A stretch of 64,000 nucleotides of DNA, taken from assembly GCF_016406125.1 (NCBI RefSeq), contig NZ_CP066340.1:1-64000 (forward strand), in the 5' to 3' direction. Origin of the DNA: Alicyclobacillus sp. SO9 (GTDB lineage: Bacteria > Bacillota > Bacilli > Alicyclobacillales > Alicyclobacillaceae). Below the pieces are notes generated by a model, which searched no databases, was not told the DNA's origin, and saw only the letters and a program-made list of their open reading frames with translations. Within the stretch, counting starts at the first letter, position 1, and every line of letters begins with the position of its first letter. Position numbers and translations under genes: made by a program. Below, one piece after another: positions 1-64,000 of this stretch.

Positions 1-759
1 GTGACGAAGGTCATATCAATAGCAGTGCAAAAAGGCGGCAGCGGCAAGACCACTTCTGCCGGTGTGATTGCGTATCTTTTGAGTCAGAAATTTAAAGTCC
101 TAGCCATTGATTTAGACAGCCAGGGTAATCTCACAGAACTTCTTACGCAACGGGATATATATGACTTTCATGAACAAACCGTGTTAGAAGCCATGCAGGG
201 TAAAGATGCATCAGAATACATACATACGGTCTCCGAGTCTCTGGACATGCTGACAGCGGATGATTTGTTGGCCACTTTTAGTCGATGGTTATATACAGAG
301 TATAAAGGCAATCGCTCCCTCATTTTACGAGAAACCCTTCAACCAATTGTCAGCCGGTACGACTATGTGATTATTGACACCCCTCCTGCATTAGGAGACC
401 AGACGATTAATGCTTTGGCTGCTAGTGATGCAGTACTTATCATGTTTGAAACGTCTCAGTTCTGTTATTCGGCATTGGGCCGGTTTATTGAGACTGCAGA
501 GCATGTGCAGAAGATGGTCAATCCCAATTTGAAAATAGCCGGGATATTGAGAGCAATAATTGACAAGCGAAGAGTGGATTCAAAGGCACTCTCTGAACTG
601 GTAGAAGAAGAGTATCCAGACTTAGTATTTAAGTCCATCGTCACGCGTAAAGCGGCCACCGGACGTCTAAGCATTCAGGGATTCAACGGTAACACTGAAA
701 TTAATGATGCCGTTAGGCAATATAAGTATGTAGTAAAGGAGCTGCTGCAACGTGTCTAA
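1..759 (+). CDS. parA: ParA-family partition ATPase
   Basis: Deviant Walker-type ATPase expected to segregate the plasmid with its DNA-binding partner. The N-terminus has the P-loop KGGSGKTT (residues 11-18), followed by the ALDLDSQGN-like Walker A' segment (AIDLDSQGN, about 35-43) and Walker B IIDTPPAL around residue 124. The length (252 aa) fits small type Ib ParA/Soj proteins without an N-terminal DNA-binding domain. It begins with GTG at base 1, so the promoter lies outside the window and a slightly longer protein cannot be excluded. The stop overlaps the next gene by 8 bases, the usual parAB-type coupling. It differs from the actin-type system at 47457, so this molecule carries two partition classes. 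Confidence 0.93.
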   Translation: MTKVISIAVQKGGSGKTTSAGVIAYLLSQKFKVLAIDLDSQGNLTELLTQRDIYDFHEQTVLEAMQGKDASEYIHTVSESLDMLTADDLLATFSRWLYTEYKGNRSLILRETLQPIVSRYDYVIIDTPPALGDQTINALAASDAVLIMFETSQFCYSALGRFIETAEHVQKMVNPNLKIAGILRAIIDKRRVDSKALSELVEEEYPDLVFKSIVTRKAATGRLSIQGFNGNTEINDAVRQYKYVVKELLQRV

Positions 760-1042
760 TCGCATGGAGGAACTTAAAAATAAATCGAAGCGTAAAGCAA
801 CGTCTAGCCCCTACAGTCTTATAGACGATTCTGGCGAAACTAATCAACACTTAGGTGACGAAAACGTATCCCGAAACGTAAACGTACACAAGAGGCGAAA
901 GAAGTTTGAAGAACGATATAGCCGAGCGACTCTTTATATTGAAAATGACCTTTTGGAGCTTCTAAATGAGGTATCTGGAGTTGAAAAGGGAGAAAAAACG
1001 CGCATTGTAAATGATGCTTTGAGAAAATATCTAAAAGTGTAA
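752..1042 (+). CDS. Ribbon-helix-helix ParA partner
   Basis: A 96-aa basic protein translated from an ATG overlapping the parA stop. The first half is charged and probably disordered (KNKSKRKATSS). The last 40 residues look like a ribbon-helix-helix fold: a strand RATLYIENDLLELL, then two helices ending in RIVNDALRKYLKV. Small RHH proteins of this kind act as centromere-binding proteins and autorepressors beside small ParA ATPases. Six AAACGTA-like boxes inside and just after the gene are candidate binding sites. The assignment rests on fold pattern and neighbour, not on a named family. Confidence 0.8.
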   Translation: MSNRMEELKNKSKRKATSSPYSLIDDSGETNQHLGDENVSRNVNVHKRRKKFEERYSRATLYIENDLLELLNEVSGVEKGEKTRIVNDALRKYLKV

Positions 1043-1070
1043 ACGTATACGTAAACGTTGATATAACGTA
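862..1070. repeat. AAACGTA boxes, candidate centromere/operator
   Basis: The heptamer AAACGTA occurs at 862-868, 874-880, 880-886 and 1041-1047, with variants AAACGTT at 1053-1059 and TAACGTA at 1064-1070. Two clusters lie in the 5' half of the partner gene and just past its stop. Such short iterated sites close to a ribbon-helix-helix gene are typical of parS or operator DNA. The role is inferred from position. Confidence 0.5.
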
Positions 1071-1090
1071 ATGGGATAAGAGGTGTAGGA

Positions 1091-2131
1091 ATGCCCAAAC
1101 GTTCTGAGTTTTGGTTTGATTCCAATGGTCTGAATCTAAACGCAGCTCATTCTGTTAACAGTGCAGCTCATGTTGAAGCTATTACTGCTTTCTTACTTTC
1201 AGCTGAAAGTCTTGTTCCCGAGATGCTGGAGGAGTTACGTGATATATCCCCTTTTTATACACCAACAGTGGGGAGAACACTGTGGTCCTGGTGGCCGCCA
1301 GAAGAATGGTGGAAACTGCTTGCTAAAGTTGATAACGAAGAGTGCCACTGGTTCTATTCGGCTCTTTCCAAGTGGGCGAATAAATATCATTTGGATGAAG
1401 ACGCAACTGGAACCTTGGCATATTTGCATATGAGTATTCGAGCTATTGGTAGTTATGTTATGGGTGTGATGTGGGAAAATGATTTACCTGCAGAATTCTT
1501 TGCAGCTAATGCAAAAATCCCAGAAGAAGTTAATGGGTTTACTGAAGGTAAAATGAGATTGGCACTTCAAAAAGCCCTTATGGCATCTAAAAAGAGCAAT
1601 CATCCGAAACTGTCGCTTGCCCATGGGATTGACTTTACGCCTGCTTTATCAAGGGCATTTTTCGAAGATCAATATCCTTTTAAGTTTATCCCTACATTTC
1701 AGGATGTACGATCCCATATAAAAAAGAGCAATCGACACAAATTGGATTCAGAAGAAGTTATAGCTAGCAGTTTCAGTCCGGAGGCACCGATAAACCAACG
1801 CAGACGAGCTGCCTTTGACCCACAACGTGATGATTGGGATGACTTCGAGAACGCTGTTGATGAACTGTTCGAAGACTACAAGCAACAGTACAAGAACCAA
1901 ATACATGAATGGAGAAGGCAGTCTAAATATGAAGTGGAACGACTAAAAACGAAACGAGAACATTTCGAGTGGTTCGTCCTCTTCCATATCCGTGGGATGA
2001 GTTACGAAGAAATCTCTCAATTCTTGTTAGACCAAGACATTGATGGAGATATCGGGGCAGCCCCTGATACCATCAGAAAGCAAATTCCTCTCATCGCTTC
2101 CTTACTTGGCATTTCATCTAAACACTTCTGA
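1091..2131 (+). CDS. Unknown 346-aa protein
   Basis: I do not recognise the family. The ATG at 1091 follows AGAGGTGTAGGA, a good ribosome site. The first half is rich in aromatic residues with a Trp cluster (LWSWWPPEEWWKLL, about residues 62-75). The C-terminal 90 residues are charged and helical (EWRRQSKYEVERLKTKREHF), then comes a segment resembling a helix-turn-helix (RGMSYEEISQFLLDQD). It follows the partition pair by 48 bases and is probably transcribed with it, so a replication or maintenance role is possible but not shown. Confidence 0.75.
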   Translation: MPKRSEFWFDSNGLNLNAAHSVNSAAHVEAITAFLLSAESLVPEMLEELRDISPFYTPTVGRTLWSWWPPEEWWKLLAKVDNEECHWFYSALSKWANKYHLDEDATGTLAYLHMSIRAIGSYVMGVMWENDLPAEFFAANAKIPEEVNGFTEGKMRLALQKALMASKKSNHPKLSLAHGIDFTPALSRAFFEDQYPFKFIPTFQDVRSHIKKSNRHKLDSEEVIASSFSPEAPINQRRRAAFDPQRDDWDDFENAVDELFEDYKQQYKNQIHEWRRQSKYEVERLKTKREHFEWFVLFHIRGMSYEEISQFLLDQDIDGDIGAAPDTIRKQIPLIASLLGISSKHF

Positions 2132-2179
2132 TTTCCGGAATTATCCATGAAACCCTAAATTCCTGAACATGCGCTTCCT

Positions 2180-2210
2180 ACTCCTTATCCTCAAGGTAAG
2201 GAGTTTATTT
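2180..2210 (+). terminator. Rho-independent terminator/attenuator
   Basis: Stem ACTCCTTA (2180-2187) pairs with TAAGGAGT (2197-2204) and is followed by TTATTT. It separates the 346-aa gene from the small regulator at 2235. The T run is interrupted, so termination may be partial. Confidence 0.55.
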
Positions 2211-2234
2211 AATTCGCAAAGGAGCGAGATGTTC

Positions 2235-2480
2235 ATGGAAAACCCGATTGTTCGAGTTTGTCGAGAGAAAAACATTTCTTACAAACAGCTGGCTATTTTG
2301 ACCGGTTGTGACGGTTCATTAATCAGCCAGGCCAAAAACGGAACCTCTAAGAATCTCAAGGGAAAGCTGCTGGCCGGTCTTGTGTCGTTAGGTTATGACG
2401 GCGGCCAATTGATTAAGGAATATGACCAGTGGCGCAAGGCTCAAGCGGATGAACTGAAGGCGCAGTTTATAACGGCGTAG
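2235..2480 (+). CDS. Small XRE-like helix-turn-helix protein
   Basis: An 81-aa protein with a compact DNA-binding pattern: VRVCREKNISYKQLAILTG followed by GSLISQAKNGTSKNL, as in Cro/C1-type helix-turn-helix domains with the recognition helix around SLISQAKNG. AAAGGAG at 2218-2224 fits the ATG at 2235; an in-frame ATG at 2229 is also possible. It lies directly upstream of the replication leader, so control of replication or of itself is a reasonable inference. Confidence 0.7.
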   Translation: MENPIVRVCREKNISYKQLAILTGCDGSLISQAKNGTSKNLKGKLLAGLVSLGYDGGQLIKEYDQWRKAQADELKAQFITA

Positions 2481-2839
2481 GAAAGGGACGAGACAGTACC
2501 TTGAAAACATCATAGGTCGGAGCGGACCAGAAAAACGTTAGCGGCTGAGGCACCTTTTCAATCGTACTGGGAGCGATCTAAGGTACCAGGCGGGTCACAC
2601 CAAAGCAAGCTGCGAAACTCTTATCCTGAAGGTTAGTGACAGGAACTAGAACGATAAGAGATCCCGATACAGAACCGTTTGTCTAATTTATGCGACTTGA
2701 GAAAGGAGGATTTGCATGTACAACAAAAAAGCCCCGGTGCGCTCCGGGACTGAATCCGTACAAAAAAGTTCTAAACGTAGTATATCACATTCCATCTGGA
2801 ATATATGGCTTCTGTTAAAGAAACAAGGAGGCGTGCTCT
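2481..2839. other. Gene-free leader of the replication gene
   Basis: 360 bases without a convincing gene between the regulator and the RepO-like initiator. It contains an inverted repeat CTCTTATC (2618-2625) / GATAAGAG (2653-2660), a ribosome-site-like AGAAAGGAGGA near 2699, and the putative antisense RNA unit at 2723-2784. A long structured leader ahead of a rep gene is typical of copy-number control. Confidence 0.6.
2723..2784 (-). ncRNA. Putative antisense RNA in rep leader
   Basis: On the minus strand an extended -10 element (TG-A-TATACT; the hexamer covers 2779-2784) would start a transcript near 2772. About 45 bases on, a GC stem (CCCGG / CCGGGG, 2744-2748 with 2732-2737) is followed by CTTTTTTG, a textbook terminator ending near 2723. 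This would give an RNA of about 50 nt fully antisense to the rep leader, as in many plasmids whose copy number is set by counter-transcripts. No convincing -35 is present; the extended -10 may compensate. Confidence 0.55.
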
Positions 2840-3796
2840 ATGGCCTCGCCACAGCCTACAGATAGCCATACACGCATCAGTAACCAGCTCTACACTCAAA
2901 TACTCATGCGCGACTTCACAAAGCGTCAGAGGGCTATTCTAGACCTGATTATTCGGCTCTCATACGGATGTGGACACAAAACAGCATCCATACCTCTATG
3001 TCGCCACTTCAGTATTTGTGGAGTTCCAGCAAATAAAGTGCGCGGCGAGCTGAACGGCCTTGGAAAGCTTAGGGTTATTGATTGGGACGCTGATATGTAT
3101 TGGATTAACAAGGATTATGACGAGTGGCTGATTGATCCACCAGATACCGAAGTTGAGAAAGACTTTGCAATGTTGTTGAAAGCTAATATCGGACGTAAAC
3201 CTGACCAAAACGGTCATGCCCAAAATGGTCAGGATGACCAAAAGGTGCAGGATGATATGACCAAAACGGTCAGCAATTCCGGCCCAAAACGGTCATGTGA
3301 TTTGCCTTCAATCCCGCGTGACTCTAAGGATGAAGGGGTGCTGATAACTAAGGATAACTATATTGATAAAAAGATCATCAGCATCAGCAACGGGAAGCGT
3401 AATCCATCTCATGACTATCTAGTCGAAATGCTCAAGTATGGAAACGACCTGTTTGCTCCATATGGGATATCTCAGGCTACTGCTCACAGCATGGCTGAAC
3501 TTCTAATGAAAGAAGAGCTGCCTAAAGAGCTTGGCCAGGAGGCACTCAATGTTACTAATCGATTAGGTAAAGACGAGGGATTCGCAGTAAACAAGTTGCG
3601 CCGATGGCTGCAAGCGGGAATTAAGGATGTTGAATCAGCTCAACAGCATGAAACTGAGGCCTACGGACCTAAACGAGAAAACCAAGCCAATAGAAACGGA
3701 GGTAAGGACCCTTATGGAACAGTTTCAAATCAAAGCGATGATCGAGGACGAGATGGAGAAGATTGGGCTGCAATCGAAGCCGGCTTTTACAAATGA
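2840..3796 (+). CDS. RepO-like replication initiator
   Basis: 318 aa. The first 100 residues match the N-terminal winged-helix domain of phage replication O/DnaD-like organisers (NQLYTQILMRDFTKRQRAILDLI, then RLSYGCGHKTA and a WI-rich wing). The middle is a hydrophilic linker encoded by iterons at 3202-3295, an arrangement like lambda O, where the origin lies inside the initiator gene. The C-terminal third is DnaD-like and helical. AAACAAGGAGGCG precedes the ATG at 2840. It is followed by a helicase loader, so the pair should open the origin and load DnaB/DnaC-type helicase. Codons of the iteron linker give repeated Asp-Gln-Asn-Gly-type residues. Confidence 0.85.
   Translation: MASPQPTDSHTRISNQLYTQILMRDFTKRQRAILDLIIRLSYGCGHKTASIPLCRHFSICGVPANKVRGELNGLGKLRVIDWDADMYWINKDYDEWLIDPPDTEVEKDFAMLLKANIGRKPDQNGHAQNGQDDQKVQDDMTKTVSNSGPKRSCDLPSIPRDSKDEGVLITKDNYIDKKIISISNGKRNPSHDYLVEMLKYGNDLFAPYGISQATAHSMAELLMKEELPKELGQEALNVTNRLGKDEGFAVNKLRRWLQAGIKDVESAQQHETEAYGPKRENQANRNGGKDPYGTVSNQSDDRGRDGEDWAAIEAGFYK
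3202..3295 (+). repeat. Five iterons, candidate replication origin
   Basis: Five 15-bp units inside the initiator gene: TGACCAAAACGGTCA at 3202-3216 and 3258-3272, with variants at 3217-3231, 3235-3249 and 3281-3295. The consensus is itself a palindrome (TGACC, five bases, GGTCA). Unit starts are 15, 18, 23 and 23 bases apart. By analogy with lambda O-type and other iteron plasmids this should be the initiator binding site and origin. An AT-rich stretch follows at 3340-3375. Confidence 0.8.
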
Positions 3797-4565
3797 TGCT
3801 GGAGAAGAATGCTGTGAGTTCTGCCAAAAACCATTACCAAGACATGTACATGAGCTATTCGGTAAGGTGAGGGACTTTGGGTCATCTCACTGCAAGTGTC
3901 CAGAAGCTGTGAAGCACAAAGAAAAATACGATAAAGAGCTACAGAGACGTATGGACGAGTACGATGCTGCAGAGCACCGACACCAGATTAGACAGCTCAT
4001 AAAGCAAAGCATGATTCCTGCTAGATGGCTAGAGCGCGATTTTGAACGCTTCAAGGTTATTGACGAAAACAGAAAGGCATATGAGTTTGCATTAGAGTAT
4101 GCCAATACCTTTAGTCCTTCTAACGGCCGTGGGATTCTATTGAGTGGACCCGTCGGCGTGGGCAAAACACATCTAGCAGCTGCTATCTCTCTAAAGCTTC
4201 TGGAGCAAGAGTTCAGGATCGTATTCGGGACGGTCACTTCATTGCTTGGCCAGATTCGCCATACCTTCGATGATAGCAAGGAACGGGAAGCTGACGTCTT
4301 TAACCGCTTGACTCAATGCGACTTACTTGTGATTGATGACATCGGCAAAGAAAAGGTGACGGAGTGGACCGAACAAACCTTGTTTGAAATCATCAACAGC
4401 CGTTATGAGAATAACCGAAGTTTGGTGCTGACGAGTAACGTTTCAATCGCTGATATTCGCAAGAGATACCAGAATGTCGGAGACGCGCTAACAAGCCGAC
4501 TTCTCGAGATGTGCCAGGGAATCAAGATGGACGGTTCCGACTGGAGAAAGAAGGCGGTTGTGTGA
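3714..4565 (+). CDS. DnaC/DnaI-like helicase loader
   Basis: 283 aa AAA+ ATPase. An N-terminal zinc-binding region (CEFCQKP, then HCKCP) precedes the AAA+ domain with Walker A GPVGVGKTH, Walker B LLVIDDIG and sensor segment LVLTSNVS, then the arginine-finger-like ALTSRLLEM. The family loads the replicative helicase onto origin DNA opened by the initiator encoded just upstream. I start at ATG 3714 because GGAGG at 3698-3702 is correctly spaced; the gene then overlaps the initiator by 83 bases. The reading frame is open further upstream, to 3627, without a matching ribosome site. Confidence 0.9.
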   Translation: MEQFQIKAMIEDEMEKIGLQSKPAFTNDAGEECCEFCQKPLPRHVHELFGKVRDFGSSHCKCPEAVKHKEKYDKELQRRMDEYDAAEHRHQIRQLIKQSMIPARWLERDFERFKVIDENRKAYEFALEYANTFSPSNGRGILLSGPVGVGKTHLAAAISLKLLEQEFRIVFGTVTSLLGQIRHTFDDSKEREADVFNRLTQCDLLVIDDIGKEKVTEWTEQTLFEIINSRYENNRSLVLTSNVSIADIRKRYQNVGDALTSRLLEMCQGIKMDGSDWRKKAVV

Positions 4566-4738
4566 GTTGGTGTAGATTATGCAAGGGAGGCGGGATGGTT
4601 CCGTACCGCAAATATGTGGAAGGTCAGCCGCTGGACTATATAGCGGCCTGCACATGTAAGGCTGGTGCCCAACTTTCTCACTTGCCTAGTTTGAGAGATG
4701 TAATAAAAGACGCGCAGTGTAAGCCGGTAAGAATATAG
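4562..4738 (+). CDS. Small zinc-ribbon-like protein
   Basis: 58 aa, starting at a GTG that overlaps the helicase-loader stop (GTGA). AGAAGGCGG lies just upstream. It contains two Cys pairs (WCRLCKGGG and ACTCKAG) spaced like a minimal zinc knuckle. Translational coupling suggests a role with the loader, but the function is unknown. It is one of several tiny Cys-pair proteins in the window. Confidence 0.65.
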   Translation: MSWCRLCKGGGMVPYRKYVEGQPLDYIAACTCKAGAQLSHLPSLRDVIKDAQCKPVRI

Positions 4739-4809
4739 CTTGAATCCAGTCATCGCATACAGGATGGCTTTTTTAATGCGCTGATCGCGCTCTACAAGGA
4801 GGGGTGATA

Positions 4810-5709
4810 TTGGAACAACTGGCTTCGTCAGACCTGCAACAGATAGCTGATGAGATACAGTTCCTGAAGGCTCAGACAGCATTCAGCATGATTGAGATCG
4901 GGAAACGGCTGATACGAGTTAAGGAGTCGCTTGAGCATGGCCAGTGGATTGAATGGCTGGATAATCAGGCTCGAATGAATGTCAGAAGCGCTCAGCGTTT
5001 TATGAAAGGTGCGCAACTGGCAACCCAAATACGAAATACGACAGCGCTGTCGCATTTGTCTCAGACACAGGTTCTTTCCGTCTTGGATTTAGGTCCTAGT
5101 TCTGCAGATGAATTTCTGCAAACACCTCATTCGTTTTCTTCAGGAGAAACAAAGACGGTTGAGCAAATGACGACTCGGGAGACTCAAGAGGCAGTCCGGA
5201 AATGGAAGGCTGCTGAACAGCGAGCTAAAGAGATGGAAGAACAAAATGTTTCTCTGATTGAGCGGTCGAGGACCATTCGTGAGGAGAATGAAGAGTTGAA
5301 ACGGCAGAAGAATCCTGAACCCAAGGTGGTAGAAGTGGCGCCGCCCGATTACCAGGATGTGCTTCAAGAGAACCAAGAAATGAACACTCGTATTGCACAG
5401 TTGACTGGTGAAATGGATTCAATACGTGCCGACTATCAACATAAGCTTCAGGACGTCCGGGATGGCGATAGGAAGGCGCAGATGAGAGAACTGAAGAGAT
5501 TGCTACAGGAACAACTTAAGGCCGTTGGATGGAATCACAGCGCGGCGCTGTTTCTGTATCAGCAACTAGACGGAAACAAGGAAGCGTCTCAGTACCTACA
5601 CGACTTTCTAAATGACTATGAACAGGTTGTAAGGCAGCAAATAACGGATTGGCACAACGCAATGACTCTAAATACCGAGGAGGAAATCACAGCATGCAAA
5701 ACAGTCTAG
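4810..5709 (+). CDS. DUF3102-like coiled-coil protein
   Basis: 299 aa. The N-terminal 110 residues match the DUF3102 pattern found in phage and plasmid genes next to replication functions (IGKRLIRVKESLEHGQW, then ARMNVRSAQRFM). Residues about 130-235 form a charged coiled coil (EEQNVSLIERSRTIREENEE). The TTG at 4810 has AAGGAGGGG at a good distance; the GTG at 4804 would sit inside the ribosome site. Biochemical role unknown; a DNA-associated accessory factor is a guess. Confidence 0.75.
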   Translation: MEQLASSDLQQIADEIQFLKAQTAFSMIEIGKRLIRVKESLEHGQWIEWLDNQARMNVRSAQRFMKGAQLATQIRNTTALSHLSQTQVLSVLDLGPSSADEFLQTPHSFSSGETKTVEQMTTRETQEAVRKWKAAEQRAKEMEEQNVSLIERSRTIREENEELKRQKNPEPKVVEVAPPDYQDVLQENQEMNTRIAQLTGEMDSIRADYQHKLQDVRDGDRKAQMRELKRLLQEQLKAVGWNHSAALFLYQQLDGNKEASQYLHDFLNDYEQVVRQQITDWHNAMTLNTEEEITACKTV

Positions 5710-6092
5710 CTTTAATCGATCAGCGAATTGGCAAACTCATTGACTTACACGAGTCCGCAATAGCGCATGTAGATCGTCTCACAGGCAAAATGGACAGTTT
5801 TAATGAGCGTATCTCAGGTGTCGAGGATCGCTTGGATCGCTTCACAACCATCGACAGTGGACAGGCTCGGGTGTTGCAGCGTGAAGCTAGCAGACGCATT
5901 AGACAACTCCTTCCGGACGAAGAGCAATACAAGGTGAAAAGACCCCAGTATTACTCGTGGTTGTGGCGCACATATCAAGATGCGTTCGGTGTTGCATCCT
6001 ATCGTGATACGCGCCTGAAGCACTTTGACGCCGCAATTGACTGGCTTCGTGAATGGCGTCCTGTTAGTGCTGCGTCCAATCAAAGTGCATAA
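5694..6092 (+). CDS. ORF6C-domain-like protein
   Basis: 132 aa from ATG 5694, preceded by GAGGAGGAAATC inside the end of the previous gene (16-base overlap). The N-terminal half is a coiled coil (LTGKMDSFNERISGVEDRL). The C-terminal 80 residues resemble the ORF6C domain of phage regulatory proteins: YYSWLWRTYQDAFGVASYRD followed by a helical FDAAIDWLREW. Such domains are common at the C-terminus of phage antirepressors. Probably in the replication operon; its activity is not known. Confidence 0.7.
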   Translation: MQNSLALIDQRIGKLIDLHESAIAHVDRLTGKMDSFNERISGVEDRLDRFTTIDSGQARVLQREASRRIRQLLPDEEQYKVKRPQYYSWLWRTYQDAFGVASYRDTRLKHFDAAIDWLREWRPVSAASNQSA

Positions 6093-6119
6093 CAAGCGAC
6101 AACGGAAGGAGCATCCGTT

Positions 6120-6493
6120 ATGAATCAACCGAAGACATTTAACCCATACGTGCACCTGGTGAAGCTCGGGAGGGTATTAGAGAGCCATACGGTGGCGTCA
6201 AACGTTGCTAAGAACAGTCCTGAATTCGTTCTGAAGCACATTGCCCTGATTGAGCAACACTTACAATTCAGGCCAATTGCAGAGTTTCTAAGCGTGTTCC
6301 CACTGCGCAAGCGATATGCCGATGATGGAACCTGGAACTATTTCGTAGCACAAGAGATGTTACAAAGAGACACGGGTACCCATTTCGGACGCGACGACTT
6401 CAACAACCTGATTATGTGCGACTGTTTCGCAAGTCCGTACCTATCAAGAATCGGATTTGCTTATATGGTGGCAGTCGGAGCAATGCACAAGAA
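6120..6493 (+). pseudogene. Unknown gene, 5' part, cut by Tn3 transposon
   Basis: ATG 6120 follows GGAAGGAGCATCCGTT. The reading frame is interrupted after codon 124 by the transposon whose left repeat starts at 6494. Removing 6494-26561 (transposon plus one AAGAA copy) joins this part in frame to 26562-26601 and gives a 137-aa protein ending MHKKQTGRNMISDFFG. As it stands the frame runs on into the inverted repeat and stops at 6572. I do not recognise the family; it has the helical segment FVLKHIALIEQHLQF and a PLRKRYADDGTW motif. Confidence 0.85.
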
Positions 6494-6573
6494 GGGGTAC
6501 CGCCAACAAAATGACGCAAAACCCACGCTAAGACAATTTATGGATTTAAATATCCGATTTTTTCTACGCTAAG
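6494..6573 (+). repeat. Left terminal inverted repeat of Tn3 element
   Basis: Begins GGGGTACCGCCAACAAAATG. The first 53 bases match the right end exactly, then 27 bases match imperfectly. It contains two copies of ACGCTAAG (about 6526 and 6566), candidate inner and outer transposase boxes. This is longer than the 38 bp usual for Tn3. Confidence 0.92.
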
Positions 6574-9544
6574 TTTCTTTCTCTCGGGTTCTAAGCGGTC
6601 GTAATGCATTCTCGCTAGTCGGTGGATTTGTATTGAAAGTGTACTCTCCAAGAAAATTGATGTGCTCCCATCCTAATGGGGAAATGTGATTTAGGAGTTC
6701 TTCGCTAAGTATCCCTTTCTTCGTTTGGAATTCTGTAGCCTTAGTCAAATAGAGGGTATTCCATACGCTAATCGCATTAATCAAGATATTTAATGCACTC
6801 GCGCGCTGGAGTTGATCTTGTAAGGCTCTCTCACGTAGTTCCCCATGTTTCCCAAAGAAGATGGCTCTGGCCAATGCGTTCATCGCCTCACCTTTATTTA
6901 GCCCTCGGTGAATTCTTCGTCTCATGGATTCGCTTGAAACGTAATCCAAAATGAAAATCGTCTTTTCGATCCGCCCCATCTCACGAAGTGCAGTAGCTAA
7001 ACGATTTTGCCGCGAGTATGAACCGAGTTTACCCATGATGAGTGATGCCGAGACCGTGCCGTCTCGAATTGAATGTGCCAATCGCAGCACATCGTCATAA
7101 TTTTCCCGAATGACTTTTGTATTGATTTGACCGCGCAACAGTTTCTCTAGTTTGGAGAATTCATTCGCTTTACCAATTGTGTACAATCTAGAATCGGCCA
7201 AGTCCCGCAGTCGAGGGGCAAATCGGAATCCGAGTAAATGTGTTAGACCGAAGACTTGGTCAGTATATCCGGCAGTATCGGTATAGTGTTCTTCTATTGC
7301 CAAATCCGTCTCATGGTGCAAAAGTCCGTCGATAACATGTACTGCATCTCTGGAGTTCGTGTTAATCACTTTCGTATAAAAACTAGAAAACTGATCGCTT
7401 ACAAATCGATAAATCGTAGCCCCTTTTCCGGTACCATAGTGCGGATTGGCATCTGCATGAAGCGCGGCCACACCAATCTGGACGCGCATTCCGTCCGAAG
7501 AGGACGTCGTACCGTCGCCCCAATAAGAAGGCAGGGTCAGGCGATGGTGAAAATTAACCAAAACAGCCTGTGCTTTGTTCATTGCGTCTTCGTAAAGTCG
7601 CCATTGTGCGGTATTGGCCATCTGCCGATATGAAATACCGGGTGTAGCTTCAGCCATCTTGGTGAGCCCAACGTTTGTTCCCATCGCCATAAGAGTGGCC
7701 AGAATCACCCTGGTTTCTTCTTCGTTAGGCGGGCGGTTTGTTGAAGCATGAACAAACTGTTCTTGAAAGCCAGTCCACCTAGCTACATCCATCAGAAGAT
7801 CAGTTAATTTAATGCGTGGCAGCAATTCGTATAATGACACGCTAAAGTCCCTGGCTTCAGTTGGAACATCTCTTTCCAAGCGATTAATGTGGAGTTTCCC
7901 GTTCTCCAGGTTTATCCCTTCCAACTCATCGACATTCGAGGATACCCATTCCAAGCGTTTCGATAGCGATTCCATCCGTTCTTCTATGTATTCATCGGCC
8001 GACATGCTAACAGCCAATTTTGTCTGATTTAGCTTAATCTGCTCCCAATCTTCTTTGGAAACGAGGTATTCATCAAAATCCTTATGCTGGCGGCTTCCAA
8101 CAATGGAGACATCACCGGACCGAATATAGTTTCGCAATTCCGTGAGAACCGCCATTTCATAATAATGCCGGTTAATGGTTCCGTCATCGTCATAGACATG
8201 GCTTTGCCAGCGATTCGACACAAACTCAAGGGGAGCACCTTCAGGCACCTTACGTTTACCTGTTTCATTCATGTCCCGTACAATCTCGATGGCTTTCATC
8301 AAAGGCTCTCCGGACTTGGTTGAGCGAAATTCCAGTGACTGCAGGAGTGTTGGGGTGTATTTACGGAGTGTATAGAACTTTTTTTCAAGTAAATCCAAAT
8401 AGTCGTAATCAATAGGACGTGCCAAAGTCTTGGCTTCTTCAATAGAGGATACAAGCTTATCCCAAGGCATCACAGTCTCTAGTGCCACGAAAGGATCAAT
8501 CCCTTCATTGCGCGCTTTTATGAGTGCCTCCCCCAGATTGGCGAACTGAATGACTTTTTCATTGATCGATTTACCATTCTGTTTCTGGATTTCTTCTTGG
8601 GCCTTCCGACCCTTAGATAAAAGTGACATGATTTGACGGTCATGAATTTCGAATGCTTGGTCCGTTAAGTCCTGGGTCAATTCAAGTAAATAGGCGATTA
8701 AAATAGCGTATTTTTTCGAGGTGTCAAATCGTCTCAGGGAATGTGGTTCGTATCGAGCACCGATTTTGGAAAGTTGGCGTAATCGATTTGGGTGGATTCC
8801 CTTTGTATCAATTTTCAACTGTAGCTGTCGGACATACTCGAGCTTCTCAATTACTTTAAGAAATGAATCTGGGGAACTAGTGCCTGGTATGTCATGAAGC
8901 CATGCCAGGTACGTTTTACTGCTTTCAGGCATGTGGGATAACGTGTGGTCCAACTTTTCCATCTGCTCAGTTGTTAACGCGGTTACAAGGTGTTTAAAGA
9001 TCTTTTCTTCGGCTCGTTGTCGGACCTCCCACACGAGTCGCTCTATGATAGTCATTCCAGGGAGAATGACCTTTTGTTTCCTAAACTCTTCTATTACTGC
9101 TTGAATTAAATATTCAGCATCTCCGTTCTCCATAGCGCGTCGCAATAGTAATTGAGACACATGGTGGTAATCATGAATTGTAAAATTACGAAAGCCAAAC
9201 TCCCGTCTAATTTCATTAAGATGCTCATGCTTTGTCTGTTCCCGCTCGGCGTATACGCCCAACTCTTTTGGCGAGACGTCTAATTGTTTGGCAATGTAGT
9301 CCACAACGGAATCGGCTATGTGGTGGACATCAGACAATGTCCATCCTGGAAAGCGAAGAACACAAAGTTGCAGTGCGAAGCCTAATTTATTCGAAGCTCT
9401 TCGGTGACGTTTAATGATTTCAAGATCATCGGGAGACAACGTAAAATGACTTCCCAACTCGTAGTCGGTGAGATGGTCTGGTATGGACATAAACTCCAAA
9501 CGTTGTTCTGAAGTCAGTAACTCCCTTGCTCTCCTATTGGGCAC
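6569..9544 (-). CDS. tnpA: Tn3-family transposase TnpA
   Basis: 991-aa DDE transposase of the Tn3 family, close in length to Tn4430 TnpA. The N-terminal DUF4158-type DNA-binding region runs from LTSEQRLEFMSIP through RRASNKLGFALQL to about residue 200. The catalytic region has the expected motifs: WGDGTTSSSDGMRV (first Asp), HYTDTAGYTDQVFG (second Asp) and LNKGEAMNALARAIFFG (Glu). The start is GTG at 9544 with GGATGA upstream. The C-terminus ends in the left inverted repeat. All motifs are intact, so it should be active. A related, broken copy lies at 44236-45274. Confidence 0.96.
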   Translation of the reverse strand: MPNRRARELLTSEQRLEFMSIPDHLTDYELGSHFTLSPDDLEIIKRHRRASNKLGFALQLCVLRFPGWTLSDVHHIADSVVDYIAKQLDVSPKELGVYAEREQTKHEHLNEIRREFGFRNFTIHDYHHVSQLLLRRAMENGDAEYLIQAVIEEFRKQKVILPGMTIIERLVWEVRQRAEEKIFKHLVTALTTEQMEKLDHTLSHMPESSKTYLAWLHDIPGTSSPDSFLKVIEKLEYVRQLQLKIDTKGIHPNRLRQLSKIGARYEPHSLRRFDTSKKYAILIAYLLELTQDLTDQAFEIHDRQIMSLLSKGRKAQEEIQKQNGKSINEKVIQFANLGEALIKARNEGIDPFVALETVMPWDKLVSSIEEAKTLARPIDYDYLDLLEKKFYTLRKYTPTLLQSLEFRSTKSGEPLMKAIEIVRDMNETGKRKVPEGAPLEFVSNRWQSHVYDDDGTINRHYYEMAVLTELRNYIRSGDVSIVGSRQHKDFDEYLVSKEDWEQIKLNQTKLAVSMSADEYIEERMESLSKRLEWVSSNVDELEGINLENGKLHINRLERDVPTEARDFSVSLYELLPRIKLTDLLMDVARWTGFQEQFVHASTNRPPNEEETRVILATLMAMGTNVGLTKMAEATPGISYRQMANTAQWRLYEDAMNKAQAVLVNFHHRLTLPSYWGDGTTSSSDGMRVQIGVAALHADANPHYGTGKGATIYRFVSDQFSSFYTKVINTNSRDAVHVIDGLLHHETDLAIEEHYTDTAGYTDQVFGLTHLLGFRFAPRLRDLADSRLYTIGKANEFSKLEKLLRGQINTKVIRENYDDVLRLAHSIRDGTVSASLIMGKLGSYSRQNRLATALREMGRIEKTIFILDYVSSESMRRRIHRGLNKGEAMNALARAIFFGKHGELRERALQDQLQRASALNILINAISVWNTLYLTKATEFQTKKGILSEELLNHISPLGWEHINFLGEYTFNTNPPTSENALRPLRTREKET

Positions 9545-9794
9545 GGTTCTTCATCCTTTATTCCGATAGATTTTATTTGTTATACAGTGTCTGAGACCTT
9601 CTATGAAAATTGGTAAAGGAACGCTTGACGAATCATACACAATGTACTTTTGTATGATGCGAAGAAGTCGTGCAATCCCTTGCTACGACTGGGTTTATAA
9701 CCGATTTTTGATGTTTTTACTTCTGTACTATCTACGCCAATCAAACTTATTATATAATAGTATACAGTAAGTATGGTTCGACGGAGGGTCACTT
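9545..9794. promoter_or_regulatory. Divergent tnpA/tnpI region, candidate res site
   Basis: The 250 bases between the divergent transposase and recombinase hold two inverted repeats: ATCATACA (9632-9639) / TGTATGAT (9651-9658), and AGTCGTGCAA (9666-9675) / TTGC-T-ACGACT (9680-9690). The first has the arm and spacer layout of a tyrosine-recombinase core site. TATAAT at 9753-9758 lies 36 bases before the recombinase start. In Tn4430 the resolution site is in the same place. The role is inferred. Confidence 0.6.
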
Positions 9795-10361
9795 TTGGAA
9801 TTTGTTCAACCGATTCGCGAGAAAAAACAAATCGATTCTATAAAGAAAATTCTCAAGGCTACAAACTTGAGGGATTATTGCTTGTTCATATTAGGGATTA
9901 ACTCTGGTCTTCGAATTAGCGACTTACTTAAACTGAACATTCGTGACGTGATGGACGAACGAGGACGAGTGAGAGACCGAGTTTCTATTCGGGAAACTAA
10001 AACAGGTAAAACCAAGGACTTTCCGGTTGGAGATACAGCACGTAAAGCCATCGTCGAATATTTGGGTACTCGGGCTTATACTTTAGATGATCCCTTGTTT
10101 TTGTCCAGGAAGGGCGGCCAAGCTCTGAAGAGGCAGCAAGCCTACAAGATCATTAACGATGCAGCCAGAGCAGTAGGCATTAAAGAAAACATTGGTACAC
10201 ATACGCTTCGGAAGACTTTTGGGTACCATGCGTATCAAGCAGGCGTCAGCTTAGCTGTGCTTCAGAAGCTATTCAATCATTCCGCTCCAAGTGTCACCCT
10301 GTCATACATCGGCATTACCCAGGATGAATTGGATGACGTGTACCTGAATCTGAATCTTTAG
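9795..10361 (+). CDS. TnpI-like tyrosine recombinase (resolvase)
   Basis: 188 aa catalytic domain of the phage-integrase family. The active-site residues are visible: Arg40 in GLRISDLL, His136-Leu-Arg139 in THTLRK, His162 in LFNHS and nucleophile Tyr171 in VTLSYIGI. It starts at TTG with GGAGGG at 9783-9788. Beside a Tn3 transposase it should resolve cointegrates at the adjacent inverted repeats, as TnpI does in Tn4430. It is shorter than TnpI (about 280 aa) because it lacks a full N-terminal SAM-like core-binding domain, so it may bind DNA differently or need a host partner. Confidence 0.88.
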   Translation: MEFVQPIREKKQIDSIKKILKATNLRDYCLFILGINSGLRISDLLKLNIRDVMDERGRVRDRVSIRETKTGKTKDFPVGDTARKAIVEYLGTRAYTLDDPLFLSRKGGQALKRQQAYKIINDAARAVGIKENIGTHTLRKTFGYHAYQAGVSLAVLQKLFNHSAPSVTLSYIGITQDELDDVYLNLNL

Positions 10362-10441
10362 CCGTATATTTATGCGGTTTGCCCACCGCCTTCCCTATGG
10401 GACAAACGAGAAGAATGCAATAAGGAATTGGAGATACCAAA

Positions 10442-10762
10442 ATGGTAATTCGAGCTATATTTCTGTTTGTCTTGGCTGGTTTAGCCGAGATTAGTGGCGG
10501 GTATCTTATTTGGCAATGGCTGAAGAACGGGAAGTCACTTTGGGTCGGCATTATTGGAGCAGTTGTGATGATTTTGTACGGTGTGATTGCTACCCGTCAA
10601 GAATTTTCGTTCGGCAAAACATACGCTGCCTATGGTGGGATTTTCATAGCGATGGCGGTACTCTGGGGCTGGTTCATTGATAAGCGGTTTCCTGACTGGA
10701 GCGAATGGCTTGGTGCAGGGATTTGTCTTGTGGGTGTGGCTGTCATGTTGATGAAAAGGTAG
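10442..10762 (+). CDS. YnfA-family small membrane protein
   Basis: 106 aa with four predicted membrane helices, matching the YnfA/UPF0060 family (LAGLAEISGGYLIWQWLKNG at the start, YGGIFIAMAVLWGW in the third helix). These resemble small multidrug-resistance transporters and often travel on metal or mercury resistance elements. The substrate is not established. It follows the recombinase by 80 bases and begins the cargo. Confidence 0.85.
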   Translation: MVIRAIFLFVLAGLAEISGGYLIWQWLKNGKSLWVGIIGAVVMILYGVIATRQEFSFGKTYAAYGGIFIAMAVLWGWFIDKRFPDWSEWLGAGICLVGVAVMLMKR

Positions 10763-10817
10763 CCCCTTGTTGCACAAACTATAATGGATGTAAGAAATAG
10801 TTAAAGGGGAATCGAAA

Positions 10818-11276
10818 ATGGATGATTGTTGTGCTATTCCAACCCCCTCGAGGGATAACAATTTTCTTTGTCCCGAATGTAAACAAAAGGGTAAAGCCGT
10901 TGAAATAATTACGCTAAAAGCGTTACTCATACCCTCAGCTTTAGAAACAATTGATCCCCAGTCCTCCTATGGGTTTTGCCACAATCATTCGTGCGACATC
11001 GTTTACTTTTCCGATAATCAGAAGTTTCGAAGGCAAGACGTGAAAGTGCCAGTTTTTCAGAAGGATGCTGGATTGGATGTACCGGTTTGCTACTGCTTTG
11101 GATGGACTAGACAACGACTAGAACAGGCTGTCCAACAGCAGAAGCAGCCAAGCAACCACGTCAGTGAACAGGTTCAAGCAAATCGTTGTGGATGCGAGGT
11201 CAACAATCCCCAAGGAAGCTGCTGCTTAGGGAATGTTACGGCATATGTTCGTAGTCTTGGCAAAGCCAGCGTCTGA
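10818..11276 (+). CDS. CopZ-like zinc/iron-sulfur metallochaperone
   Basis: 152 aa with two recognisable parts. The N-terminal 80 residues match the zinc domain of Archaeoglobus-type CopZ (CPECKQKGKAV, then YGFCHNHSCDIVYF). The C-terminal part matches the Cys-rich BFD-like [2Fe-2S] domain (VCYCFGWTRQRLE, then NRCGCEVNNPQGSCC). These chaperones carry copper or related soft metals and can reduce Cu(II). AAAGGGG precedes the ATG. No copper ATPase is present in the window, so the client here is unknown; similar genes occur in mercury and arsenic clusters. Confidence 0.85.
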   Translation: MDDCCAIPTPSRDNNFLCPECKQKGKAVEIITLKALLIPSALETIDPQSSYGFCHNHSCDIVYFSDNQKFRRQDVKVPVFQKDAGLDVPVCYCFGWTRQRLEQAVQQQKQPSNHVSEQVQANRCGCEVNNPQGSCCLGNVTAYVRSLGKASV

Positions 11277-11574
11277 GAATATCAAGTAGGACGCCTTTTG
11301 TAGATCAGAATCTTGAACAAAGCGGACGCATTATCCCTGTAAAGTTGTACTTGTCCAAGCGTAAATACTCTTATTTTCCACCTTCTGTGTTTTGGGACTA
11401 AGGTTAATTCAGGGGTACCGACAACAAAACGCGGATTTACAACGCTAGAAGTGGGCGAATATGTATATATCCTAGATTACTCAGTTTTAGTATTAGCGAG
11501 ACCCTAACGCCCATTCATAGATGACATCGAGTCCCGCCGTAAAACAGTAATTGAAAGACATCATATACCTTGAA
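11277..11574. other. Gene-free spacer with degenerate Tn3 end
   Basis: No credible gene. At 11412-11452 the sequence GGGGTACCGACAACAAAACG continues with ACGCTAGAAG, clearly related to the outer repeat of this transposon but with several substitutions and an indel. It is oriented like the left end. It looks like the decayed terminus of an older related element now inside the larger one. Confidence 0.6.
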
Positions 11575-12216
11575 TCAATGGCAACAACAGCAAGTATCCT
11601 CGACGCCACGTGCCTCTTGAATCGCCTCAATGCCTTCTTTCACAACAAAGTACACCAATGCCAATCCAGCCAAGGCATTAAGCCACCACCAGCCGACCAA
11701 AGCGGTCAAAATAAGTCCGACAATTAGCGTCCAAGCCATGTACGCACATACGATACTACAGGAACCATCCGCCCGAAGTGCCTTGCTGCCGATTTCCGTA
11801 CCAATTCTCTTTTTCGCACGCGACAAGTACGGCATGATAATTCCCGAAGCGATTGCAAGTGCGAGCCCAAGCATGCTTGATTCCGAACCGGAACGTGTCC
11901 ACAGGTCGTATGCGGCTGAAACAACGATATAAACTGCCAGAGCAATTAAGGCAACTCCAACAACCCATGAAGCCCTCTTCTCGGCTTGCTTTACACGTGC
12001 AAGGCTTGCGCCACTTGACTCAACATAAAGCCGCCAGAGGAGTATTGCACTTGCTACAAGTTCAATGATGCTATCAGCCCCAAACGCTGTAAGTGCCAAC
12101 GAATGTGCAGCAATTCCAGCTCCGATTGCTACTGCCGCTTCAACAATCATCCAAAGGATGCTGACAATCTCAATGTTAATTCCCTTTTTAACCTGCAAAG
12201 CTTGAACTGACAACAT
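11575..12216 (-). CDS. CDF-like cation efflux transporter
   Basis: 213 aa, the membrane part of a cation diffusion facilitator without a long cytoplasmic C-terminal domain. Metal-site Asp residues appear in FGADSIIELVAS (second helix) and ALRADGSCSIVCAY (fifth helix). It ends in a CCCCH tail that could bind soft metals. ATG 12216 follows GGGGGAG; an earlier in-frame ATG at 12234 lies within the regulator. The start overlaps the CadC-like repressor gene, so the two form an operon for metal export (cadmium, lead or zinc likely). Confidence 0.82.
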   Translation of the reverse strand: MLSVQALQVKKGINIEIVSILWMIVEAAVAIGAGIAAHSLALTAFGADSIIELVASAILLWRLYVESSGASLARVKQAEKRASWVVGVALIALAVYIVVSAAYDLWTRSGSESSMLGLALAIASGIIMPYLSRAKKRIGTEIGSKALRADGSCSIVCAYMAWTLIVGLILTALVGWWWLNALAGLALVYFVVKEGIEAIQEARGVEDTCCCCH

Positions 12217-12562
12217 TTTCTCCCCCTTGGCCATGCTGCACTGTATTCAAAATTAGAGACCCCGCTGGTGACAGTCTGTAATAGACGAGTTTCCCCTCTT
12301 TCCGATACGTTGCGAGTTCGGCATTTTTAAGCCGCCGAAGGTGATGCGATGCGTTCTGAACGGTCATATCAAGTAGTGCTGCAACCTCACAGACACATAG
12401 TTCATCCTGAGCCAGTGCATAGGCCACTTGGAGACGTGTGGCATCCGCTAATGCCTTGAAAACCAAAGACGGATAATCGATTTCTGGTATGGCAGAGCGA
12501 AGCCTCTCCACCTTAGACATATCCACGCATTCGACTTGACACATGTCGCGTTTAATCATCAT
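12188..12562 (-). CDS. CadC-type ArsR/SmtB repressor
   Basis: 124 aa winged-helix metal sensor. It has both halves of the CadC alpha-3N site: N-terminal Cys8 and Cys12 (MCQVECVD) and ELCVCEVA in the third helix. DNA recognition helix: TVQNASHHLRRLK. In this family Cd(II) or Pb(II) binding releases the promoter. The operator-like repeat at 12574-12593 is immediately upstream. It leads the operon with the CDF transporter. Confidence 0.9.
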   Translation of the reverse strand: MMIKRDMCQVECVDMSKVERLRSAIPEIDYPSLVFKALADATRLQVAYALAQDELCVCEVAALLDMTVQNASHHLRRLKNAELATYRKEGKLVYYRLSPAGSLILNTVQHGQGGENVVSSSFAG

Positions 12563-12573
12563 TTTTCACCTTC

Positions 12574-12593
12574 ATTCAAATGTCTGTTTGAAT
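12574..12593. promoter_or_regulatory. Cad-type operator palindrome
   Basis: ATTCAAA (12574-12580), six bases, TTTGAAT (12587-12593). This matches the TCAAAT/TTTGAA core of known CadC operators and lies 12 bases upstream of the CadC-like start codon. Confidence 0.7.
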
Positions 12594-12681
12594 ATAGTAT
12601 GCCACGAATGTGACACACCCACAATTGGTATCGGGTAAATGTCATGTTTGCATAGCGGCGCTCGATGCTTATAATGACTAT

Positions 12682-12697
12682 ATGAGTATATGTTCAT
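12682..12697. promoter_or_regulatory. Second ArsR-type operator
   Basis: ATGAGTATATGTTCAT is an imperfect palindrome (ATGA...TCAT) resembling SmtB/CzrA operators, placed 23 bases before the GTG start of the second regulator. Confidence 0.5.
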
Positions 12698-12719
12698 GTT
12701 GATAAATGAGGTGAGTGTT

Positions 12720-13112
12720 GTGGCAACACAATTACAAAAGGATTGTTGTGATGAGCTATCGGTACATTCGGATGCCGTTGCGGATTGTATGCCTACACAG
12801 CTTAGTGAATCTGCGGTCCAAAGTTTAGTGGACTCATTTAAGGCATTGGCAGATCCGACACGAATCCGTATGCTGCACAACCTGACCCGACGAGAACTCT
12901 GTGTTTGTGACTTGGCGGAGGTATTGGGCATGACACAATCGGCTGTTTCGCATCAGCTGCGGTATTTGCGGACGTTGCGAATTGTAAAGAGCCGAAGAGA
13001 TGGAAATACGGTGTACTACACCTGTGACGATGCCCACATCGTAGGCTTATTACAAATGGGAATTGATCATATTTCTCACGTAGAACGTGATGAGGAGAGA
13101 GTGTATGAGTAG
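12720..13112 (+). CDS. ArsR-family metal repressor (CDF partner)
   Basis: 130 aa winged-helix repressor divergent from the CadC-like gene. It has an N-terminal Cys pair (KDCCDEL), a further Cys at about residue 24, and ELCVCDLAEVLGM, so it could form a CadC-like thiolate site. DNA helix: TQSAVSHQLRYLR. GTG 12720 follows GAGGTGAG; the frame is open upstream to 12690. It overlaps the next gene, so it should control that CDF pump. Confidence 0.87.
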   Translation: MATQLQKDCCDELSVHSDAVADCMPTQLSESAVQSLVDSFKALADPTRIRMLHNLTRRELCVCDLAEVLGMTQSAVSHQLRYLRTLRIVKSRRDGNTVYYTCDDAHIVGLLQMGIDHISHVERDEERVYE

Positions 13113-14061
13113 CCATAATCATAGTCCTGACCACGGTCATGATCACGACCATGGAGATGTATTTCACAGCCATGCGCCTGCTGGTAAAATGAAAACGGCT
13201 TTCTTCTTGACAGTAGTGATTTTGGCTGCCGAGGTAGTTGGTGGTTTACTGTCGCATAGCTTGGCTCTGCTAGCAGACGCCGGACACGTTTTAACAGACA
13301 TTGCTGCCATCGGACTTTCTTGGTTTGCCTTAAAGCAGGCAGAAAAGCCATCTAATCAAAAAATGACATACGGCTACCACAGAGCCGGGATTTTAGCTGC
13401 GTTCATTAATGGAATGACGCTTATCCTCATTACCATCTGGATTTTGTGGGAAGCCTACGGTAGATTCAACCATCCCGAACATGTTACCCCGACCTGGATG
13501 TTCATCAGTGCCGGCATTGGTTTGTTGATGAATTTGTATCTTGGCCTTGGAATGCGAAACGAAGAAAACATCAACGTAAAAAGTGCTGTTTTGCACATGC
13601 TGGGGGATGCGGCCGCCTCTGCCGGTGTTATCGTTGGTGGTTTGATTATTATGGTAACGAAGTGGTACGTCATAGACCCTATTTTGAGTGTTCTCATTGC
13701 TTTGTTAATTGCCTCAGGGGCATGGAGAATTGTCACGCAAACAGTCGGGATTCTCATGGAAGGTACACCGAAAGGGATCGATTTACCGAAAGTCATTCAA
13801 GAAATCAAAGCAGTTACAGGTGTTCATGACGTACATGATGTACACGTATGGGGTATCACGAGCGGAAAAAATGCCATGTCGTGTCATATCGTGTTGGATG
13901 GCAGTATGTCTATCAGAGACAGTCAAAAAATTTTACGAGACCTGGAGCATCGCATGGTCCATATGAATATCGGTCATGTGACCGTTCAAACGGAAGATGC
14001 AAAACATCCCCATGATAATTCGGAGCTTTGTGCCACGGTGGAAACGGAACATCATCATTAA
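13105..14061 (+). CDS. czcD: CzcD-like CDF cation antiporter
   Basis: 318 aa, full-length cation diffusion facilitator. The His-rich N-terminus (HNHSPDHGHDHDHGD) is followed by six membrane helices with metal-site residues in LALLADAGHVLTDIAAI and HMLGDAAASAGVI, and a cytoplasmic domain ending in a HHH tail. These proteins export Zn, Co or Cd in exchange for protons. ATG 13105 overlaps the regulator stop by 8 bases, with GAGGAGAGAG upstream. Confidence 0.93.
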   Translation: MSSHNHSPDHGHDHDHGDVFHSHAPAGKMKTAFFLTVVILAAEVVGGLLSHSLALLADAGHVLTDIAAIGLSWFALKQAEKPSNQKMTYGYHRAGILAAFINGMTLILITIWILWEAYGRFNHPEHVTPTWMFISAGIGLLMNLYLGLGMRNEENINVKSAVLHMLGDAAASAGVIVGGLIIMVTKWYVIDPILSVLIALLIASGAWRIVTQTVGILMEGTPKGIDLPKVIQEIKAVTGVHDVHDVHVWGITSGKNAMSCHIVLDGSMSIRDSQKILRDLEHRMVHMNIGHVTVQTEDAKHPHDNSELCATVETEHHH

Positions 14062-14074
14062 AGGGGTGTAGTAC

Positions 14075-14377
14075 ATGTCAGGAAAGATTATTCGTTATGC
14101 AGCCCAACAGATTCACGTGCATCCGCCGTTTTGAACTGCATATGCGACACGTGAGAATACCGGGCGGGACCATCTCAAGGAAATTCGGCACACCTACGAA
14201 TATCAGCCCTTTTCCATTCAAGTGTATCGGCGAGTATTTCAACGTCTCACGCAGCAGGCATCAGAAAATGATCATGCGCTGGATTTAATCCAATCAGTGA
14301 TATCGCTGCTCCGACAAGAAAAGGTTATTCTCCCTGCAATGACGACAATTGAACACGTCGCTTGGAGTGCTCGATAA
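14075..14377 (+). pseudogene. Fragment of another Tn3 transposase
   Basis: Conceptual translation gives IIRYAAQQIHVHPPF, a frameshift, YATRENTGRDHLKEIRHTY and QEKVILPAMTTIEHVAW, ending at a stop at 14375-14377. These match the N-terminal third of Tn3 transposases (compare QKVILPGMTIIERLVW in the intact protein here) but from a more distant member. Both ends are lost. It marks an earlier element in this cargo region. Confidence 0.75.
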
Positions 14378-14732
14378 TCAAGAGACGCAGTCCGACGAAA
14401 GCGGCATAGATGCCGAGAATGAGGAGTAAGCCGCGACTGGACGTATGCAATCCAAGCCATCGTCCCACGATACCCCCGACGAAGGAGAGAATCACAACGC
14501 TCCATCTCACTGCGCCAGGTAACTGGAATAGCTGTGGTCTCGCTCCGCGAAAGAACAGCAACGAGGCCAAGAGCATGACCAGTGCGTTGATGACGACGGC
14601 CTGCTGAATGCCGAATCCCACCCAAAGCACCAATAGCAATACCAAGAAAATACGGTCGATGGTATTTTTAAGATACGTCGTTACAACCCCCACGATTAAG
14701 GCTATTAAGATGACAAGCAACCCATTTGTCAT
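14325..14732 (-). CDS. Small polytopic membrane protein
   Basis: 135 aa with about four hydrophobic helices (LLVILIALIVGVVTTYL, then ALVMLLASLLFFRGA, VVILSFVGGIVGRWLGLH and a LLLILGIYAAFVGLRLL segment). The glycine pattern resembles one half of a TauE/SafE-type permease, but I cannot assign it firmly. It is the last gene of a minus-strand set with the CMD protein and a broken arsR. Its 3' end overlaps the old transposase fragment, so the C-terminus may be chimeric. Confidence 0.6.
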   Translation of the reverse strand: MTNGLLVILIALIVGVVTTYLKNTIDRIFLVLLLVLWVGFGIQQAVVINALVMLLASLLFFRGARPQLFQLPGAVRWSVVILSFVGGIVGRWLGLHTSSRGLLLILGIYAAFVGLRLLIIEHSKRRVQLSSLQGE

Positions 14733-14771
14733 AACGCTGAACCCCCAAAAAAGTTGTTGTTTTTTATTTTT

Positions 14772-15134
14772 CTAGTTCGTTTGACCATCCTCTACGAGAA
14801 GTTTCATGGCGTCTACGGAAGCGGAGATGACGGTTGTCGCGCTCACAAATCGCGCCACAAGTAAGGCTTCCATGATTCCATCTTTCTGTATCCCTTGTCG
14901 TAAAGCACTCTTCACGTAGGTTTTGATACAGTTTTCTTGTCCGACTGCTGCCGCTGCTGTGATACTCATCAAGAGTTTGTACTTGTTTGGAATGGCGGTC
15001 TTGCTAAATAACCACTGCTTATTACTGGCATGCTCAAAAACGGCACTCTCGTCCAACTGACTGAGCAGCTCCATCGTCACCGGGCGTGCGCCGCCTTCTT
15101 TTTCCATCGCCGAAAGCAATTCTTCAATCTTCAT
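14772..15134 (-). CDS. Carboxymuconolactone decarboxylase-like (AhpD-like) protein
   Basis: 120 aa helical protein with the AhpD/CMD signature region (VGQENCIKTYVKSALRQG followed by EALLVARFV). The usual CxxC is reduced to a single Cys here (ENC), so a disulfide redox role is doubtful. ATG 15134 is well spaced from GAGGAGGA; ATG 15140 is possible. It overlaps the end of the frameshifted arsR, so it was part of an arsR-controlled operon. Function in metal stress is not known. Confidence 0.72.
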   Translation of the reverse strand: MKIEELLSAMEKEGGARPVTMELLSQLDESAVFEHASNKQWLFSKTAIPNKYKLLMSITAAAAVGQENCIKTYVKSALRQGIQKDGIMEALLVARFVSATTVISASVDAMKLLVEDGQTN

Positions 15135-15548
15135 CTTCATTTCCTCCTCGAAGTTGGTTGTCCTCATGGTGAACCAATGGCATCCGGTCCAATTTGGTTT
15201 CGTCAAGGGAATAGACTGTAAATTTCCCTTCCCGCCGTCCTTTTATCACCCCACCTCGTTCGAGAATCTTCAAGTGGTGATTGATCGTCGAGGTCGGGAT
15301 CTGTAATCCCTCCACGATTTCACACAGACAGACATTTTGAACGAGTAACATGCTACAATTTTGAGCCGTGTCTCGTCCCCGAGCGCCTTATGAAAGAGGG
15401 CGAGCTCTTCCAATTCCGTATCCTGAATCAGGATGGGATAGGTTCTTTCTGCAACTCGGACGACTTCCTCAATTTCTTCGCCGACGGACAATCGCCATGG
15501 CTGGAATTGATCATTCGGGATATGCGTCCCCTCGTCTCGTGGGCAATT
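15124..15548 (-). pseudogene. Frameshifted arsR, promoter side cut by IS
   Basis: Two frames make one ArsR protein: upstream LEELALFHKALGDETRLKIVA, then, after a shift near 15350, LLVQNVCLCEIVEGLQIP with DNA helix STINHHLKILERGG and the usual wing. The metal-site CLC is kept. The 5' end lies against the IS1380 insertion (duplication at 15549-15552). Joining across the IS gives TATAAT-like promoter sequence just before this region, so the IS separates the gene from its control region. A single-base error in the sequence is an alternative to a true frameshift. Confidence 0.75.
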
Positions 15549-15552
15549 ATAT

Positions 15553-17263
15553 CCTGAAATATTCATAGCGTGATCTCGAAGGGGCGATGAATGCAAGCAG
15601 TGCACGGCTTTGCGAGGAATTTGATGGTTCACCCAAAAGGTGACGTGAATGCATAGGAAAAGAGCCCGACCTTTGGTAGTGTTAAGGTGCGAATCCAAAC
15701 ACACAAAGGGGGCTCTTTCATGAATAGCGTACAAGGATTCACTATGAACTTCAACCCAAGGATGAGAGTAAATTTCGACGGTGGGGATTTGACCTCAGAC
15801 GCAGGTCTGCTTCTGTACATGGAGTTCGATCATAGAATTGGATTGTCTGATGTTGTCAGAAGCCAATTGGTTGTTCATGATTCAGCTTCGCATCGAGACC
15901 ATCCGAACAGCGATGTTGTGCTACAGAAGGTATACCAGCACATTGCAGGCTACCACACCGACGACCATGCAGATGATTTGGCTGTGGAGCCATTGCTGAC
16001 GACGTTGTTTGGAAAAGACCGGTTAGCTTCACAACCCACCATGTCTCGCTTCTTTGAGAAGGCGGACATTTCGACAGTCAAATCTCTGGAAAGCGTGAAT
16101 CAAACGTTGCAGCAACGTGTGTATGAGATCGAACCCCGAAAGCAATTCGTATGCGACGTGGACTCTTCCGGTTTCGCAGCCTACGGCAACCAATACGGAG
16201 CGAATTTCAATGCCCACTATCAGCAGCATGGGTTTCATCCGTTGTTTTGCTTTGACGGATTGACGGGCGATTGCCTTGGTGCTGAGCTGCGTGCTGGAAA
16301 TGTATATACCTCCCGTCAAGCGGTTCGCTTTATGGGCCCCATTCTGAGTCGTTATGAAAAATGGGCGCCGAACGCACTGGTTGTCGTCCGAGGGGATAGC
16401 GGGTTTGCCGATCCTGATCTATTTGAGTTGATAGAAGCCAAGCGTCATAAGTACGTCATCCGCCTCAAGTCGAATCCCCGGCTACAGTCCATTGCACAGG
16501 CCAAGGCAAACTCATTGCTTAACCCGAACAACGTACATAAGCGTGAAGTCTATTATCGGGAATTCATGTACCAGGCTGCCAGTTGGACAAAAGCTCGCCG
16601 AGTGGTGGTCAAGATGGAGCGCCCTGCCGGAGAGCTTCTGTTTCAGTTCACCTTCATCGTCACCAATATGGCGCTGCAACCTAAGAATGTAGTTCGTTTC
16701 TACTGTCAACGTGGACATATGGAGAATTTCATCAAGGAAGCGAAAAACGGGCTTGCCTGCGACAAAATGAGCAGCACCGACTTTGCGTCCAACGCCGTCA
16801 AACTGCAAATCGCCATGCTCGCATACAACATCAACAACTGGTTTCGCCGTTTGTGTCTGCCAGGAAAAATACGAACCAACCGAATGGAGACCTTGCGAAA
16901 CAAGCTGGTCAAAATTGCGGGAAAGCTGGTGTATTCCGGTCGATACTGGACATGGAAACTGTGCAGTTCATGCGTCTATCGAAAGGAATTCATTCAGACC
17001 CTACACAACGTGAATCGAATACCCAAATTCACTTGAAACAATGACATTCAGCCCTGACCATTAGAAACCGCCAGTACCAAACAAGGGGGAACTGCGTCCG
17101 CATCCAACACCACATTGATCCATATCATAGCCCGCGGGGTACTAGTGAAATCGTTTGGCCACCCTCAGTACGCAGAAGCGTCGAATCCCGGCCACCCGCC
17201 GCCTTAAAGTCCCTATCTCATCCATTTTCACTGTCCTTTTCACATCGCTATGAATATTTCAGG
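15553..17263 (+). mobile_element. IS1380-family insertion sequence
   Basis: 1,711 bp. The inverted ends are identical over 18 bases: CCTGAAATATTCATAGCG at 15553-15570 and its complement at 17246-17263. A 4-bp duplication ATAT flanks it (15549-15552 and 17264-17267), the size typical of this family. It contains one transposase gene and about 220 bases of non-coding DNA after the stop. It sits upstream of the broken arsR within the Tn3 cargo. Confidence 0.92.
15720..17036 (+). CDS. IS1380-family transposase
   Basis: 438 aa DDE transposase. The N-terminus has FDGGDLTSDAGLLLYMEFD, characteristic of IS1380-type proteins. Catalytic Asp in DVDSSGFAAYGNQ, second Asp in VVRGDSGFADPDLFEL and Glu in RGHMENFIKEAKNG are present, so the enzyme looks intact. 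ATG 15720 follows AAAGGGGGC; the frame is open upstream to 15687 without a better ribosome site. Confidence 0.92.
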   Translation: MNSVQGFTMNFNPRMRVNFDGGDLTSDAGLLLYMEFDHRIGLSDVVRSQLVVHDSASHRDHPNSDVVLQKVYQHIAGYHTDDHADDLAVEPLLTTLFGKDRLASQPTMSRFFEKADISTVKSLESVNQTLQQRVYEIEPRKQFVCDVDSSGFAAYGNQYGANFNAHYQQHGFHPLFCFDGLTGDCLGAELRAGNVYTSRQAVRFMGPILSRYEKWAPNALVVVRGDSGFADPDLFELIEAKRHKYVIRLKSNPRLQSIAQAKANSLLNPNNVHKREVYYREFMYQAASWTKARRVVVKMERPAGELLFQFTFIVTNMALQPKNVVRFYCQRGHMENFIKEAKNGLACDKMSSTDFASNAVKLQIAMLAYNINNWFRRLCLPGKIRTNRMETLRNKLVKIAGKLVYSGRYWTWKLCSSCVYRKEFIQTLHNVNRIPKFT

Positions 17264-17412
17264 ATATAACTATATTTCTAGTTTTGTAGTTTCACAATGA
17301 ACCATTTTCTCAATGGTACGTTTGGACTATGGACAACAAGCTTCCTTTGCCTGGTATGATTCCCCATTGAAAGGCGCAAACTTAACCAAAAATTAAGGTG
17401 AGGGGTTATTTT

Positions 17413-18633
17413 GTGAAAAAACTTGTGATTATCGGAGCTGGATTCGGGGGATTGACTGTTTTCCATCACGTCTCATCGTGGATGGATTCGCAGGATGTGG
17501 AAGTGACCGTCATTGATGAGCGAGAGACCTTCCTGGTGAAACCCTCTCTTCCCGAGGTGGCACTAGGAGAAAAGGACATTCGGGATATCACTTTCCCTCT
17601 GCGGCCCGTCATCGAGTCGTATGGGAACTTCATACGCAGTCGAGTGCACCGGATTGACCCGAGGGAGCAACAGGTGTATTTGGACGATGAAGTAAAGGTG
17701 CCGTACGATTTCCTCGTGATTGCACTGGGTGGAAAGAAGGATTTTGAGTCTGTACCTGGTTTCAGGGAACACGGTTATTCCGTATGTACAGATATCCTCG
17801 CTCCTCGACTGTATGAGGCCATAGAGAATTTCGAGCAAGGAAACATCCTGATTGGGTCTGCGCCTATGCTGTCCGGGACACGTGTCAAAGATGTCCCCCA
17901 TCTGGAAACGGCTTGTGAAGGCCCAGTTGGGGAAGTCGCGTTTATGATTGACAGTGAGTTGCGAGAGCGTGGAATTCGAGATCAAGCTCGCATCATCTGC
18001 TATAGCCCGGCAGAAATTTTCTTTGAAGATGTGGGCGACAGAGTTCACGAGGCGTTTGAAGGACTGGCCAGGAAACATGAAGTCGAGGTCGTCACCAACA
18101 AAGTCATCGACAGAATCGAAAAAGACCATGTCGTGTTCAAGGATGGGTCAACGCTTTCCTCCGCCCTGACCGTCTTAATCCCTACGTATCGCGGACCGGA
18201 CGTCATTACGCAATCTGGCCTAGGAGATGAAGCCGGTTTTGTGCCTACAGATGAAAATTTTCAGCACCTCGATTACGAGAATATTTTCGCCATTGGTGAT
18301 GTGGCGTCACGAACGGTGCCAAAGCTTGGGCATCTCGCCGTAGAGCAGGGAAATTTGGTGGCTAGTTTGCTCCGCCAACGGATGACAGGATACGGAGAGA
18401 CTTACGACTATGAACCAGAAGTATTCTGTATCATGAACATGGGGCGCGGGAAGGCCATGCTAATCCGCTCGAACACCCTATGGGGAGGTAATACTGACAT
18501 CTCCTATCACAGTGCCATGTCACATCTTATGAAGTCTTCGTTTGATACGTATATGGTGAAGTTCAAAGGAAAGATGCCCCCACAACTGGCACAACGTCTG
18601 CTCAATGTATACCTAGAACGTTTTCAAAAATAG
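17413..18633 (+). CDS. NDH-2/SQR-like FAD-dependent oxidoreductase
   Basis: 406 aa pyridine nucleotide-disulfide oxidoreductase. FAD-binding GAGFGGLTVF is at residues 8-17, and IFAIGDVASRTVPKLGHLAVEQG is the C-terminal FAD motif. The fold is that of type II NADH dehydrogenases and sulfide:quinone reductases, which act on the inner face of the membrane. It lacks an obvious SQR Cys pair, with Cys in VCTDIL and ETACEGP only, so the substrate is open. GTG 17413 is well placed after AAGGTGAGGGG. Its place beside the arsenic operon suggests a link to thiol, sulfide or arsenic redox; that is inference. Confidence 0.8.
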   Translation: MKKLVIIGAGFGGLTVFHHVSSWMDSQDVEVTVIDERETFLVKPSLPEVALGEKDIRDITFPLRPVIESYGNFIRSRVHRIDPREQQVYLDDEVKVPYDFLVIALGGKKDFESVPGFREHGYSVCTDILAPRLYEAIENFEQGNILIGSAPMLSGTRVKDVPHLETACEGPVGEVAFMIDSELRERGIRDQARIICYSPAEIFFEDVGDRVHEAFEGLARKHEVEVVTNKVIDRIEKDHVVFKDGSTLSSALTVLIPTYRGPDVITQSGLGDEAGFVPTDENFQHLDYENIFAIGDVASRTVPKLGHLAVEQGNLVASLLRQRMTGYGETYDYEPEVFCIMNMGRGKAMLIRSNTLWGGNTDISYHSAMSHLMKSSFDTYMVKFKGKMPPQLAQRLLNVYLERFQK

Positions 18634-18665
18634 CACGCGACAGGAAAGGATTTTTCCGACTGGTC

Positions 18666-18713
18666 TTGCAAAATGAATTCTTGTCGCATAGTATATAAGT
18701 ATATTTTTATATA
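18666..18713 (+). promoter_or_regulatory. Promoter and ArsR operator of arsenic operon
   Basis: TTGCAA (18666-18671), 17 bases, TAGTAT (18689-18694) gives a sigma-A-type promoter. Overlapping the start is a palindrome TATATAA (18692-18698), eight bases, TTATATA (18707-18713), a good site for the ArsR at 22222. The arrangement would allow classic arsenite-relieved repression. Confidence 0.65.
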
Positions 18714-18737
18714 ACATTACAAAGATGGTCATTCGGA

Positions 18738-19013
18738 TTGAATGAACTCACAGAGGAACTGATTCAGGTGGCGGCCACCGTGGCTGTGGGATGTACTTCC
18801 TGTTTGGAGTATCACGTACCCAAAGCAAGAGAGCTTGGGGCGCGTCATGCAGACTTGCAAGAAATCCTTGCTCTGGTTCGCCAGGTCCAGCTCATTGCCA
18901 CCATGAGGGCGGATGACTTTGCGGAGGACATGTTCCGTTCCAGGAAGAAGGAATTGAACGTGGTGACGGAAGGTTCGTCATGCGGGTGTGGCTCGGGAAG
19001 CTGTTGCTCCTAA
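18738..19013 (+). CDS. Cys-tailed CMD/AhpD-like protein
   Basis: 91 aa. The body matches carboxymuconolactone decarboxylase-like proteins with the redox motif CTSCLEYHV (CxxC, about residues 19-22). The C-terminus is a Cys-rich tail, SSCGCGSGSCCS, that looks like a soft-metal or As(III) ligand patch. It is the first gene of the arsenic operon, 27 bases before arsD. Start is TTG 18738 without a clear ribosome site, so a different start is possible. I infer a thiol reductant or arsenite-binding role; the family is not characterised for that to my knowledge. Confidence 0.75.
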   Translation: MNELTEELIQVAATVAVGCTSCLEYHVPKARELGARHADLQEILALVRQVQLIATMRADDFAEDMFRSRKKELNVVTEGSSCGCGSGSCCS

Positions 19014-19040
19014 TTTGGATATTTGAAGGAGGATTCGGGA

Positions 19041-19340
19041 ATGAAAATCGACTTTTTTGATCCTGAAATGTGTTGCTCGACCGGGGTGTGTGGTACCTCT
19101 CCAGACCCGGAATTAATTCGCGTAGGTGAGATGGTGGAGAAGCTCAAGACGGACGGCCACACCGTGGCCCGTCACATGCTGAGCCGGGATTCGGCGGCGT
19201 TCACTTCGAACAAGGACGTATATGAAACCATGTTGAAGCAAGGCTTGACAGTGTTACCGATAGTCACTGTGGATGGGGAAATTCGATCCATGGGTCGCTA
19301 TCCGCAAATGGATGAATTGTTTGCAGCAAGGGAGTCCTAA
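19041..19340 (+). CDS. arsD: ArsD arsenite metallochaperone
   Basis: 99 aa thioredoxin-fold protein that carries As(III) or Sb(III) to ArsA. The essential Cys residues are at 11, 12 and 17 (DPEMCCSTGVCG), equivalent to Cys12, 13 and 18 of plasmid R773 ArsD. GGAGG at 19028-19032 fixes ATG 19041. It lies 2 bases before arsA1, as expected for a chaperone feeding the pump ATPase. Confidence 0.95.
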   Translation: MKIDFFDPEMCCSTGVCGTSPDPELIRVGEMVEKLKTDGHTVARHMLSRDSAAFTSNKDVYETMLKQGLTVLPIVTVDGEIRSMGRYPQMDELFAARES

Positions 19341-19342
19341 TC

Positions 19343-20218
19343 ATGACCCAGTATCTTTTCTTTTCCGGGAAAGGCGGTGTCGGAAAGACTTCCCTTTCTT
19401 CCGCAACGGCCGTCATGTTAGCGAAGCAAGGTGCGAGGACGCTGCTCGTCACCACGGATCCGGCTTCGAACTTAGGAGACGTGTTTGGGCAAGAAGTGGG
19501 TCTCGAAGCCCGAGCGGTTCAAGGCGTTCCGTATTTGTTCATTCAGGAGATTAACCCGAATCAAGCCCTACAGACCTATAAAGACCGGGCCTTGGCTCCT
19601 CTTCGAGAGTTATTTCCGGAAGAGTTCGTGCAGGCTGCGGAAGAAAAGATGAGTGGGCCTTGTACGGAGGAAATCGCAACCTTTGACCAGTTTATCGCTT
19701 GTATGCATCAGCCTGACTATGAATGGGTGGTGTTTGATACGGCACCCACAGGGCACACACTACGCTTGCTGGAATTGCCGAGCAGTTGGAGTTTACACAT
19801 TGAGGAAAGTACGCAAGGAAGCGGGCAGACATGTATCGGCAGTGTGGATGCGCTTGCGGCATCCAAGGAACAATATGACAACGCGGTGCGCGCGCTGCAA
19901 GACTCGGACACAACTACGTTTGTGTTTGTCACACAGCCCGCCCGACTGCCGATGGATGAGATGCTGCGTTCCGCAAATGAACTACAGAAACTGGAGATTT
20001 CAAATCAGGTCGCGATTGTGAACGGGGTCATCCCGGAAGACGAACGGACCCACCCGTATTCTAGTCGCAGGTGGCAGAAGCAAGAACCGTTTATTCAAGA
20101 CCTGAGGTCTCGCTTTGCAGGTTCGATTGGGTACATGCCTCTCTATGCAGATGAGGTCAAAGGGATCGCGATGTTGGAACAAGTCGGGAGGGATTTACAA
20201 CATGCCATTCAACTATGA
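19343..20218 (+). CDS. arsA1: ArsA-family ATPase, first half-protein
   Basis: 291 aa. P-loop GKGGVGKTSLSS (about residues 9-20), signature DPASNLGDVFG and DTAPTGHTLRLLELP. Classical ArsA is one polypeptide with two homologous ATPase halves; here each half is a separate gene, and this one should pair with the product of 20202. Cys at NSPCTEE-like position (GPCTEEIATF) and CIGSV could take part in the As(III) site. Energises arsenite efflux through ArsB. Confidence 0.93.
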   Translation: MTQYLFFSGKGGVGKTSLSSATAVMLAKQGARTLLVTTDPASNLGDVFGQEVGLEARAVQGVPYLFIQEINPNQALQTYKDRALAPLRELFPEEFVQAAEEKMSGPCTEEIATFDQFIACMHQPDYEWVVFDTAPTGHTLRLLELPSSWSLHIEESTQGSGQTCIGSVDALAASKEQYDNAVRALQDSDTTTFVFVTQPARLPMDEMLRSANELQKLEISNQVAIVNGVIPEDERTHPYSSRRWQKQEPFIQDLRSRFAGSIGYMPLYADEVKGIAMLEQVGRDLQHAIQL

Positions 20219-21131
20219 TCAGCTCCCTGCCGACCTACTGCTGCCTCGGGGCGATAAGCGCCGGAGAATTTTCCTGGCTGGAAAAGGGGGCGTAGGAAAA
20301 ACGACGCTCGCGTCTACAACGGCGTTGTTTGCAGCGGACCAAGGCTTCAAAACGTTGCTTGTGACCACCGATCCCGCGGCTCACATCGGGAACGTGTTCG
20401 GTGAAACGGTTACCTCAGTCCCACGTCAAATTTCCGGCTCGAATCTATGGCTGGTACGAATTGACCCAAAGGTGGCGTTTGACGCCTACCGTCATCAAGT
20501 GCTGGACTCGCTGGAACATCAGTTTCAAGACACGGAGACCGTCGAACGCGTCAGTGAAGAACTGAATTCCCCCTGCACAGAAGAAGTGGCTGTCTTTCAG
20601 GAATTTCTTGACTACGTGTTGAGTGATGAGTTTGATGTGACCGTGTTTGATACGGCCCCGACGGGTCACACCGTCCGCCTTCTGCAGTTGTCTTGGGATT
20701 ACGAAGAAGAGCTAGAGCATAAGGATGCCTTTACGGCAGAAACCGCGGCTTTGGACGATGCTCAATTGGCTCGGATGAATACAGCAATTCGTACGTTGCA
20801 AGATCAAGATGAAACGGGGATGTTGTTCGTCACGTTGCCGGAATCGACGCCCATTGCGGAAATGGAGCGAGCGATTGCGGATTTAGAACGAACCCACATT
20901 TACACGCAAGGCATTATAGTGAATCAAGTACTTCCCGAAGAGGCTGCGACCAGTCGCTTGTTTGGTAAGCGCTTGGAATTGCAAATGGGGCACATTGACC
21001 GATTGAAAAAACGCAACACTAACCGAACCATTGCTGTTGCGACCTTGCAAGACGATGAAATCATTGGCGCGGAGCTCTTGAAACGATTCGCGAATGAAAT
21101 GATTGAAACATCGAAGGAGACGATACGATGA
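20202..21131 (+). CDS. arsA2: ArsA-family ATPase, second half-protein
   Basis: 309 aa paralogue of the previous gene: P-loop GKGGVGKTTLASTT, DPAAHIGNVFG and DTAPTGHTVRLLQLS. SPCTEEVAVFQ has the conserved Cys. ATG 20202 has GGGAGGGA upstream and overlaps arsA1 by 17 bases, so both are made at a fixed ratio. A start further upstream (20115) would lie deep in arsA1 and is less likely. Expected to form a heterodimer with ArsA1. Confidence 0.93.
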   Translation: MPFNYDQLPADLLLPRGDKRRRIFLAGKGGVGKTTLASTTALFAADQGFKTLLVTTDPAAHIGNVFGETVTSVPRQISGSNLWLVRIDPKVAFDAYRHQVLDSLEHQFQDTETVERVSEELNSPCTEEVAVFQEFLDYVLSDEFDVTVFDTAPTGHTVRLLQLSWDYEEELEHKDAFTAETAALDDAQLARMNTAIRTLQDQDETGMLFVTLPESTPIAEMERAIADLERTHIYTQGIIVNQVLPEEAATSRLFGKRLELQMGHIDRLKKRNTNRTIAVATLQDDEIIGAELLKRFANEMIETSKETIR

Positions 21132-21481
21132 GTGGGAAAATTGCGATAGTGATTAACTCTGGATGGGACCAAAAGGACAAGGTAACGTCGGGGATGCATG
21201 TAGCCAAACGGATTTTTGACGCGAGGGAAGAAAATCAAATTGATGCCGTGGAGGTCTTCTTGTTCACGGGGGCCGTAAAGTTACTCGAATCCGTTCCACC
21301 AGAAGTAGACAAGACTTTGACCGAACTAAAGGAAGCGGGTCTTATCGTTGGCGCTTGCTCGAATCAAGTGAACAACTGGAAACTGACGGATCCCGCCACC
21401 AAGTACAGCATTAACCTGGAATTTGCCCGTGATGCCTTCTCCCGTTACGCACGGGAAGGATATACCGTGTTAACGTTCTAA
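21128..21481 (+). CDS. DsrE-family protein
   Basis: 117 aa with the DsrE/DsrF-like fold (IAIVINSGWDQKDKV at the start, VEVFLFTGAVKLLE, and LIVGACSNQ containing a single Cys). The ATG overlaps the arsA2 stop (ATGA). Related proteins transfer sulfur or handle peroxiredoxin-like thiols. Its presence in an ars operon hints at thiolated arsenic or sulfur trafficking, which is inference. Confidence 0.8.
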   Translation: MSGKIAIVINSGWDQKDKVTSGMHVAKRIFDAREENQIDAVEVFLFTGAVKLLESVPPEVDKTLTELKEAGLIVGACSNQVNNWKLTDPATKYSINLEFARDAFSRYAREGYTVLTF

Positions 21482-21490
21482 GGGGAATAA

Positions 21491-21518
21491 GGCCCGACTG
21501 GAGTGGTCGGGCCTTTTT
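21491..21518 (+). terminator. Internal rho-independent terminator
   Basis: GGCCCGAC (21491-21498) pairs with GTCGGGCC (21506-21513), followed by TTTTT. A strong terminator after the DsrE gene, so downstream genes need read-through or their own promoter. Confidence 0.88.
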
Positions 21519-21550
21519 GTCCAACAAAGGTCTTGGAGAGTGTGGATGGA

Positions 21551-22204
21551 ATGACGCAAATGGATGATGAATTATGGTACTGGAGTGTAGACGCGCAGAC
21601 CGCACCTTATCTCCCGGTTTTTCAAGTGCGAGATACAGAATCGAGCCATGGCCGGTACGCTAAAGGAATCAAGCAAATTCACGGAATCGACCTCGTTCGA
21701 TTTCACGGCCACCCCTGTGATGGTCTCTTTCGCGGAATGTACGCCATGTCACTCGCTTTGCAGTCTCTTTTCCCTGACGGAGTGGTGGACCGAACAGACT
21801 TGCGCTTTCTGTCTCGAAATAGCCCCTGTCTCGGGGATGTAGGTGCCTACCTCACGAGAGGACGGGTGCGTTTTGGAACGCAAGATGTGCGCAGTCGACC
21901 GGGAGTATGGTACATCGTCCAACGTGGTTCCACAGGAAAGACCGTTGAAGTTGTGGAAGAAGAAGGATTTTTTCCACGCGAAATTATGGACATGGAGTCG
22001 CGACTTCCTACCCTTTCGGAGCAGGAAAAAAGTGAAGCCGTGACGACTCTCAAACAACTGCAAGAGGACTGGCTACGAAACAGCCTGTTTCCGTCGCGGC
22101 CAGAGGAGCACTATGTTGTGCGTGAGATTGATTTTGTATGGGAAGACGTGCCTTATGTACACAAAGGCACACGGACGGATGTTCTATATAAAGATGTTCT
22201 GTAA
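21551..22204 (+). CDS. FmdE-like (formylmethanofuran dehydrogenase E) domain protein
   Basis: 217 aa. Residues about 33-120 carry the FmdE signature: GIDLVRFHGHPCDGLFRGMY, then TDLRFLSRNSPCLGDVGAYL and RVRFGTQDV. The two Cys in HPCDG and SPCLGD are typical metal ligands of the family. In methanogens FmdE belongs to formylmethanofuran dehydrogenase, but stand-alone versions occur in bacteria without methanogenesis and their activity is unknown. ATG 21551 follows TTGGAGAG. Its location between the ArsA pair and arsR is unusual. Confidence 0.8.
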   Translation: MTQMDDELWYWSVDAQTAPYLPVFQVRDTESSHGRYAKGIKQIHGIDLVRFHGHPCDGLFRGMYAMSLALQSLFPDGVVDRTDLRFLSRNSPCLGDVGAYLTRGRVRFGTQDVRSRPGVWYIVQRGSTGKTVEVVEEEGFFPREIMDMESRLPTLSEQEKSEAVTTLKQLQEDWLRNSLFPSRPEEHYVVREIDFVWEDVPYVHKGTRTDVLYKDVL

Positions 22205-22221
22205 ACAGAGGTGAACAACCA

Positions 22222-22554
22222 TTGACGAGCACATTTGAAGAATTAGCAGAAGTCTACAAGGCCCTTGCAGATAAAACGAGGCTACACATGATAGCCCTGT
22301 TGGCGCTTGAAGAGCTATGTGTATGTGAACTGGTCGCCATTTTTGACATGTCTCAACCGGCGATCTCACAACACCTGCGTAAACTAAAACAAGCAGGACT
22401 GGTCAAAGAACGCAAAACAGCACAATGGGTCTACTATTCCTTGGACAACTCGAAGTTCTCGTTACTGCAGAACATTGTAGACACCTTGCCCGATGTAGAG
22501 AATGAGATTGAGCTCTTAAAATCGAAAGGATTACGGGTGCAGTGCACCTTATAG
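22222..22554 (+). CDS. arsR: ArsR arsenic-responsive repressor
   Basis: 110 aa winged-helix repressor with ELCVCELV (Cys33 and Cys35), the As(III) site of classical ArsR. DNA helix: SQPAISQHLRKLKQAG. Start is TTG with AGAGGTGAA upstream. It is 20 bases before arsB and probably represses the promoter at 18666 and any promoter after the terminator at 21491. Confidence 0.93.
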   Translation: MTSTFEELAEVYKALADKTRLHMIALLALEELCVCELVAIFDMSQPAISQHLRKLKQAGLVKERKTAQWVYYSLDNSKFSLLQNIVDTLPDVENEIELLKSKGLRVQCTL

Positions 22555-22575
22555 GAACCGGTTAGGAGCGACGGC

Positions 22576-23868
22576 ATGGTTTACCTGGCATTTGGGATTT
22601 TCCTGTTGACATTGGTTTTGGTCATTTGGCAGCCTAAGGGTTTGTCGATAGGGTGGAGTGCACTTGGGGGCGCGATACTTGCTCTTGTACTCCGGGTCGT
22701 GACCTTGAAGGATGTGGTGGAAGTAACGCGAATCGTCTGGGATGCGACACTCGCGTTCGTTGCCATTATTATTATCTCTACGATTCTGGACAAGATTGGG
22801 TTCTTTGAATGGGCAGCATTGAAAATGGCCCATGCGGCAAAAGGAGATGGGCGTAAGGTATTTTTCTACGTCACGGTTCTTGGAGCCCTGGTAGCTGCGT
22901 TTTTTGCGAACGATGGGGCCGCTTTGATTTTAACCCCTATCGTACTCGAAAAAGTGCGCGTGCTACGGTTTGATATGAAACGAATGATCCCGTTTATTAT
23001 GGCCAGCGGGTTCATTGCTGATACGACTTCGTTGCCGCTTGTGGTCAGTAATCTGGTGAATATTGTTTCAGCAGATTATTTTCACATTGGGTTTATAGAC
23101 TACGCGCTCCACATGGTGGTACCCGACCTATTCGCCTTTCTCGCGAGTGTCCTCATGTTGTACTTGTTCTTTGGCAAAGACATTCCAAAATCCTATGACC
23201 CTGCCTACTTAAGTCGACCGCGTGAGGCCATTGTTCACGAGGGAATGTTTCGAGCCTCATGGGTCATTCTCATGATTCTATTGGCAGGATACATCGTTAC
23301 ACAACTGTTGCACATTCCTGTCTCCGTCGTCGCAGGGATCATCGCCATCGTGTTTCTGTTTGCTGGAGCTCGGACAAGGGTTATTCAACCTTGGCAGGTC
23401 ATTCGAGAAGCCCCCTGGGCCATTGTGGTGTTTTCGATTGGGATGTATGTGGTGGTGTATGGACTTCGTAACGTGGGCCTAACCACGATTTTGGGTCACG
23501 TGATCCAGTCCTCCACGACCGGTGGCTTGTACGCTGGAACTCTGGCGATGGGCTACCTTGCGGCCCTATTGTCCAGCATCATGAACAACATGCCTACGGT
23601 TATGATTGATGCCTTGGCCATACACTCAACACAAACCGTTGGAATCATGCACCAGGCACTGGTCTATGCCAATGTCATCGGCAGCGATTTGGGACCGAAA
23701 ATTACACCGATTGGGTCTTTAGCAACCTTGTTGTGGTTGCATGTTCTCGGTAAGAAAGGAATCCGTATCCCCTGGGGGCAGTATTTCAAGACCGGAATTG
23801 TTTTAACCGTGCCGGTCTTGTTTGTAACTTTATCCGGACTATATCTCTGGATGAGGGTCCTTGGGTAG
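22576..23868 (+). CDS. arsB: ArsB arsenite efflux permease
   Basis: 430 aa with about 12 membrane helices, matching the ArsB (Na+/H+ antiporter-like) family: [39 protein letters not shown] and [16 protein letters not shown]. Acts in the cytoplasmic membrane alone or with ArsA. It is intact and of the usual length. Confidence 0.96.
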
Positions 23869-23902
23869 AGTAGATTCGTCAAGCATTGTGGGGGGATGTT
23901 AG

Positions 23903-24340
23903 GTGGGTGAACCAGTCAAAATCTACTTTATCTGCATTTTCAATCGTGCTCGGAGTCAAATGGCAGAAGCTTTCGCGAAGAAATACGGCGGGGACCGTGT
24001 CGCCGTATCGAGCGCGGGTGTGGACGGAGCAAAGGAAATTCACCCGATGACGGTCGAGGTCATGAAAGAAGTTGGAATCGATATCTCGCAAAACAAGTCG
24101 AAGACGCTCAACATGAAAACCTTCGTCGATTCCAATCTCATTGTGAAACTATGTGAAGAAGCCCATGAACGGTGTCCCATTGTCCCATTTGGAATTCAAA
24201 ATGAGCAATGGGATATTGTGGACCCCGTTCCAAAGGTAGGTTCAGAACCAGACATGGAATCTTTCCGTAAGGTAAGGGATGAGATTGAAAGGCACGTAAA
24301 AGGGCTCTTGCACCGATTGGGAATTCACGAAACGGTTTGA
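23903..24340 (+). CDS. arsC: ArsC-like arsenate reductase, first copy
   Basis: 145 aa low-molecular-weight phosphatase fold. P-loop CIFNRARS (Cys11, CX5R) with later Cys84 and Cys91 (LCEEAHERCP) as in thioredoxin-coupled ArsC. It departs from the usual CTGNSCRS signature: the second Cys is replaced. It starts at GTG 23903. The difference from the second copy suggests specialisation or a related substrate; reduction of arsenate is likely. Confidence 0.88.
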   Translation: MGEPVKIYFICIFNRARSQMAEAFAKKYGGDRVAVSSAGVDGAKEIHPMTVEVMKEVGIDISQNKSKTLNMKTFVDSNLIVKLCEEAHERCPIVPFGIQNEQWDIVDPVPKVGSEPDMESFRKVRDEIERHVKGLLHRLGIHETV

Positions 24341-24372
24341 TGGCATCTAAATTTGCTTAAGGAGAGATGGAT

Positions 24373-24807
24373 ATGAAAAAACCGATTGTTTACTTTATTT
24401 GCACGGGAAACTCGTGCCGTTCACAAATGGCCGAGGGCTGGGCACGTCATTTTGCTGGGGATAAGGTAACCGTACTGAGTGGCGGAATCGAAGCACATGG
24501 TCTGAATCCAAGAGCCATACAAGTGATGCAAGAAGCTGGGATAGATATGTCTAATCATACGTCGAACTTAATCGATAACGACGTATTGAACCAGTCTGAC
24601 TATGCCATTACCTTATGTGGTGATGCGTATGACAAGTGTCCGGTGACACCGCCCCACGTGAAACGCCTGCACTGGGGGTATGAAGACCCCGCGCGGGCCA
24701 CGGGTACGGAGGAAGAAATCATGGACAAGTTTCGGGAGGTCCGAGATGCCATACGGGACCGCGTTCGTGAGTTTATGATTGAACTCACCAAGACACCGCA
24801 GTCTTAA
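24373..24807 (+). CDS. arsC: ArsC arsenate reductase (thioredoxin-coupled), second copy
   Basis: 144 aa with all the catalytic residues of Bacillus ArsC: Cys10 and Cys15 in CTGNSCRS, Cys82 and Cys89 in [10 protein letters not shown]. Reduces As(V) to As(III), with the disulfide then reduced by thioredoxin. AAGGAG at 24359-24364 favours ATG 24373 over 24367. It lies 40 bases before a thioredoxin-reductase gene that could supply electrons. Confidence 0.95.
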
Positions 24808-24847
24808 GGCAGTTACCTATAAGTGGGTCGAGATAGGAGAGACCAAG

Positions 24848-25891
24848 ATGACCACAGTAGGAGAAAACGGTGCACTTCATAACAAAGAACAGGGAGTGGA
24901 ATCCATACTCTTTGGGGTTTCAACCGTGAAGCAGACTATAGAGACGTATGATTTAGTGATCATTGGTGGGGGTCCCGCAGGCTTGTCGGCTGGGGTTTAT
25001 GCAGCACGGGCAAACTTAAGGACGCTGATTCTTGAAAAGGGATTACCGGGCGGACAAATGCAAAACACCTTGGAAGTCGAGAACTATACAGGCATGCAAA
25101 TGATTTTGGGACCAGAATTATCCGAGTCGATGCTCGCGCATGCGGATCATCTGGGCGTGGAATTTAAGATGGCCGATGTCCAGAGGATAGATATGCACGG
25201 AAATCCCAAGACCCTGTTTACCTCAGAAGGCGAATTCAAAGCGAAAGCAGTGCTGATCGCGACGGGGGCAACGCCGAAGAAACTGGGTATTCCTGGTGAA
25301 GATCGTTTGAGCGGACGCGGAGTTAGTTGGTGTGCTGTATGTGACGGTGCGTTCTTCAAGAACAAGAAAATTGCCGTTGTAGGTGGAGGAGATAGCGCCA
25401 TTGAGGAAGGCACATTCTTAACCAAATTCGGTGAATCTGTCTCGGTGATTCATCGCCGTGACAAACTACGGGCGCAGCCAATATTACAAGAACGGGCTTT
25501 TTCTTCGGAAAAAATGGACTTCATCTGGAACCACAAGGTTGTGGAGATCTTGGGCGAAAATCGAGTCAGTGGAATCCGGATTCAGCATGTTGAGACTGGA
25601 GAGGAACAAGAAATTGAAATGCATGGGGTGTTCATTTACGTCGGCTTTACACCCATGACGTCATTCATCTCACATCAGGAAATTCTTGACCAAGACGGCT
25701 ATATCATCACGGATGAAGATATGCAGACGTCGATTCCGGGCATTTTCGCCGCTGGGGATGTGCGCCCGAAGGGACTGCGCCAAATCATCACCGCCGCTTC
25801 CGATGGCGCGATAGCAGCCATGACCGCATATCACTACATCGAATCCCTGGCTGACGCAGAACCCGCTAACGTGACGCAGAGTCAAGCCTAA
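24848..25891 (+). CDS. trxB: Thioredoxin reductase with extra N-terminal segment
   Basis: 347 aa. FAD motif GGGPAGLSAGVYAARA, redox-active WCAVCDGAFF (CxxC) and NADP motif GGGDSAIEEG are all present, with the C-terminal FAD motif IFAAGDVRPKGLRQI. The first about 33 residues are an extra segment (QGVESILFGVSTVKQTIE) that resembles the N-terminus of the next gene product (KGVEVVLSGDVTVKQTLQ), with DNA similarity too. This looks like fusion of trxB to a duplicated gene start. ATG 24848 follows TAGGAGAGACC. It should recycle thioredoxin for ArsC. Confidence 0.92.
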   Translation: MTTVGENGALHNKEQGVESILFGVSTVKQTIETYDLVIIGGGPAGLSAGVYAARANLRTLILEKGLPGGQMQNTLEVENYTGMQMILGPELSESMLAHADHLGVEFKMADVQRIDMHGNPKTLFTSEGEFKAKAVLIATGATPKKLGIPGEDRLSGRGVSWCAVCDGAFFKNKKIAVVGGGDSAIEEGTFLTKFGESVSVIHRRDKLRAQPILQERAFSSEKMDFIWNHKVVEILGENRVSGIRIQHVETGEEQEIEMHGVFIYVGFTPMTSFISHQEILDQDGYIITDEDMQTSIPGIFAAGDVRPKGLRQIITAASDGAIAAMTAYHYIESLADAEPANVTQSQA

Positions 25892-25965
25892 CTGGCGCCT
25901 TGGTTTGTGTGAGTACAGGTTTAAGACTGAGCATACGTCGAAAAAAGTTAGAAGGGACGATAAGG

Positions 25966-26235
25966 ATGAGCAAAATGAATGAGATTAGTACTGTATGTGA
26001 AGGGGAAAAGGGAGTAGAGGTTGTACTCTCCGGCGATGTGACTGTGAAGCAGACATTACAGATGGTCGAAGAGTGTTCAACGGGCTCGTGTAGTTGCTGT
26101 ACACCAACGTTCATGGAGCAAATTACGAAAATCGATGTTGCTGGCCAAGACGGTGAAGTCCGAATCCAGATTGAAGGTAACGTAAAACTCGAAGAAATAG
26201 AAAAGAACCTGAGTTCTTGTAACAAGGAAGTCTAA
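25966..26235 (+). CDS. Cys-rich small protein of unknown function
   Basis: 89 aa. Central cluster ECSTGSCSCCTPTFM gives four Cys in ten residues, a good arsenite or soft-metal ligand set, plus a Cys near the C-terminus (LSSCNKEV). The N-terminal 30 residues are duplicated at the start of the trxB gene upstream. I do not recognise a named family. It is the last gene before the terminator, after ArsC and TrxB, so a small arsenite carrier or regulator is a fair guess. Confidence 0.75.
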   Translation: MSKMNEISTVCEGEKGVEVVLSGDVTVKQTLQMVEECSTGSCSCCTPTFMEQITKIDVAGQDGEVRIQIEGNVKLEEIEKNLSSCNKEV

Positions 26236-26248
26236 TTACGATTCATGC

Positions 26249-26297
26249 GGCCCCAATGACCTATGCGCTATGAATGCAGGTCATGGGGCCGTGTTTT
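26249..26297 (+). terminator. Arsenic operon terminator
   Basis: GGCCCCAATGACCT (26249-26262) pairs with AGGTCATGGGGCC (26278-26290), followed by GTGTTTTT. A long, stable stem 13 bases after the last gene of the operon. Confidence 0.88.
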
Positions 26298-26476
26298 TAA
26301 GCCATGTAATAGCACAAGTCTTACAGCATTTATGGGGTAGGAACTCGCTATTAAAAAAATGACTAGATCATACGCAAATGGTATTGGACTAAAGGGGGAC
26401 GAATGCGACAGAAGCCTAGGCACAGAGACCGTATAAATACACGAAACGCGGTATATTCAAAACCGCGTTTCTTAAT
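26298..26476. other. Non-coding right flank of the transposon
   Basis: No gene visible. It contains an inverted repeat CGAAACGCGGT / ACCGCGTTTC around 26437-26471 just inside the right terminal repeat. Confidence 0.5.
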
Positions 26477-26556
26477 GTTAGCGTAGAAAAAAACGAAGAT
26501 TCGAATCCATAAATTGTCTTAGCGTGGGTTTTGCGTCATTTTGTTGGCGGTACCCC
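26477..26556 (-). repeat. Right terminal inverted repeat of Tn3 element
   Basis: Complement of the left end: 53 outer bases identical, then a diverged 27-base inner part that still keeps the TACGCTAA box. Followed by target duplication AAGAA. Confidence 0.92.
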
Positions 26557-26561
26557 AAGAA

Positions 26562-26601
26562 GCAAACCGGACGAAACATGATTTCTGATTTCTTCGGATA
26601 A
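26562..26601 (+). pseudogene. 3' remainder of the Tn3-interrupted gene
   Basis: The last 12 codons and stop of the gene begun at 6120, after the second AAGAA copy. Joined to 6493 it restores the reading frame and ends at TAA 26599-26601. Confidence 0.8.
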
Positions 26602-26705
26602 GGGACTCGAGAACAATCGGTCAGAAGCCAGATATGGATTTTGATTCAGCGTGGGCCACTTCTTCAATGAGGTGGTCCTTTCGAATTTTAAAGGAGGACA
26701 TCGCA

Positions 26706-26909
26706 ATGAAAGACCTATGGATGCTTGCCGGCACAGAAAAATATAAGGATTGCGAACCTGGTATGTGGTGCAACGTCTGCAATGAGCAACGAGATAGGGA
26801 AGATACATTCTGCTTTGAATGTGGACATGAGCTTGAAAAAGTCCTGGTCGGTCCGATGATTGACGCTCCTGGTCAATACCGTGAACGTCACTTACATCTC
26901 GTTAAATGA
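26706..26909 (+). CDS. Small zinc-ribbon protein
   Basis: 67 aa from ATG 26706 with AAAGGAGGACATCGCA upstream. Two Cys pairs, WCNVCNEQ and CFECGHE, form a likely zinc ribbon. A hairpin (GGGCCAC / GTGGTCC) at about 26653-26680 lies just before the ribosome site. First gene after the transposon; it probably followed the interrupted gene in the original operon. Function unknown. Confidence 0.72.
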   Translation: MKDLWMLAGTEKYKDCEPGMWCNVCNEQRDREDTFCFECGHELEKVLVGPMIDAPGQYRERHLHLVK

Positions 26910-26922
26910 GGGGGGTCAAGAC

Positions 26923-27294
26923 TTGGAAGTACAAGCACATGCACTGTATCGAGCACTAAAGTCACTTGCTCCTGTTCCGAAGACATTCGAAATTGAGGAA
27001 ATTACGGAGTACACAGACACATTGACGGGTAAAGTCACGCGGAAGAAGAAACGCCGCAAATATCCCGTTATTGTTGTCAAATTCGATGGACATGAAATGA
27101 CTGTTGAGTACTACTCCTTGCGCAGCGTGATAAAAACTCTCGGAAAAAAGACCATTCGCATCTATTCTCGAGGACAATTTTTAGATGTCGATTATCAATC
27201 GGGCAGCCTGTCACTGGTTCCGCTGGAAGCCACCTCAGACATGGTATTCAATCTAAAAACATTATCAGTTGAACAGGCAAAGGAGGTGGTTTGA
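26923..27294 (+). CDS. Unknown 123-aa basic protein
   Basis: Start TTG 26923 preceded by GAGGGGGG; 13 bases after the previous stop. It has the very basic run VTRKKKRRKYP near residue 40 and a beta-rich C-terminal half. The reading frame is open upstream to 26860. I do not recognise the family. It sits upstream of tail-like genes but nothing in it shows a tail role. Confidence 0.65.
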   Translation: MEVQAHALYRALKSLAPVPKTFEIEEITEYTDTLTGKVTRKKKRRKYPVIVVKFDGHEMTVEYYSLRSVIKTLGKKTIRIYSRGQFLDVDYQSGSLSLVPLEATSDMVFNLKTLSVEQAKEVV

Positions 27295-27349
27295 CCATCT
27301 GTAGGATTTGTACCAACCCTATTTCAAATAACGGAAGGATTGATTAAGA

Positions 27350-27775
27350 ATGGCAGTAGCAATGGCAGACATGCCAGATAACCTCAGTAAGAAGGACGAA
27401 ATGGAATGGATCATGGCGCGAATCAAGGTCGCTGAGAAGCGTATTGAGCGGTTAGAGGAACCACAGAAGAATAAAAAGCCGCAATTTGAGTTTGCTGACA
27501 CTGACGGCATTCATAGTACTGAGTCGGAATTTGACTTAGCAGAACAAATAGAAAAGAATTCTCTTCCTCCAAATGCAATTGACTTGCGGTCCGTAAGTGA
27601 TGCATACGAACGGGAGCGGCCAAATTGGACGTCAATGGGCAGAGAAATACAACCCACATTATCGAAACAAAAAATAAGCACATCAGAAGCCTCCAGGTTC
27701 TCACCTGGGGGCTTTTACATTCAACTGAAAGGAGTTGCTAGTGATGTTTGGATTGCAGAAGGAATCAACGAATGA
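27350..27775 (+). CDS. Unknown acidic protein with coiled-coil start
   Basis: 141 aa. The N-terminal 50 residues are a charged helix (ARIKVAEKRIERLEEPQKNKK is just over its core). The C-terminal about 30 codons overlap a strong terminator hairpin at 27687-27715 and the next gene start, which is unusual and suggests that the present stop may be secondary. AACGGAAGGATTG precedes the ATG. No family recognised. Confidence 0.6.
   Translation: MAVAMADMPDNLSKKDEMEWIMARIKVAEKRIERLEEPQKNKKPQFEFADTDGIHSTESEFDLAEQIEKNSLPPNAIDLRSVSDAYERERPNWTSMGREIQPTLSKQKISTSEASRFSPGGFYIQLKGVASDVWIAEGINE
27687..27716 (+). terminator. Terminator inside the end of a gene
   Basis: GCCTCCAGGT and ACCTGGGGGC form a stem with a four-base loop (TTCTC region), followed by TTTT. 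It lies within the last codons of the 27350 gene and 28 bases before the next start. Confidence 0.75.
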
Positions 27776-28010
27776 AGAAGTCTTTAGATTGTCATGTGAG
27801 CTTAATGATACAGCTGAAGAAATTTGGGGGATCAAAGCCGAAATGGAGCGCTTGGGACTTACACCGAAGGGAGCCGATATTTCGCGTGTGAAGAGCTCCA
27901 GATGGAGGAAAAAAGTCCTTGGTTTAATTAAAAAATCGGATGAGTTGGTTAAGAAAGGTGAAAAAATTAGGGATCGATTAGCAGAACTAGAGGTACCGAT
28001 TGAAAAATAA
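27744..28010 (+). CDS. Small helical protein before tape-measure-like gene
   Basis: 88 aa, almost entirely helical and charged (RLSCELNDTAEEIWGIKAEM, then KKSDELVKKGEKIRDRLAEL). AAAGGAG precedes ATG 27744. It is 14 bases before the tape-measure-like gene; tail assembly helpers often hold this position, but the sequence itself gives no proof. Confidence 0.65.
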   Translation: MFGLQKESTNEEVFRLSCELNDTAEEIWGIKAEMERLGLTPKGADISRVKSSRWRKKVLGLIKKSDELVKKGEKIRDRLAELEVPIEK

Positions 28011-28024
28011 CTGGAGGTGAGCGT

Positions 28025-29668
28025 GTGATTGAAACAATAAAATCCTACTTGGTGGATCTCGGTTTTAGCGTCGATAAGAGTTCATATGAAAAGACGAAAA
28101 AGACTGTTGGGGAATTGGAGAAAGGGCTTGGCAAATTCACTAGTAATACGGTGAAGGGAATGACTAAGGCAGGCGCGGCCATGGCGGCATTTGGGGTAAC
28201 AGCTGCAGCAGCAACTGCAAAGTTTCTTAACGGGCTTGGAGATCAGAACATCCAAATGCAAATTCTCAGTCGGCAGTTATGGACGACGGAGAAGCAGGCA
28301 AATGCGTTCTCACTTACGTTGAAAGCCATGGGCACCAATTTGAAGGATTTATATCTTAGTCCTACGCTGATGCAACAGTACCGGCAACTGCATTCAGCAG
28401 CCTCACAGATGGGGACTCCGGGGAACTATCAGCATGAAATGCAGCAGATTCAAGGTGTGCAGTTGCAATTGAGGCAGATGCGACTTGAAGCGTATTATGC
28501 GTTGCAGTGGATTGGATATTATTTCGTGAAGTATTTCAGTGGTCCGATGACCAAAATTCATTCTGCGTTGAAGTCTGTAAATCACATGATCGTGAAAGGC
28601 ATGCCGGTATGGACCAAACGTGTTGCAGCCGTGATGTATTCCTTCGTAACTGCAGGTGAAGAGATAGCCAGAGCCATAAAGAAGATTTATGACAAAGTGA
28701 AATCGTTTGCCAACAATTTGCCCAAATGGGCAAAGAAAGCGGCGGCGGCAATCGCCATTATTAGCCTGGCAATGAATACAACCCCCTTTGGAAAGTTCAT
28801 GATGGCACTTGGCGCTGCCCTTCTACTGCTGCAAGATTTCCTAACTTACCTTAAAGACCCCAAAAAGGCGGCATTAACGCCACTTTGGAACGAGCTCATG
28901 AAAATTAAAGGGGCCCTTAAAGAAGTCGGCAAAGCCGTGGCCAGCTTCACCGTTGCATGGGTGATTTATAAGGGCATATTGAAAGCTACAACCATCATGT
29001 GGGGGATCTATGAAGCTGCGATCATAGCCGCAACAGAGGCACAAGGAGCTTATCTAGCCGTCCAGAGCGCAGCAAATGCATTGATGGCAGTTTTTGATGT
29101 GGAAGTTGATTCTAACTTGGCTGTCATTATCATCGCAGCCATCGTTGCAGCTATTGCAGGATTGGTGATAGGCATCATTGAGCTTATCAAGCACTGGAAG
29201 GCTGTAAAAAGAGCAGCAGGCGATGCGCTCAACTGGATCAAGAAACACGTCATGGACATTCTGCCGTTCCTCGGTCCTGCTGGATGGGTCGCCATGGGCA
29301 TCATCGAGCTTGTAAAGCACTTTGGGCAACTGGAGAAAATAGGCGTAGCCGTCTGGCATATGATCAAAAACGAAGCTGTCAAAGCCATTAATGGGATGAT
29401 TACGCAGATCAACAAACTGATTCGATTTATCGACCACATCCCAGGCATCAGCATCCCACAACTGAACAAATTGAAAGTTGCGGTCCAGGGTACAGTTGCA
29501 TCTGCTCCCTACGCTTACGGAGCATCGTCCAGTTCGGTGAGCAACAGCACAACCATTCATGCGAATCAGACCAACAATATCTACGGCAGTAATGCAAACG
29601 CCATTGGTGCCAGTGTCGCGAATGGATACAATCGACATCTCTATAATATCCGGGGGGCGATTGGATGA
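28025..29668 (+). CDS. Tape-measure-like phage tail protein
   Basis: 547 aa starting at GTG with GGAGGTG upstream. It has the features of tail tape-measure proteins: opening TIKSYLVDLGFSVDKSSYEK, an Ala/Gly-rich hydrophobic stretch (AGAAMAAFGVTAAAATA), long amphipathic helices, several potential membrane segments around residues 235-265 and 365-390, and a Ser/Asn-rich C-terminus. It is shorter than most full tape measures. The next gene overlaps its stop and encodes a baseplate-like protein, which strengthens the call. No sheath, tube or head genes are nearby. Confidence 0.75.
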   Translation: MIETIKSYLVDLGFSVDKSSYEKTKKTVGELEKGLGKFTSNTVKGMTKAGAAMAAFGVTAAAATAKFLNGLGDQNIQMQILSRQLWTTEKQANAFSLTLKAMGTNLKDLYLSPTLMQQYRQLHSAASQMGTPGNYQHEMQQIQGVQLQLRQMRLEAYYALQWIGYYFVKYFSGPMTKIHSALKSVNHMIVKGMPVWTKRVAAVMYSFVTAGEEIARAIKKIYDKVKSFANNLPKWAKKAAAAIAIISLAMNTTPFGKFMMALGAALLLLQDFLTYLKDPKKAALTPLWNELMKIKGALKEVGKAVASFTVAWVIYKGILKATTIMWGIYEAAIIAATEAQGAYLAVQSAANALMAVFDVEVDSNLAVIIIAAIVAAIAGLVIGIIELIKHWKAVKRAAGDALNWIKKHVMDILPFLGPAGWVAMGIIELVKHFGQLEKIGVAVWHMIKNEAVKAINGMITQINKLIRFIDHIPGISIPQLNKLKVAVQGTVASAPYAYGASSSSVSNSTTIHANQTNNIYGSNANAIGASVANGYNRHLYNIRGAIG

Positions 29669-30243
29669 GTCAGTCGCCAATTTTGGACTTAACACAGGAA
29701 CCCATCAGGAGTTATGTGTATGCCAAGACGAATATAGGCGGATGGTTTTTCGATGCGGTTCTGCATACAAATCACAGCAGTACATTGACCATCACAAGCC
29801 ATCCGGTCCAACTTGGATCGACGCTGTCTGACAACGCCTACTTGCAGCCGAGGAGATTGAGTCTCAGCATCGGCATGACAGATGTAGCGCAGAGTTTTAT
29901 ACCGGGTCAGTTTGACAACGGATCATCTCGCTCTGTGCAGGCTTATGAAGTGCTCAAACAATTGCAGGAGTTGCGGATACCGGTCCAGGTGTACACGCGC
30001 TTGGGACTATACAAAAACATGCTTGTGGAGACACTGACAGCGCAAGAAGACCACACAACAGTGCATAGCCTGAAGGCCACAGTGGACCTGAAAGAGGTAC
30101 TTGTGGCTACTGTCACGGTTGTGAAAATAAGTGCCAATCCAGCGGTGACAAACTCTTCAAACAAAGGTACACGGCAGCCTCAACAAGTACCCGACTCAAT
30201 TTTAAAGCAAGCTGGTAATTTATTAAACGGAATCGGCTTGTAG
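29665..30243 (+). CDS. Dit-like baseplate protein
   Basis: 192 aa. The segment GGWFFDAVLHTNHSSTLTITS and QAYEVLKQLQELRIPVQVYT...NMLVETL fits the N-terminal domain of distal-tail/baseplate hub proteins found in many phages of Firmicutes. The ATG overlaps the tape-measure stop (ATGA), the usual order in tail operons. The C-terminal 40 residues are Ser/Gln-rich and probably flexible. Confidence 0.75.
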   Translation: MSQSPILDLTQEPIRSYVYAKTNIGGWFFDAVLHTNHSSTLTITSHPVQLGSTLSDNAYLQPRRLSLSIGMTDVAQSFIPGQFDNGSSRSVQAYEVLKQLQELRIPVQVYTRLGLYKNMLVETLTAQEDHTTVHSLKATVDLKEVLVATVTVVKISANPAVTNSSNKGTRQPQQVPDSILKQAGNLLNGIGL

Positions 30244-30247
30244 AAAT

Positions 30248-30325
30248 ATGATTGACTTCAGTGCGCCTCCATGTTTTGAGGATATGTACAGGAACGGACG
30301 GTGCCTAGCAGAATATCTGGAGTAA
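30248..30325 (+). CDS. Possible 25-aa peptide
   Basis: ATG 30248 opens a short frame, MIDFSAPPCFEDMYRNGR then CLAEYLE, between the baseplate gene and the next one. No clear ribosome site. Composition is protein-like but evidence is thin. Confidence 0.25.
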   Translation: MIDFSAPPCFEDMYRNGRCLAEYLE

Positions 30326-30347
30326 CATGGATGCGTAGGAGGTATTT

Positions 30348-30995
30348 ATGAAATTATTCAGGAGGAAACGTGGTCAAGAAGAGACGTCAAGTGGCTGGAG
30401 AGAAGCGTTTAGTCACTCCGGACACGGAATAAAAGTAGATCGGCCTAAGTTACCTAGGAATATGGAACTGTTCGTTCATTTAGGGGTGCCGAAAGAGACT
30501 AGGAAAAGACTTCAGCATTTACTTATGAAATATTGGACGGTACGTCCGGAGTCATTAGTTGACGACTTTTTGGAGATTGCATTCTCTCACGCAACCAAAC
30601 TGATATTTCCAGGAGAACTAAGAGAAACTGTGTTGAAACACTATGACAATCCTCCGACTGCAGACGCTTTGCAAAGGGAGTGCGCGGCGGTCTATGTTCG
30701 CCACGAAATGAATAGATGGCGCCAAAGATCAGATTTAGAGAAATGGGCCAACGAGATGGGAACAGCATTTGTCAAATGGAGAACTTGTCAGGATGAACGT
30801 GTGTGCCCCGTGTGTCAAGGATATGAAGATGTTCTATACCCAATATCCAAAATACCGGAGTTGCCCGCGTGTTGGGATTGTCGATGCTACTACGAACCGG
30901 TCGTTGATATGAAGTATCTGCAGTGGCCTCGGAAGGTCTATTCGAATGGGAAGGTTTCGATGATGGAACGCAAGGAATTCGAGCAATTATTTTAG
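30348..30995 (+). CDS. Phage head-morphogenesis-like zinc protein
   Basis: 215 aa. TAGGAGGTATTT precedes the ATG. The C-terminal 60 residues match the end of SPP1 gp7/Mu gpF-type minor head proteins: DERVCPVCQGYEDV, then ACWDCRCYYEPV, a CxxC...CxC zinc site. The N-terminal 140 residues are helical and basic and not recognisable as the usual portal-binding domain. It may be a stand-alone relative rather than a working head protein. Confidence 0.65.
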   Translation: MKLFRRKRGQEETSSGWREAFSHSGHGIKVDRPKLPRNMELFVHLGVPKETRKRLQHLLMKYWTVRPESLVDDFLEIAFSHATKLIFPGELRETVLKHYDNPPTADALQRECAAVYVRHEMNRWRQRSDLEKWANEMGTAFVKWRTCQDERVCPVCQGYEDVLYPISKIPELPACWDCRCYYEPVVDMKYLQWPRKVYSNGKVSMMERKEFEQLF

Positions 30996-31315
30996 ATGAC
31001 ACAGCTGACACCTTAAAACGGCGGCAGCTGCAGAAAGTGAATTAAGTGACATGTTAGCTACGCTGTTAGCAAATGTTAATATTTCCGCGCGCGCTAGGGG
31101 CACGTCTGTTGACTAATGTTGACATCCTCGCGCGCGTGAAAGAGTTAAAAATGAGACAGAACAGAAAAGCGAATTTAGCGCCACATTAGGAAACGTAAGG
31201 GGTGTGGCAACTACTGATGTGCTGGTCAACAGTGTGTTTAAACCGGGAAGGAAGTACTGCTTCAAGACGGAATCCGCATCGCTAGCGAATTACTAACGGT
31301 GCGGCCTTACAGTGC
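30996..31315. other. Gene-free segment with CG-rich repeats
   Basis: No gene seen. Two 23-bp direct repeats, AATGTTAATATTTCCGCGCG at 31072 and AATGTTGACATCCTCGCGCG at 31115, share the pattern AATGTTRAYATYYYCGCGCGCG. Upstream are TGTTAGC repeats at about 31052-31070. These could be regulator sites near the xis-like gene. Confidence 0.5.
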
Positions 31316-31606
31316 TCAGTTACTTGGACCTCTTCCTGTTTCATCTAACCATTCAAATAATCTGTCTCGTGGAATCAGAATGACCTTATCAAACTGTCTA
31401 GCTGGAAATCCAGGCTGTTTGACTAACTTGTACATCGTATTGCGACCTACGCCGAGAATCTTCATAGCATCTTGAATTCTTAAAACAGCAGGAAACTCGT
31501 GGTCTTCGGAGTGGGTCGAAGCTATGCGTTCCAACTTGTCTGTAACCTTCTCTAGGAGTTCAGTCAACTGCGTTAGTTCGGTAAGAAATTTTTCGACGCT
31601 CATCAA
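31316..31606 (-). CDS. Excisionase-type helix-turn-helix protein
   Basis: 96 aa. After a helical N-terminus (FLTELTQLTELLEKVTDKLE), residues 43-90 form a MerR-like HTH_17/excisionase domain: VLRIQDAMKILGVGRNTMYK followed by a wing and RDRLFEWLDE. Such proteins are directionality factors or small regulators. It follows the next gene (same strand) by 30 bases. Confidence 0.8.
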   Translation of the reverse strand: MMSVEKFLTELTQLTELLEKVTDKLERIASTHSEDHEFPAVLRIQDAMKILGVGRNTMYKLVKQPGFPARQFDKVILIPRDRLFEWLDETGRGPSN

Positions 31607-31636
31607 CGTTACCTCCAGTCCATCACTGAAGTTTGG

Positions 31637-31927
31637 TTATGACAGATTTGAATCCTTCGATCTAACTATTACCTCGTACCCCATAAATTCAGCAACCTTC
31701 ATAAAATCTGCAACGCGCAAGGAGTTGTTAGCTACTGCAGACCGAAAGGTGGTCTCTTTGATGTTGAGGCTGCGCGCAGTATCCGCCAGGCTATCCACCC
31801 CGGCTTCGGCCATCATGATTTTTAATACGCGCTTCATATCGGTTTCAGCAAGATTCATTTCTCTAGTCAATCTAACGCACCTTCTTTCAATGTACATCAT
31901 ATCAACGATATAATCGTTAGTAAACAA
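31637..31927 (-). CDS. XRE-like phage-type regulator
   Basis: Up to 96 aa; the start is uncertain. The domain MKRVLKIMMAEAGVDSLADT, then ARSLNIKETTFRSAVANNSL, is a helix-turn-helix of the lambda-repressor type used in phage and ICE regulators. ATG at 31858 lacks a ribosome site; a TTG at 31870 has AAGGTG upstream. It faces away from the consensus promoter at 31967, which it may repress. Confidence 0.7.
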   Translation of the reverse strand: MFTNDYIVDMMYIERRCVRLTREMNLAETDMKRVLKIMMAEAGVDSLADTARSLNIKETTFRSAVANNSLRVADFMKVAEFMGYEVIVRSKDSNLS

Positions 31928-31966
31928 AATATATCACTTATAAGACCTGTATTTCGTTTTATATCG

Positions 31967-31995
31967 TTGACACAACGAAATAATCATTGTATAAT
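31967..31995 (+). promoter_or_regulatory. Perfect sigma-A consensus promoter
   Basis: TTGACA (31967-31972), exactly 17 bases, TATAAT (31990-31995). Both hexamers and the spacer are consensus. The surrounding ATCGTTGA and AACGATAT-like repeats (31908-31916, 31964-31979) could be operator sites for the divergent regulator. Confidence 0.9.
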
Positions 31996-32055
31996 TGAAA
32001 TATAAGAAGCAGATTATACAAAGGGAAGGGGACGTTTGACATTAAAACAGGATTA

Positions 32056-32235
32056 TTGCAGGATTTCTGCTTCACAACGCAGTTGATGAATGGACTCTCG
32101 GATTTGATGGAATCAGTGGTCGAAGATGAAATGTACACGAAGGTGGAAATTTGTAAAGATGTTATGAAATTGATGAAGCTTGTTGAGGACCATACACCTG
32201 AATTGTCAGACTTACGGAAGGCAATGAATATCTAG
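32056..32235 (+). CDS. Small protein under the consensus promoter
   Basis: A frame open through TAG 32233-32235 encodes LLQDFCFTTQLMNGLSDL and then MESVVEDEMYTKVEICKDVM, a helical acidic protein. The start is unclear: the good ribosome site AAGGGAAGGGG (32021-32031) would suit a start near 32041, where the frame has ATT; TTG 32056 or ATG 32086 are alternatives. A sequence error or ATT initiation is possible. Function unknown. Confidence 0.5.
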   Translation: MQDFCFTTQLMNGLSDLMESVVEDEMYTKVEICKDVMKLMKLVEDHTPELSDLRKAMNI

Positions 32236-32323
32236 CGTGCCTTGGTTTAATCTAACACAAGAGAAACCGTGCTTAATTGATAAGACATATCGAATTCAAG
32301 AAACCAACATGGGAGGAATTCAA

Positions 32324-32566
32324 ATGTCAGAACAGGTGGAATCTATCAAGGGACCCGATGAACTGCAGGGTGTGACTGTATCGGAGAGAGTTCTAACGGA
32401 CTTTGCCTTCAAGTCTGATGTGGTAGGTCAATTGGCGGATGTCATGCACTCACTTGCCTTTGATGAAGCTTACGATAAGAGCGATGCATATAACCAAATT
32501 CTCGAGGTCGTCGAATTTGTAAACGAGAACATGCCAATGCCGAGGCTGTTAAGAAGCTCGCACTAA
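32324..32566 (+). CDS. Small unknown acidic protein
   Basis: 80 aa from ATG 32324 with GGGAGGAATTC upstream. Sequence features: VTVSERVLTDFAFKSDVVGQ and a Pro-rich end. No family recognised. Second gene after the consensus promoter, followed by a terminator. Confidence 0.6.
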   Translation: MSEQVESIKGPDELQGVTVSERVLTDFAFKSDVVGQLADVMHSLAFDEAYDKSDAYNQILEVVEFVNENMPMPRLLRSSH

Positions 32567-32788
32567 ATCAAATGGATGAGATTCGACGAGGGCTGCACCA
32601 GATGCGGTCCTCGTTTTTTTACGTGTAATGAGAGCCATTTTGGATTGCGGTGATATAACACTATCGTTCATTCTGTTCAGCCTTCTGGCGATGGAAGCAA
32701 AGGACTTAATTGGGTTCTTAAAGCGTAAAGTTGCTATGCCGATTCCGACATTAACCCCTTCAAACGATTCGTTCACCAATTTTGCCAT
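32549..32788 (-). CDS. Possible small basic protein
   Basis: ATG 32788 follows GGGGTGGTACTT and opens a 79-codon frame starting MAKLVNESFEGVNVGIGIAT with a basic end (ITRKKTRTASG). Its last part overlaps the terminator and the end of the gene on the other strand, which argues against the full length. Included as a weak candidate only. Confidence 0.3.
   Translation of the reverse strand: MAKLVNESFEGVNVGIGIATLRFKNPIKSFASIARRLNRMNDSVISPQSKMALITRKKTRTASGAALVESHPFDLVRAS
32590..32620 (+). terminator. Terminator of the small-gene unit
   Basis: GACGAGG and CCTCG pair across GCTGCACCAGATGCGGT and are followed by TTTTTTT. Lies 24 bases after the stop at 32566. Confidence 0.7.
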
Positions 32789-32949
32789 AAGTACCACCCC
32801 CGACTGTATGTTTTTCGCCAGAAACGCAAAGTGCGCCATGGGCCTACTGGCCTTCGGGAGCGAAGCCCAACGCAATGAACGAAAGTATAATTTCAATACT
32901 CCAATTATATCAAAACAGTGGAAGTTTACATGAATTTTGCCATCCACCG

Positions 32950-33559
32950 GGGTTGTTGAGTGTACAACTACTGTATTCACTCAATAGAGGTGGAGAATGA
33001 TCAAAGTGGTTATAGTCACGAGATCTAGTTAACATAATCATGAATATGAGGATGGAAAGAGAACGATTAAGGGACCGTTGGAGACCAAGCGAAAGCAACC
33101 CGTATTTTTACACGAGCATAGTGCCTCTTTTCCCGTGGAAAAATCGCTGTTTTTTGTACCGTACTTACGTGATGTAAGTATAGTGGTGGCAACGGATGAG
33201 GGGCTAAAAAATAGGCGAACCCACCAGAAGAATTATAACAAGAACCATTCGTCGTGATACTTCTTGTTATAATGGACCCCCTTCAAATCGAAAAACATCC
33301 CCCTTTTCAAGGTGCGAAACAGGTCACGATTGGTGACATAATTCAAGGGGAGGTGCCACCAGAAATCATTTGTCGTACCACCGATATTTTTACGAAAAAA
33401 CAGGCTTAGCGAGTATTGTGTGTGGAGTAACCATTTTTTGTGCCGTGCTAGTTCCTTGCTCTGAATAAAAGGAAACGGCAGAGGAATGGCCCCTGCCGTT
33501 TCAAGCGAATTTTTTCAAAGCGAATTAAAATGTATCTAAAATATAGATTAAAATACTGA
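32950..33559. other. Gene-free, repeat-rich structured region
   Basis: No gene. Perfect hairpins: TACTTAC/GTAAGTA (33162-33180) and a 13-bp stem ATTATAACAAGAA (33232-33244) / TTCTTGTTATAAT (33261-33273). Diverged direct repeats include TTTTTTGTACCGTACTTA near 33150 and TTTTTTGTGCCGTGCTAG near 33434, and CCACCAGAA followed by CATTCGTCGT/CATTTGTCGT at about 33221 and 33357. It could be replication or transfer DNA or a structured RNA. Confidence 0.55.
33474..33500. terminator. Bidirectional terminator-like hairpin
   Basis: AACGGCAG (33474-33481) pairs with CTGCCGTT (33493-33500). T-rich tracts follow on both strands. It separates the repeat region from the NYN gene that ends at 33560. Confidence 0.6.
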
Positions 33560-34465
33560 CTAAGTCAAATCTGTTGGAGCTACTTCTCTGAGTTCTGTAA
33601 TGATCTTTCTCCCATTTTCAGTAATTGAAATACTTGGCTTGGATCCCTTATCTGTAGGTCTATTTTCAGTAGATATACTTCCTGTAGACTGTAAGTATTC
33701 AATTACTTCACTGGCAACATCTGATGGAATAGAAAACTTTTCTTGAAACCGTACTTTCAACCACGATGTTCCTAGCCAACGATCTGTTTTGTGTCCAAAT
33801 TGCTGATGCCATTCTTCAATAAACATTAATGAATCGAACGCATATTTTTCAACATCGTATTGTTGAATCTCTACATTCAAGAACTCTAATAAATCAACGC
33901 TGTGATGAGCAAACCTGGTCATGTCAATATGTTTAGGTGCAGCACTCGATAGATAAAAGAGTTCAACTCTCTTTCCTTTATACATCAAACGACTTAGCAC
34001 AGGTATCATATCGCTGTCGGCAGTAACAATTACATAACAGGATATATTTGAATCCTTATATGTACTTTCAATGACATCGATGCTCATTTCAATATCGGAA
34101 GCGTTTTTTCGATAGTCACCAGATTTGTCATTTGAGTACACGTGACGAATTTGAACTCTCTTTCTCTGTAAACTGGTGAGGCTCGTCTTGACTTTTTCAT
34201 AATCGGCATAGGATCGGAACGTTCGAATATGGTCTTGTCCATAAAATTCCCAGAGTTGAGCAAACAAATTCTTGGTGAGTTCTGAATCATCGGGGTCATG
34301 ACCATATGAATTCATAAGGGTCCAATATACGTTGTCATAATCGACATATATTGCGACGTTATCCCTTTTTTGGTCTTCAAAACTTTTCTTTGCTGTACCA
34401 AAAAAATTTTCAAAGAAAGACGACATCTCAGGTTCTGAATTAAATGGTAATGCTTTATCATCCAT
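33560..34465 (-). CDS. NYN-domain (PIN-like) nuclease-type protein
   Basis: 301 aa. Residues 38-190 form an NYN/LabA-type domain with the acidic residues expected of the PIN-like nuclease fold: IYVDYDNVYWTL, KSGDYRKNASDIEMSIDV and VIVTADSDMIPVLSRL. The C-terminal 100 residues look like a winged helix (LGTSWLKVRFQEKFSIP, then EVIEYLQSTGSI). RNA cleavage is typical of relatives. ATGGAGGGATTCT precedes the ATG. It stands alone; a role in RNA turnover or defence is speculative. Confidence 0.85.
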   Translation of the reverse strand: MDDKALPFNSEPEMSSFFENFFGTAKKSFEDQKRDNVAIYVDYDNVYWTLMNSYGHDPDDSELTKNLFAQLWEFYGQDHIRTFRSYADYEKVKTSLTSLQRKRVQIRHVYSNDKSGDYRKNASDIEMSIDVIESTYKDSNISCYVIVTADSDMIPVLSRLMYKGKRVELFYLSSAAPKHIDMTRFAHHSVDLLEFLNVEIQQYDVEKYAFDSLMFIEEWHQQFGHKTDRWLGTSWLKVRFQEKFSIPSDVASEVIEYLQSTGSISTENRPTDKGSKPSISITENGRKIITELREVAPTDLT

Positions 34466-34683
34466 AGAATCCCTCCATTCTTAGAAGTATTATACAACAG
34501 GTCTGATGTGGAATGGTGCACGAGAGGACTAACATTCTGCGTAGAACCTTCCTTCTGCGCAACTTGTGGGGATAAATTGATCAGTTGTGATGTTGATTAG
34601 GATGAATAAGAAAAGAAAATTGTTGCGTAGAAGTCATTAAGGGTTAATATGTTGGACTTTCTTGGGTGGAGATACCAAAATCA

Positions 34684-34717
34684 AAAATAGAGACAGGGTG
34701 ATGACTGTCTCTATTTT
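34684..34717. terminator. Bidirectional terminator
   Basis: AAAATAGAGACAG (34684-34696) and CTGTCTCTATTTT (34705-34717) form a perfect 13-bp stem with an 8-base loop. It terminates the minus-strand gene ending at 34737. Confidence 0.85.
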
Positions 34718-34736
34718 CAAATATGATGCTATGACC

Positions 34737-35195
34737 TTAAACTAAAGTACCCTCTGTATAATCACTCATCTTTTTTGCCTGCTTTAAACCACTTATAACT
34801 CTATATATTTGGTAAGGTGTAACAAACATTCCTATTATCATTGCCAAGAAGAGTTTTATTGCAAAATAAAATATCCATCCCATCCAAGACATAAACAGAA
34901 ACATTCTAGGGGTAATTCTAGTGAGAATATTCCAACCCCAGGGGATTCCTGCAAAGAAATATCCTTCAAGTATGCGTTCAAAAAATCCTTGTCCTGCCAA
35001 AAGGCCAACTACAAAGAGAACAATCATGATAACGATGTTTCTAACAAACGTCTTTCTATCCGCTTGAATTCGAGATAATTCGCATTGGTCACAAATTGGA
35101 ATACTAAATTTATTAGTGCATCCCGTACATAGACCCCTCCCGCAATCAATACATTGAGAAACAGCGTCTGTATCATTATGCTTTGAACATTTCAA
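34737..35195 (-). CDS. B-box zinc-finger membrane protein
   Basis: 152 aa. The N-terminal zinc finger has the B-box spacing (CSKHNDTDAVSQCIDCGRGL, then CTGCTNKFSIPICDQC). It is followed by three hydrophobic helices (IVIMIVLFVVGLLAGQGFF, WMGWIFYFAIKLFLAMIIGMF). Start is TTG 35195 with GGAGGAG. Such prokaryotic B-box membrane proteins are common but uncharacterised. Confidence 0.82.
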   Translation of the reverse strand: MKCSKHNDTDAVSQCIDCGRGLCTGCTNKFSIPICDQCELSRIQADRKTFVRNIVIMIVLFVVGLLAGQGFFERILEGYFFAGIPWGWNILTRITPRMFLFMSWMGWIFYFAIKLFLAMIIGMFVTPYQIYRVISGLKQAKKMSDYTEGTLV

Positions 35196-35402
35196 ACATA
35201 CTCCTCCACTTCATGTTAAATTCTACAAATCCACTGGTACATTCAACCAAAATAGATTTGTTCCTCCGATTCTTTGACAAAGATAAAATCGAGTGGAGAA
35301 AGCAGGCAAACGGAAGGTGTTTTGCAAATTCGGATGATGGTCCAATAGATCTAACAGCCAAGAGAAATTTCGTGGCCTAAGAATATAAATCTACTGGTCC
35401 TA

Positions 35403-35431
35403 TTGATCGATGCTACCTGTGATGGTAGATT
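35403..35431 (+). promoter_or_regulatory. Possible rep promoter
   Basis: TTGATC (35403-35408), 17 bases, TAGATT (35426-35431). It would start a leader of about 280 nt that runs through the antisense target and the attenuator to the rep start. Confidence 0.45.
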
Positions 35432-35460
35432 TAACTTAATCGAATAGCACGGATGGGCAA

Positions 35461-35577
35461 ATCAAAAGCCCCACACCAGGCGCCAACCTTGTGTGAGGCA
35501 CGTGCCCCCTCGATGAGCGACCATCGAGAGACGCTTGAACGCAGACTCAGCTGCAAACTGAGAAGCGTTGTTTTCGC
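35461..35577 (-). ncRNA. Putative antisense RNA controlling rep
   Basis: Minus-strand promoter TTGTTA (35606-35611), 16 bases, TATACA (35584-35589) would give a transcript starting near 35577. It folds into several stems (CTCGATG/CATCGAG at 35510-35529; CTCAG/CTGAG near 35548) and ends at GTGTGGGGCTTTT, the 3' arm of a stem over 35470-35500. Size about 115 nt. This is the layout of RNAIII in Inc18-type plasmids such as pIP501, where the antisense RNA promotes termination of the rep mRNA. Confidence 0.65.
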
Positions 35578-35645
35578 TAACATTGTATAACAACAGAGCC
35601 GTTGTTAACAAGAGCGAAAAGTAGCGAAAAAGGACGAGTTTCAGT

Positions 35646-35694
35646 CCGGATCTCATGGTATGCATCGGGCATATTCACGAGGTCCGGATTTTTT
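35646..35694 (+). terminator. Attenuator ahead of the rep gene
   Basis: CCGGATCTC (35646-35654) pairs with GAGGTCCGG (35679-35687), followed by ATTTTTT. It is in the leader, 25 bases before the rep start, downstream of the antisense target, so premature termination would switch rep off. Confidence 0.72.
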
Positions 35695-35718
35695 ATTGTC
35701 TGGCAAGGAGGTGAATTC

Positions 35719-36996
35719 GTGAGTGAGCAGCCGTTAACGGAGGTCTCGGAACAAGCAGCGTTAGAGCATGTGTTACGACATCATGCCGGCGCTGACGGAT
35801 GGATTACATTGTCTCGTAAAGAAGGAGATGTGTACAAGCAGTACCATTACAGGGTTGATGATATAGCCGGAGTGCTAGCTGATTGGCTTGGGGTGGACGC
35901 GTTCTTCTCGCAGAATACATTCTATCGGCCGTCTCGGAAAATTGAGTACATACGCGAGCTCAGGGCGCTCTACGTGGATGTGGATTGCTATCTGCTTAAT
36001 CTTGATCCCGAATGGGTTATTGGGTCCCTAGAGGCGAATTTGTTCCAAGACAAAGTACCTGACCCCAATCTCATCATTCACTCCGGCCGCGGACTTGCTT
36101 TAGTGTGGCTGCTGGAGCCGGTACCTTCTCAAGCGCTCCCTTTGTGGCAAGCTATAGAGAATTACCTGGTACGGCAGCTCTCTCAGTTCGGTGGAGACGC
36201 AAAGGCGTCGGATGCGGCTCGTATCCTAAGAGTGGCCGGTACCGTGAATTCAAAGAGCCACGAACCTGTCTTGGTGCAATACCGGCATGATTACCGATAT
36301 GTGTTACGGGATATAGAGCGTGAATACTTGCCGCCTTTGTCGCCAGCTAAGATACGCGAGAGAAACAAAGAGGAAGCGCGAATTCACCAAAAGATGTACC
36401 GTGTGTATTCGCTGCACTATACACGACTAAAGGACATTGTAAAGCTTTGTGAGCTACGTCAGTGGGATGTAGAAGGCTCACGAGAGGTTATATTGTTCCT
36501 GTATCGGTACTGGAGCTGCTGTTTTTTAACAGACCCCAAGGAAGCGCTTGAGAATACAGTGGAGTTGAACGAGCAGTTTATCTCACCGTTGCCCAAGCCG
36601 GAAGTAGTCCGGGCCACAAAGAGTGCAGAGAAAGCGTGGAAGGCAAAGAACGACGTTGAAGCAAATCTGGTAGCAAAGGAACGAGGTTATCCAGGGGCTG
36701 GGTACAACATTACAAATGCAAAGCTGATCGACTGGTTAGAGATAACTGACGAGGAACAACGACAACTAGATACGATTATCGGACGGCGCATAAAGTATGA
36801 CAGGAACAACGAGAGACGCGAGAAAGGCCGTAGAGCCGCTGGCAAGCTTACGAGAGAGGAATACATCCAGCAGGCGGAAGAGCGACGTCACAAGGCTCTA
36901 GAAATGCGCTCAGACGGAATGAGTATAAGACGTATTGCTGCTCAGTTGGGGTGTTCTTCGTCAGAAGTTCACAGGCTAGTTTCTAACAATAATTAG
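35719..36996 (+). CDS. Primase-like plasmid replication protein
   Basis: 425 aa. The N-terminal 230 residues resemble archaeo-eukaryotic primase-type Rep proteins: acidic motif LYVDVDCY, then LIIHSGRGLALVWLLEP, and DAARILRVAGTVN. The C-terminus has a charged helix and a helix-turn-helix (MSIRRIAAQLGCSSSEVHRL). GTG 35719 is preceded by AAGGAGGTG. With the antisense and attenuator upstream it looks like the initiator of a second replicon, unrelated to the RepO-like protein at 2840. Catalytic activity as a primase is inferred. Confidence 0.78.
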   Translation: MSEQPLTEVSEQAALEHVLRHHAGADGWITLSRKEGDVYKQYHYRVDDIAGVLADWLGVDAFFSQNTFYRPSRKIEYIRELRALYVDVDCYLLNLDPEWVIGSLEANLFQDKVPDPNLIIHSGRGLALVWLLEPVPSQALPLWQAIENYLVRQLSQFGGDAKASDAARILRVAGTVNSKSHEPVLVQYRHDYRYVLRDIEREYLPPLSPAKIRERNKEEARIHQKMYRVYSLHYTRLKDIVKLCELRQWDVEGSREVILFLYRYWSCCFLTDPKEALENTVELNEQFISPLPKPEVVRATKSAEKAWKAKNDVEANLVAKERGYPGAGYNITNAKLIDWLEITDEEQRQLDTIIGRRIKYDRNNERREKGRRAAGKLTREEYIQQAEERRHKALEMRSDGMSIRRIAAQLGCSSSEVHRLVSNNN

Positions 36997-37091
36997 GTGT
37001 TCAGGGTTGTGCTCTTTAAATTATGGGCGTAGCCATGGCTTTAGATTAACCAGCTATCTGTGTGAGTTAGATGAGTAGGGAGGGTTTTATT

Positions 37092-37313
37092 TTGGGTACC
37101 TCACGTTATCATTGTTGTGCGTCTTGTGTTTATTTTCGGTCGGAGCGACGAGATCGAGGTGAATTACTCATGTATTGTAGCCGATTGGGTTATGATACTA
37201 AGCCTTCTTATCAGTTTAATTGTTGGACTCCTAAGGAGCGTGTGCGTGAACGTATCTTGAAGGATGAGGCTTTGCAGGATACAAGAAATTTATTGAAGTG
37301 GAAGAAGTTCTAG
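37092..37313 (+). CDS. Cys-rich small protein
   Basis: 73 aa. Pattern HCCASCVYFRSE, then LMYCSRLGYDT and FNCWTPKERV: four to five Cys arranged as a zinc site, as in small phage and plasmid proteins. TTG 37092 has GGGAGGG upstream; ATG 37071 is the alternative. Function unknown; lies just after the rep gene. Confidence 0.65.
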   Translation: MGTSRYHCCASCVYFRSERRDRGELLMYCSRLGYDTKPSYQFNCWTPKERVRERILKDEALQDTRNLLKWKKF

Positions 37314-37372
37314 TTTAGTTTCTGTTTTGTTTGTCCATCCTACTAGTAGACAAGCTAGTGGAGGGGATGAAG

Positions 37373-37591
37373 ATGCTAGGTTTGATGTTGAGGGACCCAG
37401 CTGCTCGGCTTCGGGTTCTTATGGCAGAACGGGATTTTACGGTGAAAGAGTTGTCTTATTCGTCCGGTGTATCCCGGGCGACGATATCAGCTTTAAGAAA
37501 TGGTCATGTTAAGCGTCCGAATCGAGAAACAGCTGAACTGTTAGCAGATGCTTTGGGTGTTCGACTTAACAGTATATGGCCGAAGCTTTAA
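37373..37591 (+). CDS. XRE-family transcriptional regulator
   Basis: 72 aa, essentially one Cro/C1 helix-turn-helix domain: RLRVLMAERDFTVKELSYSS, then GVSRATISALRNGHVKRPN and TAELLADALGV. GTGGAGGGG upstream fits ATG 37373 better than 37367. Probably a regulator of the rep region or of itself. Confidence 0.82.
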   Translation: MLGLMLRDPAARLRVLMAERDFTVKELSYSSGVSRATISALRNGHVKRPNRETAELLADALGVRLNSIWPKL

Positions 37592-37747
37592 AACTAGGAC
37601 AAATCTCGATAGATATCAAGATGAGGCTGATTTCACGAGGAATATGGTATACATATAAACATCAACGACTGATGTAGACTGATGGATAGTGTGTCGTTGA
37701 TAAGGTAAATATGCGAGGAAATAATAGGGACTGCATTGGATGGTGCA

Positions 37748-38134
37748 TTAAGTATGCGCTGCTGGTACAAGAGTTATTGTATCTAAGTTGATTATGAAGT
37801 GGCCGGCTGTGAGTAGGTCCAGTCCGACTAATCCGTTAATGTAGTTGTCGTCTACGTCTGTAAAGTCCACTCTAAACCCTTGAGCTGTGAATCCGATAAA
37901 TTCAACTTTGTCGACCTGCTTACGGAGGGACGTCTCTCGTCCACCGATTCCGCGCATAAACACAAATTCGTCTTCGTCTTCAAGGTGGATGTCCAGATCT
38001 TCAACAGCGTGTCTGTAAATCAGTGTTTCAGAGGAACCAGTATCAAGGACCATGTTGTTGATGATCTGCTGCTTTCCATGATGTTGCAATGTCAGAGAGC
38101 ACAGAACAAGGCCACCATCCAGTTTAATTTCCAC
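37748..38134 (-). CDS. Retropepsin-like aspartic protease
   Basis: 128 aa. Catalytic motif VLDTGSSETLI (about residues 29-39) and the second family motif NGLVGLDLLTAGHFIINLD identify the clan AA aspartyl protease fold; as a single domain it must dimerise. GTG start with AAGGAG upstream, overlapping the preceding gene by 11 bases. The substrate is unknown; the tight pair with the next gene suggests a two-component unit. Confidence 0.85.
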   Translation of the reverse strand: MEIKLDGGLVLCSLTLQHHGKQQIINNMVLDTGSSETLIYRHAVEDLDIHLEDEDEFVFMRGIGGRETSLRKQVDKVEFIGFTAQGFRVDFTDVDDNYINGLVGLDLLTAGHFIINLDTITLVPAAHT

Positions 38135-38381
38135 CAGCTATGCTCCTTCTTACCATCGGTTTTGTAATCTCCCGAATGGCAATCTGTTCTTTTGACGTGT
38201 GATATACAAAACGCTTCCCTTTGGCCGCAAACAATTCGTCTGTAGCCTCTCTGGCGTCTGGAATCGCTTTAATAAATGCTATTTCATCTACACAAACTTT
38301 ATCGTTATCATAGTGGGAAGCTAATTCTTCGACGAGGACCCACTGATCAGGGAACATTCTCCTCACTTCTGACCACTGCAT
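38124..38381 (-). CDS. Partner protein of the aspartic protease
   Basis: 85 aa: MQWSEVRRMFPDQWVLVE, a DEIAFIKAIPDAREATDEL segment and a C-terminal KEQIAIREITKP strand. I recall this type of small protein next to retropepsin-like genes in Firmicutes, but it has no known activity. ATG 38381 follows AAAGAGGGTG. It overlaps the protease start, so they are translated together. Confidence 0.75.
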   Translation of the reverse strand: MQWSEVRRMFPDQWVLVEELASHYDNDKVCVDEIAFIKAIPDAREATDELFAAKGKRFVYHTSKEQIAIREITKPMVRRSIAGGN

Positions 38382-38578
38382 ATGCGCACCCTCTTTCATT
38401 GGTTTGTTGGTATCTACATTTTACGCAGTATGCCGTCTTATTGAAAAGGGTATCAGCAAGATTGTCGACACCCCTTTGTTAGATACAGAATTCGACAGTC
38501 TAAGTATAGTTTAGAGGGCCTCATAGATGAGGTCGCGTCATGAAACGAAAAACATTGTATGTTAAGGCCCCTCGACAG

Positions 38579-39559
38579 TTACTGTTGTTTTCCGCCTCTG
38601 AGTTCGCCTAGATAAATGTTGGTTATTGTTTCTCTCTCGTGGCCAAGGAGTTGAGAGACCCGTTTGCATGCCTGGAAGTGCGATTCCCCCTGTTTGCGTA
38701 GCTCCAAATATGTTCGCCTGGCAAAGCTATGCCGCAGTCCATGGTACGTGATGTGAGGCTTATATCCATATTTTTTGCCCATCTGGCGCAAGTAGTACCC
38801 ATCCCGTTTTTGAAGGATTCGAGAATCGAGTTCAAATTTGCCGCGGTGTTTGCGAATGAAGTATTGAATGTGTTTTATCATTTCCTCTACAGATTTTCCA
38901 TTTGTAAAAATCCTTCGACCAGGCTTACTGTCTTTCATTGCTTCTTGAAGCATTTTCATTACTCTTGGTTTAGATTCAATTGAAATCCATCTAATTTTTC
39001 CTCCTTTACCCTTTACTTTTAACTCGCCAGTTCTAAGGGAGCGTTGTGCATCTGCATAGTCAATTCGTAGAGCTTCATGGATCCGAGGGCCGATTTCGTG
39101 TGCAAGCTGCATGACACGTGCGACACTGATTTCATCTAGTACAATGGCCAAATGGATCATCTGTCGGTATTCGCTATCTGCCCATGCGCGTTCCACGTCT
39201 GTATATGCGCGTGGTGGAATGTGTTGGAGTGCGAGGATCTCGCTATTTTCAGGAAATGGTCCTTTGTATACAGGGGTCTTATCTAACACATGCCGGACGC
39301 CGGACAAGTGGCTCATAATTGTGGATGTTGCCTTGTCTGCATCGAGCATGTGTTGCACCCAAGCTTCTATGTGTTTGGGTTTAATGTTTGCGATTTTCTG
39401 TAGCCGGAACTCCTCGGCCAAGAACTGTATAAAGACATTTGCGGCTGTTTTGTTTCGGGCTCTAGATTGAAAGGCACCCTCATTAATGTGTTTAGTGACT
39501 GCCTCAACTTGTTTGAGAAGGTTTTTGTAAAGCCCGTCATTGTTACTAGGATGTGTCAT
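38579..39559 (-). CDS. Tyrosine recombinase/integrase
   Basis: 326 aa with N-terminal SAM-like core-binding domain and catalytic domain. Active-site residues: Arg in GPRIHEALRID, Lys in KVKGKGGKIRW, His-X-X-Arg in YHGLRHSFARR, His in LLGHERETITNIY and the final Tyr of that segment. ATG 39559 follows GGAGGGTATTCCT. It may resolve plasmid multimers or integrate an element; the palindrome at 39916-39931 upstream is a possible site. Confidence 0.9.
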   Translation of the reverse strand: MTHPSNNDGLYKNLLKQVEAVTKHINEGAFQSRARNKTAANVFIQFLAEEFRLQKIANIKPKHIEAWVQHMLDADKATSTIMSHLSGVRHVLDKTPVYKGPFPENSEILALQHIPPRAYTDVERAWADSEYRQMIHLAIVLDEISVARVMQLAHEIGPRIHEALRIDYADAQRSLRTGELKVKGKGGKIRWISIESKPRVMKMLQEAMKDSKPGRRIFTNGKSVEEMIKHIQYFIRKHRGKFELDSRILQKRDGYYLRQMGKKYGYKPHITYHGLRHSFARRTYLELRKQGESHFQACKRVSQLLGHERETITNIYLGELRGGKQQ

Positions 39560-39764
39560 AGGAATACCCTCCTGTTGGCAGACTCTGCCCAATGTGTTTC
39601 GCCGTGCATTTCAGTGGTTTTGCAGATTTCTTGTTGGCTACAATCCCACTGGCGGTGCGGGTTTTTACCCCAAAATTGTTTACTGTCTCAGACCAATATT
39701 TAATTGTTATCGGCGTTGAATAATTGTGTCGCATGCCCCGTAGCTGTTTCTCTGTGCTGCCCAT
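39546..39764 (-). CDS. Small protein coupled to the integrase
   Basis: 72 aa: MGSTEKQLRGMRHNYSTP, a NNFGVKTRTASGIVANKK segment, and a basic C-terminus. AAAGGAGTGACCACCC precedes the ATG; its stop lies 14 bases inside the integrase gene, so the two are coupled. No family recognised; a DNA-binding accessory factor is a guess. Confidence 0.65.
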   Translation of the reverse strand: MGSTEKQLRGMRHNYSTPITIKYWSETVNNFGVKTRTASGIVANKKSAKPLKCTAKHIGQSLPTGGYSYDTS

Positions 39765-40216
39765 GGGTGGTCACTCCTTTCTTTCGAAATATCTATAAAA
39801 GAAAAGAGGACCGGCGATCAACCGCATACCTCACTATGGGTGGATTGTATCCAGCGGTTTCCTGGCGCGTAGCCGACAAAACACTTCTGAAAAATCCCCC
39901 ATAACTCTGGACACGGTGATCGACCGATCACTCTGTGTTGTTCTGAGCATCTTCTTCGTCGTTCCCTTTAGCTTCTCACAATCGCTTACAGACCCTGTCG
40001 TTGGAAAGAACACGTGCATCACGGTTCATTAACGAGGCAGCATCGGCATCTTTAACTGCCTTAGAGTGGTCTATTTAGGATTGGATTTATAGTACTTCTA
40101 GGAATCTTATTTGTCAATAAACGGGTTTTATGGTTGTTTTTATTTTACATTACATTTTGCTTTCCCATTTGATTCCGAGAAGTAACCGTTATCGGAAGGT
40201 AAAGGTTAGAGTTTGT
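39765..40216. other. Gene-free region upstream of integrase pair
   Basis: No credible gene. A near-palindrome GTGATCGACCGATCAC lies at 39916-39931. On the minus strand a possible leader fold uses AACCGC and GCGGTT around 39818-39860 ahead of the 72-aa gene. The last 150 bases are AT-rich. Confidence 0.45.
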
Positions 40217-41416
40217 TTATTTGACATGCAAGGTTGTCTGTATCGTCTTTCCGCCTGCAGAAATCTTTACCGTCCAATTTCCGGATGATGTCCTCGTTCC
40301 GACTTTCCATTCCCAAGTAATATATCCAGAGCCATTAGCTGCTTTCGGATTAAGACTACTCGATTTACTTGGACCTGATTTGTAATCCACTTCAATCTGT
40401 CCCTGTGCCCCAGGTTTAGTTTTAACTGTCACGGATGCATATTGTCCCGGGCTTACAAAAAGATTCGATGATGTAATGGCCAAAGCACTCGATGAAGTAG
40501 ATGTCTTTGAAGAACCGCTACTGGAAGAGCCGGAGTTAGTGTTTGAACTGGATGTTGGACAATCTTTGTCTCCGTTTCCACAAATGCCGGTAATCACTGA
40601 TTTCTTTGCAGCTGTAGATGTGTAGCTTATCTTTCCTTTCCCATTGACTAACCAGGCAGGGTGGATTTCATTCCAACCATGGTCTTTGTCATCAACCCAA
40701 GCTCCAGTGAATGTAGCGTGTTGCCCTTTTTGTGGAATTGTTACATATGGCTGATCCATTGGGATAATCTCGACTACTAAATATCCATGTTGATACTTAT
40801 AATTGCCACTGGCCAATAAATTTTTATATTGAGAGTCAACTTTAATGTCTAGATGATAGTCATGGTCGGCTTCATGTCTCACGATCTCAACGGTACCGGA
40901 GACGGTTTTACACTTACTCAGCAGATTGAATCGGTAAGTATGATAAACTCCTGCAGACCAATTTATACGACATGTGTTAGATGCTGGTTGTTGTGAAGAT
41001 GTCTTCGTAGTTGATTTCTTTGAAGTGGAACTTGTATTTGATACATTTGATGCCGATGAATTCGTTACGTTGTCAGGGCTGGAAGAATTCGTGTTGTTCT
41101 GCTTCGGTGAGAATTGCGTTGTATTGTCTTTTGCTGTACCAGGAGCAGTAGCATTTGATTTAGATGTTACATTACTGTTTGGCAGTGAACTTGTTGTCTC
41201 GTGGGGAGATGAAACACCAAAGCTGATAAAGAAGACAATGAGCGCAACACCATAAATCAGAGAAGACATTTTTCGTGAGCGATGAGCCCCCCAACGTACT
41301 ACGACCGCTGGCTTTATAAGGCCGATAATGAAGGCTGTGAAAGAAATTAGGAACAATGCCAAAAACACGTGGCTCATATGACCATTTACACCCTCTCTTA
41401 TTTGAATTGTGTACAT
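40217..41416 (-). CDS. Membrane-anchored extracellular Ser/Thr-rich protein
   Basis: 399 aa. Two N-terminal membrane helices (VFLALFLISFTAFIIGLI and LIYGVALIVFFISFGVSS) are followed by a Ser/Thr/Asn-rich linker of about 80 residues, a beta domain with DDKDHGWNEIHPAWLVNG, a second Ser-rich linker and a C-terminal Ig-like beta domain. The domain with HGWNEIHP occurs in secreted bacterial proteins of unknown role. ATG 41416 and ATG 41377 both have ribosome sites. Probably displayed on the cell surface. Confidence 0.75.
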   Translation of the reverse strand: MYTIQIREGVNGHMSHVFLALFLISFTAFIIGLIKPAVVVRWGAHRSRKMSSLIYGVALIVFFISFGVSSPHETTSSLPNSNVTSKSNATAPGTAKDNTTQFSPKQNNTNSSSPDNVTNSSASNVSNTSSTSKKSTTKTSSQQPASNTCRINWSAGVYHTYRFNLLSKCKTVSGTVEIVRHEADHDYHLDIKVDSQYKNLLASGNYKYQHGYLVVEIIPMDQPYVTIPQKGQHATFTGAWVDDKDHGWNEIHPAWLVNGKGKISYTSTAAKKSVITGICGNGDKDCPTSSSNTNSGSSSSGSSKTSTSSSALAITSSNLFVSPGQYASVTVKTKPGAQGQIEVDYKSGPSKSSSLNPKAANGSGYITWEWKVGTRTSSGNWTVKISAGGKTIQTTLHVK

Positions 41417-42453
41417 ACTCCTCCCAACTTAGTTGTTAGATGTAATATATTCTATTTTAAAATCTGTGTGGATAAAATGGAAATAAATTAGATGTTTTGT
41501 TGCCCTTATCAGCACTAAAAGTGACGGATTTGAGTTGTAAATTGAGAACCGTAGTCAATTTACAACTTTGAAGCATGTGGTAGGAAAAGGAAACATTTGC
41601 GATGACTCGCCATCCTTAGAGAAGTCCGATTTTTGACTGAGGCTCTATTTACAAACCGAGTCCAGAAATTCCGAAGACTAAGCGAGTGGTACGCGAGCGG
41701 CCTTAAAACGCACATAAATGACAGGAGTATATAATTGGGTGAGCTGGAAGTATGCAAGGTGACTTGCACAGCGAATCCACGGATTTTCTGTTGTGAATTG
41801 ACCTCCATCCTCTTTTCATAAACCACGGACGTGTGTAAGAAAAAGGAACTTTTTCTGATAAGGCGCTGCCTCTGGGAACTGGCTAGTTTTATTGATTGCT
41901 CATTTCACAAATACCGTCTACAAACACTCAGAGAGTAGGGAGCGGAACGCGACCGGCCTAAAAACATCCATTCAGAAGGGCTCATGATTTCCAGTGATGT
42001 AGATGGACGAATGAGATTTAAGTTTACGTAATATCAAGAGTCCCCCGGGGGCTTTTGATATTTTATAACTGGTTCTTCTCTGAAGGAGTCCGAAGGCGGC
42101 GAACGGAGTTCGATGACCTTTGGACGGAAGGGTGTGCAGCATTCTGCTAAGCTGATGGTTATGAGGAAGGCGCCGGATGCAGCAAATCCACTGGTAGCAA
42201 AACAGATGCTGGTGAACGGTCTAAGTCGGGCATACGTCGTCAAATGGAGTTTACATAAAGCAGAGTCTCCCGAGGATACTCTGCTATTATAAGTCACTAT
42301 AAAAATCAAAGTGACCCGTGGCACCTTGATTTTGCAGACGAAAGGTAAATATATTTCACCCAAATATTATACGAAAGTGTTATTTAAATGAATTTTTTAT
42401 AAATTATTGATCGTAGAGTTGTTTCATCATTGTGGATGAGAAGAGGGATAGCA
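41417..42453. other. Gene-free structured tract with tandem RNA-like repeats
   Basis: No convincing gene over 1 kb. Two diverged tandem units of the same length (41580-41702 and 41835-41958) share GTARGAAAAAGGAAC-like starts and end in GCGAGCGGCC / GCGACCGGCC. Perfect or near-perfect hairpins: AGTTGTAAATTG/CAATTTACAACT (41533-41567), ATATCAAGAG...CTTTTGATAT (42031-42060), AGCAGAGT/ACTCTGCT (42259-42285) and AATCAAAGTG/CACCTTGATT (42304-42331). This looks like one or more structured RNAs. Confidence 0.5.
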
Positions 42454-42597
42454 ATGACTGCAAAGTGTTGCTGCGTTTGGTGTAAAGAAGAAAAGTCTCA
42501 AGAATCTATGTATCGTGTCTTTAAAACAGGACTTAAGCGGAAACATGGTAATGACATGCACTTGGGGGTTTGTAAAGAGTGTATGTCTTATACGTAG
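42454..42597 (+). CDS. Tiny zinc-finger protein
   Basis: 47 aa: MTAKCCCVWCKEEKSQE, a basic middle (KTGLKRKHGND) and HLGVCKECMSYT. Two CxxC pairs make a minimal zinc finger. AAGAGGGATAGCA precedes the ATG. Function unknown. Confidence 0.6.
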   Translation: MTAKCCCVWCKEEKSQESMYRVFKTGLKRKHGNDMHLGVCKECMSYT

Positions 42598-42641
42598 TTT
42601 CCTGAAAGTTTTGAGCTATACACTAGGCGGGAGGGGTTTTT

Positions 42642-42755
42642 ATGTCGATAGGTGTCAAACATGATGAGTATAATCGAATTCGACCTCGACAGAATATAGT
42701 AATTGAGTCTTGGTTAGCTACCGACAGTGGAGAGGAACGCTTGAGTAGTGAATGA
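42642..42755 (+). CDS. Possible 37-aa protein
   Basis: ATG 42642 has a strong GGGAGGGG site. Sequence starts MSIGVKHDEYNRIRPRQN and ends EERLSSE. It follows the zinc-finger gene by 44 bases, probably in one transcript. Confidence 0.45.
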   Translation: MSIGVKHDEYNRIRPRQNIVIESWLATDSGEERLSSE

Positions 42756-42989
42756 AAAATTCAGTTGCAGAAACACAAAACAGCCTTGGCAACGCTAGAA
42801 AGCAGGAACTATGTCCAAATAAAAGGGTGTAATCCGATCGGCTGTGCAGCGAGTTGGGCGTGCTTAAATGACAGGGTAAATGAAGCCGAAAGATCCTTCT
42901 AATATTTTTACCAAAGGTCAATTGATCCTCATCAGTAATAAGAACCAATTGACCTTAGTAAATTAGTCTATATCATAAAACTTTCAACC
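42756..42989. other. Spacer with long hairpin
   Basis: No gene. AAGGTCAATTG (42914-42924) pairs with CAATTGACCTT (42946-42956). It lies between convergent genes and may terminate both. Confidence 0.5.
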
Positions 42990-43718
42990 TCAAAATCCTA
43001 CATAGACTTCCTGAAATCCAGGCATGTACGGCATGTTAATCAAATCATATGGCAAACAATAGCTACCGGTGTGGCTAAGTGTGATACCTGCTCCATAGTA
43101 GTAAGCATCAAATACAATTTTAGAGCAATAGGTTGCATCTCCAGCAGCCGTCGTATACAAGTTTGGTGTTAGATTATAATATGTGGAAGATCCATTTTCA
43201 TATATCCACGTTATTGCCCAATTTGCAGCATTTTGTCCCTCGCTAGCATTATTAGGCTGTACGACATCAACTTGGTAATTATTATTACTCCAAAAACTGG
43301 ACCAAGACTGGATGATGGGCGAATCCAAAGGACCATTGATTGTTTCAACATCCCCCTGGCTATCTACTACTATACCCGCATGGCCTGTTAGCCCTGCGCT
43401 TGAAGTATCATTCGTTACCAAAATGTCCCCAGCTACAGGAGTTACTCCTCCTCCTGGACCGGCGACAGCAGTATTAGGTAGTATAGCCAAAGTTGAATTT
43501 TTTGAATTTACCTTTACAGAGTGGCTGCTTTTAAATTCATTAAGTACTCCGTTCTTAGCGGCCCATTTCAAAACCATTTGTCGATTGACATTTGACTCTG
43601 CACGCAATTTAGCAGATGTAGACGATTGGCTAGTACTAGCAAATGCTGTGGTTGCAAGAATTGGTAGAATAAATAATCCTGTAATCGACGCCAACAAACC
43701 CCTGTTAAACTTCTTCAT
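42990..43718 (-). CDS. Secreted NlpC/P60-like (YiiX-type) cysteine hydrolase
   Basis: 242 aa. Signal peptide of about 28 residues (LLASITGLFILPILATTAFA). The catalytic region has the permuted YiiX/NlpC pattern: His in GLTGHAGIVVDSQGDVETI and Cys in DATYCSKIVFDAYY. AAGGAGAATGTTA precedes ATG 43718; ATG 43739 is less likely. Probably acts on cell-wall peptides or lipids outside the cell. Confidence 0.8.
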   Translation of the reverse strand: MKKFNRGLLASITGLFILPILATTAFASTSQSSTSAKLRAESNVNRQMVLKWAAKNGVLNEFKSSHSVKVNSKNSTLAILPNTAVAGPGGGVTPVAGDILVTNDTSSAGLTGHAGIVVDSQGDVETINGPLDSPIIQSWSSFWSNNNYQVDVVQPNNASEGQNAANWAITWIYENGSSTYYNLTPNLYTTAAGDATYCSKIVFDAYYYGAGITLSHTGSYCLPYDLINMPYMPGFQEVYVGF

Positions 43719-43739
43719 TAACATTCTCCTTGTCTTCAT

Positions 43740-44235
43740 TTTTTAGTAAATATACTTATTTTTATCAGTAACAATATATTATCACTAAAATTTTCATATT
43801 TTTGTCGATTTATGTCGAATGTAAATATTTTTTTAAAATTATTTAAAAATACATCATAATGGGTATATTAAAACATTTTGGAGATGAAATACACATTCTA
43901 TGTCTACCATATATATACTCGTGTGGTGACACTTCCAGCATCCTCTTTCTCTCCACTCAGGGTCTTTATCAAACACAATTAGTAGAGTGGTGTGGCGAGT
44001 GCATACATACCTCCCGCCAACTAAAAACACAGGCTAACTCTACACTTTTATGCTGCGGTTTTCTGTAGTTCTACTATGCGGTATGCGATTCTGACGAGTA
44101 ACAAGAGCTTCGCAGACTAATTATGTCTATTGACAACAATGGAAAGCGGACATTCGTTGACTCGTTCCTGCGCTTCTCGGCATACTATAGATTCCATCCG
44201 GAGTTTTGTAACCCTTACAATAGCCCATTCAAAAT
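43740..44235. other. AT-rich gene-free region
   Basis: About 500 bases with no gene; the first 120 are very AT-rich and probably contain the promoter of the secreted hydrolase. Nothing else recognised before the transposase remnant. Confidence 0.4.
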
Positions 44236-45274
44236 CGGCAAATGGAAAACGTAACACAATGGCGGCTCTACGAGGATGCGATGAATAAAAAAGCTCAAGG
44301 TGTACTGATGAACTTTCATCGCCGCTTAGCCCTACCGTCTTATTGGGGAGATGGAAGCACGTCGTCATCTGATGGTATGCGTGTACGGATAGAGGAATCT
44401 GCACTCCATGCAGATACCAGTCCTCATTACAGGCATCGAAAAGGCGCGACCATTTACCGCTTTGTCAGTGATCAGTTTTCAAATTTCTACACCAAGGTCA
44501 TTAACACCAACGCAAGAGACGCTGTGCATGTCATTGATGGATTCTTACACTATAAAGCAGACTTGGCAATTGAAGAACAACTACACGGATACAGTCGGTT
44601 ATACAGACCAGATTTTTGGTTTGATGCACCTTGCTTGAATTTGGTTTTGCGCCCCGATTACGTGATTTATCTGACTCCAAGTTCGTATCCTTTGGTAAAG
44701 CAGCGGATTTCCCCAAACTTGAGAAAATGCTGCGTGGTCAAATTAATTCAAAAGTCATTCGGAAGAATTACGATGATGTATTACGATTGTCCCTGCTCGA
44801 TTCGAGAGGGTACGGTCTCTGCTTCACTTATCATGGGAAAGCTCGGGTTTTACGCACGGCAGAATCGCTTAGCCACAGTTCTTCGGGAAATAGGACAGAT
44901 CGAACAGACCATTTTCATCATGGATTGCATTTCAAGTGAAGCCATGCGACGTAGGATTCACCGAGGACTCAGAGGCGATGAACGCATTGGCCAGAGCCAT
45001 TTTCTTTGGGAAACACGGGGAACTACGAGAGAGAGCTTTACAGGATCAACTCCAACGTGCAAGTGCCTTAAACATCTTGATTAACGCTATTATTGTTTGG
45101 AAAATACCGTCTATTTGACTCAGGCGACATAATTACAAGCCAAGAAGGGCGTACTTGATGCTCAATCACATTTCCCCATTAGGATGGGAACACATCAATT
45201 TCCTTGGAGAATACAGCTTCGATACAAATCATCCGAACACCAAGAATACGTTGCGGCCGCTTCGAACCCGATAG
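44236..45274 (+). pseudogene. Decayed Tn3 transposase, C-terminal third
   Basis: Begins at RQMENVTQWRLYEDAMNK (compare YRQMANTAQWRLYEDAMNK in the intact enzyme) and runs to LRPLRTR-stop at 45272-45274. It keeps YWGDGSTSSSDGMRV, but at least two frameshifts (near 44630 and 44800) and a deletion of part of the last 100 residues break it. It is related to, but clearly different from, the intact tnpA at 6569. An inverted repeat of the same type follows. Confidence 0.88.
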
Positions 45275-45322
45275 AAAATCCTTAGAGTTGAGAAATCAAT
45301 ACTCTGTGATCCAATCAATGTA

Positions 45323-45360
45323 TTAACGTGGGTTTTACGTCATTTTGTTGGCGGTACCCC
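45323..45360 (-). repeat. Terminal repeat of the decayed Tn3 element
   Basis: Complement reads GGGGTACCGCCAACAAAATG then ACGTAAAACCCACGTTAA, matching the ends of the intact transposon with two substitutions in 38 bases. It is positioned just after the broken transposase, as the left repeat is in the intact element. The opposite end has been lost. Confidence 0.85.
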
Positions 45361-45600
45361 GGCTATTACTCCAAAAATTGGTCGTAAGACCGATTTTCAT
45401 TATGTGGGATATCTGTTTGTCAAATGTCAGGTTGTCTTTTCCTAAAGACAGTACCCGTAAAATATCTACCTTCCCCCTCGACTTCACACACTGATCTCCA
45501 GCGCTTAGCCATTCCCCGGAATTACGATTTTTTGGACTAAACTAAATTTAACAATTTCATCAAAGTAATTCTATTGCAGAGAATGAACTATAACAAATAT
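45361..45600. other. Spacer after the Tn3 remnant
   Basis: No gene. A short hairpin TTGGTCGTAAGACCGAT is present at about 45377. Nothing else recognised. Confidence 0.35.
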
Positions 45601-46101
45601 TTACGAAAAAGCACCATTAACGGCTACTGGAGTAACAATTGTTATTACAGTCATTATCAACGTAAATAAAACCATTACGATTCCACCGATTTTCAGATGA
45701 GTGGGAGAGGTCATGTATTTCGGAACGAATCTCTTAATAATACGAACTAGAAGAGATTGACCAAGGGTAAAGACGATCAATTCAATCCATCCTATAAATG
45801 GCTGGAAAGATAATGAATAGCTTCCTGCATGCTGAATTGCTGGAGTTAGCAAAAAGATAGGCAAACCAATGGCTGTAAAGACATTCATGATTACGATATT
45901 TCGAACAGAATTCGCGAATACTGCGAATAATACAACCAACAAGACATATATCCACCATTGTCCATTTCGTGCTTTTGCATCATACGTATACGCTTCAAAA
46001 GTTGACCACACATACAATAATGAAAGAATCAATTCGTAAGCTATAACATAGTTTCGCATCTTGGTATGCTGCAAATATGAATCCTCTTCTGACTGACTCA
46101 A
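45601..46101 (-). CDS. Polytopic membrane protein
   Basis: 166 aa with about five membrane helices (NYVIAYELILSLLYVW, WIYVLLVVLFAVFANSV, IELIVFTLGQSLLV and IVMVLFTLIMTVITIV among them). AAAGGAGG correctly spaced before TTG 46101 decides the start; the frame is open for another 51 codons upstream. It resembles Yip1-type or other small integral proteins only generally; no function assigned. Confidence 0.65.
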   Translation of the reverse strand: MSQSEEDSYLQHTKMRNYVIAYELILSLLYVWSTFEAYTYDAKARNGQWWIYVLLVVLFAVFANSVRNIVIMNVFTAIGLPIFLLTPAIQHAGSYSLSFQPFIGWIELIVFTLGQSLLVRIIKRFVPKYMTSPTHLKIGGIVMVLFTLIMTVITIVTPVAVNGAFS

Positions 46102-46425
46102 TGAATATACCTCCTTTGTGATTCCACGAATTACAATTTTGAATATTTTCATATATGAACTATTTAAATTCCAGTATTGGTGTTGTTTAAAAGTCTGCTG
46201 CCCTTTACTTACATCAGTGTAGCATATTGAGAACATAGAGACATGAAACCTCAATGCATATTGTTGGATAATGTTGTATGTGGTGAATGGGAACGCACAA
46301 AAGAAATTTCAAGTGTTTGAAAAGCGCCTACCTATGTTGTTGGCGGGCGGTAGTGATCGTCAGTTACCTTGATTTTAGGATGCTCACTTTCAAATGCAGA
46401 ATAATTTTCACACAGTATTAAAGAG

Positions 46426-46533
46426 TTACCATTTGAATGCATCTTCAGTAAGGAAATAGTCTAAGTGCTTCCTGTGCTTCTCCTCGTCAAATTGTTCACC
46501 GATGTTTTGTAATTCTTCTTTCGTATGCGTCAC
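46426..46533 (-). CDS. Possible 35-aa acidic peptide
   Basis: GTG 46533 has GAGGTG upstream and opens MTHTKEELQNIGEQFDEEK then RKHLDYFLTEDAFKW, an amphipathic helix-rich peptide. Small and unsupported by neighbours. Confidence 0.35.
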   Translation of the reverse strand: MTHTKEELQNIGEQFDEEKHRKHLDYFLTEDAFKW

Positions 46534-46884
46534 ATCACGCACACCTCGTCGGCGGTCTACCCTACGTCACGCACGGTTCTTAGTGTAGGAGGTGGCTGCG
46601 AGGTCACCGACTTACCGGACACCGAAGTCGGGACAAGCTGAAGATCCTGCACTGCCAGTATAGCGGATTCTGGATTCATTATCGCTGATTGGAGAAAGGA
46701 TGAGTTCAGTGGCCTGATGCATCTCACACAGGCTCCATTGTCATGGGTCAGCGAGTTTTGATGGCTGTTGGACGGACTGTTGCCACAGCAGAAGAACGCA
46801 CATCCAAAAGTCACTGCAAGGACCATCATATAGCCAAATAAAAAATGCAAAAACATTGTAACGACAAGGGTTTTTAAGGATTTT

Positions 46885-47144
46885 TTCGAAAGCGAGCAGT
46901 CCATTAAGCCTTTCCTTTTGGGAAGAAAGTCTTGGTTGTTTAGTAACACACGCAGCGGAGCAGAGCTACTTCCGCTGCATACAGCATCGTGGAAACAGCG
47001 AAGGAAAATGGCCTCAATCTATTTGTTTATCTGGAGTACCTGTGTGAGCAATTACCAAACCTGGACGAGAGCTTTACAGACACTGTAAGCCATCTACTGC
47101 TCTGGTCCAATGACTTACGAGAGCAAGTTCGAAATTGTCGATAA
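46885..47144 (+). pseudogene. IS66-family transposase remnant
   Basis: Reading across one frameshift near 46962 gives SIKPFLLGRKSWLFSNTRSG and SAAYSIVETAKENGLNLFVY, then LEYLCEQLPNLDESF and a stop at 47142-47144. This is the C-terminal end of the IS66 TnpC transposase. The rest of the element is gone; only a GCCGGATAGCCGGTGGGG stretch typical of IS66 ends follows. Confidence 0.8.
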
Positions 47145-47413
47145 AAGCCCAGCGGAACTAGCCTGCCGGATAGCCGGTGGGGTATTTATATTCTCTCAAA
47201 TTCAGTTTGATAGTGTGACGTACCCATGGTTTGACGCTTACATGAAGAAGAAGCGCGGAGCTGAAGGGATAAAGCGAGATCAATTGGTGCGGTGTTTTAA
47301 AGGAACAGTTGTAAAGTAAGTGAAAACAAAGAGGAACCTGCAGATTGATCAGCAGTCTGTTTTTTTATTGGGAAGGAATATAGACAAGCTTCGACACCAT
47401 ATACCTTAGTCAT

Positions 47414-47446
47414 CAGTGATTAGTCACTGAACTATCCAGTGACAGG
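47414..47446. promoter_or_regulatory. Candidate parC centromere/operator
   Basis: CAGTGA-TTAG-TCACTGA-ACTATC-CAGTGA: three copies of a six-base site, two forming a palindrome, 11 bases before the ParM start. ParR-type proteins bind such repeats upstream of their operon. Confidence 0.5.
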
Positions 47447-47456
47447 GGTGTTGTCA

Positions 47457-48272
47457 GTGTCAATACGCTTGATTGCCGTAGATTCGGGTCGAAGTAGTAC
47501 AAAGGTTGTGACAGACGGTGCAAGAGACTGGTTCCCGTCCATTCTTGGTGAGTATCGCGATCTGAAGTTAGAGCGTAAGATGCAACGAACGGATTTAGTC
47601 GTTGGTTACGCTGGCCAGCGCTATTACGTGGGAGATGTGGCCAAGGATGAATCTGTATCTGGAGCGCAGCTGATGATTAGTAGTAAGGCCCATATGGACA
47701 CGAAGATATTTGTGCTCACAGCGCTGCATCGTGTGCTGCCGAATAAGTCTGCAGTGTTCCTGGTAACCGGTGAGCCTATCAGCAATCATCAAGCCGGCGA
47801 AAAGTTACGTATGAAGCAGTTGCTGCTGGGCAGTCATGAGATAGCCGTCAACGGTGAGACGAAACAGTTTGATATCGTTCGATGCGAAGTAGCAGCTGAA
47901 TGTGCAACAGCTGGATGGGCTATGCGCCGGCCGGGACGGTATCACATCGTAGATTGCGGAAGTCGAACTGTGAACTTTGCAACGATGGAGAATGGGCGCT
48001 GGATAGACCGAGTAAGCGGAAGTCTGGACTATGGGCTGGAGACGGTGCAGAACATCAGCCTGTCCATGTTCTCTCGTATGACCGTAGCGGAACTGTCCAG
48101 GCGTCTTGGAACGTTGGCACCTATCGTATTGATCGGCGGTAAAGCATCGCAGCTGCAGGAGTACTTTCAGCAGTACACAAGTGATGTCGAGGCAGATGAA
48201 GACGCCTATTACCGCAACGCTCAAGCGTTCTATGAGTTGGGGGTGCATGCCCTTGAAACCGCAAAAGCGTAG
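47457..48272 (+). CDS. ParM/Alp-type actin-like partition protein
   Basis: 271 aa actin-fold ATPase. Phosphate-1 motif LIAVDSGRSSTKVV at the N-terminus, phosphate-2 region YHIVDCGSRTVNFATM and the adenosine motif PIVLIGGKASQLQEYF are present. Such filaments push plasmid copies apart. GTG 47457 is set by CAGGGGTG; upstream in-frame GTGs are less well placed. The gene overlaps a ParR-like adaptor. This is a second partition system, mechanistically unlike the ParA at base 1. Confidence 0.87.
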   Translation: MSIRLIAVDSGRSSTKVVTDGARDWFPSILGEYRDLKLERKMQRTDLVVGYAGQRYYVGDVAKDESVSGAQLMISSKAHMDTKIFVLTALHRVLPNKSAVFLVTGEPISNHQAGEKLRMKQLLLGSHEIAVNGETKQFDIVRCEVAAECATAGWAMRRPGRYHIVDCGSRTVNFATMENGRWIDRVSGSLDYGLETVQNISLSMFSRMTVAELSRRLGTLAPIVLIGGKASQLQEYFQQYTSDVEADEDAYYRNAQAFYELGVHALETAKA

Positions 48273-48513
48273 CAGCAAATGCTCTATCGTCAATCGTACA
48301 GTCAGCTTTAATATCGAGGATCCATATCAACGTGCACTCCTGGAACGTAGCCAACAACTGACCAACTTCAGCGCAGCCGTGAAACGGTGGCTCGCCGGTG
48401 AAACCACTCCAAGCGTCCAATCATACCAATCAACGAACCCCACACTGCAGCCTCACCAGCCAGTACATGAACCAGTCCCTGACGACTTCGATCCAGTCAG
48501 TGCATTGTTCTAG
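48247..48513 (+). CDS. ParR-like centromere-binding adaptor
   Basis: 88 aa, overlapping parM by 26 bases. The core CSIVNRTVSFNIEDPYQRAL then LLERSQQLTNFSAAVKRWLA fits a short ribbon-helix-helix protein; the Pro/Gln-rich tail (PTLQPHQPVHEPV) may contact the filament tip. The assignment relies on size, fold and its place after the actin-like gene. Confidence 0.7.
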   Translation: MPLKPQKRSSKCSIVNRTVSFNIEDPYQRALLERSQQLTNFSAAVKRWLAGETTPSVQSYQSTNPTLQPHQPVHEPVPDDFDPVSALF

Positions 48514-48615
48514 CACTAATCCCTGACCGCACGGAGTAGAGGAGAAGACCTTGCGACTCTGCGAGTGAATCGCGGGCCTATTTGGCGAACTTCCGATTGA
48601 AAGAGGGGATATCGG

Positions 48616-49101
48616 TTGAGTAGAAGTGATAAGAAAGTCGGTGTCAGTGTGCATGTGCTGAATGGGGTGTACGAGGTTGTCCAGGACGTGAGTGGCCATC
48701 TGAACGGCACACTAGGCGAAACAGGCCGCCTGCTGGCTCTGACGGCCGCAAATGACGTTCCTACGCTGAATCGGATGGCTCCATACTTCTGGCGTTCATT
48801 AGAGCACAGAGAGGCGGTGTGGCCGGGACACGATGACTATAAGGACATACGACACCTGATTGCACCTGTCGGAAAGGCTGTACAACGTCTGTACGTCCGT
48901 TTCATGCCATATGAGATAGAAGACATAGACCGTATTGCTTTTGCGCTTGGAAAGCAACGTGCCCATGCTGTGGCTGCGCTGTTGACGATGGCAAGTAAAG
49001 ATCTGCGTGTGATTCAACTCGTGGCACCACAGTTTCAGTTCCGGAGTCCATACAGTCTGAAAAGGGGGTCCTTCCTATGGGCGTCTTCTCCCAAAAGGTA
49101 G
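48616..49101 (+). CDS. Unknown 161-aa protein
   Basis: TTG 48616 preceded by AGAGGGGATATCGG. Helical; contains SGHLNGTLGETGRLLALT and ALGKQRAHAVAALLTMAS. Overlaps the next gene by 25 bases. No family recognised; it follows the partition genes. Confidence 0.6.
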   Translation: MSRSDKKVGVSVHVLNGVYEVVQDVSGHLNGTLGETGRLLALTAANDVPTLNRMAPYFWRSLEHREAVWPGHDDYKDIRHLIAPVGKAVQRLYVRFMPYEIEDIDRIAFALGKQRAHAVAALLTMASKDLRVIQLVAPQFQFRSPYSLKRGSFLWASSPKR

Positions 49102-49304
49102 TCGGAGTGGAGCGCATCATCTACCAGCGTGTTCGTGGAATGTGCGAAGAAGTGTATTACCTGGAGAAAGGCGACTATCCAGAGCGTTGGGAACTGGATG
49201 AAATGACTGAGAAAGCAATCGCGAAGATTCTTGACGAGTATGTACGGCAGCACTTTGAAGAATCGACAAGGGTGGCTGCGCAGATGTTTATTGAGAGAAA
49301 TTGA
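49077..49304 (+). CDS. Unknown 75-aa helical protein
   Basis: ATG 49077 with AAAAGGGGG upstream. Acidic and helical (YYLEKGDYPERWELDEMTEK). Coupled to the preceding gene. Function unknown. Confidence 0.6.
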   Translation: MGVFSQKVVGVERIIYQRVRGMCEEVYYLEKGDYPERWELDEMTEKAIAKILDEYVRQHFEESTRVAAQMFIERN

Positions 49305-49523
49305 AGAGACGACCACGGATTTTTAGAAGTTCATTTAGTTTTTCAAGAAAAATTGCAGCCCTCATCATATATTATGTGAGGCTCGTTCAATGAAGGCCAT
49401 CATGTTAAAAGGGGGAGAGTGACAATCTCAGTGATAATGAAACGATTCAGCACCAATTACAACTAACAAGCATAGTATGTAGATATGTTTAATTAACATT
49501 TCACAGAAGGAGGTAGTATTTAA

Positions 49524-49868
49524 TTGAGAAAAACAGCAAAAAGTTTTGACTTGCCGGGCGGCTGCGTAATTGAATCCAACGAGGACATCACTATGTTTAC
49601 TCCGGATCAAATGATACCAAATATTGATCCTTCCCTAGCAAACTACAGAACGTCTGCCGGCGATATGTGGCTTGTAGGTGGGAACACACTAAACGTGACG
49701 TGGACTTCTCCTGACGGAGCAGCTCATGAATGTATTTATTATTGTAACGAAGGAAAACTCTTCACGATGTCTGGTGCTATGTTCGGGGTTCCTGAATTAC
49801 CATATACCGCAGATACTGACCGGGGAAGGATTGAATTTGGATCAAATAAAAGAATTGTTATCTTGTAG
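49524..49868 (+). CDS. Unknown 114-aa beta-rich protein
   Basis: TTG 49524 with AGAAGGAGGTAG upstream. Contains WLVGGNTLNVTWTSPDGAAH and two Cys in HECIYYCNEG. Predominantly beta by pattern. Followed by a terminator, so probably transcribed alone. Confidence 0.6.
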   Translation: MRKTAKSFDLPGGCVIESNEDITMFTPDQMIPNIDPSLANYRTSAGDMWLVGGNTLNVTWTSPDGAAHECIYYCNEGKLFTMSGAMFGVPELPYTADTDRGRIEFGSNKRIVIL

Positions 49869-49915
49869 GTTCTAGGCGATGGCTGGGGCAGTTGACACTC
49901 TTGAGCCTATACCAC

Positions 49916-49949
49916 GGCCGCTTGTGCATTCAGGCGGTCAATTTTTTTG
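49916..49949 (+). terminator. Terminator after the 114-aa gene
   Basis: GGCCGCTTG pairs with CAGGCGGTC (with wobble), then AATTTTTTT. Confidence 0.65.
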
Positions 49950-50043
49950 AGTCACTTAAAACTCGCTGCAGAGCGCATGGGATGGGATGATTTCGGAAAT
50001 CGTGGTATGATTACGGCAATTACTTAGGCAGGAGTTGTCCAGT

Positions 50044-50262
50044 ATGGATCCAGAACTCAAAGAGTTTTTAACCAGGCTCGAAACTAAAGTAGACCAACTC
50101 TCCGATAAGATAGATGAGACGAAGAAAATCAGCGAAGCGCTCCGTCACGGCCAGGAAGTTCTGGAGGCGAAAGTGACTTCTGTTGAAAAAGCCACGGAGT
50201 ATTTCGCCGAGCGCATTGGCGTTCACGATAAGGAACTATATGTACTTAAGAATGTAAAATGA
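50044..50262 (+). CDS. Small coiled-coil protein
   Basis: 72 aa almost wholly heptad-like (FLTRLETKVDQLSDKIDETK, then LEAKVTSVEKATEYFAERI). GGCAGGAG before ATG 50044. Similar short coiled coils occur in phage and plasmid cassettes (for example haemolysin XhlA-type), but this one lacks a membrane helix. Function unknown. Confidence 0.6.
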   Translation: MDPELKEFLTRLETKVDQLSDKIDETKKISEALRHGQEVLEAKVTSVEKATEYFAERIGVHDKELYVLKNVK

Positions 50263-50280
50263 AATGAGCCTCACCCTAAA

Positions 50281-50310
50281 AGGGCTGCCTTATGGCGGTC
50301 TTTTTTTGTA
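50281..50310 (+). terminator. Terminator after the coiled-coil gene
   Basis: GGGCTGCC and GGCGGTC pair around TTAT, followed by TTTTTTT. Confidence 0.65.
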
Positions 50311-50596
50311 TTCTGCGAAGCGTGCGAAAGCGCAGGATAAAGAGTGTGTACACACTCTCTAAAAAGCCTTACCAGGCTTGAATTTTCAATGTACATGGAA
50401 TCGCTCGAGCATGTACACAAATACGGAGAGTGGCGGAATAAGGGGATTAACCATGTACAGGGTCGCTTTGTCTGAATGGTATAGCGATAATTGAATCTTA
50501 TCACTATACATGAGATGGATAATTTATTATATTCATACGATTTCTCAAGAGGACATTCAAGGATAATGTGTAATGATTTGATAGGGGGAGATAAAT

Positions 50597-50806
50597 GTGG
50601 AAAATAAATATTGGTCTGCAGAAGTTATTGACACGATAGAACATGATGGTCTCACCTACGTCGGATATGTCCTCAGCATAGATGATATTACCGTAGCCGG
50701 AATCGATATAGTCGGTATTGAACACCACGAAGATACAAGTAGATCATTTAGGAACAGAATGGATGGTGAGAATTGGGTAAGAAAGGAGCTTGGTAACGTA
50801 AAGTGA
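50597..50806 (+). CDS. Unknown 69-aa acidic protein
   Basis: GTG 50597 preceded by ATAGGGGGAGATAAAT. Sequence YWSAEVIDTIEHDGLTYVGY and a histidine pair in GIEHHEDTS. No family recognised. Confidence 0.55.
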   Translation: MENKYWSAEVIDTIEHDGLTYVGYVLSIDDITVAGIDIVGIEHHEDTSRSFRNRMDGENWVRKELGNVK

Positions 50807-50913
50807 AGTGGTCTATTTGGGATGTATATGCATCGATCTATATCAGGGGAAACGAGGAAAGTTAATTTAGAAAGTCTCAGTTAAGACAAATTGGTCGAGG
50901 GAGGCTTACATGT

Positions 50914-50938
50914 GTGAAAAAATCTAATTTGGTTTTAT
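50914..50938 (+). pseudogene. Membrane-protein gene, 5' part, cut by IS1634-type element
   Basis: GTG 50914 with GGGAGGC upstream encodes MKKSNLVL before the IS. Removing 50939-53042 joins it in frame to 53043-53497. Confidence 0.85.
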
Positions 50939-53036
50939 CTCATCCTTGACAGCACCCTAGACCCCGCAAGGGATTGTAGGGGGGATTTTGCCCTACAGCA
51001 CAAATAGCCCCAAACGGATTGGGGCCGTAAGGATGGGATTCTCGTTAAACGAGTGTGCCTGAAGACGTGTTGCGTAGTTGGATTGCCTTGGCAGGAAGCG
51101 GGATACCCAGTGCCTTGAGGACCTCGCTTAGGTTCTGTGGTGGCGGTGGAACGCTGAGGAATTCTTTCCCGAGAAACTCGGCTTTCATCACGTGCCAACG
51201 CGAGAGGTCTTTCATGATTCGCTCGCCTGTGTACCAACGGTCATTCAGTTCCTCCAGCCGTTGCTCGCGCTCGTCTGCGTTGGTCATCTGCTCTGCTTCT
51301 TGCTCTTGCTGCGCCCACCCACGTCGGTACATCACTTGGATCTCTTGCTCGAACAGATAGGCAAGTACGCAGACGAAGATGTGCCCGCGCACACGTTTTT
51401 CATTCCAGTGGTACACCGGCCCTACATCCAGGAAGTTCTTGATCTCTCGAAAAGCCCGCTCTACGTTCATCAACGTTTTGTAGGAAGTAACCACCTGTTC
51501 GGCAGGGAGCAACGTGTTGGTCTTAATCACAAACTTTCCGTCGCGTAAGGCTTCTTTGGCGAGGGCCGCCTCATTCCATGTGTAGGAGAGCTTCTGTTCA
51601 CTGAACTCCACCTCAAGGAACCCCTGTACACCTTTTTTGGTGAGGATGTCACTGACTTTGAGCATGATGGACTGTGTACTTGCTTTTCGCCCGCGATGGG
51701 GCTTGTCCAACCACGTCTGGTAGTCCACCAATGCCTGTTCCGCTTCCTCCAATGCCGATGTGCGGAAGGCTTCATCCGCCTTCGCCTTCAGCGGATTGTA
51801 GCAGAGAATATAGCGCGCATCTTGCCCTTTCTCATCGTCTTCCACTGCAGATGCGGGCACTTCGAGATAGCTGAGATTTCCGCGCAGCTCAGTGTAGAGA
51901 GAGAGGTCACCGTACTGTGCCAATAAGGTGTCGCTAACCACGCGGCCACGTTTGTGGTAGCCCACAATATAGGGATACTCAAGCGCCGCCAACAACTCCG
52001 TGTTCTTTTTCGTGACCATACCGCGGTCTCCGACGAACACACATTGTTCAACGGAGAAGTCTTTCTTCAAACGCTCCAGAACTTCCTTGACGGTCTTTTT
52101 GTCCGGCGTGTTTCCCGCAAAGACTTCATGGGTAATTGGCAACCCATCCGGAGTCACAAGCAGACCCAGCTCGACCTGTTCCAGGTCCGGCCTGTGGGTT
52201 CGTGAATATCCATGCTTGCCAATTGGGCAGTGGTGGCCACTGAGGTGCGTACTGGTCAGGTCATAGAGTACAAGCGATAAACGAAAGTTCAAGAGGTCCG
52301 TGAGTCGTTGATAGATAAATGTCTCCAGTTCGGGCTTCATATCCATCAGGTGATCCAGCGCACGATAGAAATGTTGCAACTGCCAGGATTCACCTTCCTC
52401 CTCCGGAAGATACATGTCCTCAATCGTATGAAACAAATCCAACTTACTAGACGGATTCATCAAACGGTTACAGACCATGGCCTTTACATAGCGAGCTACG
52501 TCAAAGGTGACCTGACGGTCTTTGAGTCCGGTCTCTATCGCCTTGGTCAACCCAAGCTGATCCCACAAAAATTGAACCACGTAGGGAACGCCAAAAGAGA
52601 GGGTCGACTTGGGGTCAAAGTCCTCAATCGAACCAGAGGTACGGTTCTGTAGGAGCGATTCAAGGGTACGAATAAACTGCTCAATCTCTTGCTCAGAGTA
52701 GTTATCGATGTTACCAAGACTGGCAATCCGACGCTTTTTAACGGTTTTTCCCTCGCGATAGGACTCAACAATATGCATATACCTGTAGGTACGACCATCG
52801 GGGCGTTTTGTGGATACAACTTGTGCGAACACTGGGCTCACCACCGCTCATAATATTACCTACAATTATACAATATAAATACTTTTATAACAAGGAAAAA
52901 GTTATCCACTGTCCAAACACATTTTGACCTACATTTTTGAGCTCAAAACACAACTTATCAACAGAAAAACCGCGCAACGGCGCGGCTTCGGGATACTGAT
53001 AACCTACTTTTCCACAGCTAAACTGTCAAAGATGAG
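50939..53036 (-). mobile_element. IS1634-family insertion sequence
   Basis: 2,098 bp. Inverted ends CTCATCCTTGACAG (50939-50952) and CTGTCAAAGATGAG (53023-53036) differ at one base. A 6-bp duplication TTTTAT flanks it (50933-50938 and 53037-53042). One transposase gene on the minus strand. It splits a membrane-protein gene that is restored on removal. Confidence 0.92.
51045..52844 (-). CDS. IS1634-family transposase
   Basis: 599 aa, IS4-superfamily DDE transposase of the IS1634 type. Motifs: YDLTSTHLSGHHCP (first Asp), FVGDRGMVTKKNTELL (second Asp) and LMNVERAFREIKNFLDVGPV with the catalytic Glu (YREK-like region). Intact and of normal length for the family. Start codon at 52844. Confidence 0.92.
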   Translation of the reverse strand: MVSPVFAQVVSTKRPDGRTYRYMHIVESYREGKTVKKRRIASLGNIDNYSEQEIEQFIRTLESLLQNRTSGSIEDFDPKSTLSFGVPYVVQFLWDQLGLTKAIETGLKDRQVTFDVARYVKAMVCNRLMNPSSKLDLFHTIEDMYLPEEEGESWQLQHFYRALDHLMDMKPELETFIYQRLTDLLNFRLSLVLYDLTSTHLSGHHCPIGKHGYSRTHRPDLEQVELGLLVTPDGLPITHEVFAGNTPDKKTVKEVLERLKKDFSVEQCVFVGDRGMVTKKNTELLAALEYPYIVGYHKRGRVVSDTLLAQYGDLSLYTELRGNLSYLEVPASAVEDDEKGQDARYILCYNPLKAKADEAFRTSALEEAEQALVDYQTWLDKPHRGRKASTQSIMLKVSDILTKKGVQGFLEVEFSEQKLSYTWNEAALAKEALRDGKFVIKTNTLLPAEQVVTSYKTLMNVERAFREIKNFLDVGPVYHWNEKRVRGHIFVCVLAYLFEQEIQVMYRRGWAQQEQEAEQMTNADEREQRLEELNDRWYTGERIMKDLSRWHVMKAEFLGKEFLSVPPPPQNLSEVLKALGIPLPAKAIQLRNTSSGTLV

Positions 53037-53042
53037 TTTTAT

Positions 53043-53497
53043 CTGTTGTCGGACTAATTGTTCTTTTTGGGGCAACCGCGGGTTTTTATTATTACGCAAC
53101 TCACCCTCACGTCTATAAAGTCACAGGAAAAGGTGAGTTCCAAGCAAGTTTTACAGTTGGTAGCTTTAGCTTTACCAATCTGAATGAACAAACGGGCGGA
53201 AATGCAAACCTCGGTAGCACTTCCAGCTCTTCTGCAAACGCATATGTGGGCGCAGAATCCCATCTTCAAGGCATAATACATAACAATACTGCTCACACAC
53301 TTTATATAACCAGTATCAAACTTGAATGTTTTGACAGTCAACATAAATTGTTAGGTAATGTTAAGAGCAACTCAGATCCAATAGTGTTAGCGCCTGATGG
53401 CCAGCATGAATTTAATATTACGGATAACTCTTCTGGAATTCCGTTTAGTTTTCATCAAGTGGCTAATGCAAGTGCATATGTGGAATATCACAAATAA
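53043..53497 (+). pseudogene. 3' part of the IS-interrupted membrane protein
   Basis: Together with 50914-50938 this encodes a 159-aa protein: N-terminal membrane helix (SVVGLIVLFGATAGFYYY), then an extracellular beta domain (FQASFTVGSFSFTNL, a Ser-rich loop, ESHLQGIIHNNTAHTLYI). Probably a membrane-anchored FxLYD-like or related domain; the family is not certain. In the present state no start codon is available close by, so it is silent or truncated. Confidence 0.82.
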
Positions 53498-53612
53498 AAT
53501 TACTGGAGATAGGTAAGTAGGCCATTTTTCATACCTATACGTGGAGCGTTGAAATTGAATAAGGCAACGAGAGTAAGCTTTAGTCCCGTTGCCTTGTGAA
53601 GGTGGGGTTAAA

Positions 53613-54359
53613 ATGAAAGGACATTTATATACAGCTGAGGAGTTGGTTAAACAGTTAAGGCCACAAAAACTAACGCAGAAACTATGGAGATATATGGATT
53701 TCACTAAATTTATCAATATGTTAAGTGAGCGTGCATTGTATTTCCCACGTGCAGACTTATTTAACGACCGCCGAGAAGGCCTTCCTCCTCCTCGAAGTTA
53801 CCAACGAATCGAACAAGAATTAAGTACATTACCATCGCAAATAACCAAAGGGCACATGGAAGAATACCTCGAATATCACGAGAAGATTCGAAGATTGGCT
53901 TATGTCAGTTGTTGGCATATGAATGATGACGAATCTTTTTCCATGTGGCAAGCCTATGGCGCACGTGAAAACGGCATTGCAATACAGACTACATATAAGA
54001 ATTTTGAAAAATGTTTTCAGCAGTATAATGGGGATTTTATACTAGGAAAAATGCTCTACTTGGATTATCAGACTGATGAAATCACGCCATCAAGTCATGT
54101 ATTTCATTTCTTTCAAAAACGTAACTATTTTAGCTCTGAGAAAGAATTTCGTGCGGTATTGTTTAACATGAGAAAACAAGATGAATCCCTGGGATATCGC
54201 TGGACTGAAAATGGAGTCTACGTTCCAATTGACTTGCGCCGATTGATCAAAAATGTCTATATTCCACCATTAGCCCCAGACTGGTATTTCAACACAGTAG
54301 TTGCTACTCTAGCGAGATTTGGACTTAAAACGATACCAGTACAGAAATCAGGCATATAG
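53613..54359 (+). CDS. DUF2971-domain protein
   Basis: 248 aa. Matches DUF2971: LWRYMDFTKFINMLSERALY near the start, SCWHMNDDESFSMWQAYG (the conserved W..YG), and KRNYFSSEKEFRAVLF. ATG 53613 follows AAGGTGGGG. The family is widespread on mobile elements and has been seen near defence genes, but its activity is unknown to me. A terminator-like hairpin lies just upstream (GGCAACG/CGTTGCC). Confidence 0.85.
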   Translation: MKGHLYTAEELVKQLRPQKLTQKLWRYMDFTKFINMLSERALYFPRADLFNDRREGLPPPRSYQRIEQELSTLPSQITKGHMEEYLEYHEKIRRLAYVSCWHMNDDESFSMWQAYGARENGIAIQTTYKNFEKCFQQYNGDFILGKMLYLDYQTDEITPSSHVFHFFQKRNYFSSEKEFRAVLFNMRKQDESLGYRWTENGVYVPIDLRRLIKNVYIPPLAPDWYFNTVVATLARFGLKTIPVQKSGI

Positions 54360-54419
54360 AAATAAAACATTGGATGATATGTGGAAATACAATCATTAGA
54401 AATTTAAGTGAGGTGATGT

Positions 54420-55085
54420 GTGACGAAGAATAGTATATTTTCCACAATTCTCTTTGTTCTCCCAGGGATCTTAATGATGACAGTTGCTGATCACTTTGGA
54501 AAAGCTTCTGCAAAAAAGATGTCGGATTACGAAAAAACATTATTCGGAATTGCGTGGAGTGTCCCAATCATGCTGGTTGTCTGGCGCTTATACGTATGGA
54601 TACTACGACCGCACGTGGGACTTCAGACATTTATACTCGGGCTGTCACCTAAGTATCATGCAATTTGGTATCTTGGAACGGCATCTATTGTTGCGTTGAT
54701 AGCGGGATATATGTATGGGAAACTGGGTGTCTCACTTGTGGAGTTCCTGATTAATTTGTTACGTGGTAAAGACTCGTTTAGTTATTCCACATCGGTGTGG
54801 GAAACATTTTCCGGAAATCGTGAAGAAGCATTAATACGGGTTATTAACTTAGCAAATCCAACACAACCGTATTTAGGGACATTGGACCGCTGGTCTACTT
54901 CAACGGAATCTGAGAACGGGCTACTTCTAAAAAATACAGACGAGATGGTGCGACTGAACAAATATCTGCGTTACCCAATAAGAACGTACTACAATACAGC
55001 AACAAATACAGTATATGAGTATTTTACTTTGAATCAAGAAAAAGAAGCACTTAAAAAATTGCGGGCGGACAAAGGGTCATCTTAA
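54420..55085 (+). CDS. DUF6338-like membrane protein
   Basis: 221 aa. Three to four membrane helices at the N-terminus (IFSTILFVLPGILMM, IAWSVPIMLVVWRLYVWI, STASIV-like third helix) and a soluble C-terminal half with SVWETFSGNREEA. The layout fits DUF6338 proteins. GTG start with GTGAGGTG upstream, 60 bases after the DUF2971 gene, so they may form a unit. Confidence 0.7.
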   Translation: MTKNSIFSTILFVLPGILMMTVADHFGKASAKKMSDYEKTLFGIAWSVPIMLVVWRLYVWILRPHVGLQTFILGLSPKYHAIWYLGTASIVALIAGYMYGKLGVSLVEFLINLLRGKDSFSYSTSVWETFSGNREEALIRVINLANPTQPYLGTLDRWSTSTESENGLLLKNTDEMVRLNKYLRYPIRTYYNTATNTVYEYFTLNQEKEALKKLRADKGSS

Positions 55086-55100
55086 TCCGCCCATACTAAT

Positions 55101-55250
55101 TCAATTGTCTTCTTGAGTATCACTCTCTGTGTCCAGCTCCCGAATTTGCTCCGAAATTCTGTCTGATTCCTCTGTATGCTTTCCCCGGCTTTTCTCAAAA
55201 GTGTCTTCGTGTTTCACTTTTCGTTTTTCATTTTCCCCAGGCATCATCAT
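55101..55250 (-). CDS. Small highly charged protein
   Basis: Up to 49 aa; three consecutive ATGs (55250, 55247, 55244) follow GGGAGGT, with 55244 best spaced. Sequence MPGENEKRKVKHEDTFEKS then acidic DTESDTQEDN. Resembles small charged spore-type or stress proteins in composition only. Confidence 0.5.
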   Translation of the reverse strand: MMMPGENEKRKVKHEDTFEKSRGKHTEESDRISEQIRELDTESDTQEDN

Positions 55251-55706
55251 ACCTCCCATAAAATAAAAAAACTTACAAACTTACAGTTTATAATACACGT
55301 TCTACTACATACTTTGTAAAAATTAAGGCTTAACTTAGTCTCACTCTCACCACACTACCAGCCCACTCCTACACTCAAGTCCGATATTGGCAGCAGCGTT
55401 ATCGGTAAACAGTGAGCCCTCTTGAATATAGCGTAGCACCATTAAAACACTGTGGTGTCCTGTTTCCAAGGACGTCGCTATGGCACGGGAAGATTTTAAA
55501 ACAGTGCCGATTAGTGCGAAACGTACACGCATTCGCAGAGTTGACTTTCTGGAATGGCTGGTACGGCTATCCGGATAACTGAGAGTAGATGTAGAGATGT
55601 AGCAAGGCACAAGTTTAATATTATATCACGAGGAAGCCGATTTGTTGTAGATAATCCCAGTAGTTGCAAAACGTTAAGTCATACCACTTGAACAGGAGGT
55701 GACGAC
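55251..55706. other. Region with one broken HTH fragment
   Basis: No intact gene. The one recognisable piece is the excisionase-like fragment at 55435-55578; the remainder shows no coding or strong structural signal. The 3' end contains the ribosome site of the IS21-interrupted gene. Confidence 0.4.
55435..55578 (+). pseudogene. Excisionase-like HTH fragment
   Basis: The frame ending at 55578 reads VSKDVAMAREDFKTVPISAK then RTRIRRVDFLEWLVRLSG, the second half of an HTH_17/excisionase domain. The upstream half is missing or frameshifted, and there is no start signal. Confidence 0.4.
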
Positions 55707-55756
55707 ATGCAAGCAGAGACTAAAGAAAGAGTGGTATTCAGCGAAGAGGTATCGGC
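55707..55756 (+). pseudogene. 51-codon gene, 5' part, cut by IS21 element
   Basis: ATG 55707 with AGGAGGT upstream: MQAETKERVVFSEEVS, then the IS. Continues at 58343 after removal of the IS and one TCGGC copy. Confidence 0.85.
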
Positions 55757-55969
55757 TGTGTTCGTCAAGCGAAATGTTGACCACCTTGCTAACCGAATTA
55801 TTGACCACCCTGAGTAGAACTGCTCCGGCTATGAATAGACTCTCGTAGCCAGTGTTGTCAAGTGTCGAGTTACTTGTTGTTAAAAAGAAAGAGCGTCTGT
55901 GCTTGCATCGGCTCGTTCCTGGGATACTGTATTGTTTTCACTCTTCTCACTAGAGCCCTTCTGCCATCC

Positions 55970-56746
55970 TCATTGTTCCACCCCCGACACAGTCATCTGT
56001 TGTCGACTCTGGCTCTCTCGAAATCTAAAAGATTCCCCCTCAAACAGTAGAATATGAGAGTGATGAGTAAGCCTGTCCAACAGCGCTGTTGTCAGCGTTG
56101 CATCATGGAAAACGTCTGTCCAGCGGGCGAATTCAAGGTTCGTTGTAATCAGAAGACTCCCCTTTTCATAGCGATGCGCACAGAATTGAAACAGCAATGG
56201 TCCGCCTTGTTCTAACGAAACGTACCCGAGTTCGTCCAAAATGACGAGGTCAAACTTGTCCCAAGTACGCAGGTATCGAGGCAATCTGTACTCAGACTCT
56301 GCCTGCAGAAGTTCTTGGATAAGCTGCATTACAGAGATGAATCGAACACGGTAGCCTGCTGTAATCGCAGCCATACCAAGCGCAATCGACATGTGCGTCT
56401 TGCCCGTTCCAGAACCACCCATGCAAACAACATTCTCTTTATCTCGAATAAACTGTCCCTCAGCGAGACCTACAATCTTTGCTTTAGGCAATGCTGGTAT
56501 AGCTGAGAAGTCGAAATCCTGCAGCGTCTTTTGAGCGGGAAACTTGGCTTGCCGTGTGTAAGTTAGCAATCGGTTCTGTTGCCTGGATGTAGCTTCTTCG
56601 GAAAGGCAGGCTGAAAGAAATTGAAGGGCTGAGTGGTTCTTGTCTATCGCCTCTCTCGCTAATGCTGCATAGGCTTTACGCAGTCCTGGCATTTTCAGTT
56701 CCTTGCAGTGAATATCAATCATGGCGCTGTAAATTTCCTCACTCAT
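55970..56746 (-). CDS. istB: IstB-like ATPase of IS21
   Basis: 258 aa AAA+ helper ATPase. Walker A CMGGSGTGKTHMSIALG and Walker B FDLVILDELGYV are intact. IstB stimulates IstA-driven transposition and selects targets. Its ATG overlaps the istA stop (TAATG). Confidence 0.94.
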   Translation of the reverse strand: MSEEIYSAMIDIHCKELKMPGLRKAYAALAREAIDKNHSALQFLSACLSEEATSRQQNRLLTYTRQAKFPAQKTLQDFDFSAIPALPKAKIVGLAEGQFIRDKENVVCMGGSGTGKTHMSIALGMAAITAGYRVRFISVMQLIQELLQAESEYRLPRYLRTWDKFDLVILDELGYVSLEQGGPLLFQFCAHRYEKGSLLITTNLEFARWTDVFHDATLTTALLDRLTHHSHILLFEGESFRFRESQSRQQMTVSGVEQ

Positions 56747-58215
56747 TAGTGAATCACCCGTTTCGTCAGGGAATCGTATCGTGCAGGATTCTGTTTCATC
56801 GTCCGAAATTGTTTGAGTTCATCTGGCACCGTGAATACAGAGGCTGCGGCGTCCATAGGGAGGAGCTTGGCACGGATTTGATCGGCGGTGACGACATCTG
56901 GACCAATGTCTTCAATGGCACGCAATATGTCCTGGGGAGAAAACGTCCGATGTAGTTGTAGAATCGCAACAAAGTCTTTGTACCCATCCATACGGGTTGC
57001 TGTCATTCTACGACGGATACGTTGGTATACTTCTGGTAATTGACGGACAACAGCGGCGTGCGTGGCAGCATGGGGCTTGTAGGCTAAGACGGGGAGGTAA
57101 TGGTCTAATTCCAGAAATGTCTCATTCCTATCGTGGCAACGGACGTGCGTGGCTACCACTCTCTCCCGGTCCAGCACTTCTATGCGCTCGGCGTATGCCA
57201 TGAGCGTCAAAGTCTTGCCCACATAGATGCTGGGCACAGAATATCGATTGCGTTCAAAGTTTACGAGACAGAGTTTGTTTACAACCACAGGATGGGCTGT
57301 GGCACAACGATAAGGGTGTGTGGGAAGCGGGCGCAGTGCCAACTGTTCCTGCTCCCACTCAGACCAGCGCTTGTCTCGCTGTTTGGTGCACCAATCTAGA
57401 AGTTGGGCGTTCAGCGCATCTAAGTCCGGTACGTCTGGAACTGGGACGCAAGTGTTGCGACGAACATAACCGACGCTGTTTTCTACGCCTCCCTTTTCAT
57501 GTGGCTCCCCGGGTCGGCAGAAGTCACTGTCAAAGAGGTAGTGTGCTCGTAGACTGGACAGAAGCTGATGTTCCTCTCTCAAAGGTCCCGCTAAGATCTT
57601 CGTGACTGCAGTCTTGGGATTGTCATAACGGACATCCCCAGGCACGCCCCCGAACCATTCAAAAGCCAAGCGATGCCCTTCTAAAAACGCTTCCAGTTTT
57701 TCTGTGTGAAAAGCATGAGCAAAAGGAACACCACTACTGCGCATCCGCATGACAAATATACAGACTTTCTTTGTCTCGTTGCCTAGTTTTATAACAACAT
57801 GACCAAAGTCGACTTCCGCTAGTTCGCCCGCATCAGCTGTCAGTGGAATAAAGGCTTCTTTCTTCTTATTGCGGATACGAGCTACCCAGTGGCGGACGGT
57901 GGATTCAGCAGCAGTAAACTCCTCCGGATACTCCTCTTTAAGGCGTTCATGAATTCTGGCTGATGTATGCCGCTGCTTCTTTGGGACGCTAGGCGCTTCA
58001 TCTTCACGCAGCCAAGTTTCAATGATTGGTAGCCATTGTTCCATCACCGGACGAGGACGAGGCTTCGTCAATGTGTACTGTGGAATCTCCGAATTTTTCA
58101 ACATCTTACGCACCGTTTGGCGAGCAACTTTACAGCTCTTACTAATTTCCCGAATAGACCAACCCTCAACATAGTGCTTTTTCCTGATATACTCTTTATC
58201 GACCATCCCGTACAT
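56746..58215 (-). CDS. istA: IstA transposase of IS21
   Basis: 489 aa. N-terminal helix-turn-helix (WSIREISKSCKVARQTVRKM) and DDE core: AEVDFGHVVIKL, GDVRYDNPKTAV and EPHEKGGVENSVGYVRRN. Intact and of normal length. Confidence 0.95.
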   Translation of the reverse strand: MYGMVDKEYIRKKHYVEGWSIREISKSCKVARQTVRKMLKNSEIPQYTLTKPRPRPVMEQWLPIIETWLREDEAPSVPKKQRHTSARIHERLKEEYPEEFTAAESTVRHWVARIRNKKKEAFIPLTADAGELAEVDFGHVVIKLGNETKKVCIFVMRMRSSGVPFAHAFHTEKLEAFLEGHRLAFEWFGGVPGDVRYDNPKTAVTKILAGPLREEHQLLSSLRAHYLFDSDFCRPGEPHEKGGVENSVGYVRRNTCVPVPDVPDLDALNAQLLDWCTKQRDKRWSEWEQEQLALRPLPTHPYRCATAHPVVVNKLCLVNFERNRYSVPSIYVGKTLTLMAYAERIEVLDRERVVATHVRCHDRNETFLELDHYLPVLAYKPHAATHAAVVRQLPEVYQRIRRRMTATRMDGYKDFVAILQLHRTFSPQDILRAIEDIGPDVVTADQIRAKLLPMDAAASVFTVPDELKQFRTMKQNPARYDSLTKRVIH

Positions 58216-58342
58216 TCCTTTCCTCCTGTCCGCCTAACGTTACCCAACTACAGCGTACAGGAACTGGATTGAGGGGTGGTCAACTTTTTGGTTGTCAAGG
58301 TACCTCCACGTGGTCAACTTTTATATTAGCGAACACATCGGC

Positions 58343-58448
58343 CCTTATCATTCCGATCCTCCTCCGTGGATTAGCACGCAGGAGAAAGCGTCTGGCGCAG
58401 CAAGCGCGGGAGCAGAGGGAACAGGAGACTAGTAGCCGCATAGAATAA
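58343..58448 (+). pseudogene. 3' part of the IS21-interrupted gene
   Basis: Joined to 55707-55756 it gives a 51-aa protein with SALIIPILLRGLARRRKRLA and a Gln/Glu-rich end, a small amphipathic or membrane-associated basic protein. Function unknown. Confidence 0.82.
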
Positions 58449-58788
58449 GTGCTTTGGTATCCTAGAAGGATTCGCTAAAATGGTTGGTCTGAGGGCCTCA
58501 ATTTTATTCAGAGACATCAAGGAGTATATTGCCATTCTTACTCAGACCTCAAAATTGGGGGTTGATCAATTCTTCACCGCAAGTAGGTATCAAGCAGGTA
58601 CTTGCAGACGTTACCTTCGCTATAATCCCCGCATTAATATGACATGGGAAAAGGCAGCGTGTATAGGTGTACGCTGCCTTAACCACAGTTACCGCAATAT
58701 TTCTAAATGGAGGCAATGCAAGAATATCGAACTTCATGTAACCCGTCGATAATCTTCTGTGTGAAGAATTTACGAAAGGAGAATTGGA
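58449..58788. other. Gene-free segment with strong hairpin
   Basis: AAGGCAGCGT (58651-58660) and ACGCTGCCTT (58671-58680) pair perfectly; on the minus strand it is followed by TTCCC after CCTTTT, so it could terminate leftward transcripts. An open frame of 90 codons here lacks a ribosome site and protein-like composition. Confidence 0.5.
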
Positions 58789-58938
58789 ATGACTGAGTGT
58801 GAACGACTAGGCGTTCATTGCACCAACGAACCAAGCGAAGAAGCGCTAGATAATTTTTGGAAGATCGCAGCTCGTATCGCGATGAGATACGCAAAAGAGG
58901 AATTACAGCGTGAACGAGAGATGAAGCAAGAAGCCTAA
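58789..58938 (+). CDS. Small unknown protein
   Basis: 49 aa: MTECERLGVHCTNEPSEEAL, then a charged helix IAARIAMRYAKEELQRERE. AAAGGAGAATTGG precedes ATG 58789. Upstream of a Rha-like gene, likely the same phage-derived cassette. Confidence 0.6.
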   Translation: MTECERLGVHCTNEPSEEALDNFWKIAARIAMRYAKEELQREREMKQEA

Positions 58939-59013
58939 CAACTGCATAGGGTACGTGCTTCGGCACTACCCGAGGAAAAAGTTAGACAAGCCTATGTGAG
59001 AGGAGATGCAGTA

Positions 59014-59481
59014 ATGAACGAACGCAGGATTGTAGCACGCGGTGGCAAATTTGTTGCAGATAGTCGGGAAGTTGCAAGAGTGACGGAAACGAGACACCAC
59101 AACCTCATTGCAAAGATAGACGGCTTTGTAAAAGTCCTTGTTACTGACCTTAACTTTAAGGTGAGTGACTTCTTCCTCGAAACGAGTTACCAAGACACCA
59201 CCGGACGTACCTTGAAGCGCTACGACATCACGCGCAAAGGTTGCGACATGGTTGCAAACAAGACGACCAGAGGGAAAGAGAGTTGCAACTCAAGCCTACG
59301 AGCAATGAGCTTTTCCCCGATTCTGGGGAGAAGTGATATGGCCATGTGGCTGAGACATTGGCGGTTCCGCTTTTTGCGTATTCGCGATGAGTCCAGCTTT
59401 GGATCCACCTGTTCTATTGCTTATGGAACTATTACCCATTTCGGTGGTCCCATTTATCGCAGGAACAAGAGAGAGTTGTGA
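59014..59481 (+). CDS. Truncated Rha-family phage regulator
   Basis: 155 aa. The first 85 residues match the Rha domain (FVADSREVARVTETRHHNLI, then SYQDTTGRTLKRYDITRKGC and DMVANKTT). After NKTT the expected continuation is found only in another frame (EELQLKPTSN-like), so the rest, rich in Arg and Ser, is probably out of frame. ATG 59014 follows GAGAGGAGATGCAGTA. Likely a decayed gene. Confidence 0.7.
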   Translation: MNERRIVARGGKFVADSREVARVTETRHHNLIAKIDGFVKVLVTDLNFKVSDFFLETSYQDTTGRTLKRYDITRKGCDMVANKTTRGKESCNSSLRAMSFSPILGRSDMAMWLRHWRFRFLRIRDESSFGSTCSIAYGTITHFGGPIYRRNKREL

Positions 59482-59712
59482 TTCCATCAGAAAACAATAT
59501 CAGTGTAACATGACTGTAATAGAAGGTTCTTATACTCTAAATCAGTAAGTGAGTTCGCTCACATTTGACCCCCTTATGAAAATATATATTACGTTTACGC
59601 CGCCTTCATGGGCGGCTATTTTATTGGCGCAGCAGATAAGCAGGTTACAAAGGGTGATAACACTTCAGGTGAGTCCAGCTTTGGATCCTCCTCTTCTATC
59701 GTTGATGGAACT
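59389..59712 (+). repeat. 42-bp diverged direct repeat
   Basis: 59389-59430 and 59671-59712 both begin GAGTCCAGCTTTGGATCC and end ATGGAACT, with five differences. The translations are ESSFGSTCSIAYGT and ESSFGSSSSIVDGT. Probably duplicated fragments of a lost gene. Confidence 0.6.
59597..59621 (+). terminator. Small terminator
   Basis: GCCGCC and GGCGGC pair around TTCATG, followed by TATTTTATT. Confidence 0.5.
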
Positions 59713-59778
59713 CTACGCAATTTGCGTATGGTCGCGAGGAGAGAATTTAACCGTGGACAAATTGACGATGGTTGCATC

Positions 59779-59798
59779 AAAAAAGGACCCGAAGGTCC
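59779..59798 (-). terminator. Minus-strand terminator with TTCG loop
   Basis: Minus strand GGACC-TTCG-GGTCC followed by TTTTTT: compact and stable. It lies 19 bases after the stop of the small membrane peptide at 59817. Confidence 0.8.
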
Positions 59799-59816
59799 CG
59801 TGATGCACAATATATG

Positions 59817-59918
59817 TCACTGGCCAAACTCCGCTTTAATCCGGCTTGTTGCACCTCTAATTCCATTAAAGAGAACAATGCCGGATAGGATTGCTGCAAA
59901 CGCCATGATCATCTGCAT
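59817..59918 (-). CDS. Small hydrophobic membrane peptide
   Basis: 33 aa: MQMIMAFAAILSGIVLFNGI followed by RGATSRIKAEFGQ, one membrane helix with a basic end. Ribosome site weak (GATAGAAG). The neat terminator right after supports a real transcript. Could be a type I toxin-like or small accessory membrane peptide. Confidence 0.45.
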   Translation of the reverse strand: MQMIMAFAAILSGIVLFNGIRGATSRIKAEFGQ

Positions 59919-60042
59919 CTTCTATCACGCCCCAATGTTCTGTTCTAGCAGACGCCCCACCTTCGCATACTGCCGCGATGACCACAGATGTCATCTCACC
60001 TATCCATGTAAGTCCCTTTTTGGAAGAATTAAGGATTAAAGA

Positions 60043-60070
60043 AGAGAGACCTACACTAGGTCTCTCTTTT
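60043..60070. terminator. Strong bidirectional terminator
   Basis: AGAGAGACCT (60043-60052) and AGGTCTCTCT (60058-60067) pair with a five-base loop, then TTTT. Confidence 0.82.
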
Positions 60071-60233
60071 GTACACAGTCACAGTGAAAATGTGTTGTTT
60101 ACGATGAATATGACTATCGATAAAGGGTGATCTGACGGACTATGAGGTAGATCTAAGGCTATTTGTGGTGGAACCACGGTTATTTTCTGGATCGAATTTG
60201 GGATCTCCAGAAATATAGTCGGAGGTGATAAAA

Positions 60234-60326
60234 ATGCACATTGTTATTAATGTGGCTTCTCTGACAATATTGTTTCACCACATCACTATTGTTGTGACGA
60301 TTTGCAGACCATCCAAGAAGAAGTAA
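60234..60326 (+). CDS. Small hydrophobic peptide, possible type I toxin
   Basis: 30 aa: MHIVINVASLTILFHHITIV then VTICRPSKKK. One hydrophobic helix and a Lys-rich tail, the usual shape of small membrane toxins. GGAGGTGATAAAA gives an excellent ribosome site. No antisense RNA is obvious by eye. Confidence 0.5.
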   Translation: MHIVINVASLTILFHHITIVVTICRPSKKK

Positions 60327-60797
60327 TTAGCAATAATTGAACTGTTTGTTTTCCGCAAGTTAAAAATGCAGAGAAACGCGGCGTTAGAATTCCCAGTAAT
60401 AAAACGCTATATCTATCTGTGCTAAGGAAGTTGCTTGAGATGGAGCCTCTGCGATCGTATATAGGTTGGAAGGACTCACGGCTTCAGAAACTCAGAGGCT
60501 ATCACGCTCGCGCCTCCCTATCAAGCGCGCGTAAAATCGGGAAATACGCTGCCGCATTTCTCTGCAAATCATAAATGTTTTTTCTTCATGGGTGGATACG
60601 CAGGATTATGACATCGTTTGTAATCCTTTTGAGCACTTGTTTATCGGAGCCATACTCTCGATGGGATTTAATATTGCTCATTTAGGTGTAGGACTTGCAA
60701 AAGACCCCAATCCCTAGCGCAAAATCTTCTCCTTCTCATTCGCCTGCGTAAGTTGATCAGTCAACGGATCATCGTTACAAATCAAGGAAAATCGTCG
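60327..60797. other. Gene-poor region with IR-flanked segment
   Basis: No confident gene. TGCAGAGAAACGCGGC (60367-60382) and GCCGCATTTCTCTGCA (60551-60566) are inverted copies bounding 200 bp, like a miniature element. A 41-codon frame from GTG 60592 (VCNPFEHLFIGAILSMGF) lacks a ribosome site. Confidence 0.45.
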
Positions 60798-60989
60798 TCA
60801 CATTTGCGATATCCGGTATCGAACGCTTGTCCTATCAGGTGTAACCATCCAGGCGTCCTCTCGGCTAATGGACTCAATCTGCACTCTGCTTCTTTTCGCA
60901 AACTTCTGGATGGCCGCTTCAAGTTCTTCTGTTATCGGCAGCGTATAAACCGTTGGATCGCTGTAGACCTGGTAGAACGAGTAGCGCAT
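60798..60989 (-). CDS. Small unknown protein
   Basis: 63 aa from ATG 60989 with AGAGGGAATCCT upstream: MRYSFYQVYSDPTVYTLP, a helix ELEAAIQKFAKRSRVQIES and a beta C-terminus. No family recognised. Confidence 0.6.
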   Translation of the reverse strand: MRYSFYQVYSDPTVYTLPITEELEAAIQKFAKRSRVQIESISREDAWMVTPDRTSVRYRISQM

Positions 60990-61167
60990 AGGATTCCCTC
61001 TTTCACAAGCGCATGGTATCGCGTCCCAACAATAGCGCAATCTTTCTATTCCATTCAACTGCGTTCAATTGCATGTATAATGCAAAGGCTTTTAGGGTGG
61101 AGTAGAATAATGGATATTGTGGTAAAGGGTGTTTTAGACGTAGGAATATAGAGAGGGATAATGGCCT

Positions 61168-62202
61168 TTGAATAAAATTGTTATGGGAATAGTTGTTACT
61201 TGTACATTGGGTCTATCGTTGGGGCTGTCCGGTTGTGATCCTTTAAGTTCACAGGTATCTAAGACAACAGCCGCTAACCTCCCGGCCGGCTATAAAACAA
61301 AACCAATGGTCTCAAAGGATTTGGGAGGGCAGCTATTCCTTGGCGTGTTCCGTCCTTCCAAGGGAGGGAATGCAGACACATTGATCGCTGCAATTTACAA
61401 AAAAGGTAAAAAAGGTCCTAGTATCTTGTCGTCACAAGATTTACCTCAGACCGGTTTTTCAGACGGAACCCCAACTCTAAAAACATATAGTTTCAATGGG
61501 TTTAAAATGCCTGTTGTACTTTGTGCATTAGGGGGAATGGCCCCAAGCAATCCCTATTCTGCAGACGTTTTTGTTGACTCTAATGGACACGTGTTTTCAG
61601 ATGGCTCATATACGATGGGCACCTATTCGGGGATGAAATCGATTAGTTCGAAAATGGCTAAAGCAGTTCAACCAATCAGTGACCCCGGTTCAATGCAAGG
61701 GATTGCGCTTTTTGACGGAACAAGCGCAAGGCTTCTTCGATACAGTCCTAAAAATCACTTAGCAATGACAGATTCGATTAAACAACAAAGCCAACTTATA
61801 CCACTTGAAGAAAGTAACTCTCCTTACATAGAGGTCTCTTTAACTTTGAACGCCAACGGAGCTCCATCCTCGATATCGGATGTATTAGGGACTTTTCAAA
61901 ATCAGTCCAAGGATCCAACTACAGGGCTGACAACCATTACAGTGAAATCAGGTACGTCTGTAGCCATTAATACCGAAAGTATGTTAAATGCTACGATTTA
62001 TAACGATCTACAAGGCCCCGGGGGCATCAGCAATGTTGTAGGCAACAGGGCTGTAGGTAGATTTTTGCAGGGGCAATTCATAGCCGAAACAGATATTCAA
62101 TCATCACTTAAAACAGGACCGCTTAAGCCTGGAGAATATCGATTCTTAGTAGAGAACAATAGGGATAGTTCATTTATACAATTTATCGTACATGTAGAAT
62201 AA
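61168..62202 (+). CDS. Lipoprotein of unknown function
   Basis: 344 aa from TTG 61168. Signal peptide with lipobox LGLSGC (Cys at residue 23) places it on the outer face of the membrane. The mature part is beta-rich, with a C-terminal strand pattern like a regulatory Ig-type fold (KPGEYRFLVENNRDSSFIQF). No named family. Ribosome site GAGAGGGATAATGG is moderate. Confidence 0.75.
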   Translation: MNKIVMGIVVTCTLGLSLGLSGCDPLSSQVSKTTAANLPAGYKTKPMVSKDLGGQLFLGVFRPSKGGNADTLIAAIYKKGKKGPSILSSQDLPQTGFSDGTPTLKTYSFNGFKMPVVLCALGGMAPSNPYSADVFVDSNGHVFSDGSYTMGTYSGMKSISSKMAKAVQPISDPGSMQGIALFDGTSARLLRYSPKNHLAMTDSIKQQSQLIPLEESNSPYIEVSLTLNANGAPSSISDVLGTFQNQSKDPTTGLTTITVKSGTSVAINTESMLNATIYNDLQGPGGISNVVGNRAVGRFLQGQFIAETDIQSSLKTGPLKPGEYRFLVENNRDSSFIQFIVHVE

Positions 62203-62234
62203 TCGACACCATTCAATTGCATGAATCGGTTAAC

Positions 62235-62262
62235 TTGTTTAACGCCCTAAAGAGCGTTAATT
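62235..62262 (+). terminator. Hairpin between lipoprotein and next gene
   Basis: AACGC-CCTAAAGA-GCGTT with AATTG after it; weak, no long T run. Confidence 0.35.
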
Positions 62263-62279
62263 GAGACAAGGACGGATGC

Positions 62280-62687
62280 ATGATGCAAAAGTACAGTTGG
62301 AAACTAGGGTTAGGAACATTCATCGTATTGGCCTCCTTTTTTTATTGGTACGACCATCGTCCTCAAAGATTCGAGCAGCGGTTTCTTAACTTTATCCCCA
62401 AAAATGAAATTGGTGCGCCTCACAACATGAAGTACCTTGTCGAACATGATGCGGGCGATGGAGGCTATTATAAGTCCAACGAACTACCTGGAAAAATCGT
62501 TGTCACACCAGGTTCGAACGGAAGTCACCTGATTAATTGGACGCTCCCTTCTCCCACCCTCGGGAAAATCACCTATAAATTCGAGCTTGAGAAAAATGGA
62601 TTTCTTACCGCTAAAAACACATGGTCAAATCAACTCATGGGCAAGTATATTCCTTCTAGCGCTATTCCTACCAATTCCGCGTCCTAA
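62280..62687 (+). CDS. Membrane-anchored extracytoplasmic protein
   Basis: 135 aa. One N-terminal helix (LGLGTFIVLASFFYWY) then a soluble domain with HDAGDGGYYKSNELPGKIVV. ATG 62280 or 62283. Follows the lipoprotein gene; both may act at the cell surface. Function unknown. Confidence 0.65.
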   Translation: MMQKYSWKLGLGTFIVLASFFYWYDHRPQRFEQRFLNFIPKNEIGAPHNMKYLVEHDAGDGGYYKSNELPGKIVVTPGSNGSHLINWTLPSPTLGKITYKFELEKNGFLTAKNTWSNQLMGKYIPSSAIPTNSAS

Positions 62688-63015
62688 TCATGGTGTCTTC
62701 AATTTTGGACTGAAAAAATAAGATTGGGGAACCGCAATAGATTCAGTTTTTCCACTTCATGTATCATATGGTCAAGCACTGCACTGTGTGTACCTTATGT
62801 ACTCCGATGTAACCGAAATCCTCATGAAATCGCACATCCGACTATTCCGACACCCCCTATGGGGGCGCGCAGCTTCTTGGTCATCCTTACTATTTGGACG
62901 GTCTTATGGAGGTTGCACGATGTTTAACAAGGTAAATAACATTGTAAAACAACCCGCATAAGCATATAGTTAATTATAAGGTAAATAACATTGTTTATAG
63001 AATGGAGAACAGCAC
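62688..63015. other. Regulatory spacer with 17-bp direct repeats
   Basis: AAGGTAAATAACATTGT occurs exactly at 62929-62945 and 62978-62994, upstream of a ribbon-helix-helix gene that probably binds it. A 13-codon frame (MFNKVNNIVKQPA, 62920-62961) with GGAGGTTGCACG upstream overlaps the first copy and could be a leader peptide. Confidence 0.6.
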
Positions 63016-63384
63016 ATGCCACGTCCAAAGAAAGATGTTGCGGATCGTCGTGACAACCGAGTCACGGTTTATCTGTCAGATAGCGAACATGCAGCCTTGA
63101 AAGATGTTGCTGAACGCGAAGAACGCAGTATGACACAGGTGCTAACGCAGGCATTAAGAGATTGGCTGATGCGGCTCTTAGAACCGCCTGAGAGCCTTCG
63201 TAAAGCGCGCATGGAGAAGATTATGGAGGAACAATCGCTAACCGTACGCGGTTATATGTGTTCCCGTGGACATGTCTGGTGGGTTGATTGGATTGAACCT
63301 ATGGATCCAAGACGGTGCCCAATGTGTGGCTCTCAGGAAAACCTTCGGAAGACATGGAGCGGAACTGTAAAACGTGGAATCTAA
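63016..63384 (+). CDS. RHH DNA-binding protein fused to zinc ribbon
   Basis: 122 aa. N-terminal CopG/MetJ-type ribbon-helix-helix (NRVTVYLSDSEHAALKDVAE, then RSMTQVLTQALRDWL) joined to a C-terminal zinc ribbon (MC-SRGHVW, then RCPMCGSQEN). The fusion is unusual. The exact 17-bp repeats upstream are likely operator sites. GGAGAACAGCAC precedes the ATG. Confidence 0.8.
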   Translation: MPRPKKDVADRRDNRVTVYLSDSEHAALKDVAEREERSMTQVLTQALRDWLMRLLEPPESLRKARMEKIMEEQSLTVRGYMCSRGHVWWVDWIEPMDPRRCPMCGSQENLRKTWSGTVKRGI

Positions 63385-63514
63385 GTGGCGAAAGGGATGT
63401 GCAACGGCTGATTGAAATTAATGATGCATATCGGACAATTACGGAGAAAAGCGAATGAAAATACAGGGTTTCTCTAATGATTTAGGTGAATCTGAGAGCC
63501 AAAGGAGTTGCAGC

Positions 63515-64000
63515 ATGGGCGGATATGGATCAGGATACCGAGGCAATAGTCGAAGGACAACAGGAGAGTGTCTCTCCATCGACGTGAACCGGTTTAATCG
63601 TGCGAACGTGTTACAGGACGGCATTGGCTTTGTTTGGGGGTGGAAGGCTCCACGCACACCAAAATTGACTGTCACAGTGAGTGGCGACGAATTGACGTTA
63701 GAATACGATACTCATATACGTGGCGTGAAGGAGTCTGTAAAGGAAACCGTCGCTATCAGTCATACCATTTGCAACTATGGAGGGGGCAGGCCGTGGTTCA
63801 AATGCCCTGGATGTTTTTCACGTGTAGGCAAACTGTATTTACATGATGGCGCATTTCGTTGTCGAGAATGCCACAACCTCACCTATCAAAGCTGCCAGGC
63901 CACGCACGACCCAACTAGAGAGACGATGGAAGGTGTCAAACGTATCCGGCGCAAGATGGGCGCGGAAGGAGATATGATTTATCCAAATGCACCGACACCC
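63515..64000 (+). CDS. Zinc-ribbon protein (MGGYGSG type), partial
   Basis: Runs off the window end; 162 codons visible. AAAGGAG at 63501-63507 precedes ATG 63515; an in-frame ATG at 63455 also exists. The start MGGYGSGYRGNSRRTTGECL and the pair FKCPGCFSRVGKLYL / FRCRECHNLTYQSCQA are typical of a plasmid and phage family with a conserved GYGSG start and two CxxC zinc ribbons. Function of the family is unknown. Confidence 0.85.
   Translation, partial: MGGYGSGYRGNSRRTTGECLSIDVNRFNRANVLQDGIGFVWGWKAPRTPKLTVTVSGDELTLEYDTHIRGVKESVKETVAISHTICNYGGGRPWFKCPGCFSRVGKLYLHDGAFRCRECHNLTYQSCQATHDPTRETMEGVKRIRRKMGAEGDMIYPNAPTP

Follow-up and report, generated by a model that had tools for sequence, protein, structure and literature searches.

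A thiol- and sulfur-related gene set within an arsenic operon

What might proteins of the CMD, DsrE and FmdE families contribute to an arsenic efflux operon? The question is raised by a locus in Alicyclobacillus sp. SO9 where, within the window (the whole 64,000-nucleotide stretch of DNA that was analysed), a tightly packed ars operon occupies 18738–26235, with all named genes on the + strand. It encodes a CMD protein, ArsD, ArsA1, ArsA2, a DsrE-like protein, FmdE, ArsR, ArsB, two ArsC-type proteins, TrxB and a small Cys-cluster protein; this gene list, proposed in full by a sequence-only reading of the DNA, is confirmed by the open reading frames and by profile scores (cut-offs below are the curated Pfam/NCBIfam values, in bits), although the labels of the DsrE-like protein and the first ArsC prove weaker than that reading had put them.

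17398–18633, +: SQR homologue, adjacent to the operon, ending 104 nt ahead of the CMD gene; 3h8i, E 1.2e-62
18738–19013, +: CMD/AhpD-like protein, TTG start, with a CxxCxxxH motif and a C-terminal tail rich in Cys; PF02627 34.4 bits (cut-off 23)
19041–19340, +: ArsD arsenite metallochaperone; NF033727 110 bits (cut-off 90)
19343–20218, +: ArsA1, first half of a split ArsA ATPase; PF02374 242 bits (cut-off 24.3)
20202–21131, +: ArsA2, second half of the split ArsA ATPase; PF02374 224 bits; 17-nt overlap with arsA1
21128–21481, +: DsrE-like protein with one invariant Cys, C77; PF02635 20.9 bits (gathering 22.7)
21489–21518, +: terminator-like hairpin (21489–21515) and T run between dsrE and fmdE; −20.1 kcal/mol
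21551–22204, +: FmdE-family protein, predicted metal site H53/H55/C57/C94; PF02663 44.4 bits (cut-off 22.9)
22222–22554, +: ArsR repressor, CxC (C33, C35) and C108; NF033788 105 bits (cut-off 55)
22576–23868, +: ArsB arsenite efflux permease; PF02040 637 bits (cut-off 22.2)
23903–24340, +: divergent ArsC paralogue, thioredoxin type; TIGR02691 132 bits (cut-off 174.3)
24367–24807, +: ArsC, thioredoxin-coupled arsenate reductase; TIGR02691 212 bits
24848–25891, +: TrxB thioredoxin reductase; TIGR01292 394 bits (cut-off 343), match from residue 34, with an N-terminal extension of ~31 residues
25966–26235, +: small Cys-cluster protein (ECSTGSCSCC); no family above cut-off

With the start codons chosen (ArsD 19041, FmdE 21551, Cys-cluster gene 25966), intergenic gaps from the CMD gene to the Cys-cluster gene run from −17 to +77 nt. 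A hairpin and T run similar to that between dsrE and fmdE follows dsrE in three related loci (L011, L062, L195) and a different hairpin does so in a fourth (L057), so that, with the window, a hairpin after dsrE is present in 5 of 12 loci of the order; a promoter/terminator scan gave no more matches than in its shuffles, and the dsrE–fmdE hairpin was absent from its list. The host contig is 90 kb long and carries partition and replication genes, and the operon is probably located on a plasmid. At the DNA level nothing in a plasmid collection (from which own or near-genome records may be omitted) matched the operon; at the protein level the search gave one distant FmdE and no match for CMD, DsrE or the Cys-cluster protein.

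The conventional core is clearly recognizable. ArsR, ArsD, ArsA and ArsB are adjacent and each above its curated cut-off (the ArsA halves via PF02374); the division of ArsA between two genes keeps it below the cut-off of 650 set for TIGR04291, which models the full-length protein. Cysteines C12, C13 and C18 of ArsD, C107 and C164 of ArsA1, C125 of ArsA2, and C33, C35 and C108 of ArsR are each kept in 26/26 aligned homologues; by their R773 positions we take ArsD C12/C13/C18, ArsA C107/C164/C125 and ArsR C33/C35 to be As(III) ligands. The first ArsC (23903) falls below the TIGR02691 cut-off yet has both the CX5R motif and the C-x6-C pair (CIFNRARS, LCEEAHERC).

The additional genes recur with arsD and arsA in two classes

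A genome-neighbourhood survey had been named as the test of whether the unusual families belong with ars genes, and it shows CMD, DsrE and FmdE co-occurring with arsA/arsD well beyond this element. Across the 59 genomes of the same order, all 13 places with a strong DsrE match (at least 199 bits) lie in arsD–arsA1–arsA2 operons. Sulfobacillia, another class (154 genomes), contain 20 FmdE loci of the ars type. DsrE accompanies FmdE in 19 of these, arsA belongs to the same cluster in 14, and a Cys-tailed CMD is present in 13; for the order and Sulfobacillia together, DsrE stands beside FmdE in 26/27 FmdE loci. (Two FmdE fragments at the contig ends of G688 and G689 are not in the locus set, and L209 overlaps L175 and was counted once. 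L200, first assigned to the control group, turned out to carry an ars-type operon and was moved to the positives, so that 9 controls remain.) CMD, DsrE and FmdE are thus associated with arsD/arsA and are not peculiar to this element, and their recurrence in both groups rules out a one-off assembly.

Nor are they a general part of ars operons in the class, an idea ruled out by the lack of all three at 41 other arsD places (whole stretches searched). The survey of 299 genomes located 52 arsD places (in 53 rows, as one of them is split into two pieces), and 48 of these places were examined with long stretches; the remaining four (G069, G130, G141, G173), represented by 3.3-kb stretches only, likewise lack CMD, DsrE and FmdE. 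A DsrE search of 299 genomes from the phylum of G299 yielded a single genome with a strong match, G299. Membership is also not uniform among the carriers, and FmdE is dispensable, being missing from 6 and broken in 2 of the 13 operons of the order. At three of the 20 Sulfobacillia loci (L180, L185, L186) a DsrE–FmdE pair has no ars gene in the stretch examined; two of these genomes have no ArsD match and the third has a partial one (42 bits), so the two proteins may work independently of ArsDA. One of these ars-free pairs adjoins TauE and another FmdE.

Among more distant FmdE homologues, all from other phyla, an acr3-type gene lies within 7.5 kb in 7/20 loci, as against 0/9 for other FmdE-family proteins, the controls all being from Bacillota. 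PF03773 permeases near distant FmdE genes are not arsenic-specific (their nearest NCBIfam models are SaoE or Cu/Zn, below cut-off), and four distant homologues (L017, L025, L026, L030) are near CcdA-like and thioredoxin-like genes.

CMD, DsrE and FmdE are under purifying selection, with dN/dS of 0.05–0.22 against L011 and L062, and this, combined with recurrence in another class, indicates that the gene set is more than chance. Mean identity between the two classes is 0.55 for DsrE, 0.54 for FmdE, 0.52 for ArsA1, 0.47 for ArsD, 0.43 for ArsA2 and 0.36 for CMD, so that DsrE and FmdE are conserved as well as ArsA1 and better than ArsD, ArsA2 and CMD. Among these six proteins, pairwise distances for pairs that include CMD, DsrE or FmdE correlate at r 0.85–0.94 overall and 0.58–0.93 within one class, less so with ArsB (r 0.62–0.85), values that partly reflect common descent (L197, L109, L179 and proteins under a per-gene length limit are excluded from the distance tables). 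In L191, from another family, ArsA1 and ArsA2 are 98% identical to those described here, indicating that the operon moves between families.

Conserved residues of CMD, DsrE and FmdE

The CMD protein passes PF02627 (34.4 versus 23 bits), has the CxxCxxxH motif and ends in the tail SSCGCGSGSCCS. C19, C22 and the tail residue C84 are present in 22/22 aligned homologues and H26 in 21/22, and the Cys-rich tail is retained in ars operons across the two classes. Against the ArsM–AhpD selenoprotein model NF041537 it scores 27.8 bits, far under the curated 510.

The DsrE-like protein narrowly misses the PF02635 gathering score (20.9 versus 22.7 bits), matches PDB 2fb6 at E 3e-4 and has C77 in 28/28 aligned homologues. 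DsrF and DsrH, partners in the DsrEFH sulfur-transfer complex, and the acceptor DsrC were not found among the Pfam-scanned open reading frames between 13 and 30 kb of the window.

FmdE exceeds its gathering score (44.4 versus 22.9 bits for PF02663), and its predicted ligands H53, H55, C57 and C94 (numbered from 21548) are present in 20/20 aligned homologues and, together with D97, are invariant across the 20 rows of a further alignment. An AlphaFold2 model (pLDDT 87.7) returned 3d00, 2glz and 2gvi by Foldseek at E 2e-5 to 5e-5, the sole matches with E below 0.001, at TM scores of 0.43–0.49 by query length, which is moderate. The FHGHxC motif, the second Cys, the Asp and the thioredoxin-like core fold described for the family (PMC2954224) are all present here; in the available part of that structural study, core domains bind Zn or Ni through His15, His17, Cys19 and Cys55, and family function is left open. 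Evidence on the other side comes from an excerpted report on Acidiplasma, where what is annotated as formylmethanofuran dehydrogenase subunit E decreases by a factor of more than 14 on sulfur, pyrite and arsenopyrite (PMC12524180). A role in serving an arsenite oxidase is ruled out in this organism, no match to AioA (TIGR02693) over cut-off being found in its genome.

Sulfur genes in the neighborhood

The “quinone-type flavoprotein” noted beside the operon proves to be a homologue of sulfide:quinone oxidoreductase (SQR). Its best solved relative is 3h8i (E 1.2e-62), a chain named NADH oxidase in the structure table that we take to be the Acidianus SQR, with further SQRs at E 1e-31 and below; in the alignment C130, C173 and C344 each pair with a Cys of the 3h8i chain and are presumably the three catalytic Cys of SQR. 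The protein is under the NCBIfam SQR_III cut-off (148 versus 525 bits).

SQR, TauE or a second FmdE lies within 12 kb of 10/29 such operons and of 0/39 ordinary arsD loci, a control that is unmatched in that it comes from other families, with probes drawn from the tested groups. At 19 of the 29 loci there is no SQR or TauE in the stretch examined, and some SQR copies near operons are in pieces (L011, L194). The sulfur or thiol link that the sequence-only reading had suspected for the extra genes therefore gains support by association, from their linkage to ars genes and from these SQR, TauE and second FmdE neighbors. Published responses are mixed: in the accessible part of one study (PMC6620896), a Synechocystis SQR operon is described as induced by sulfide or As(III) and DsrE/F-like genes as responding to As(III), in a role called unclear, and SQR-type genes of that study's own strains showed no induction by As(III).

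A candidate role for the additional proteins

We propose, as a reading with about an even chance of being right, that this is a subtype of ArsR-controlled arsenite/arsenate efflux operon with a thiol/sulfur-handling unit built into the ArsD–ArsA–ArsB pathway. Judged by their families, ArsC would reduce arsenate with help from the operon's TrxB, ArsD would bind As(III) via C12/C13/C18 and load the ArsA1–ArsA2 pair (C107, C164, C125), this pair would energize ArsB, and ArsR would sense As(III) through its CxC. CMD, by virtue of CxxCxxxH and the Cys-rich tail, could serve ArsD as a redox-active As(III)- or thiol-relay partner. DsrE and FmdE may act as a pair, the single Cys of DsrE carrying persulfide or arsenic and the thioredoxin-like fold of FmdE supplying a His2Cys2 metal site. 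As a pair they might move arsenic into or out of As–thiol, persulfide or thioarsenite forms, so that the pump could clear it. The setting would be arsenic and reduced sulfur together, with polysulfide made by SQR. The recurrence of CMD, DsrE and FmdE alongside the pump genes in distant lineages suggests that the carriers handle arsenic partly via sulfur chemistry.

If CMD were instead a thioredoxin-fed peroxidase of AhpD type, with DsrE and FmdE repairing or holding thiols or handling sulfide, none of the three need ever touch arsenic, and linkage to ars genes would reflect the oxidative or thiol stress caused by arsenite. Such general thiol/redox protection, possible though on balance unlikely, draws on the AhpD-type CxxCxxxH of CMD, the TrxB encoded in the operon, the DsrE–FmdE pairs without ars genes nearby (including the one beside TauE and another FmdE) and the SQR/TauE neighbors; it sits less easily with the placement of the extra genes in line with arsD/arsA, between these and arsR or arsB, in two classes, and with retention of the CMD tail in those operons. 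The invariant His2Cys2 set of FmdE, and the Zn/Ni of the crystal structures (PMC2954224, excerpted), would also fit a metal chaperone that delivers or protects zinc (or nickel) for As(III)-damaged proteins, or a metal sensor, with DsrE as partner. This we consider improbable: no other operon gene is of a zinc-handling family, and the cation-diffusion gene at 13087–14061 lies outside the operon, with relatives near only 2/29 related operons (L059, L181).

It is very improbable that CMD, DsrE and FmdE are passengers, carried around by a mobile ars operon in which they play no part. The 90-kb contig with its partition and replication genes, transfer between families (L191) and repeated loss or breakage of FmdE all speak for this passenger view, whereas gene order kept at 36–55% mean protein identity, purifying selection and invariant active-site residues argue for function. 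The reading of a thiol/sulfur unit within the efflux pathway also has a bolder form, which we offer tentatively and regard as rather unlikely: DsrE–FmdE would be an undescribed two-protein device moving sulfur to or from arsenic (thioarsenite or arsenic–persulfide bonds) and feeding ArsD–ArsA with the Cys-tailed CMD, and these would be the first dedicated thioarsenic genes in an efflux operon.

Relation to known systems

With arsRDABC of the R773/pI258 type (PMC6205960, as excerpted) the operon has in common ArsR, ArsD, ArsA, ArsB, thioredoxin-type ArsC and the As-binding Cys; it differs in its split ArsA, its mid-operon ArsR, the added CMD, DsrE-like and FmdE proteins, and its two ArsC and trxB. 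The split ArsA noted by the sequence-only reading is not new: Alkaliphilus metalliredigens has two half-size, single-domain ArsA genes, there with Acr3 as partner, and no CMD, DsrE or FmdE is named in the part of that report available (PMC2963123). Another described ars operon with added redox/thiol genes follows the same principle with different gene families, the terms DsrE, formylmethanofuran and carboxymuconolactone being absent from its main text. DsrE and formylmethanofuran were likewise not found in the portion available of the main text of the S. thermotolerans proteome paper (PMC7409299), and no description of the ars variant with CMD, DsrE and FmdE was found in the literature.

The FmdE protein shares the core fold and His/His/Cys/Cys motif with 2glz, 3d00 and 2gvi (PF02663), but belongs to a separate subfamily that is linked with DsrE and, for the most part, with ars genes. 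For some members of the FmdE family the operon offers a functional hypothesis. For the question of how cells handle sulfur-bound arsenic, this compact, conserved operon provides defined genes. Some carriers are relevant to ore bioleaching, for instance Sulfobacillus, which according to excerpted reports is used where arsenic and sulfide minerals co-occur (PMC6803676, PMC7409299).

The 3′ end of the operon

TrxB and the Cys-cluster gene lie outside the conserved operon membership. TrxB recurs clearly (44%) in one operon-bearing stretch, L194. The Cys-cluster protein had been counted with the unusual set, a place it loses here, with no relative in 30 operon-bearing stretches and matches at E ≤0.01 in 4/299 genomes, its own among them; relatives at 31–35% identity adjoin other ArsR genes. 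A single-sequence model of the protein has a pLDDT of 71.3. The trxB and Cys-cluster genes have a stretch in common, with 40 of 58 bases identical.

Organization of the operon and its replicon

The genome (5.29 Mb) comprises two contigs, and the expanded arsenic operon lies on the smaller replicon, C2 (90,030 bases). Family searches recovered all of the genes that the sequence-only reading had named here, separated by intergenic distances of −17 to +77 nt:

18738–26235, one strand: genes for CMD, ArsD, ArsA1, ArsA2, DsrE-like, FmdE, ArsR, ArsB, ArsC-like, ArsC, TrxB and a small Cys-cluster protein
21489–21518, gap between dsrE and fmdE: terminator-like hairpin, −20.1 kcal/mol

The adjoining “quinone-type flavoprotein” is likewise present, 104 nt upstream, and proves to be a sulfide:quinone oxidoreductase (SQR) homologue (match to 3h8i, E 1.2e-62), with C130, C173, and C344 aligned to Cys residues of 3h8i. 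We take 3h8i (table name NADH oxidase) to be the Acidianus SQR, and the three aligned residues are presumably the catalytic cysteines.

C2 encodes ParA-, partition-, and replication-type proteins together with tail-type phage proteins, which makes it most likely a plasmid that retains a phage remnant. The phage tail-type genes lie at 28–31 kb of the window; the partition/replication-type genes form two sets (1–756, 2840–3793, 35602–36993, and 47439–48269), which on one 90-kb contig suggests a fused plasmid. The chromosome carries a second, shorter copy, arsD-arsA1-arsA2-dsrE-arsR, whose proteins are 72–88% identical to the plasmid set; no CMD, FmdE, or ArsB gene lies near this copy, so DsrE persists here in the absence of FmdE.

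Co-occurrence with arsD and arsA in two classes

The neighborhood survey that the sequence-only reading had called for places FmdE and CMD with arsA/arsD beyond the window, both in its own order and in Sulfobacillia. Within the class of the window's genome, ArsD occurs in 47 of 299 genomes at 52 places, 48 of which were examined with long stretches. Seven of these 48 are own-order places (two in the window's genome and one each in G125, a genome of the same family, G179, G190, G253, and G280); CMD adjoins ArsD at 6/7, DsrE is in the operon at 6/7, and FmdE is found at 4/7 (one broken). At the other 41 places (39 stretches, searched whole by tblastn at E 0.01), CMD, DsrE, and FmdE are all absent. 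FmdE matches (E 0.001) occur in 7/299 genomes and are strong (at least 170 bits) in four. Strong DsrE places (at least 199 bits) number 13, in 11 of 59 own-order genomes, and arsD, arsA1, and arsA2 lie alongside at every one of them; FmdE is intact at five, broken at two, and absent at six, while CMD is present at nine, truncated at one, and absent at three. ArsA1 and ArsA2 of L191, a locus from another family, are 98% identical to those of the window, which indicates recent transfer of the operon between families.

A MAG contig (L013) pointed to a second class, taken to be Sulfobacillia and surveyed in 154 genomes; NCBI taxonomy places Sulfobacillus and Alicyclobacillus in separate classes. 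Strong ars-type FmdE loci (at least 95 bits) number 19, in 18 genomes, and a further FmdE locus cut by a contig end (L200) is the same operon, giving 20. DsrE lies alongside at 19/20, arsA is in the cluster at 14/20, and ArsD and CMD are each found at 13/20, the usual order being arsR-cmd-arsD-arsA1-arsA2-dsrE-fmdE-arsB. ArsB is kept in L184 (at a contig end) and in L187, the latter with ArsR too. The stretches of four loci (L180, L185, L186, and L190) hold no ars genes; L190 is an FmdE relic without DsrE, the genomes of L185 and L186 (G653 and G705) lack any ArsD match, and that of L180 (G706) has a partial one (42 bits). Pooling the own order (7 loci) with Sulfobacillia (20), DsrE accompanies FmdE at 26/27. 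Since there are DsrE–FmdE loci whose stretches show no ars gene (L180, L185, and L186), the pair is a self-contained unit, tied to ars usually but not always. In L186 (9132–11692), the pair lies next to TauE and a canonical FmdE, and the stretch contains no ars gene; this arrangement hints that DsrE–FmdE can function in sulfur metabolism by itself.

Distant FmdE relatives and sulfur-type neighbors

FmdE homologues at 20 loci of other phyla (one a Sulfuricella plasmid) are 31–48% identical to the window protein; several have, by eye, a signal-peptide-like N-terminus, which window FmdE lacks. An Acr3-type gene lies within 7.5 kb at 7/20 (tblastn; all six tested pass TIGR00832) and ArsC at 4/20. 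At least one of acr3, PF03773 permease, arsC, or arsR is found at 15/20, a count to be read with caution for PF03773, as the two permeases tested were nearest SaoE or a Cu/Zn exporter in NCBIfam, under cut-off. The Sulfuricella locus is flanked on one side by an ATP synthase operon and has no annotated ars gene. None of nine control loci, which carry other FmdE-family proteins, shows an arsenic transporter or a gene for ArsC, ArsD, or ArsA; an ArsR-type gene is present at one of them (the sole match among 16 background stretches, these nine included); the controls are Bacillota and the distant homologues other phyla, so that the comparison is unmatched by phylum. The delta-proteobacterial locus L017 (8186–16874) joins an FmdE homologue, a triple-rhodanese, and a phosphonate-type binding protein to arsR-acr3-arsC, and also holds histidine-kinase-like and response-regulator-like proteins.

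SQR, TauE, or a second, canonical FmdE lies within 12 kb of the anchor in 10/29 operons of this kind (a count that leaves out the window's own SQR and includes many short stretches) versus 0/39 ordinary arsD stretches; since the tested groups supplied the probes and other families the ordinary loci, part of this contrast may be genome content. All three lie in one row with the operon in L173, and SQR copies are in pieces in some loci (L011 and L194).

Conserved residues, divergence, and a hairpin

FmdE residues H53, H55, C57, and C94 are invariant (20/20). In PF02663 structures, Zn/Ni is bound by His15, His17, Cys19, and Cys55 at the bottom of a groove in a thioredoxin-like core (available text of PMC2954224); these are equivalent to the four residues of the predicted FmdE metal site, because the motif FHGHxC is common to both. 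Sequence search returned no solved relative of FmdE; its AlphaFold2 model (pLDDT 87.7) has PF02663 structures as top structural matches, with moderate TM scores. DsrE retains one invariant Cys (28/28), and CMD its CxxC and one Cys (22/22) of a tail such as CGCGSGSCC or CGPGCNC.

Values of dN/dS against the related loci L011 and L062, respectively, are 0.06 and 0.05 for DsrE, 0.22 and 0.12 for FmdE, 0.18 and 0.19 for CMD, and 0.04–0.07 and 0.04–0.10 for ArsA/ArsD. Mean identity between the classes is 0.55 for DsrE, 0.54 for FmdE, 0.52 for ArsA1, 0.47 for ArsD, 0.43 for ArsA2, and 0.36 for CMD. Gene distances of CMD, DsrE, and FmdE correlate among themselves and with those of ArsD or ArsA (r 0.85–0.94 overall; 0.58–0.93 within one class, FmdE of the own order having too few rows) and less so in pairs with ArsR (0.50–0.88) and ArsB (0.50–0.85), all of these values being inflated by common ancestry.

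A hairpin and T run similar to that of the window follow dsrE in L011, L062, and L195, and a different one in L057, such that 5/12 own-order loci, window included, have one; L194, with an intact FmdE, has none after dsrE. In Sulfobacillia, dsrE is closely followed by fmdE, and the best hairpins there overlap the fmdE coding sequence. Where present, the hairpin may yield more arsD-arsA-dsrE than fmdE-arsR-arsB product.

Proposed role of the additional proteins

Conventional work would fall to ArsC with TrxB, ArsR, ArsD, ArsA1–ArsA2, and ArsB, with CMD, DsrE, and FmdE handling sulfur- or thiol-bound arsenic upstream of the pump. The additional proteins are of thiol, sulfur, and metal types and stay in line with pump genes over a large divergence, some of them with sulfide and sulfite genes nearby; judged from such sequence evidence, action on sulfur- or thiol-bound arsenic before the pump is the most likely reading, its reactions being putative. 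A general redox role for the same proteins is a serious rival. That DsrE–FmdE pairs can stand alone and FmdE is often lost argues against strict dependence on ArsDA.

Ars operons with split ArsA or with redox genes are already known (PMC2963123); no description of CMD, DsrE, or FmdE as ars-operon members was found in the literature searched, which covered few subscription journals. Among partially available sources, DsrE/F-like genes change with arsenite (PMC6620896), a dsrE lies downstream of a Pantoea arsC-like gene described in the abstract as making no contribution to resistance, and a formylmethanofuran dehydrogenase subunit E gene goes down in an archaeal transcriptome (PMC12524180). The accessible portions of a review (PMC6205960) and of the Alicyclobacillus mali genome paper (PMC8060452) make no mention of carboxymuconolactone, nor the latter of DsrE.

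Surroundings of the operon and Cys-cluster relatives

The minus strand at 14325–15734 holds a short TauE-like gene, which scores 20.3 bits (under the Pfam cut-off) and falls short of the length of its L011 counterpart, as well as a second CMD gene, which is intact. An ArsR-type gene in the same stretch appears broken across two frames (15124–15351 and 15270–15734); the counterpart ArsR is also in pieces in L011 and looks whole in L108. A DDE_Tnp_1_4 transposase (15687–17036) separates this remnant from the SQR gene. The beginning of the Cys-cluster gene (26005–26062) matches the sequence for the TrxB N-terminal extension (24887–24944) at 40/58 bases, apparently through an old local duplication.

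At L061 (8153–10179), L152 (10049–10741), and L197 (9194–13387), relatives of the Cys-cluster protein are encoded next to an ArsR gene that has additional Cys motifs, perhaps a second thiol-linked regulon. Those of L061 and L197 are also near a DsrE-like gene, followed in L061 by a PIG-L family gene that we take to be of the BshB type.
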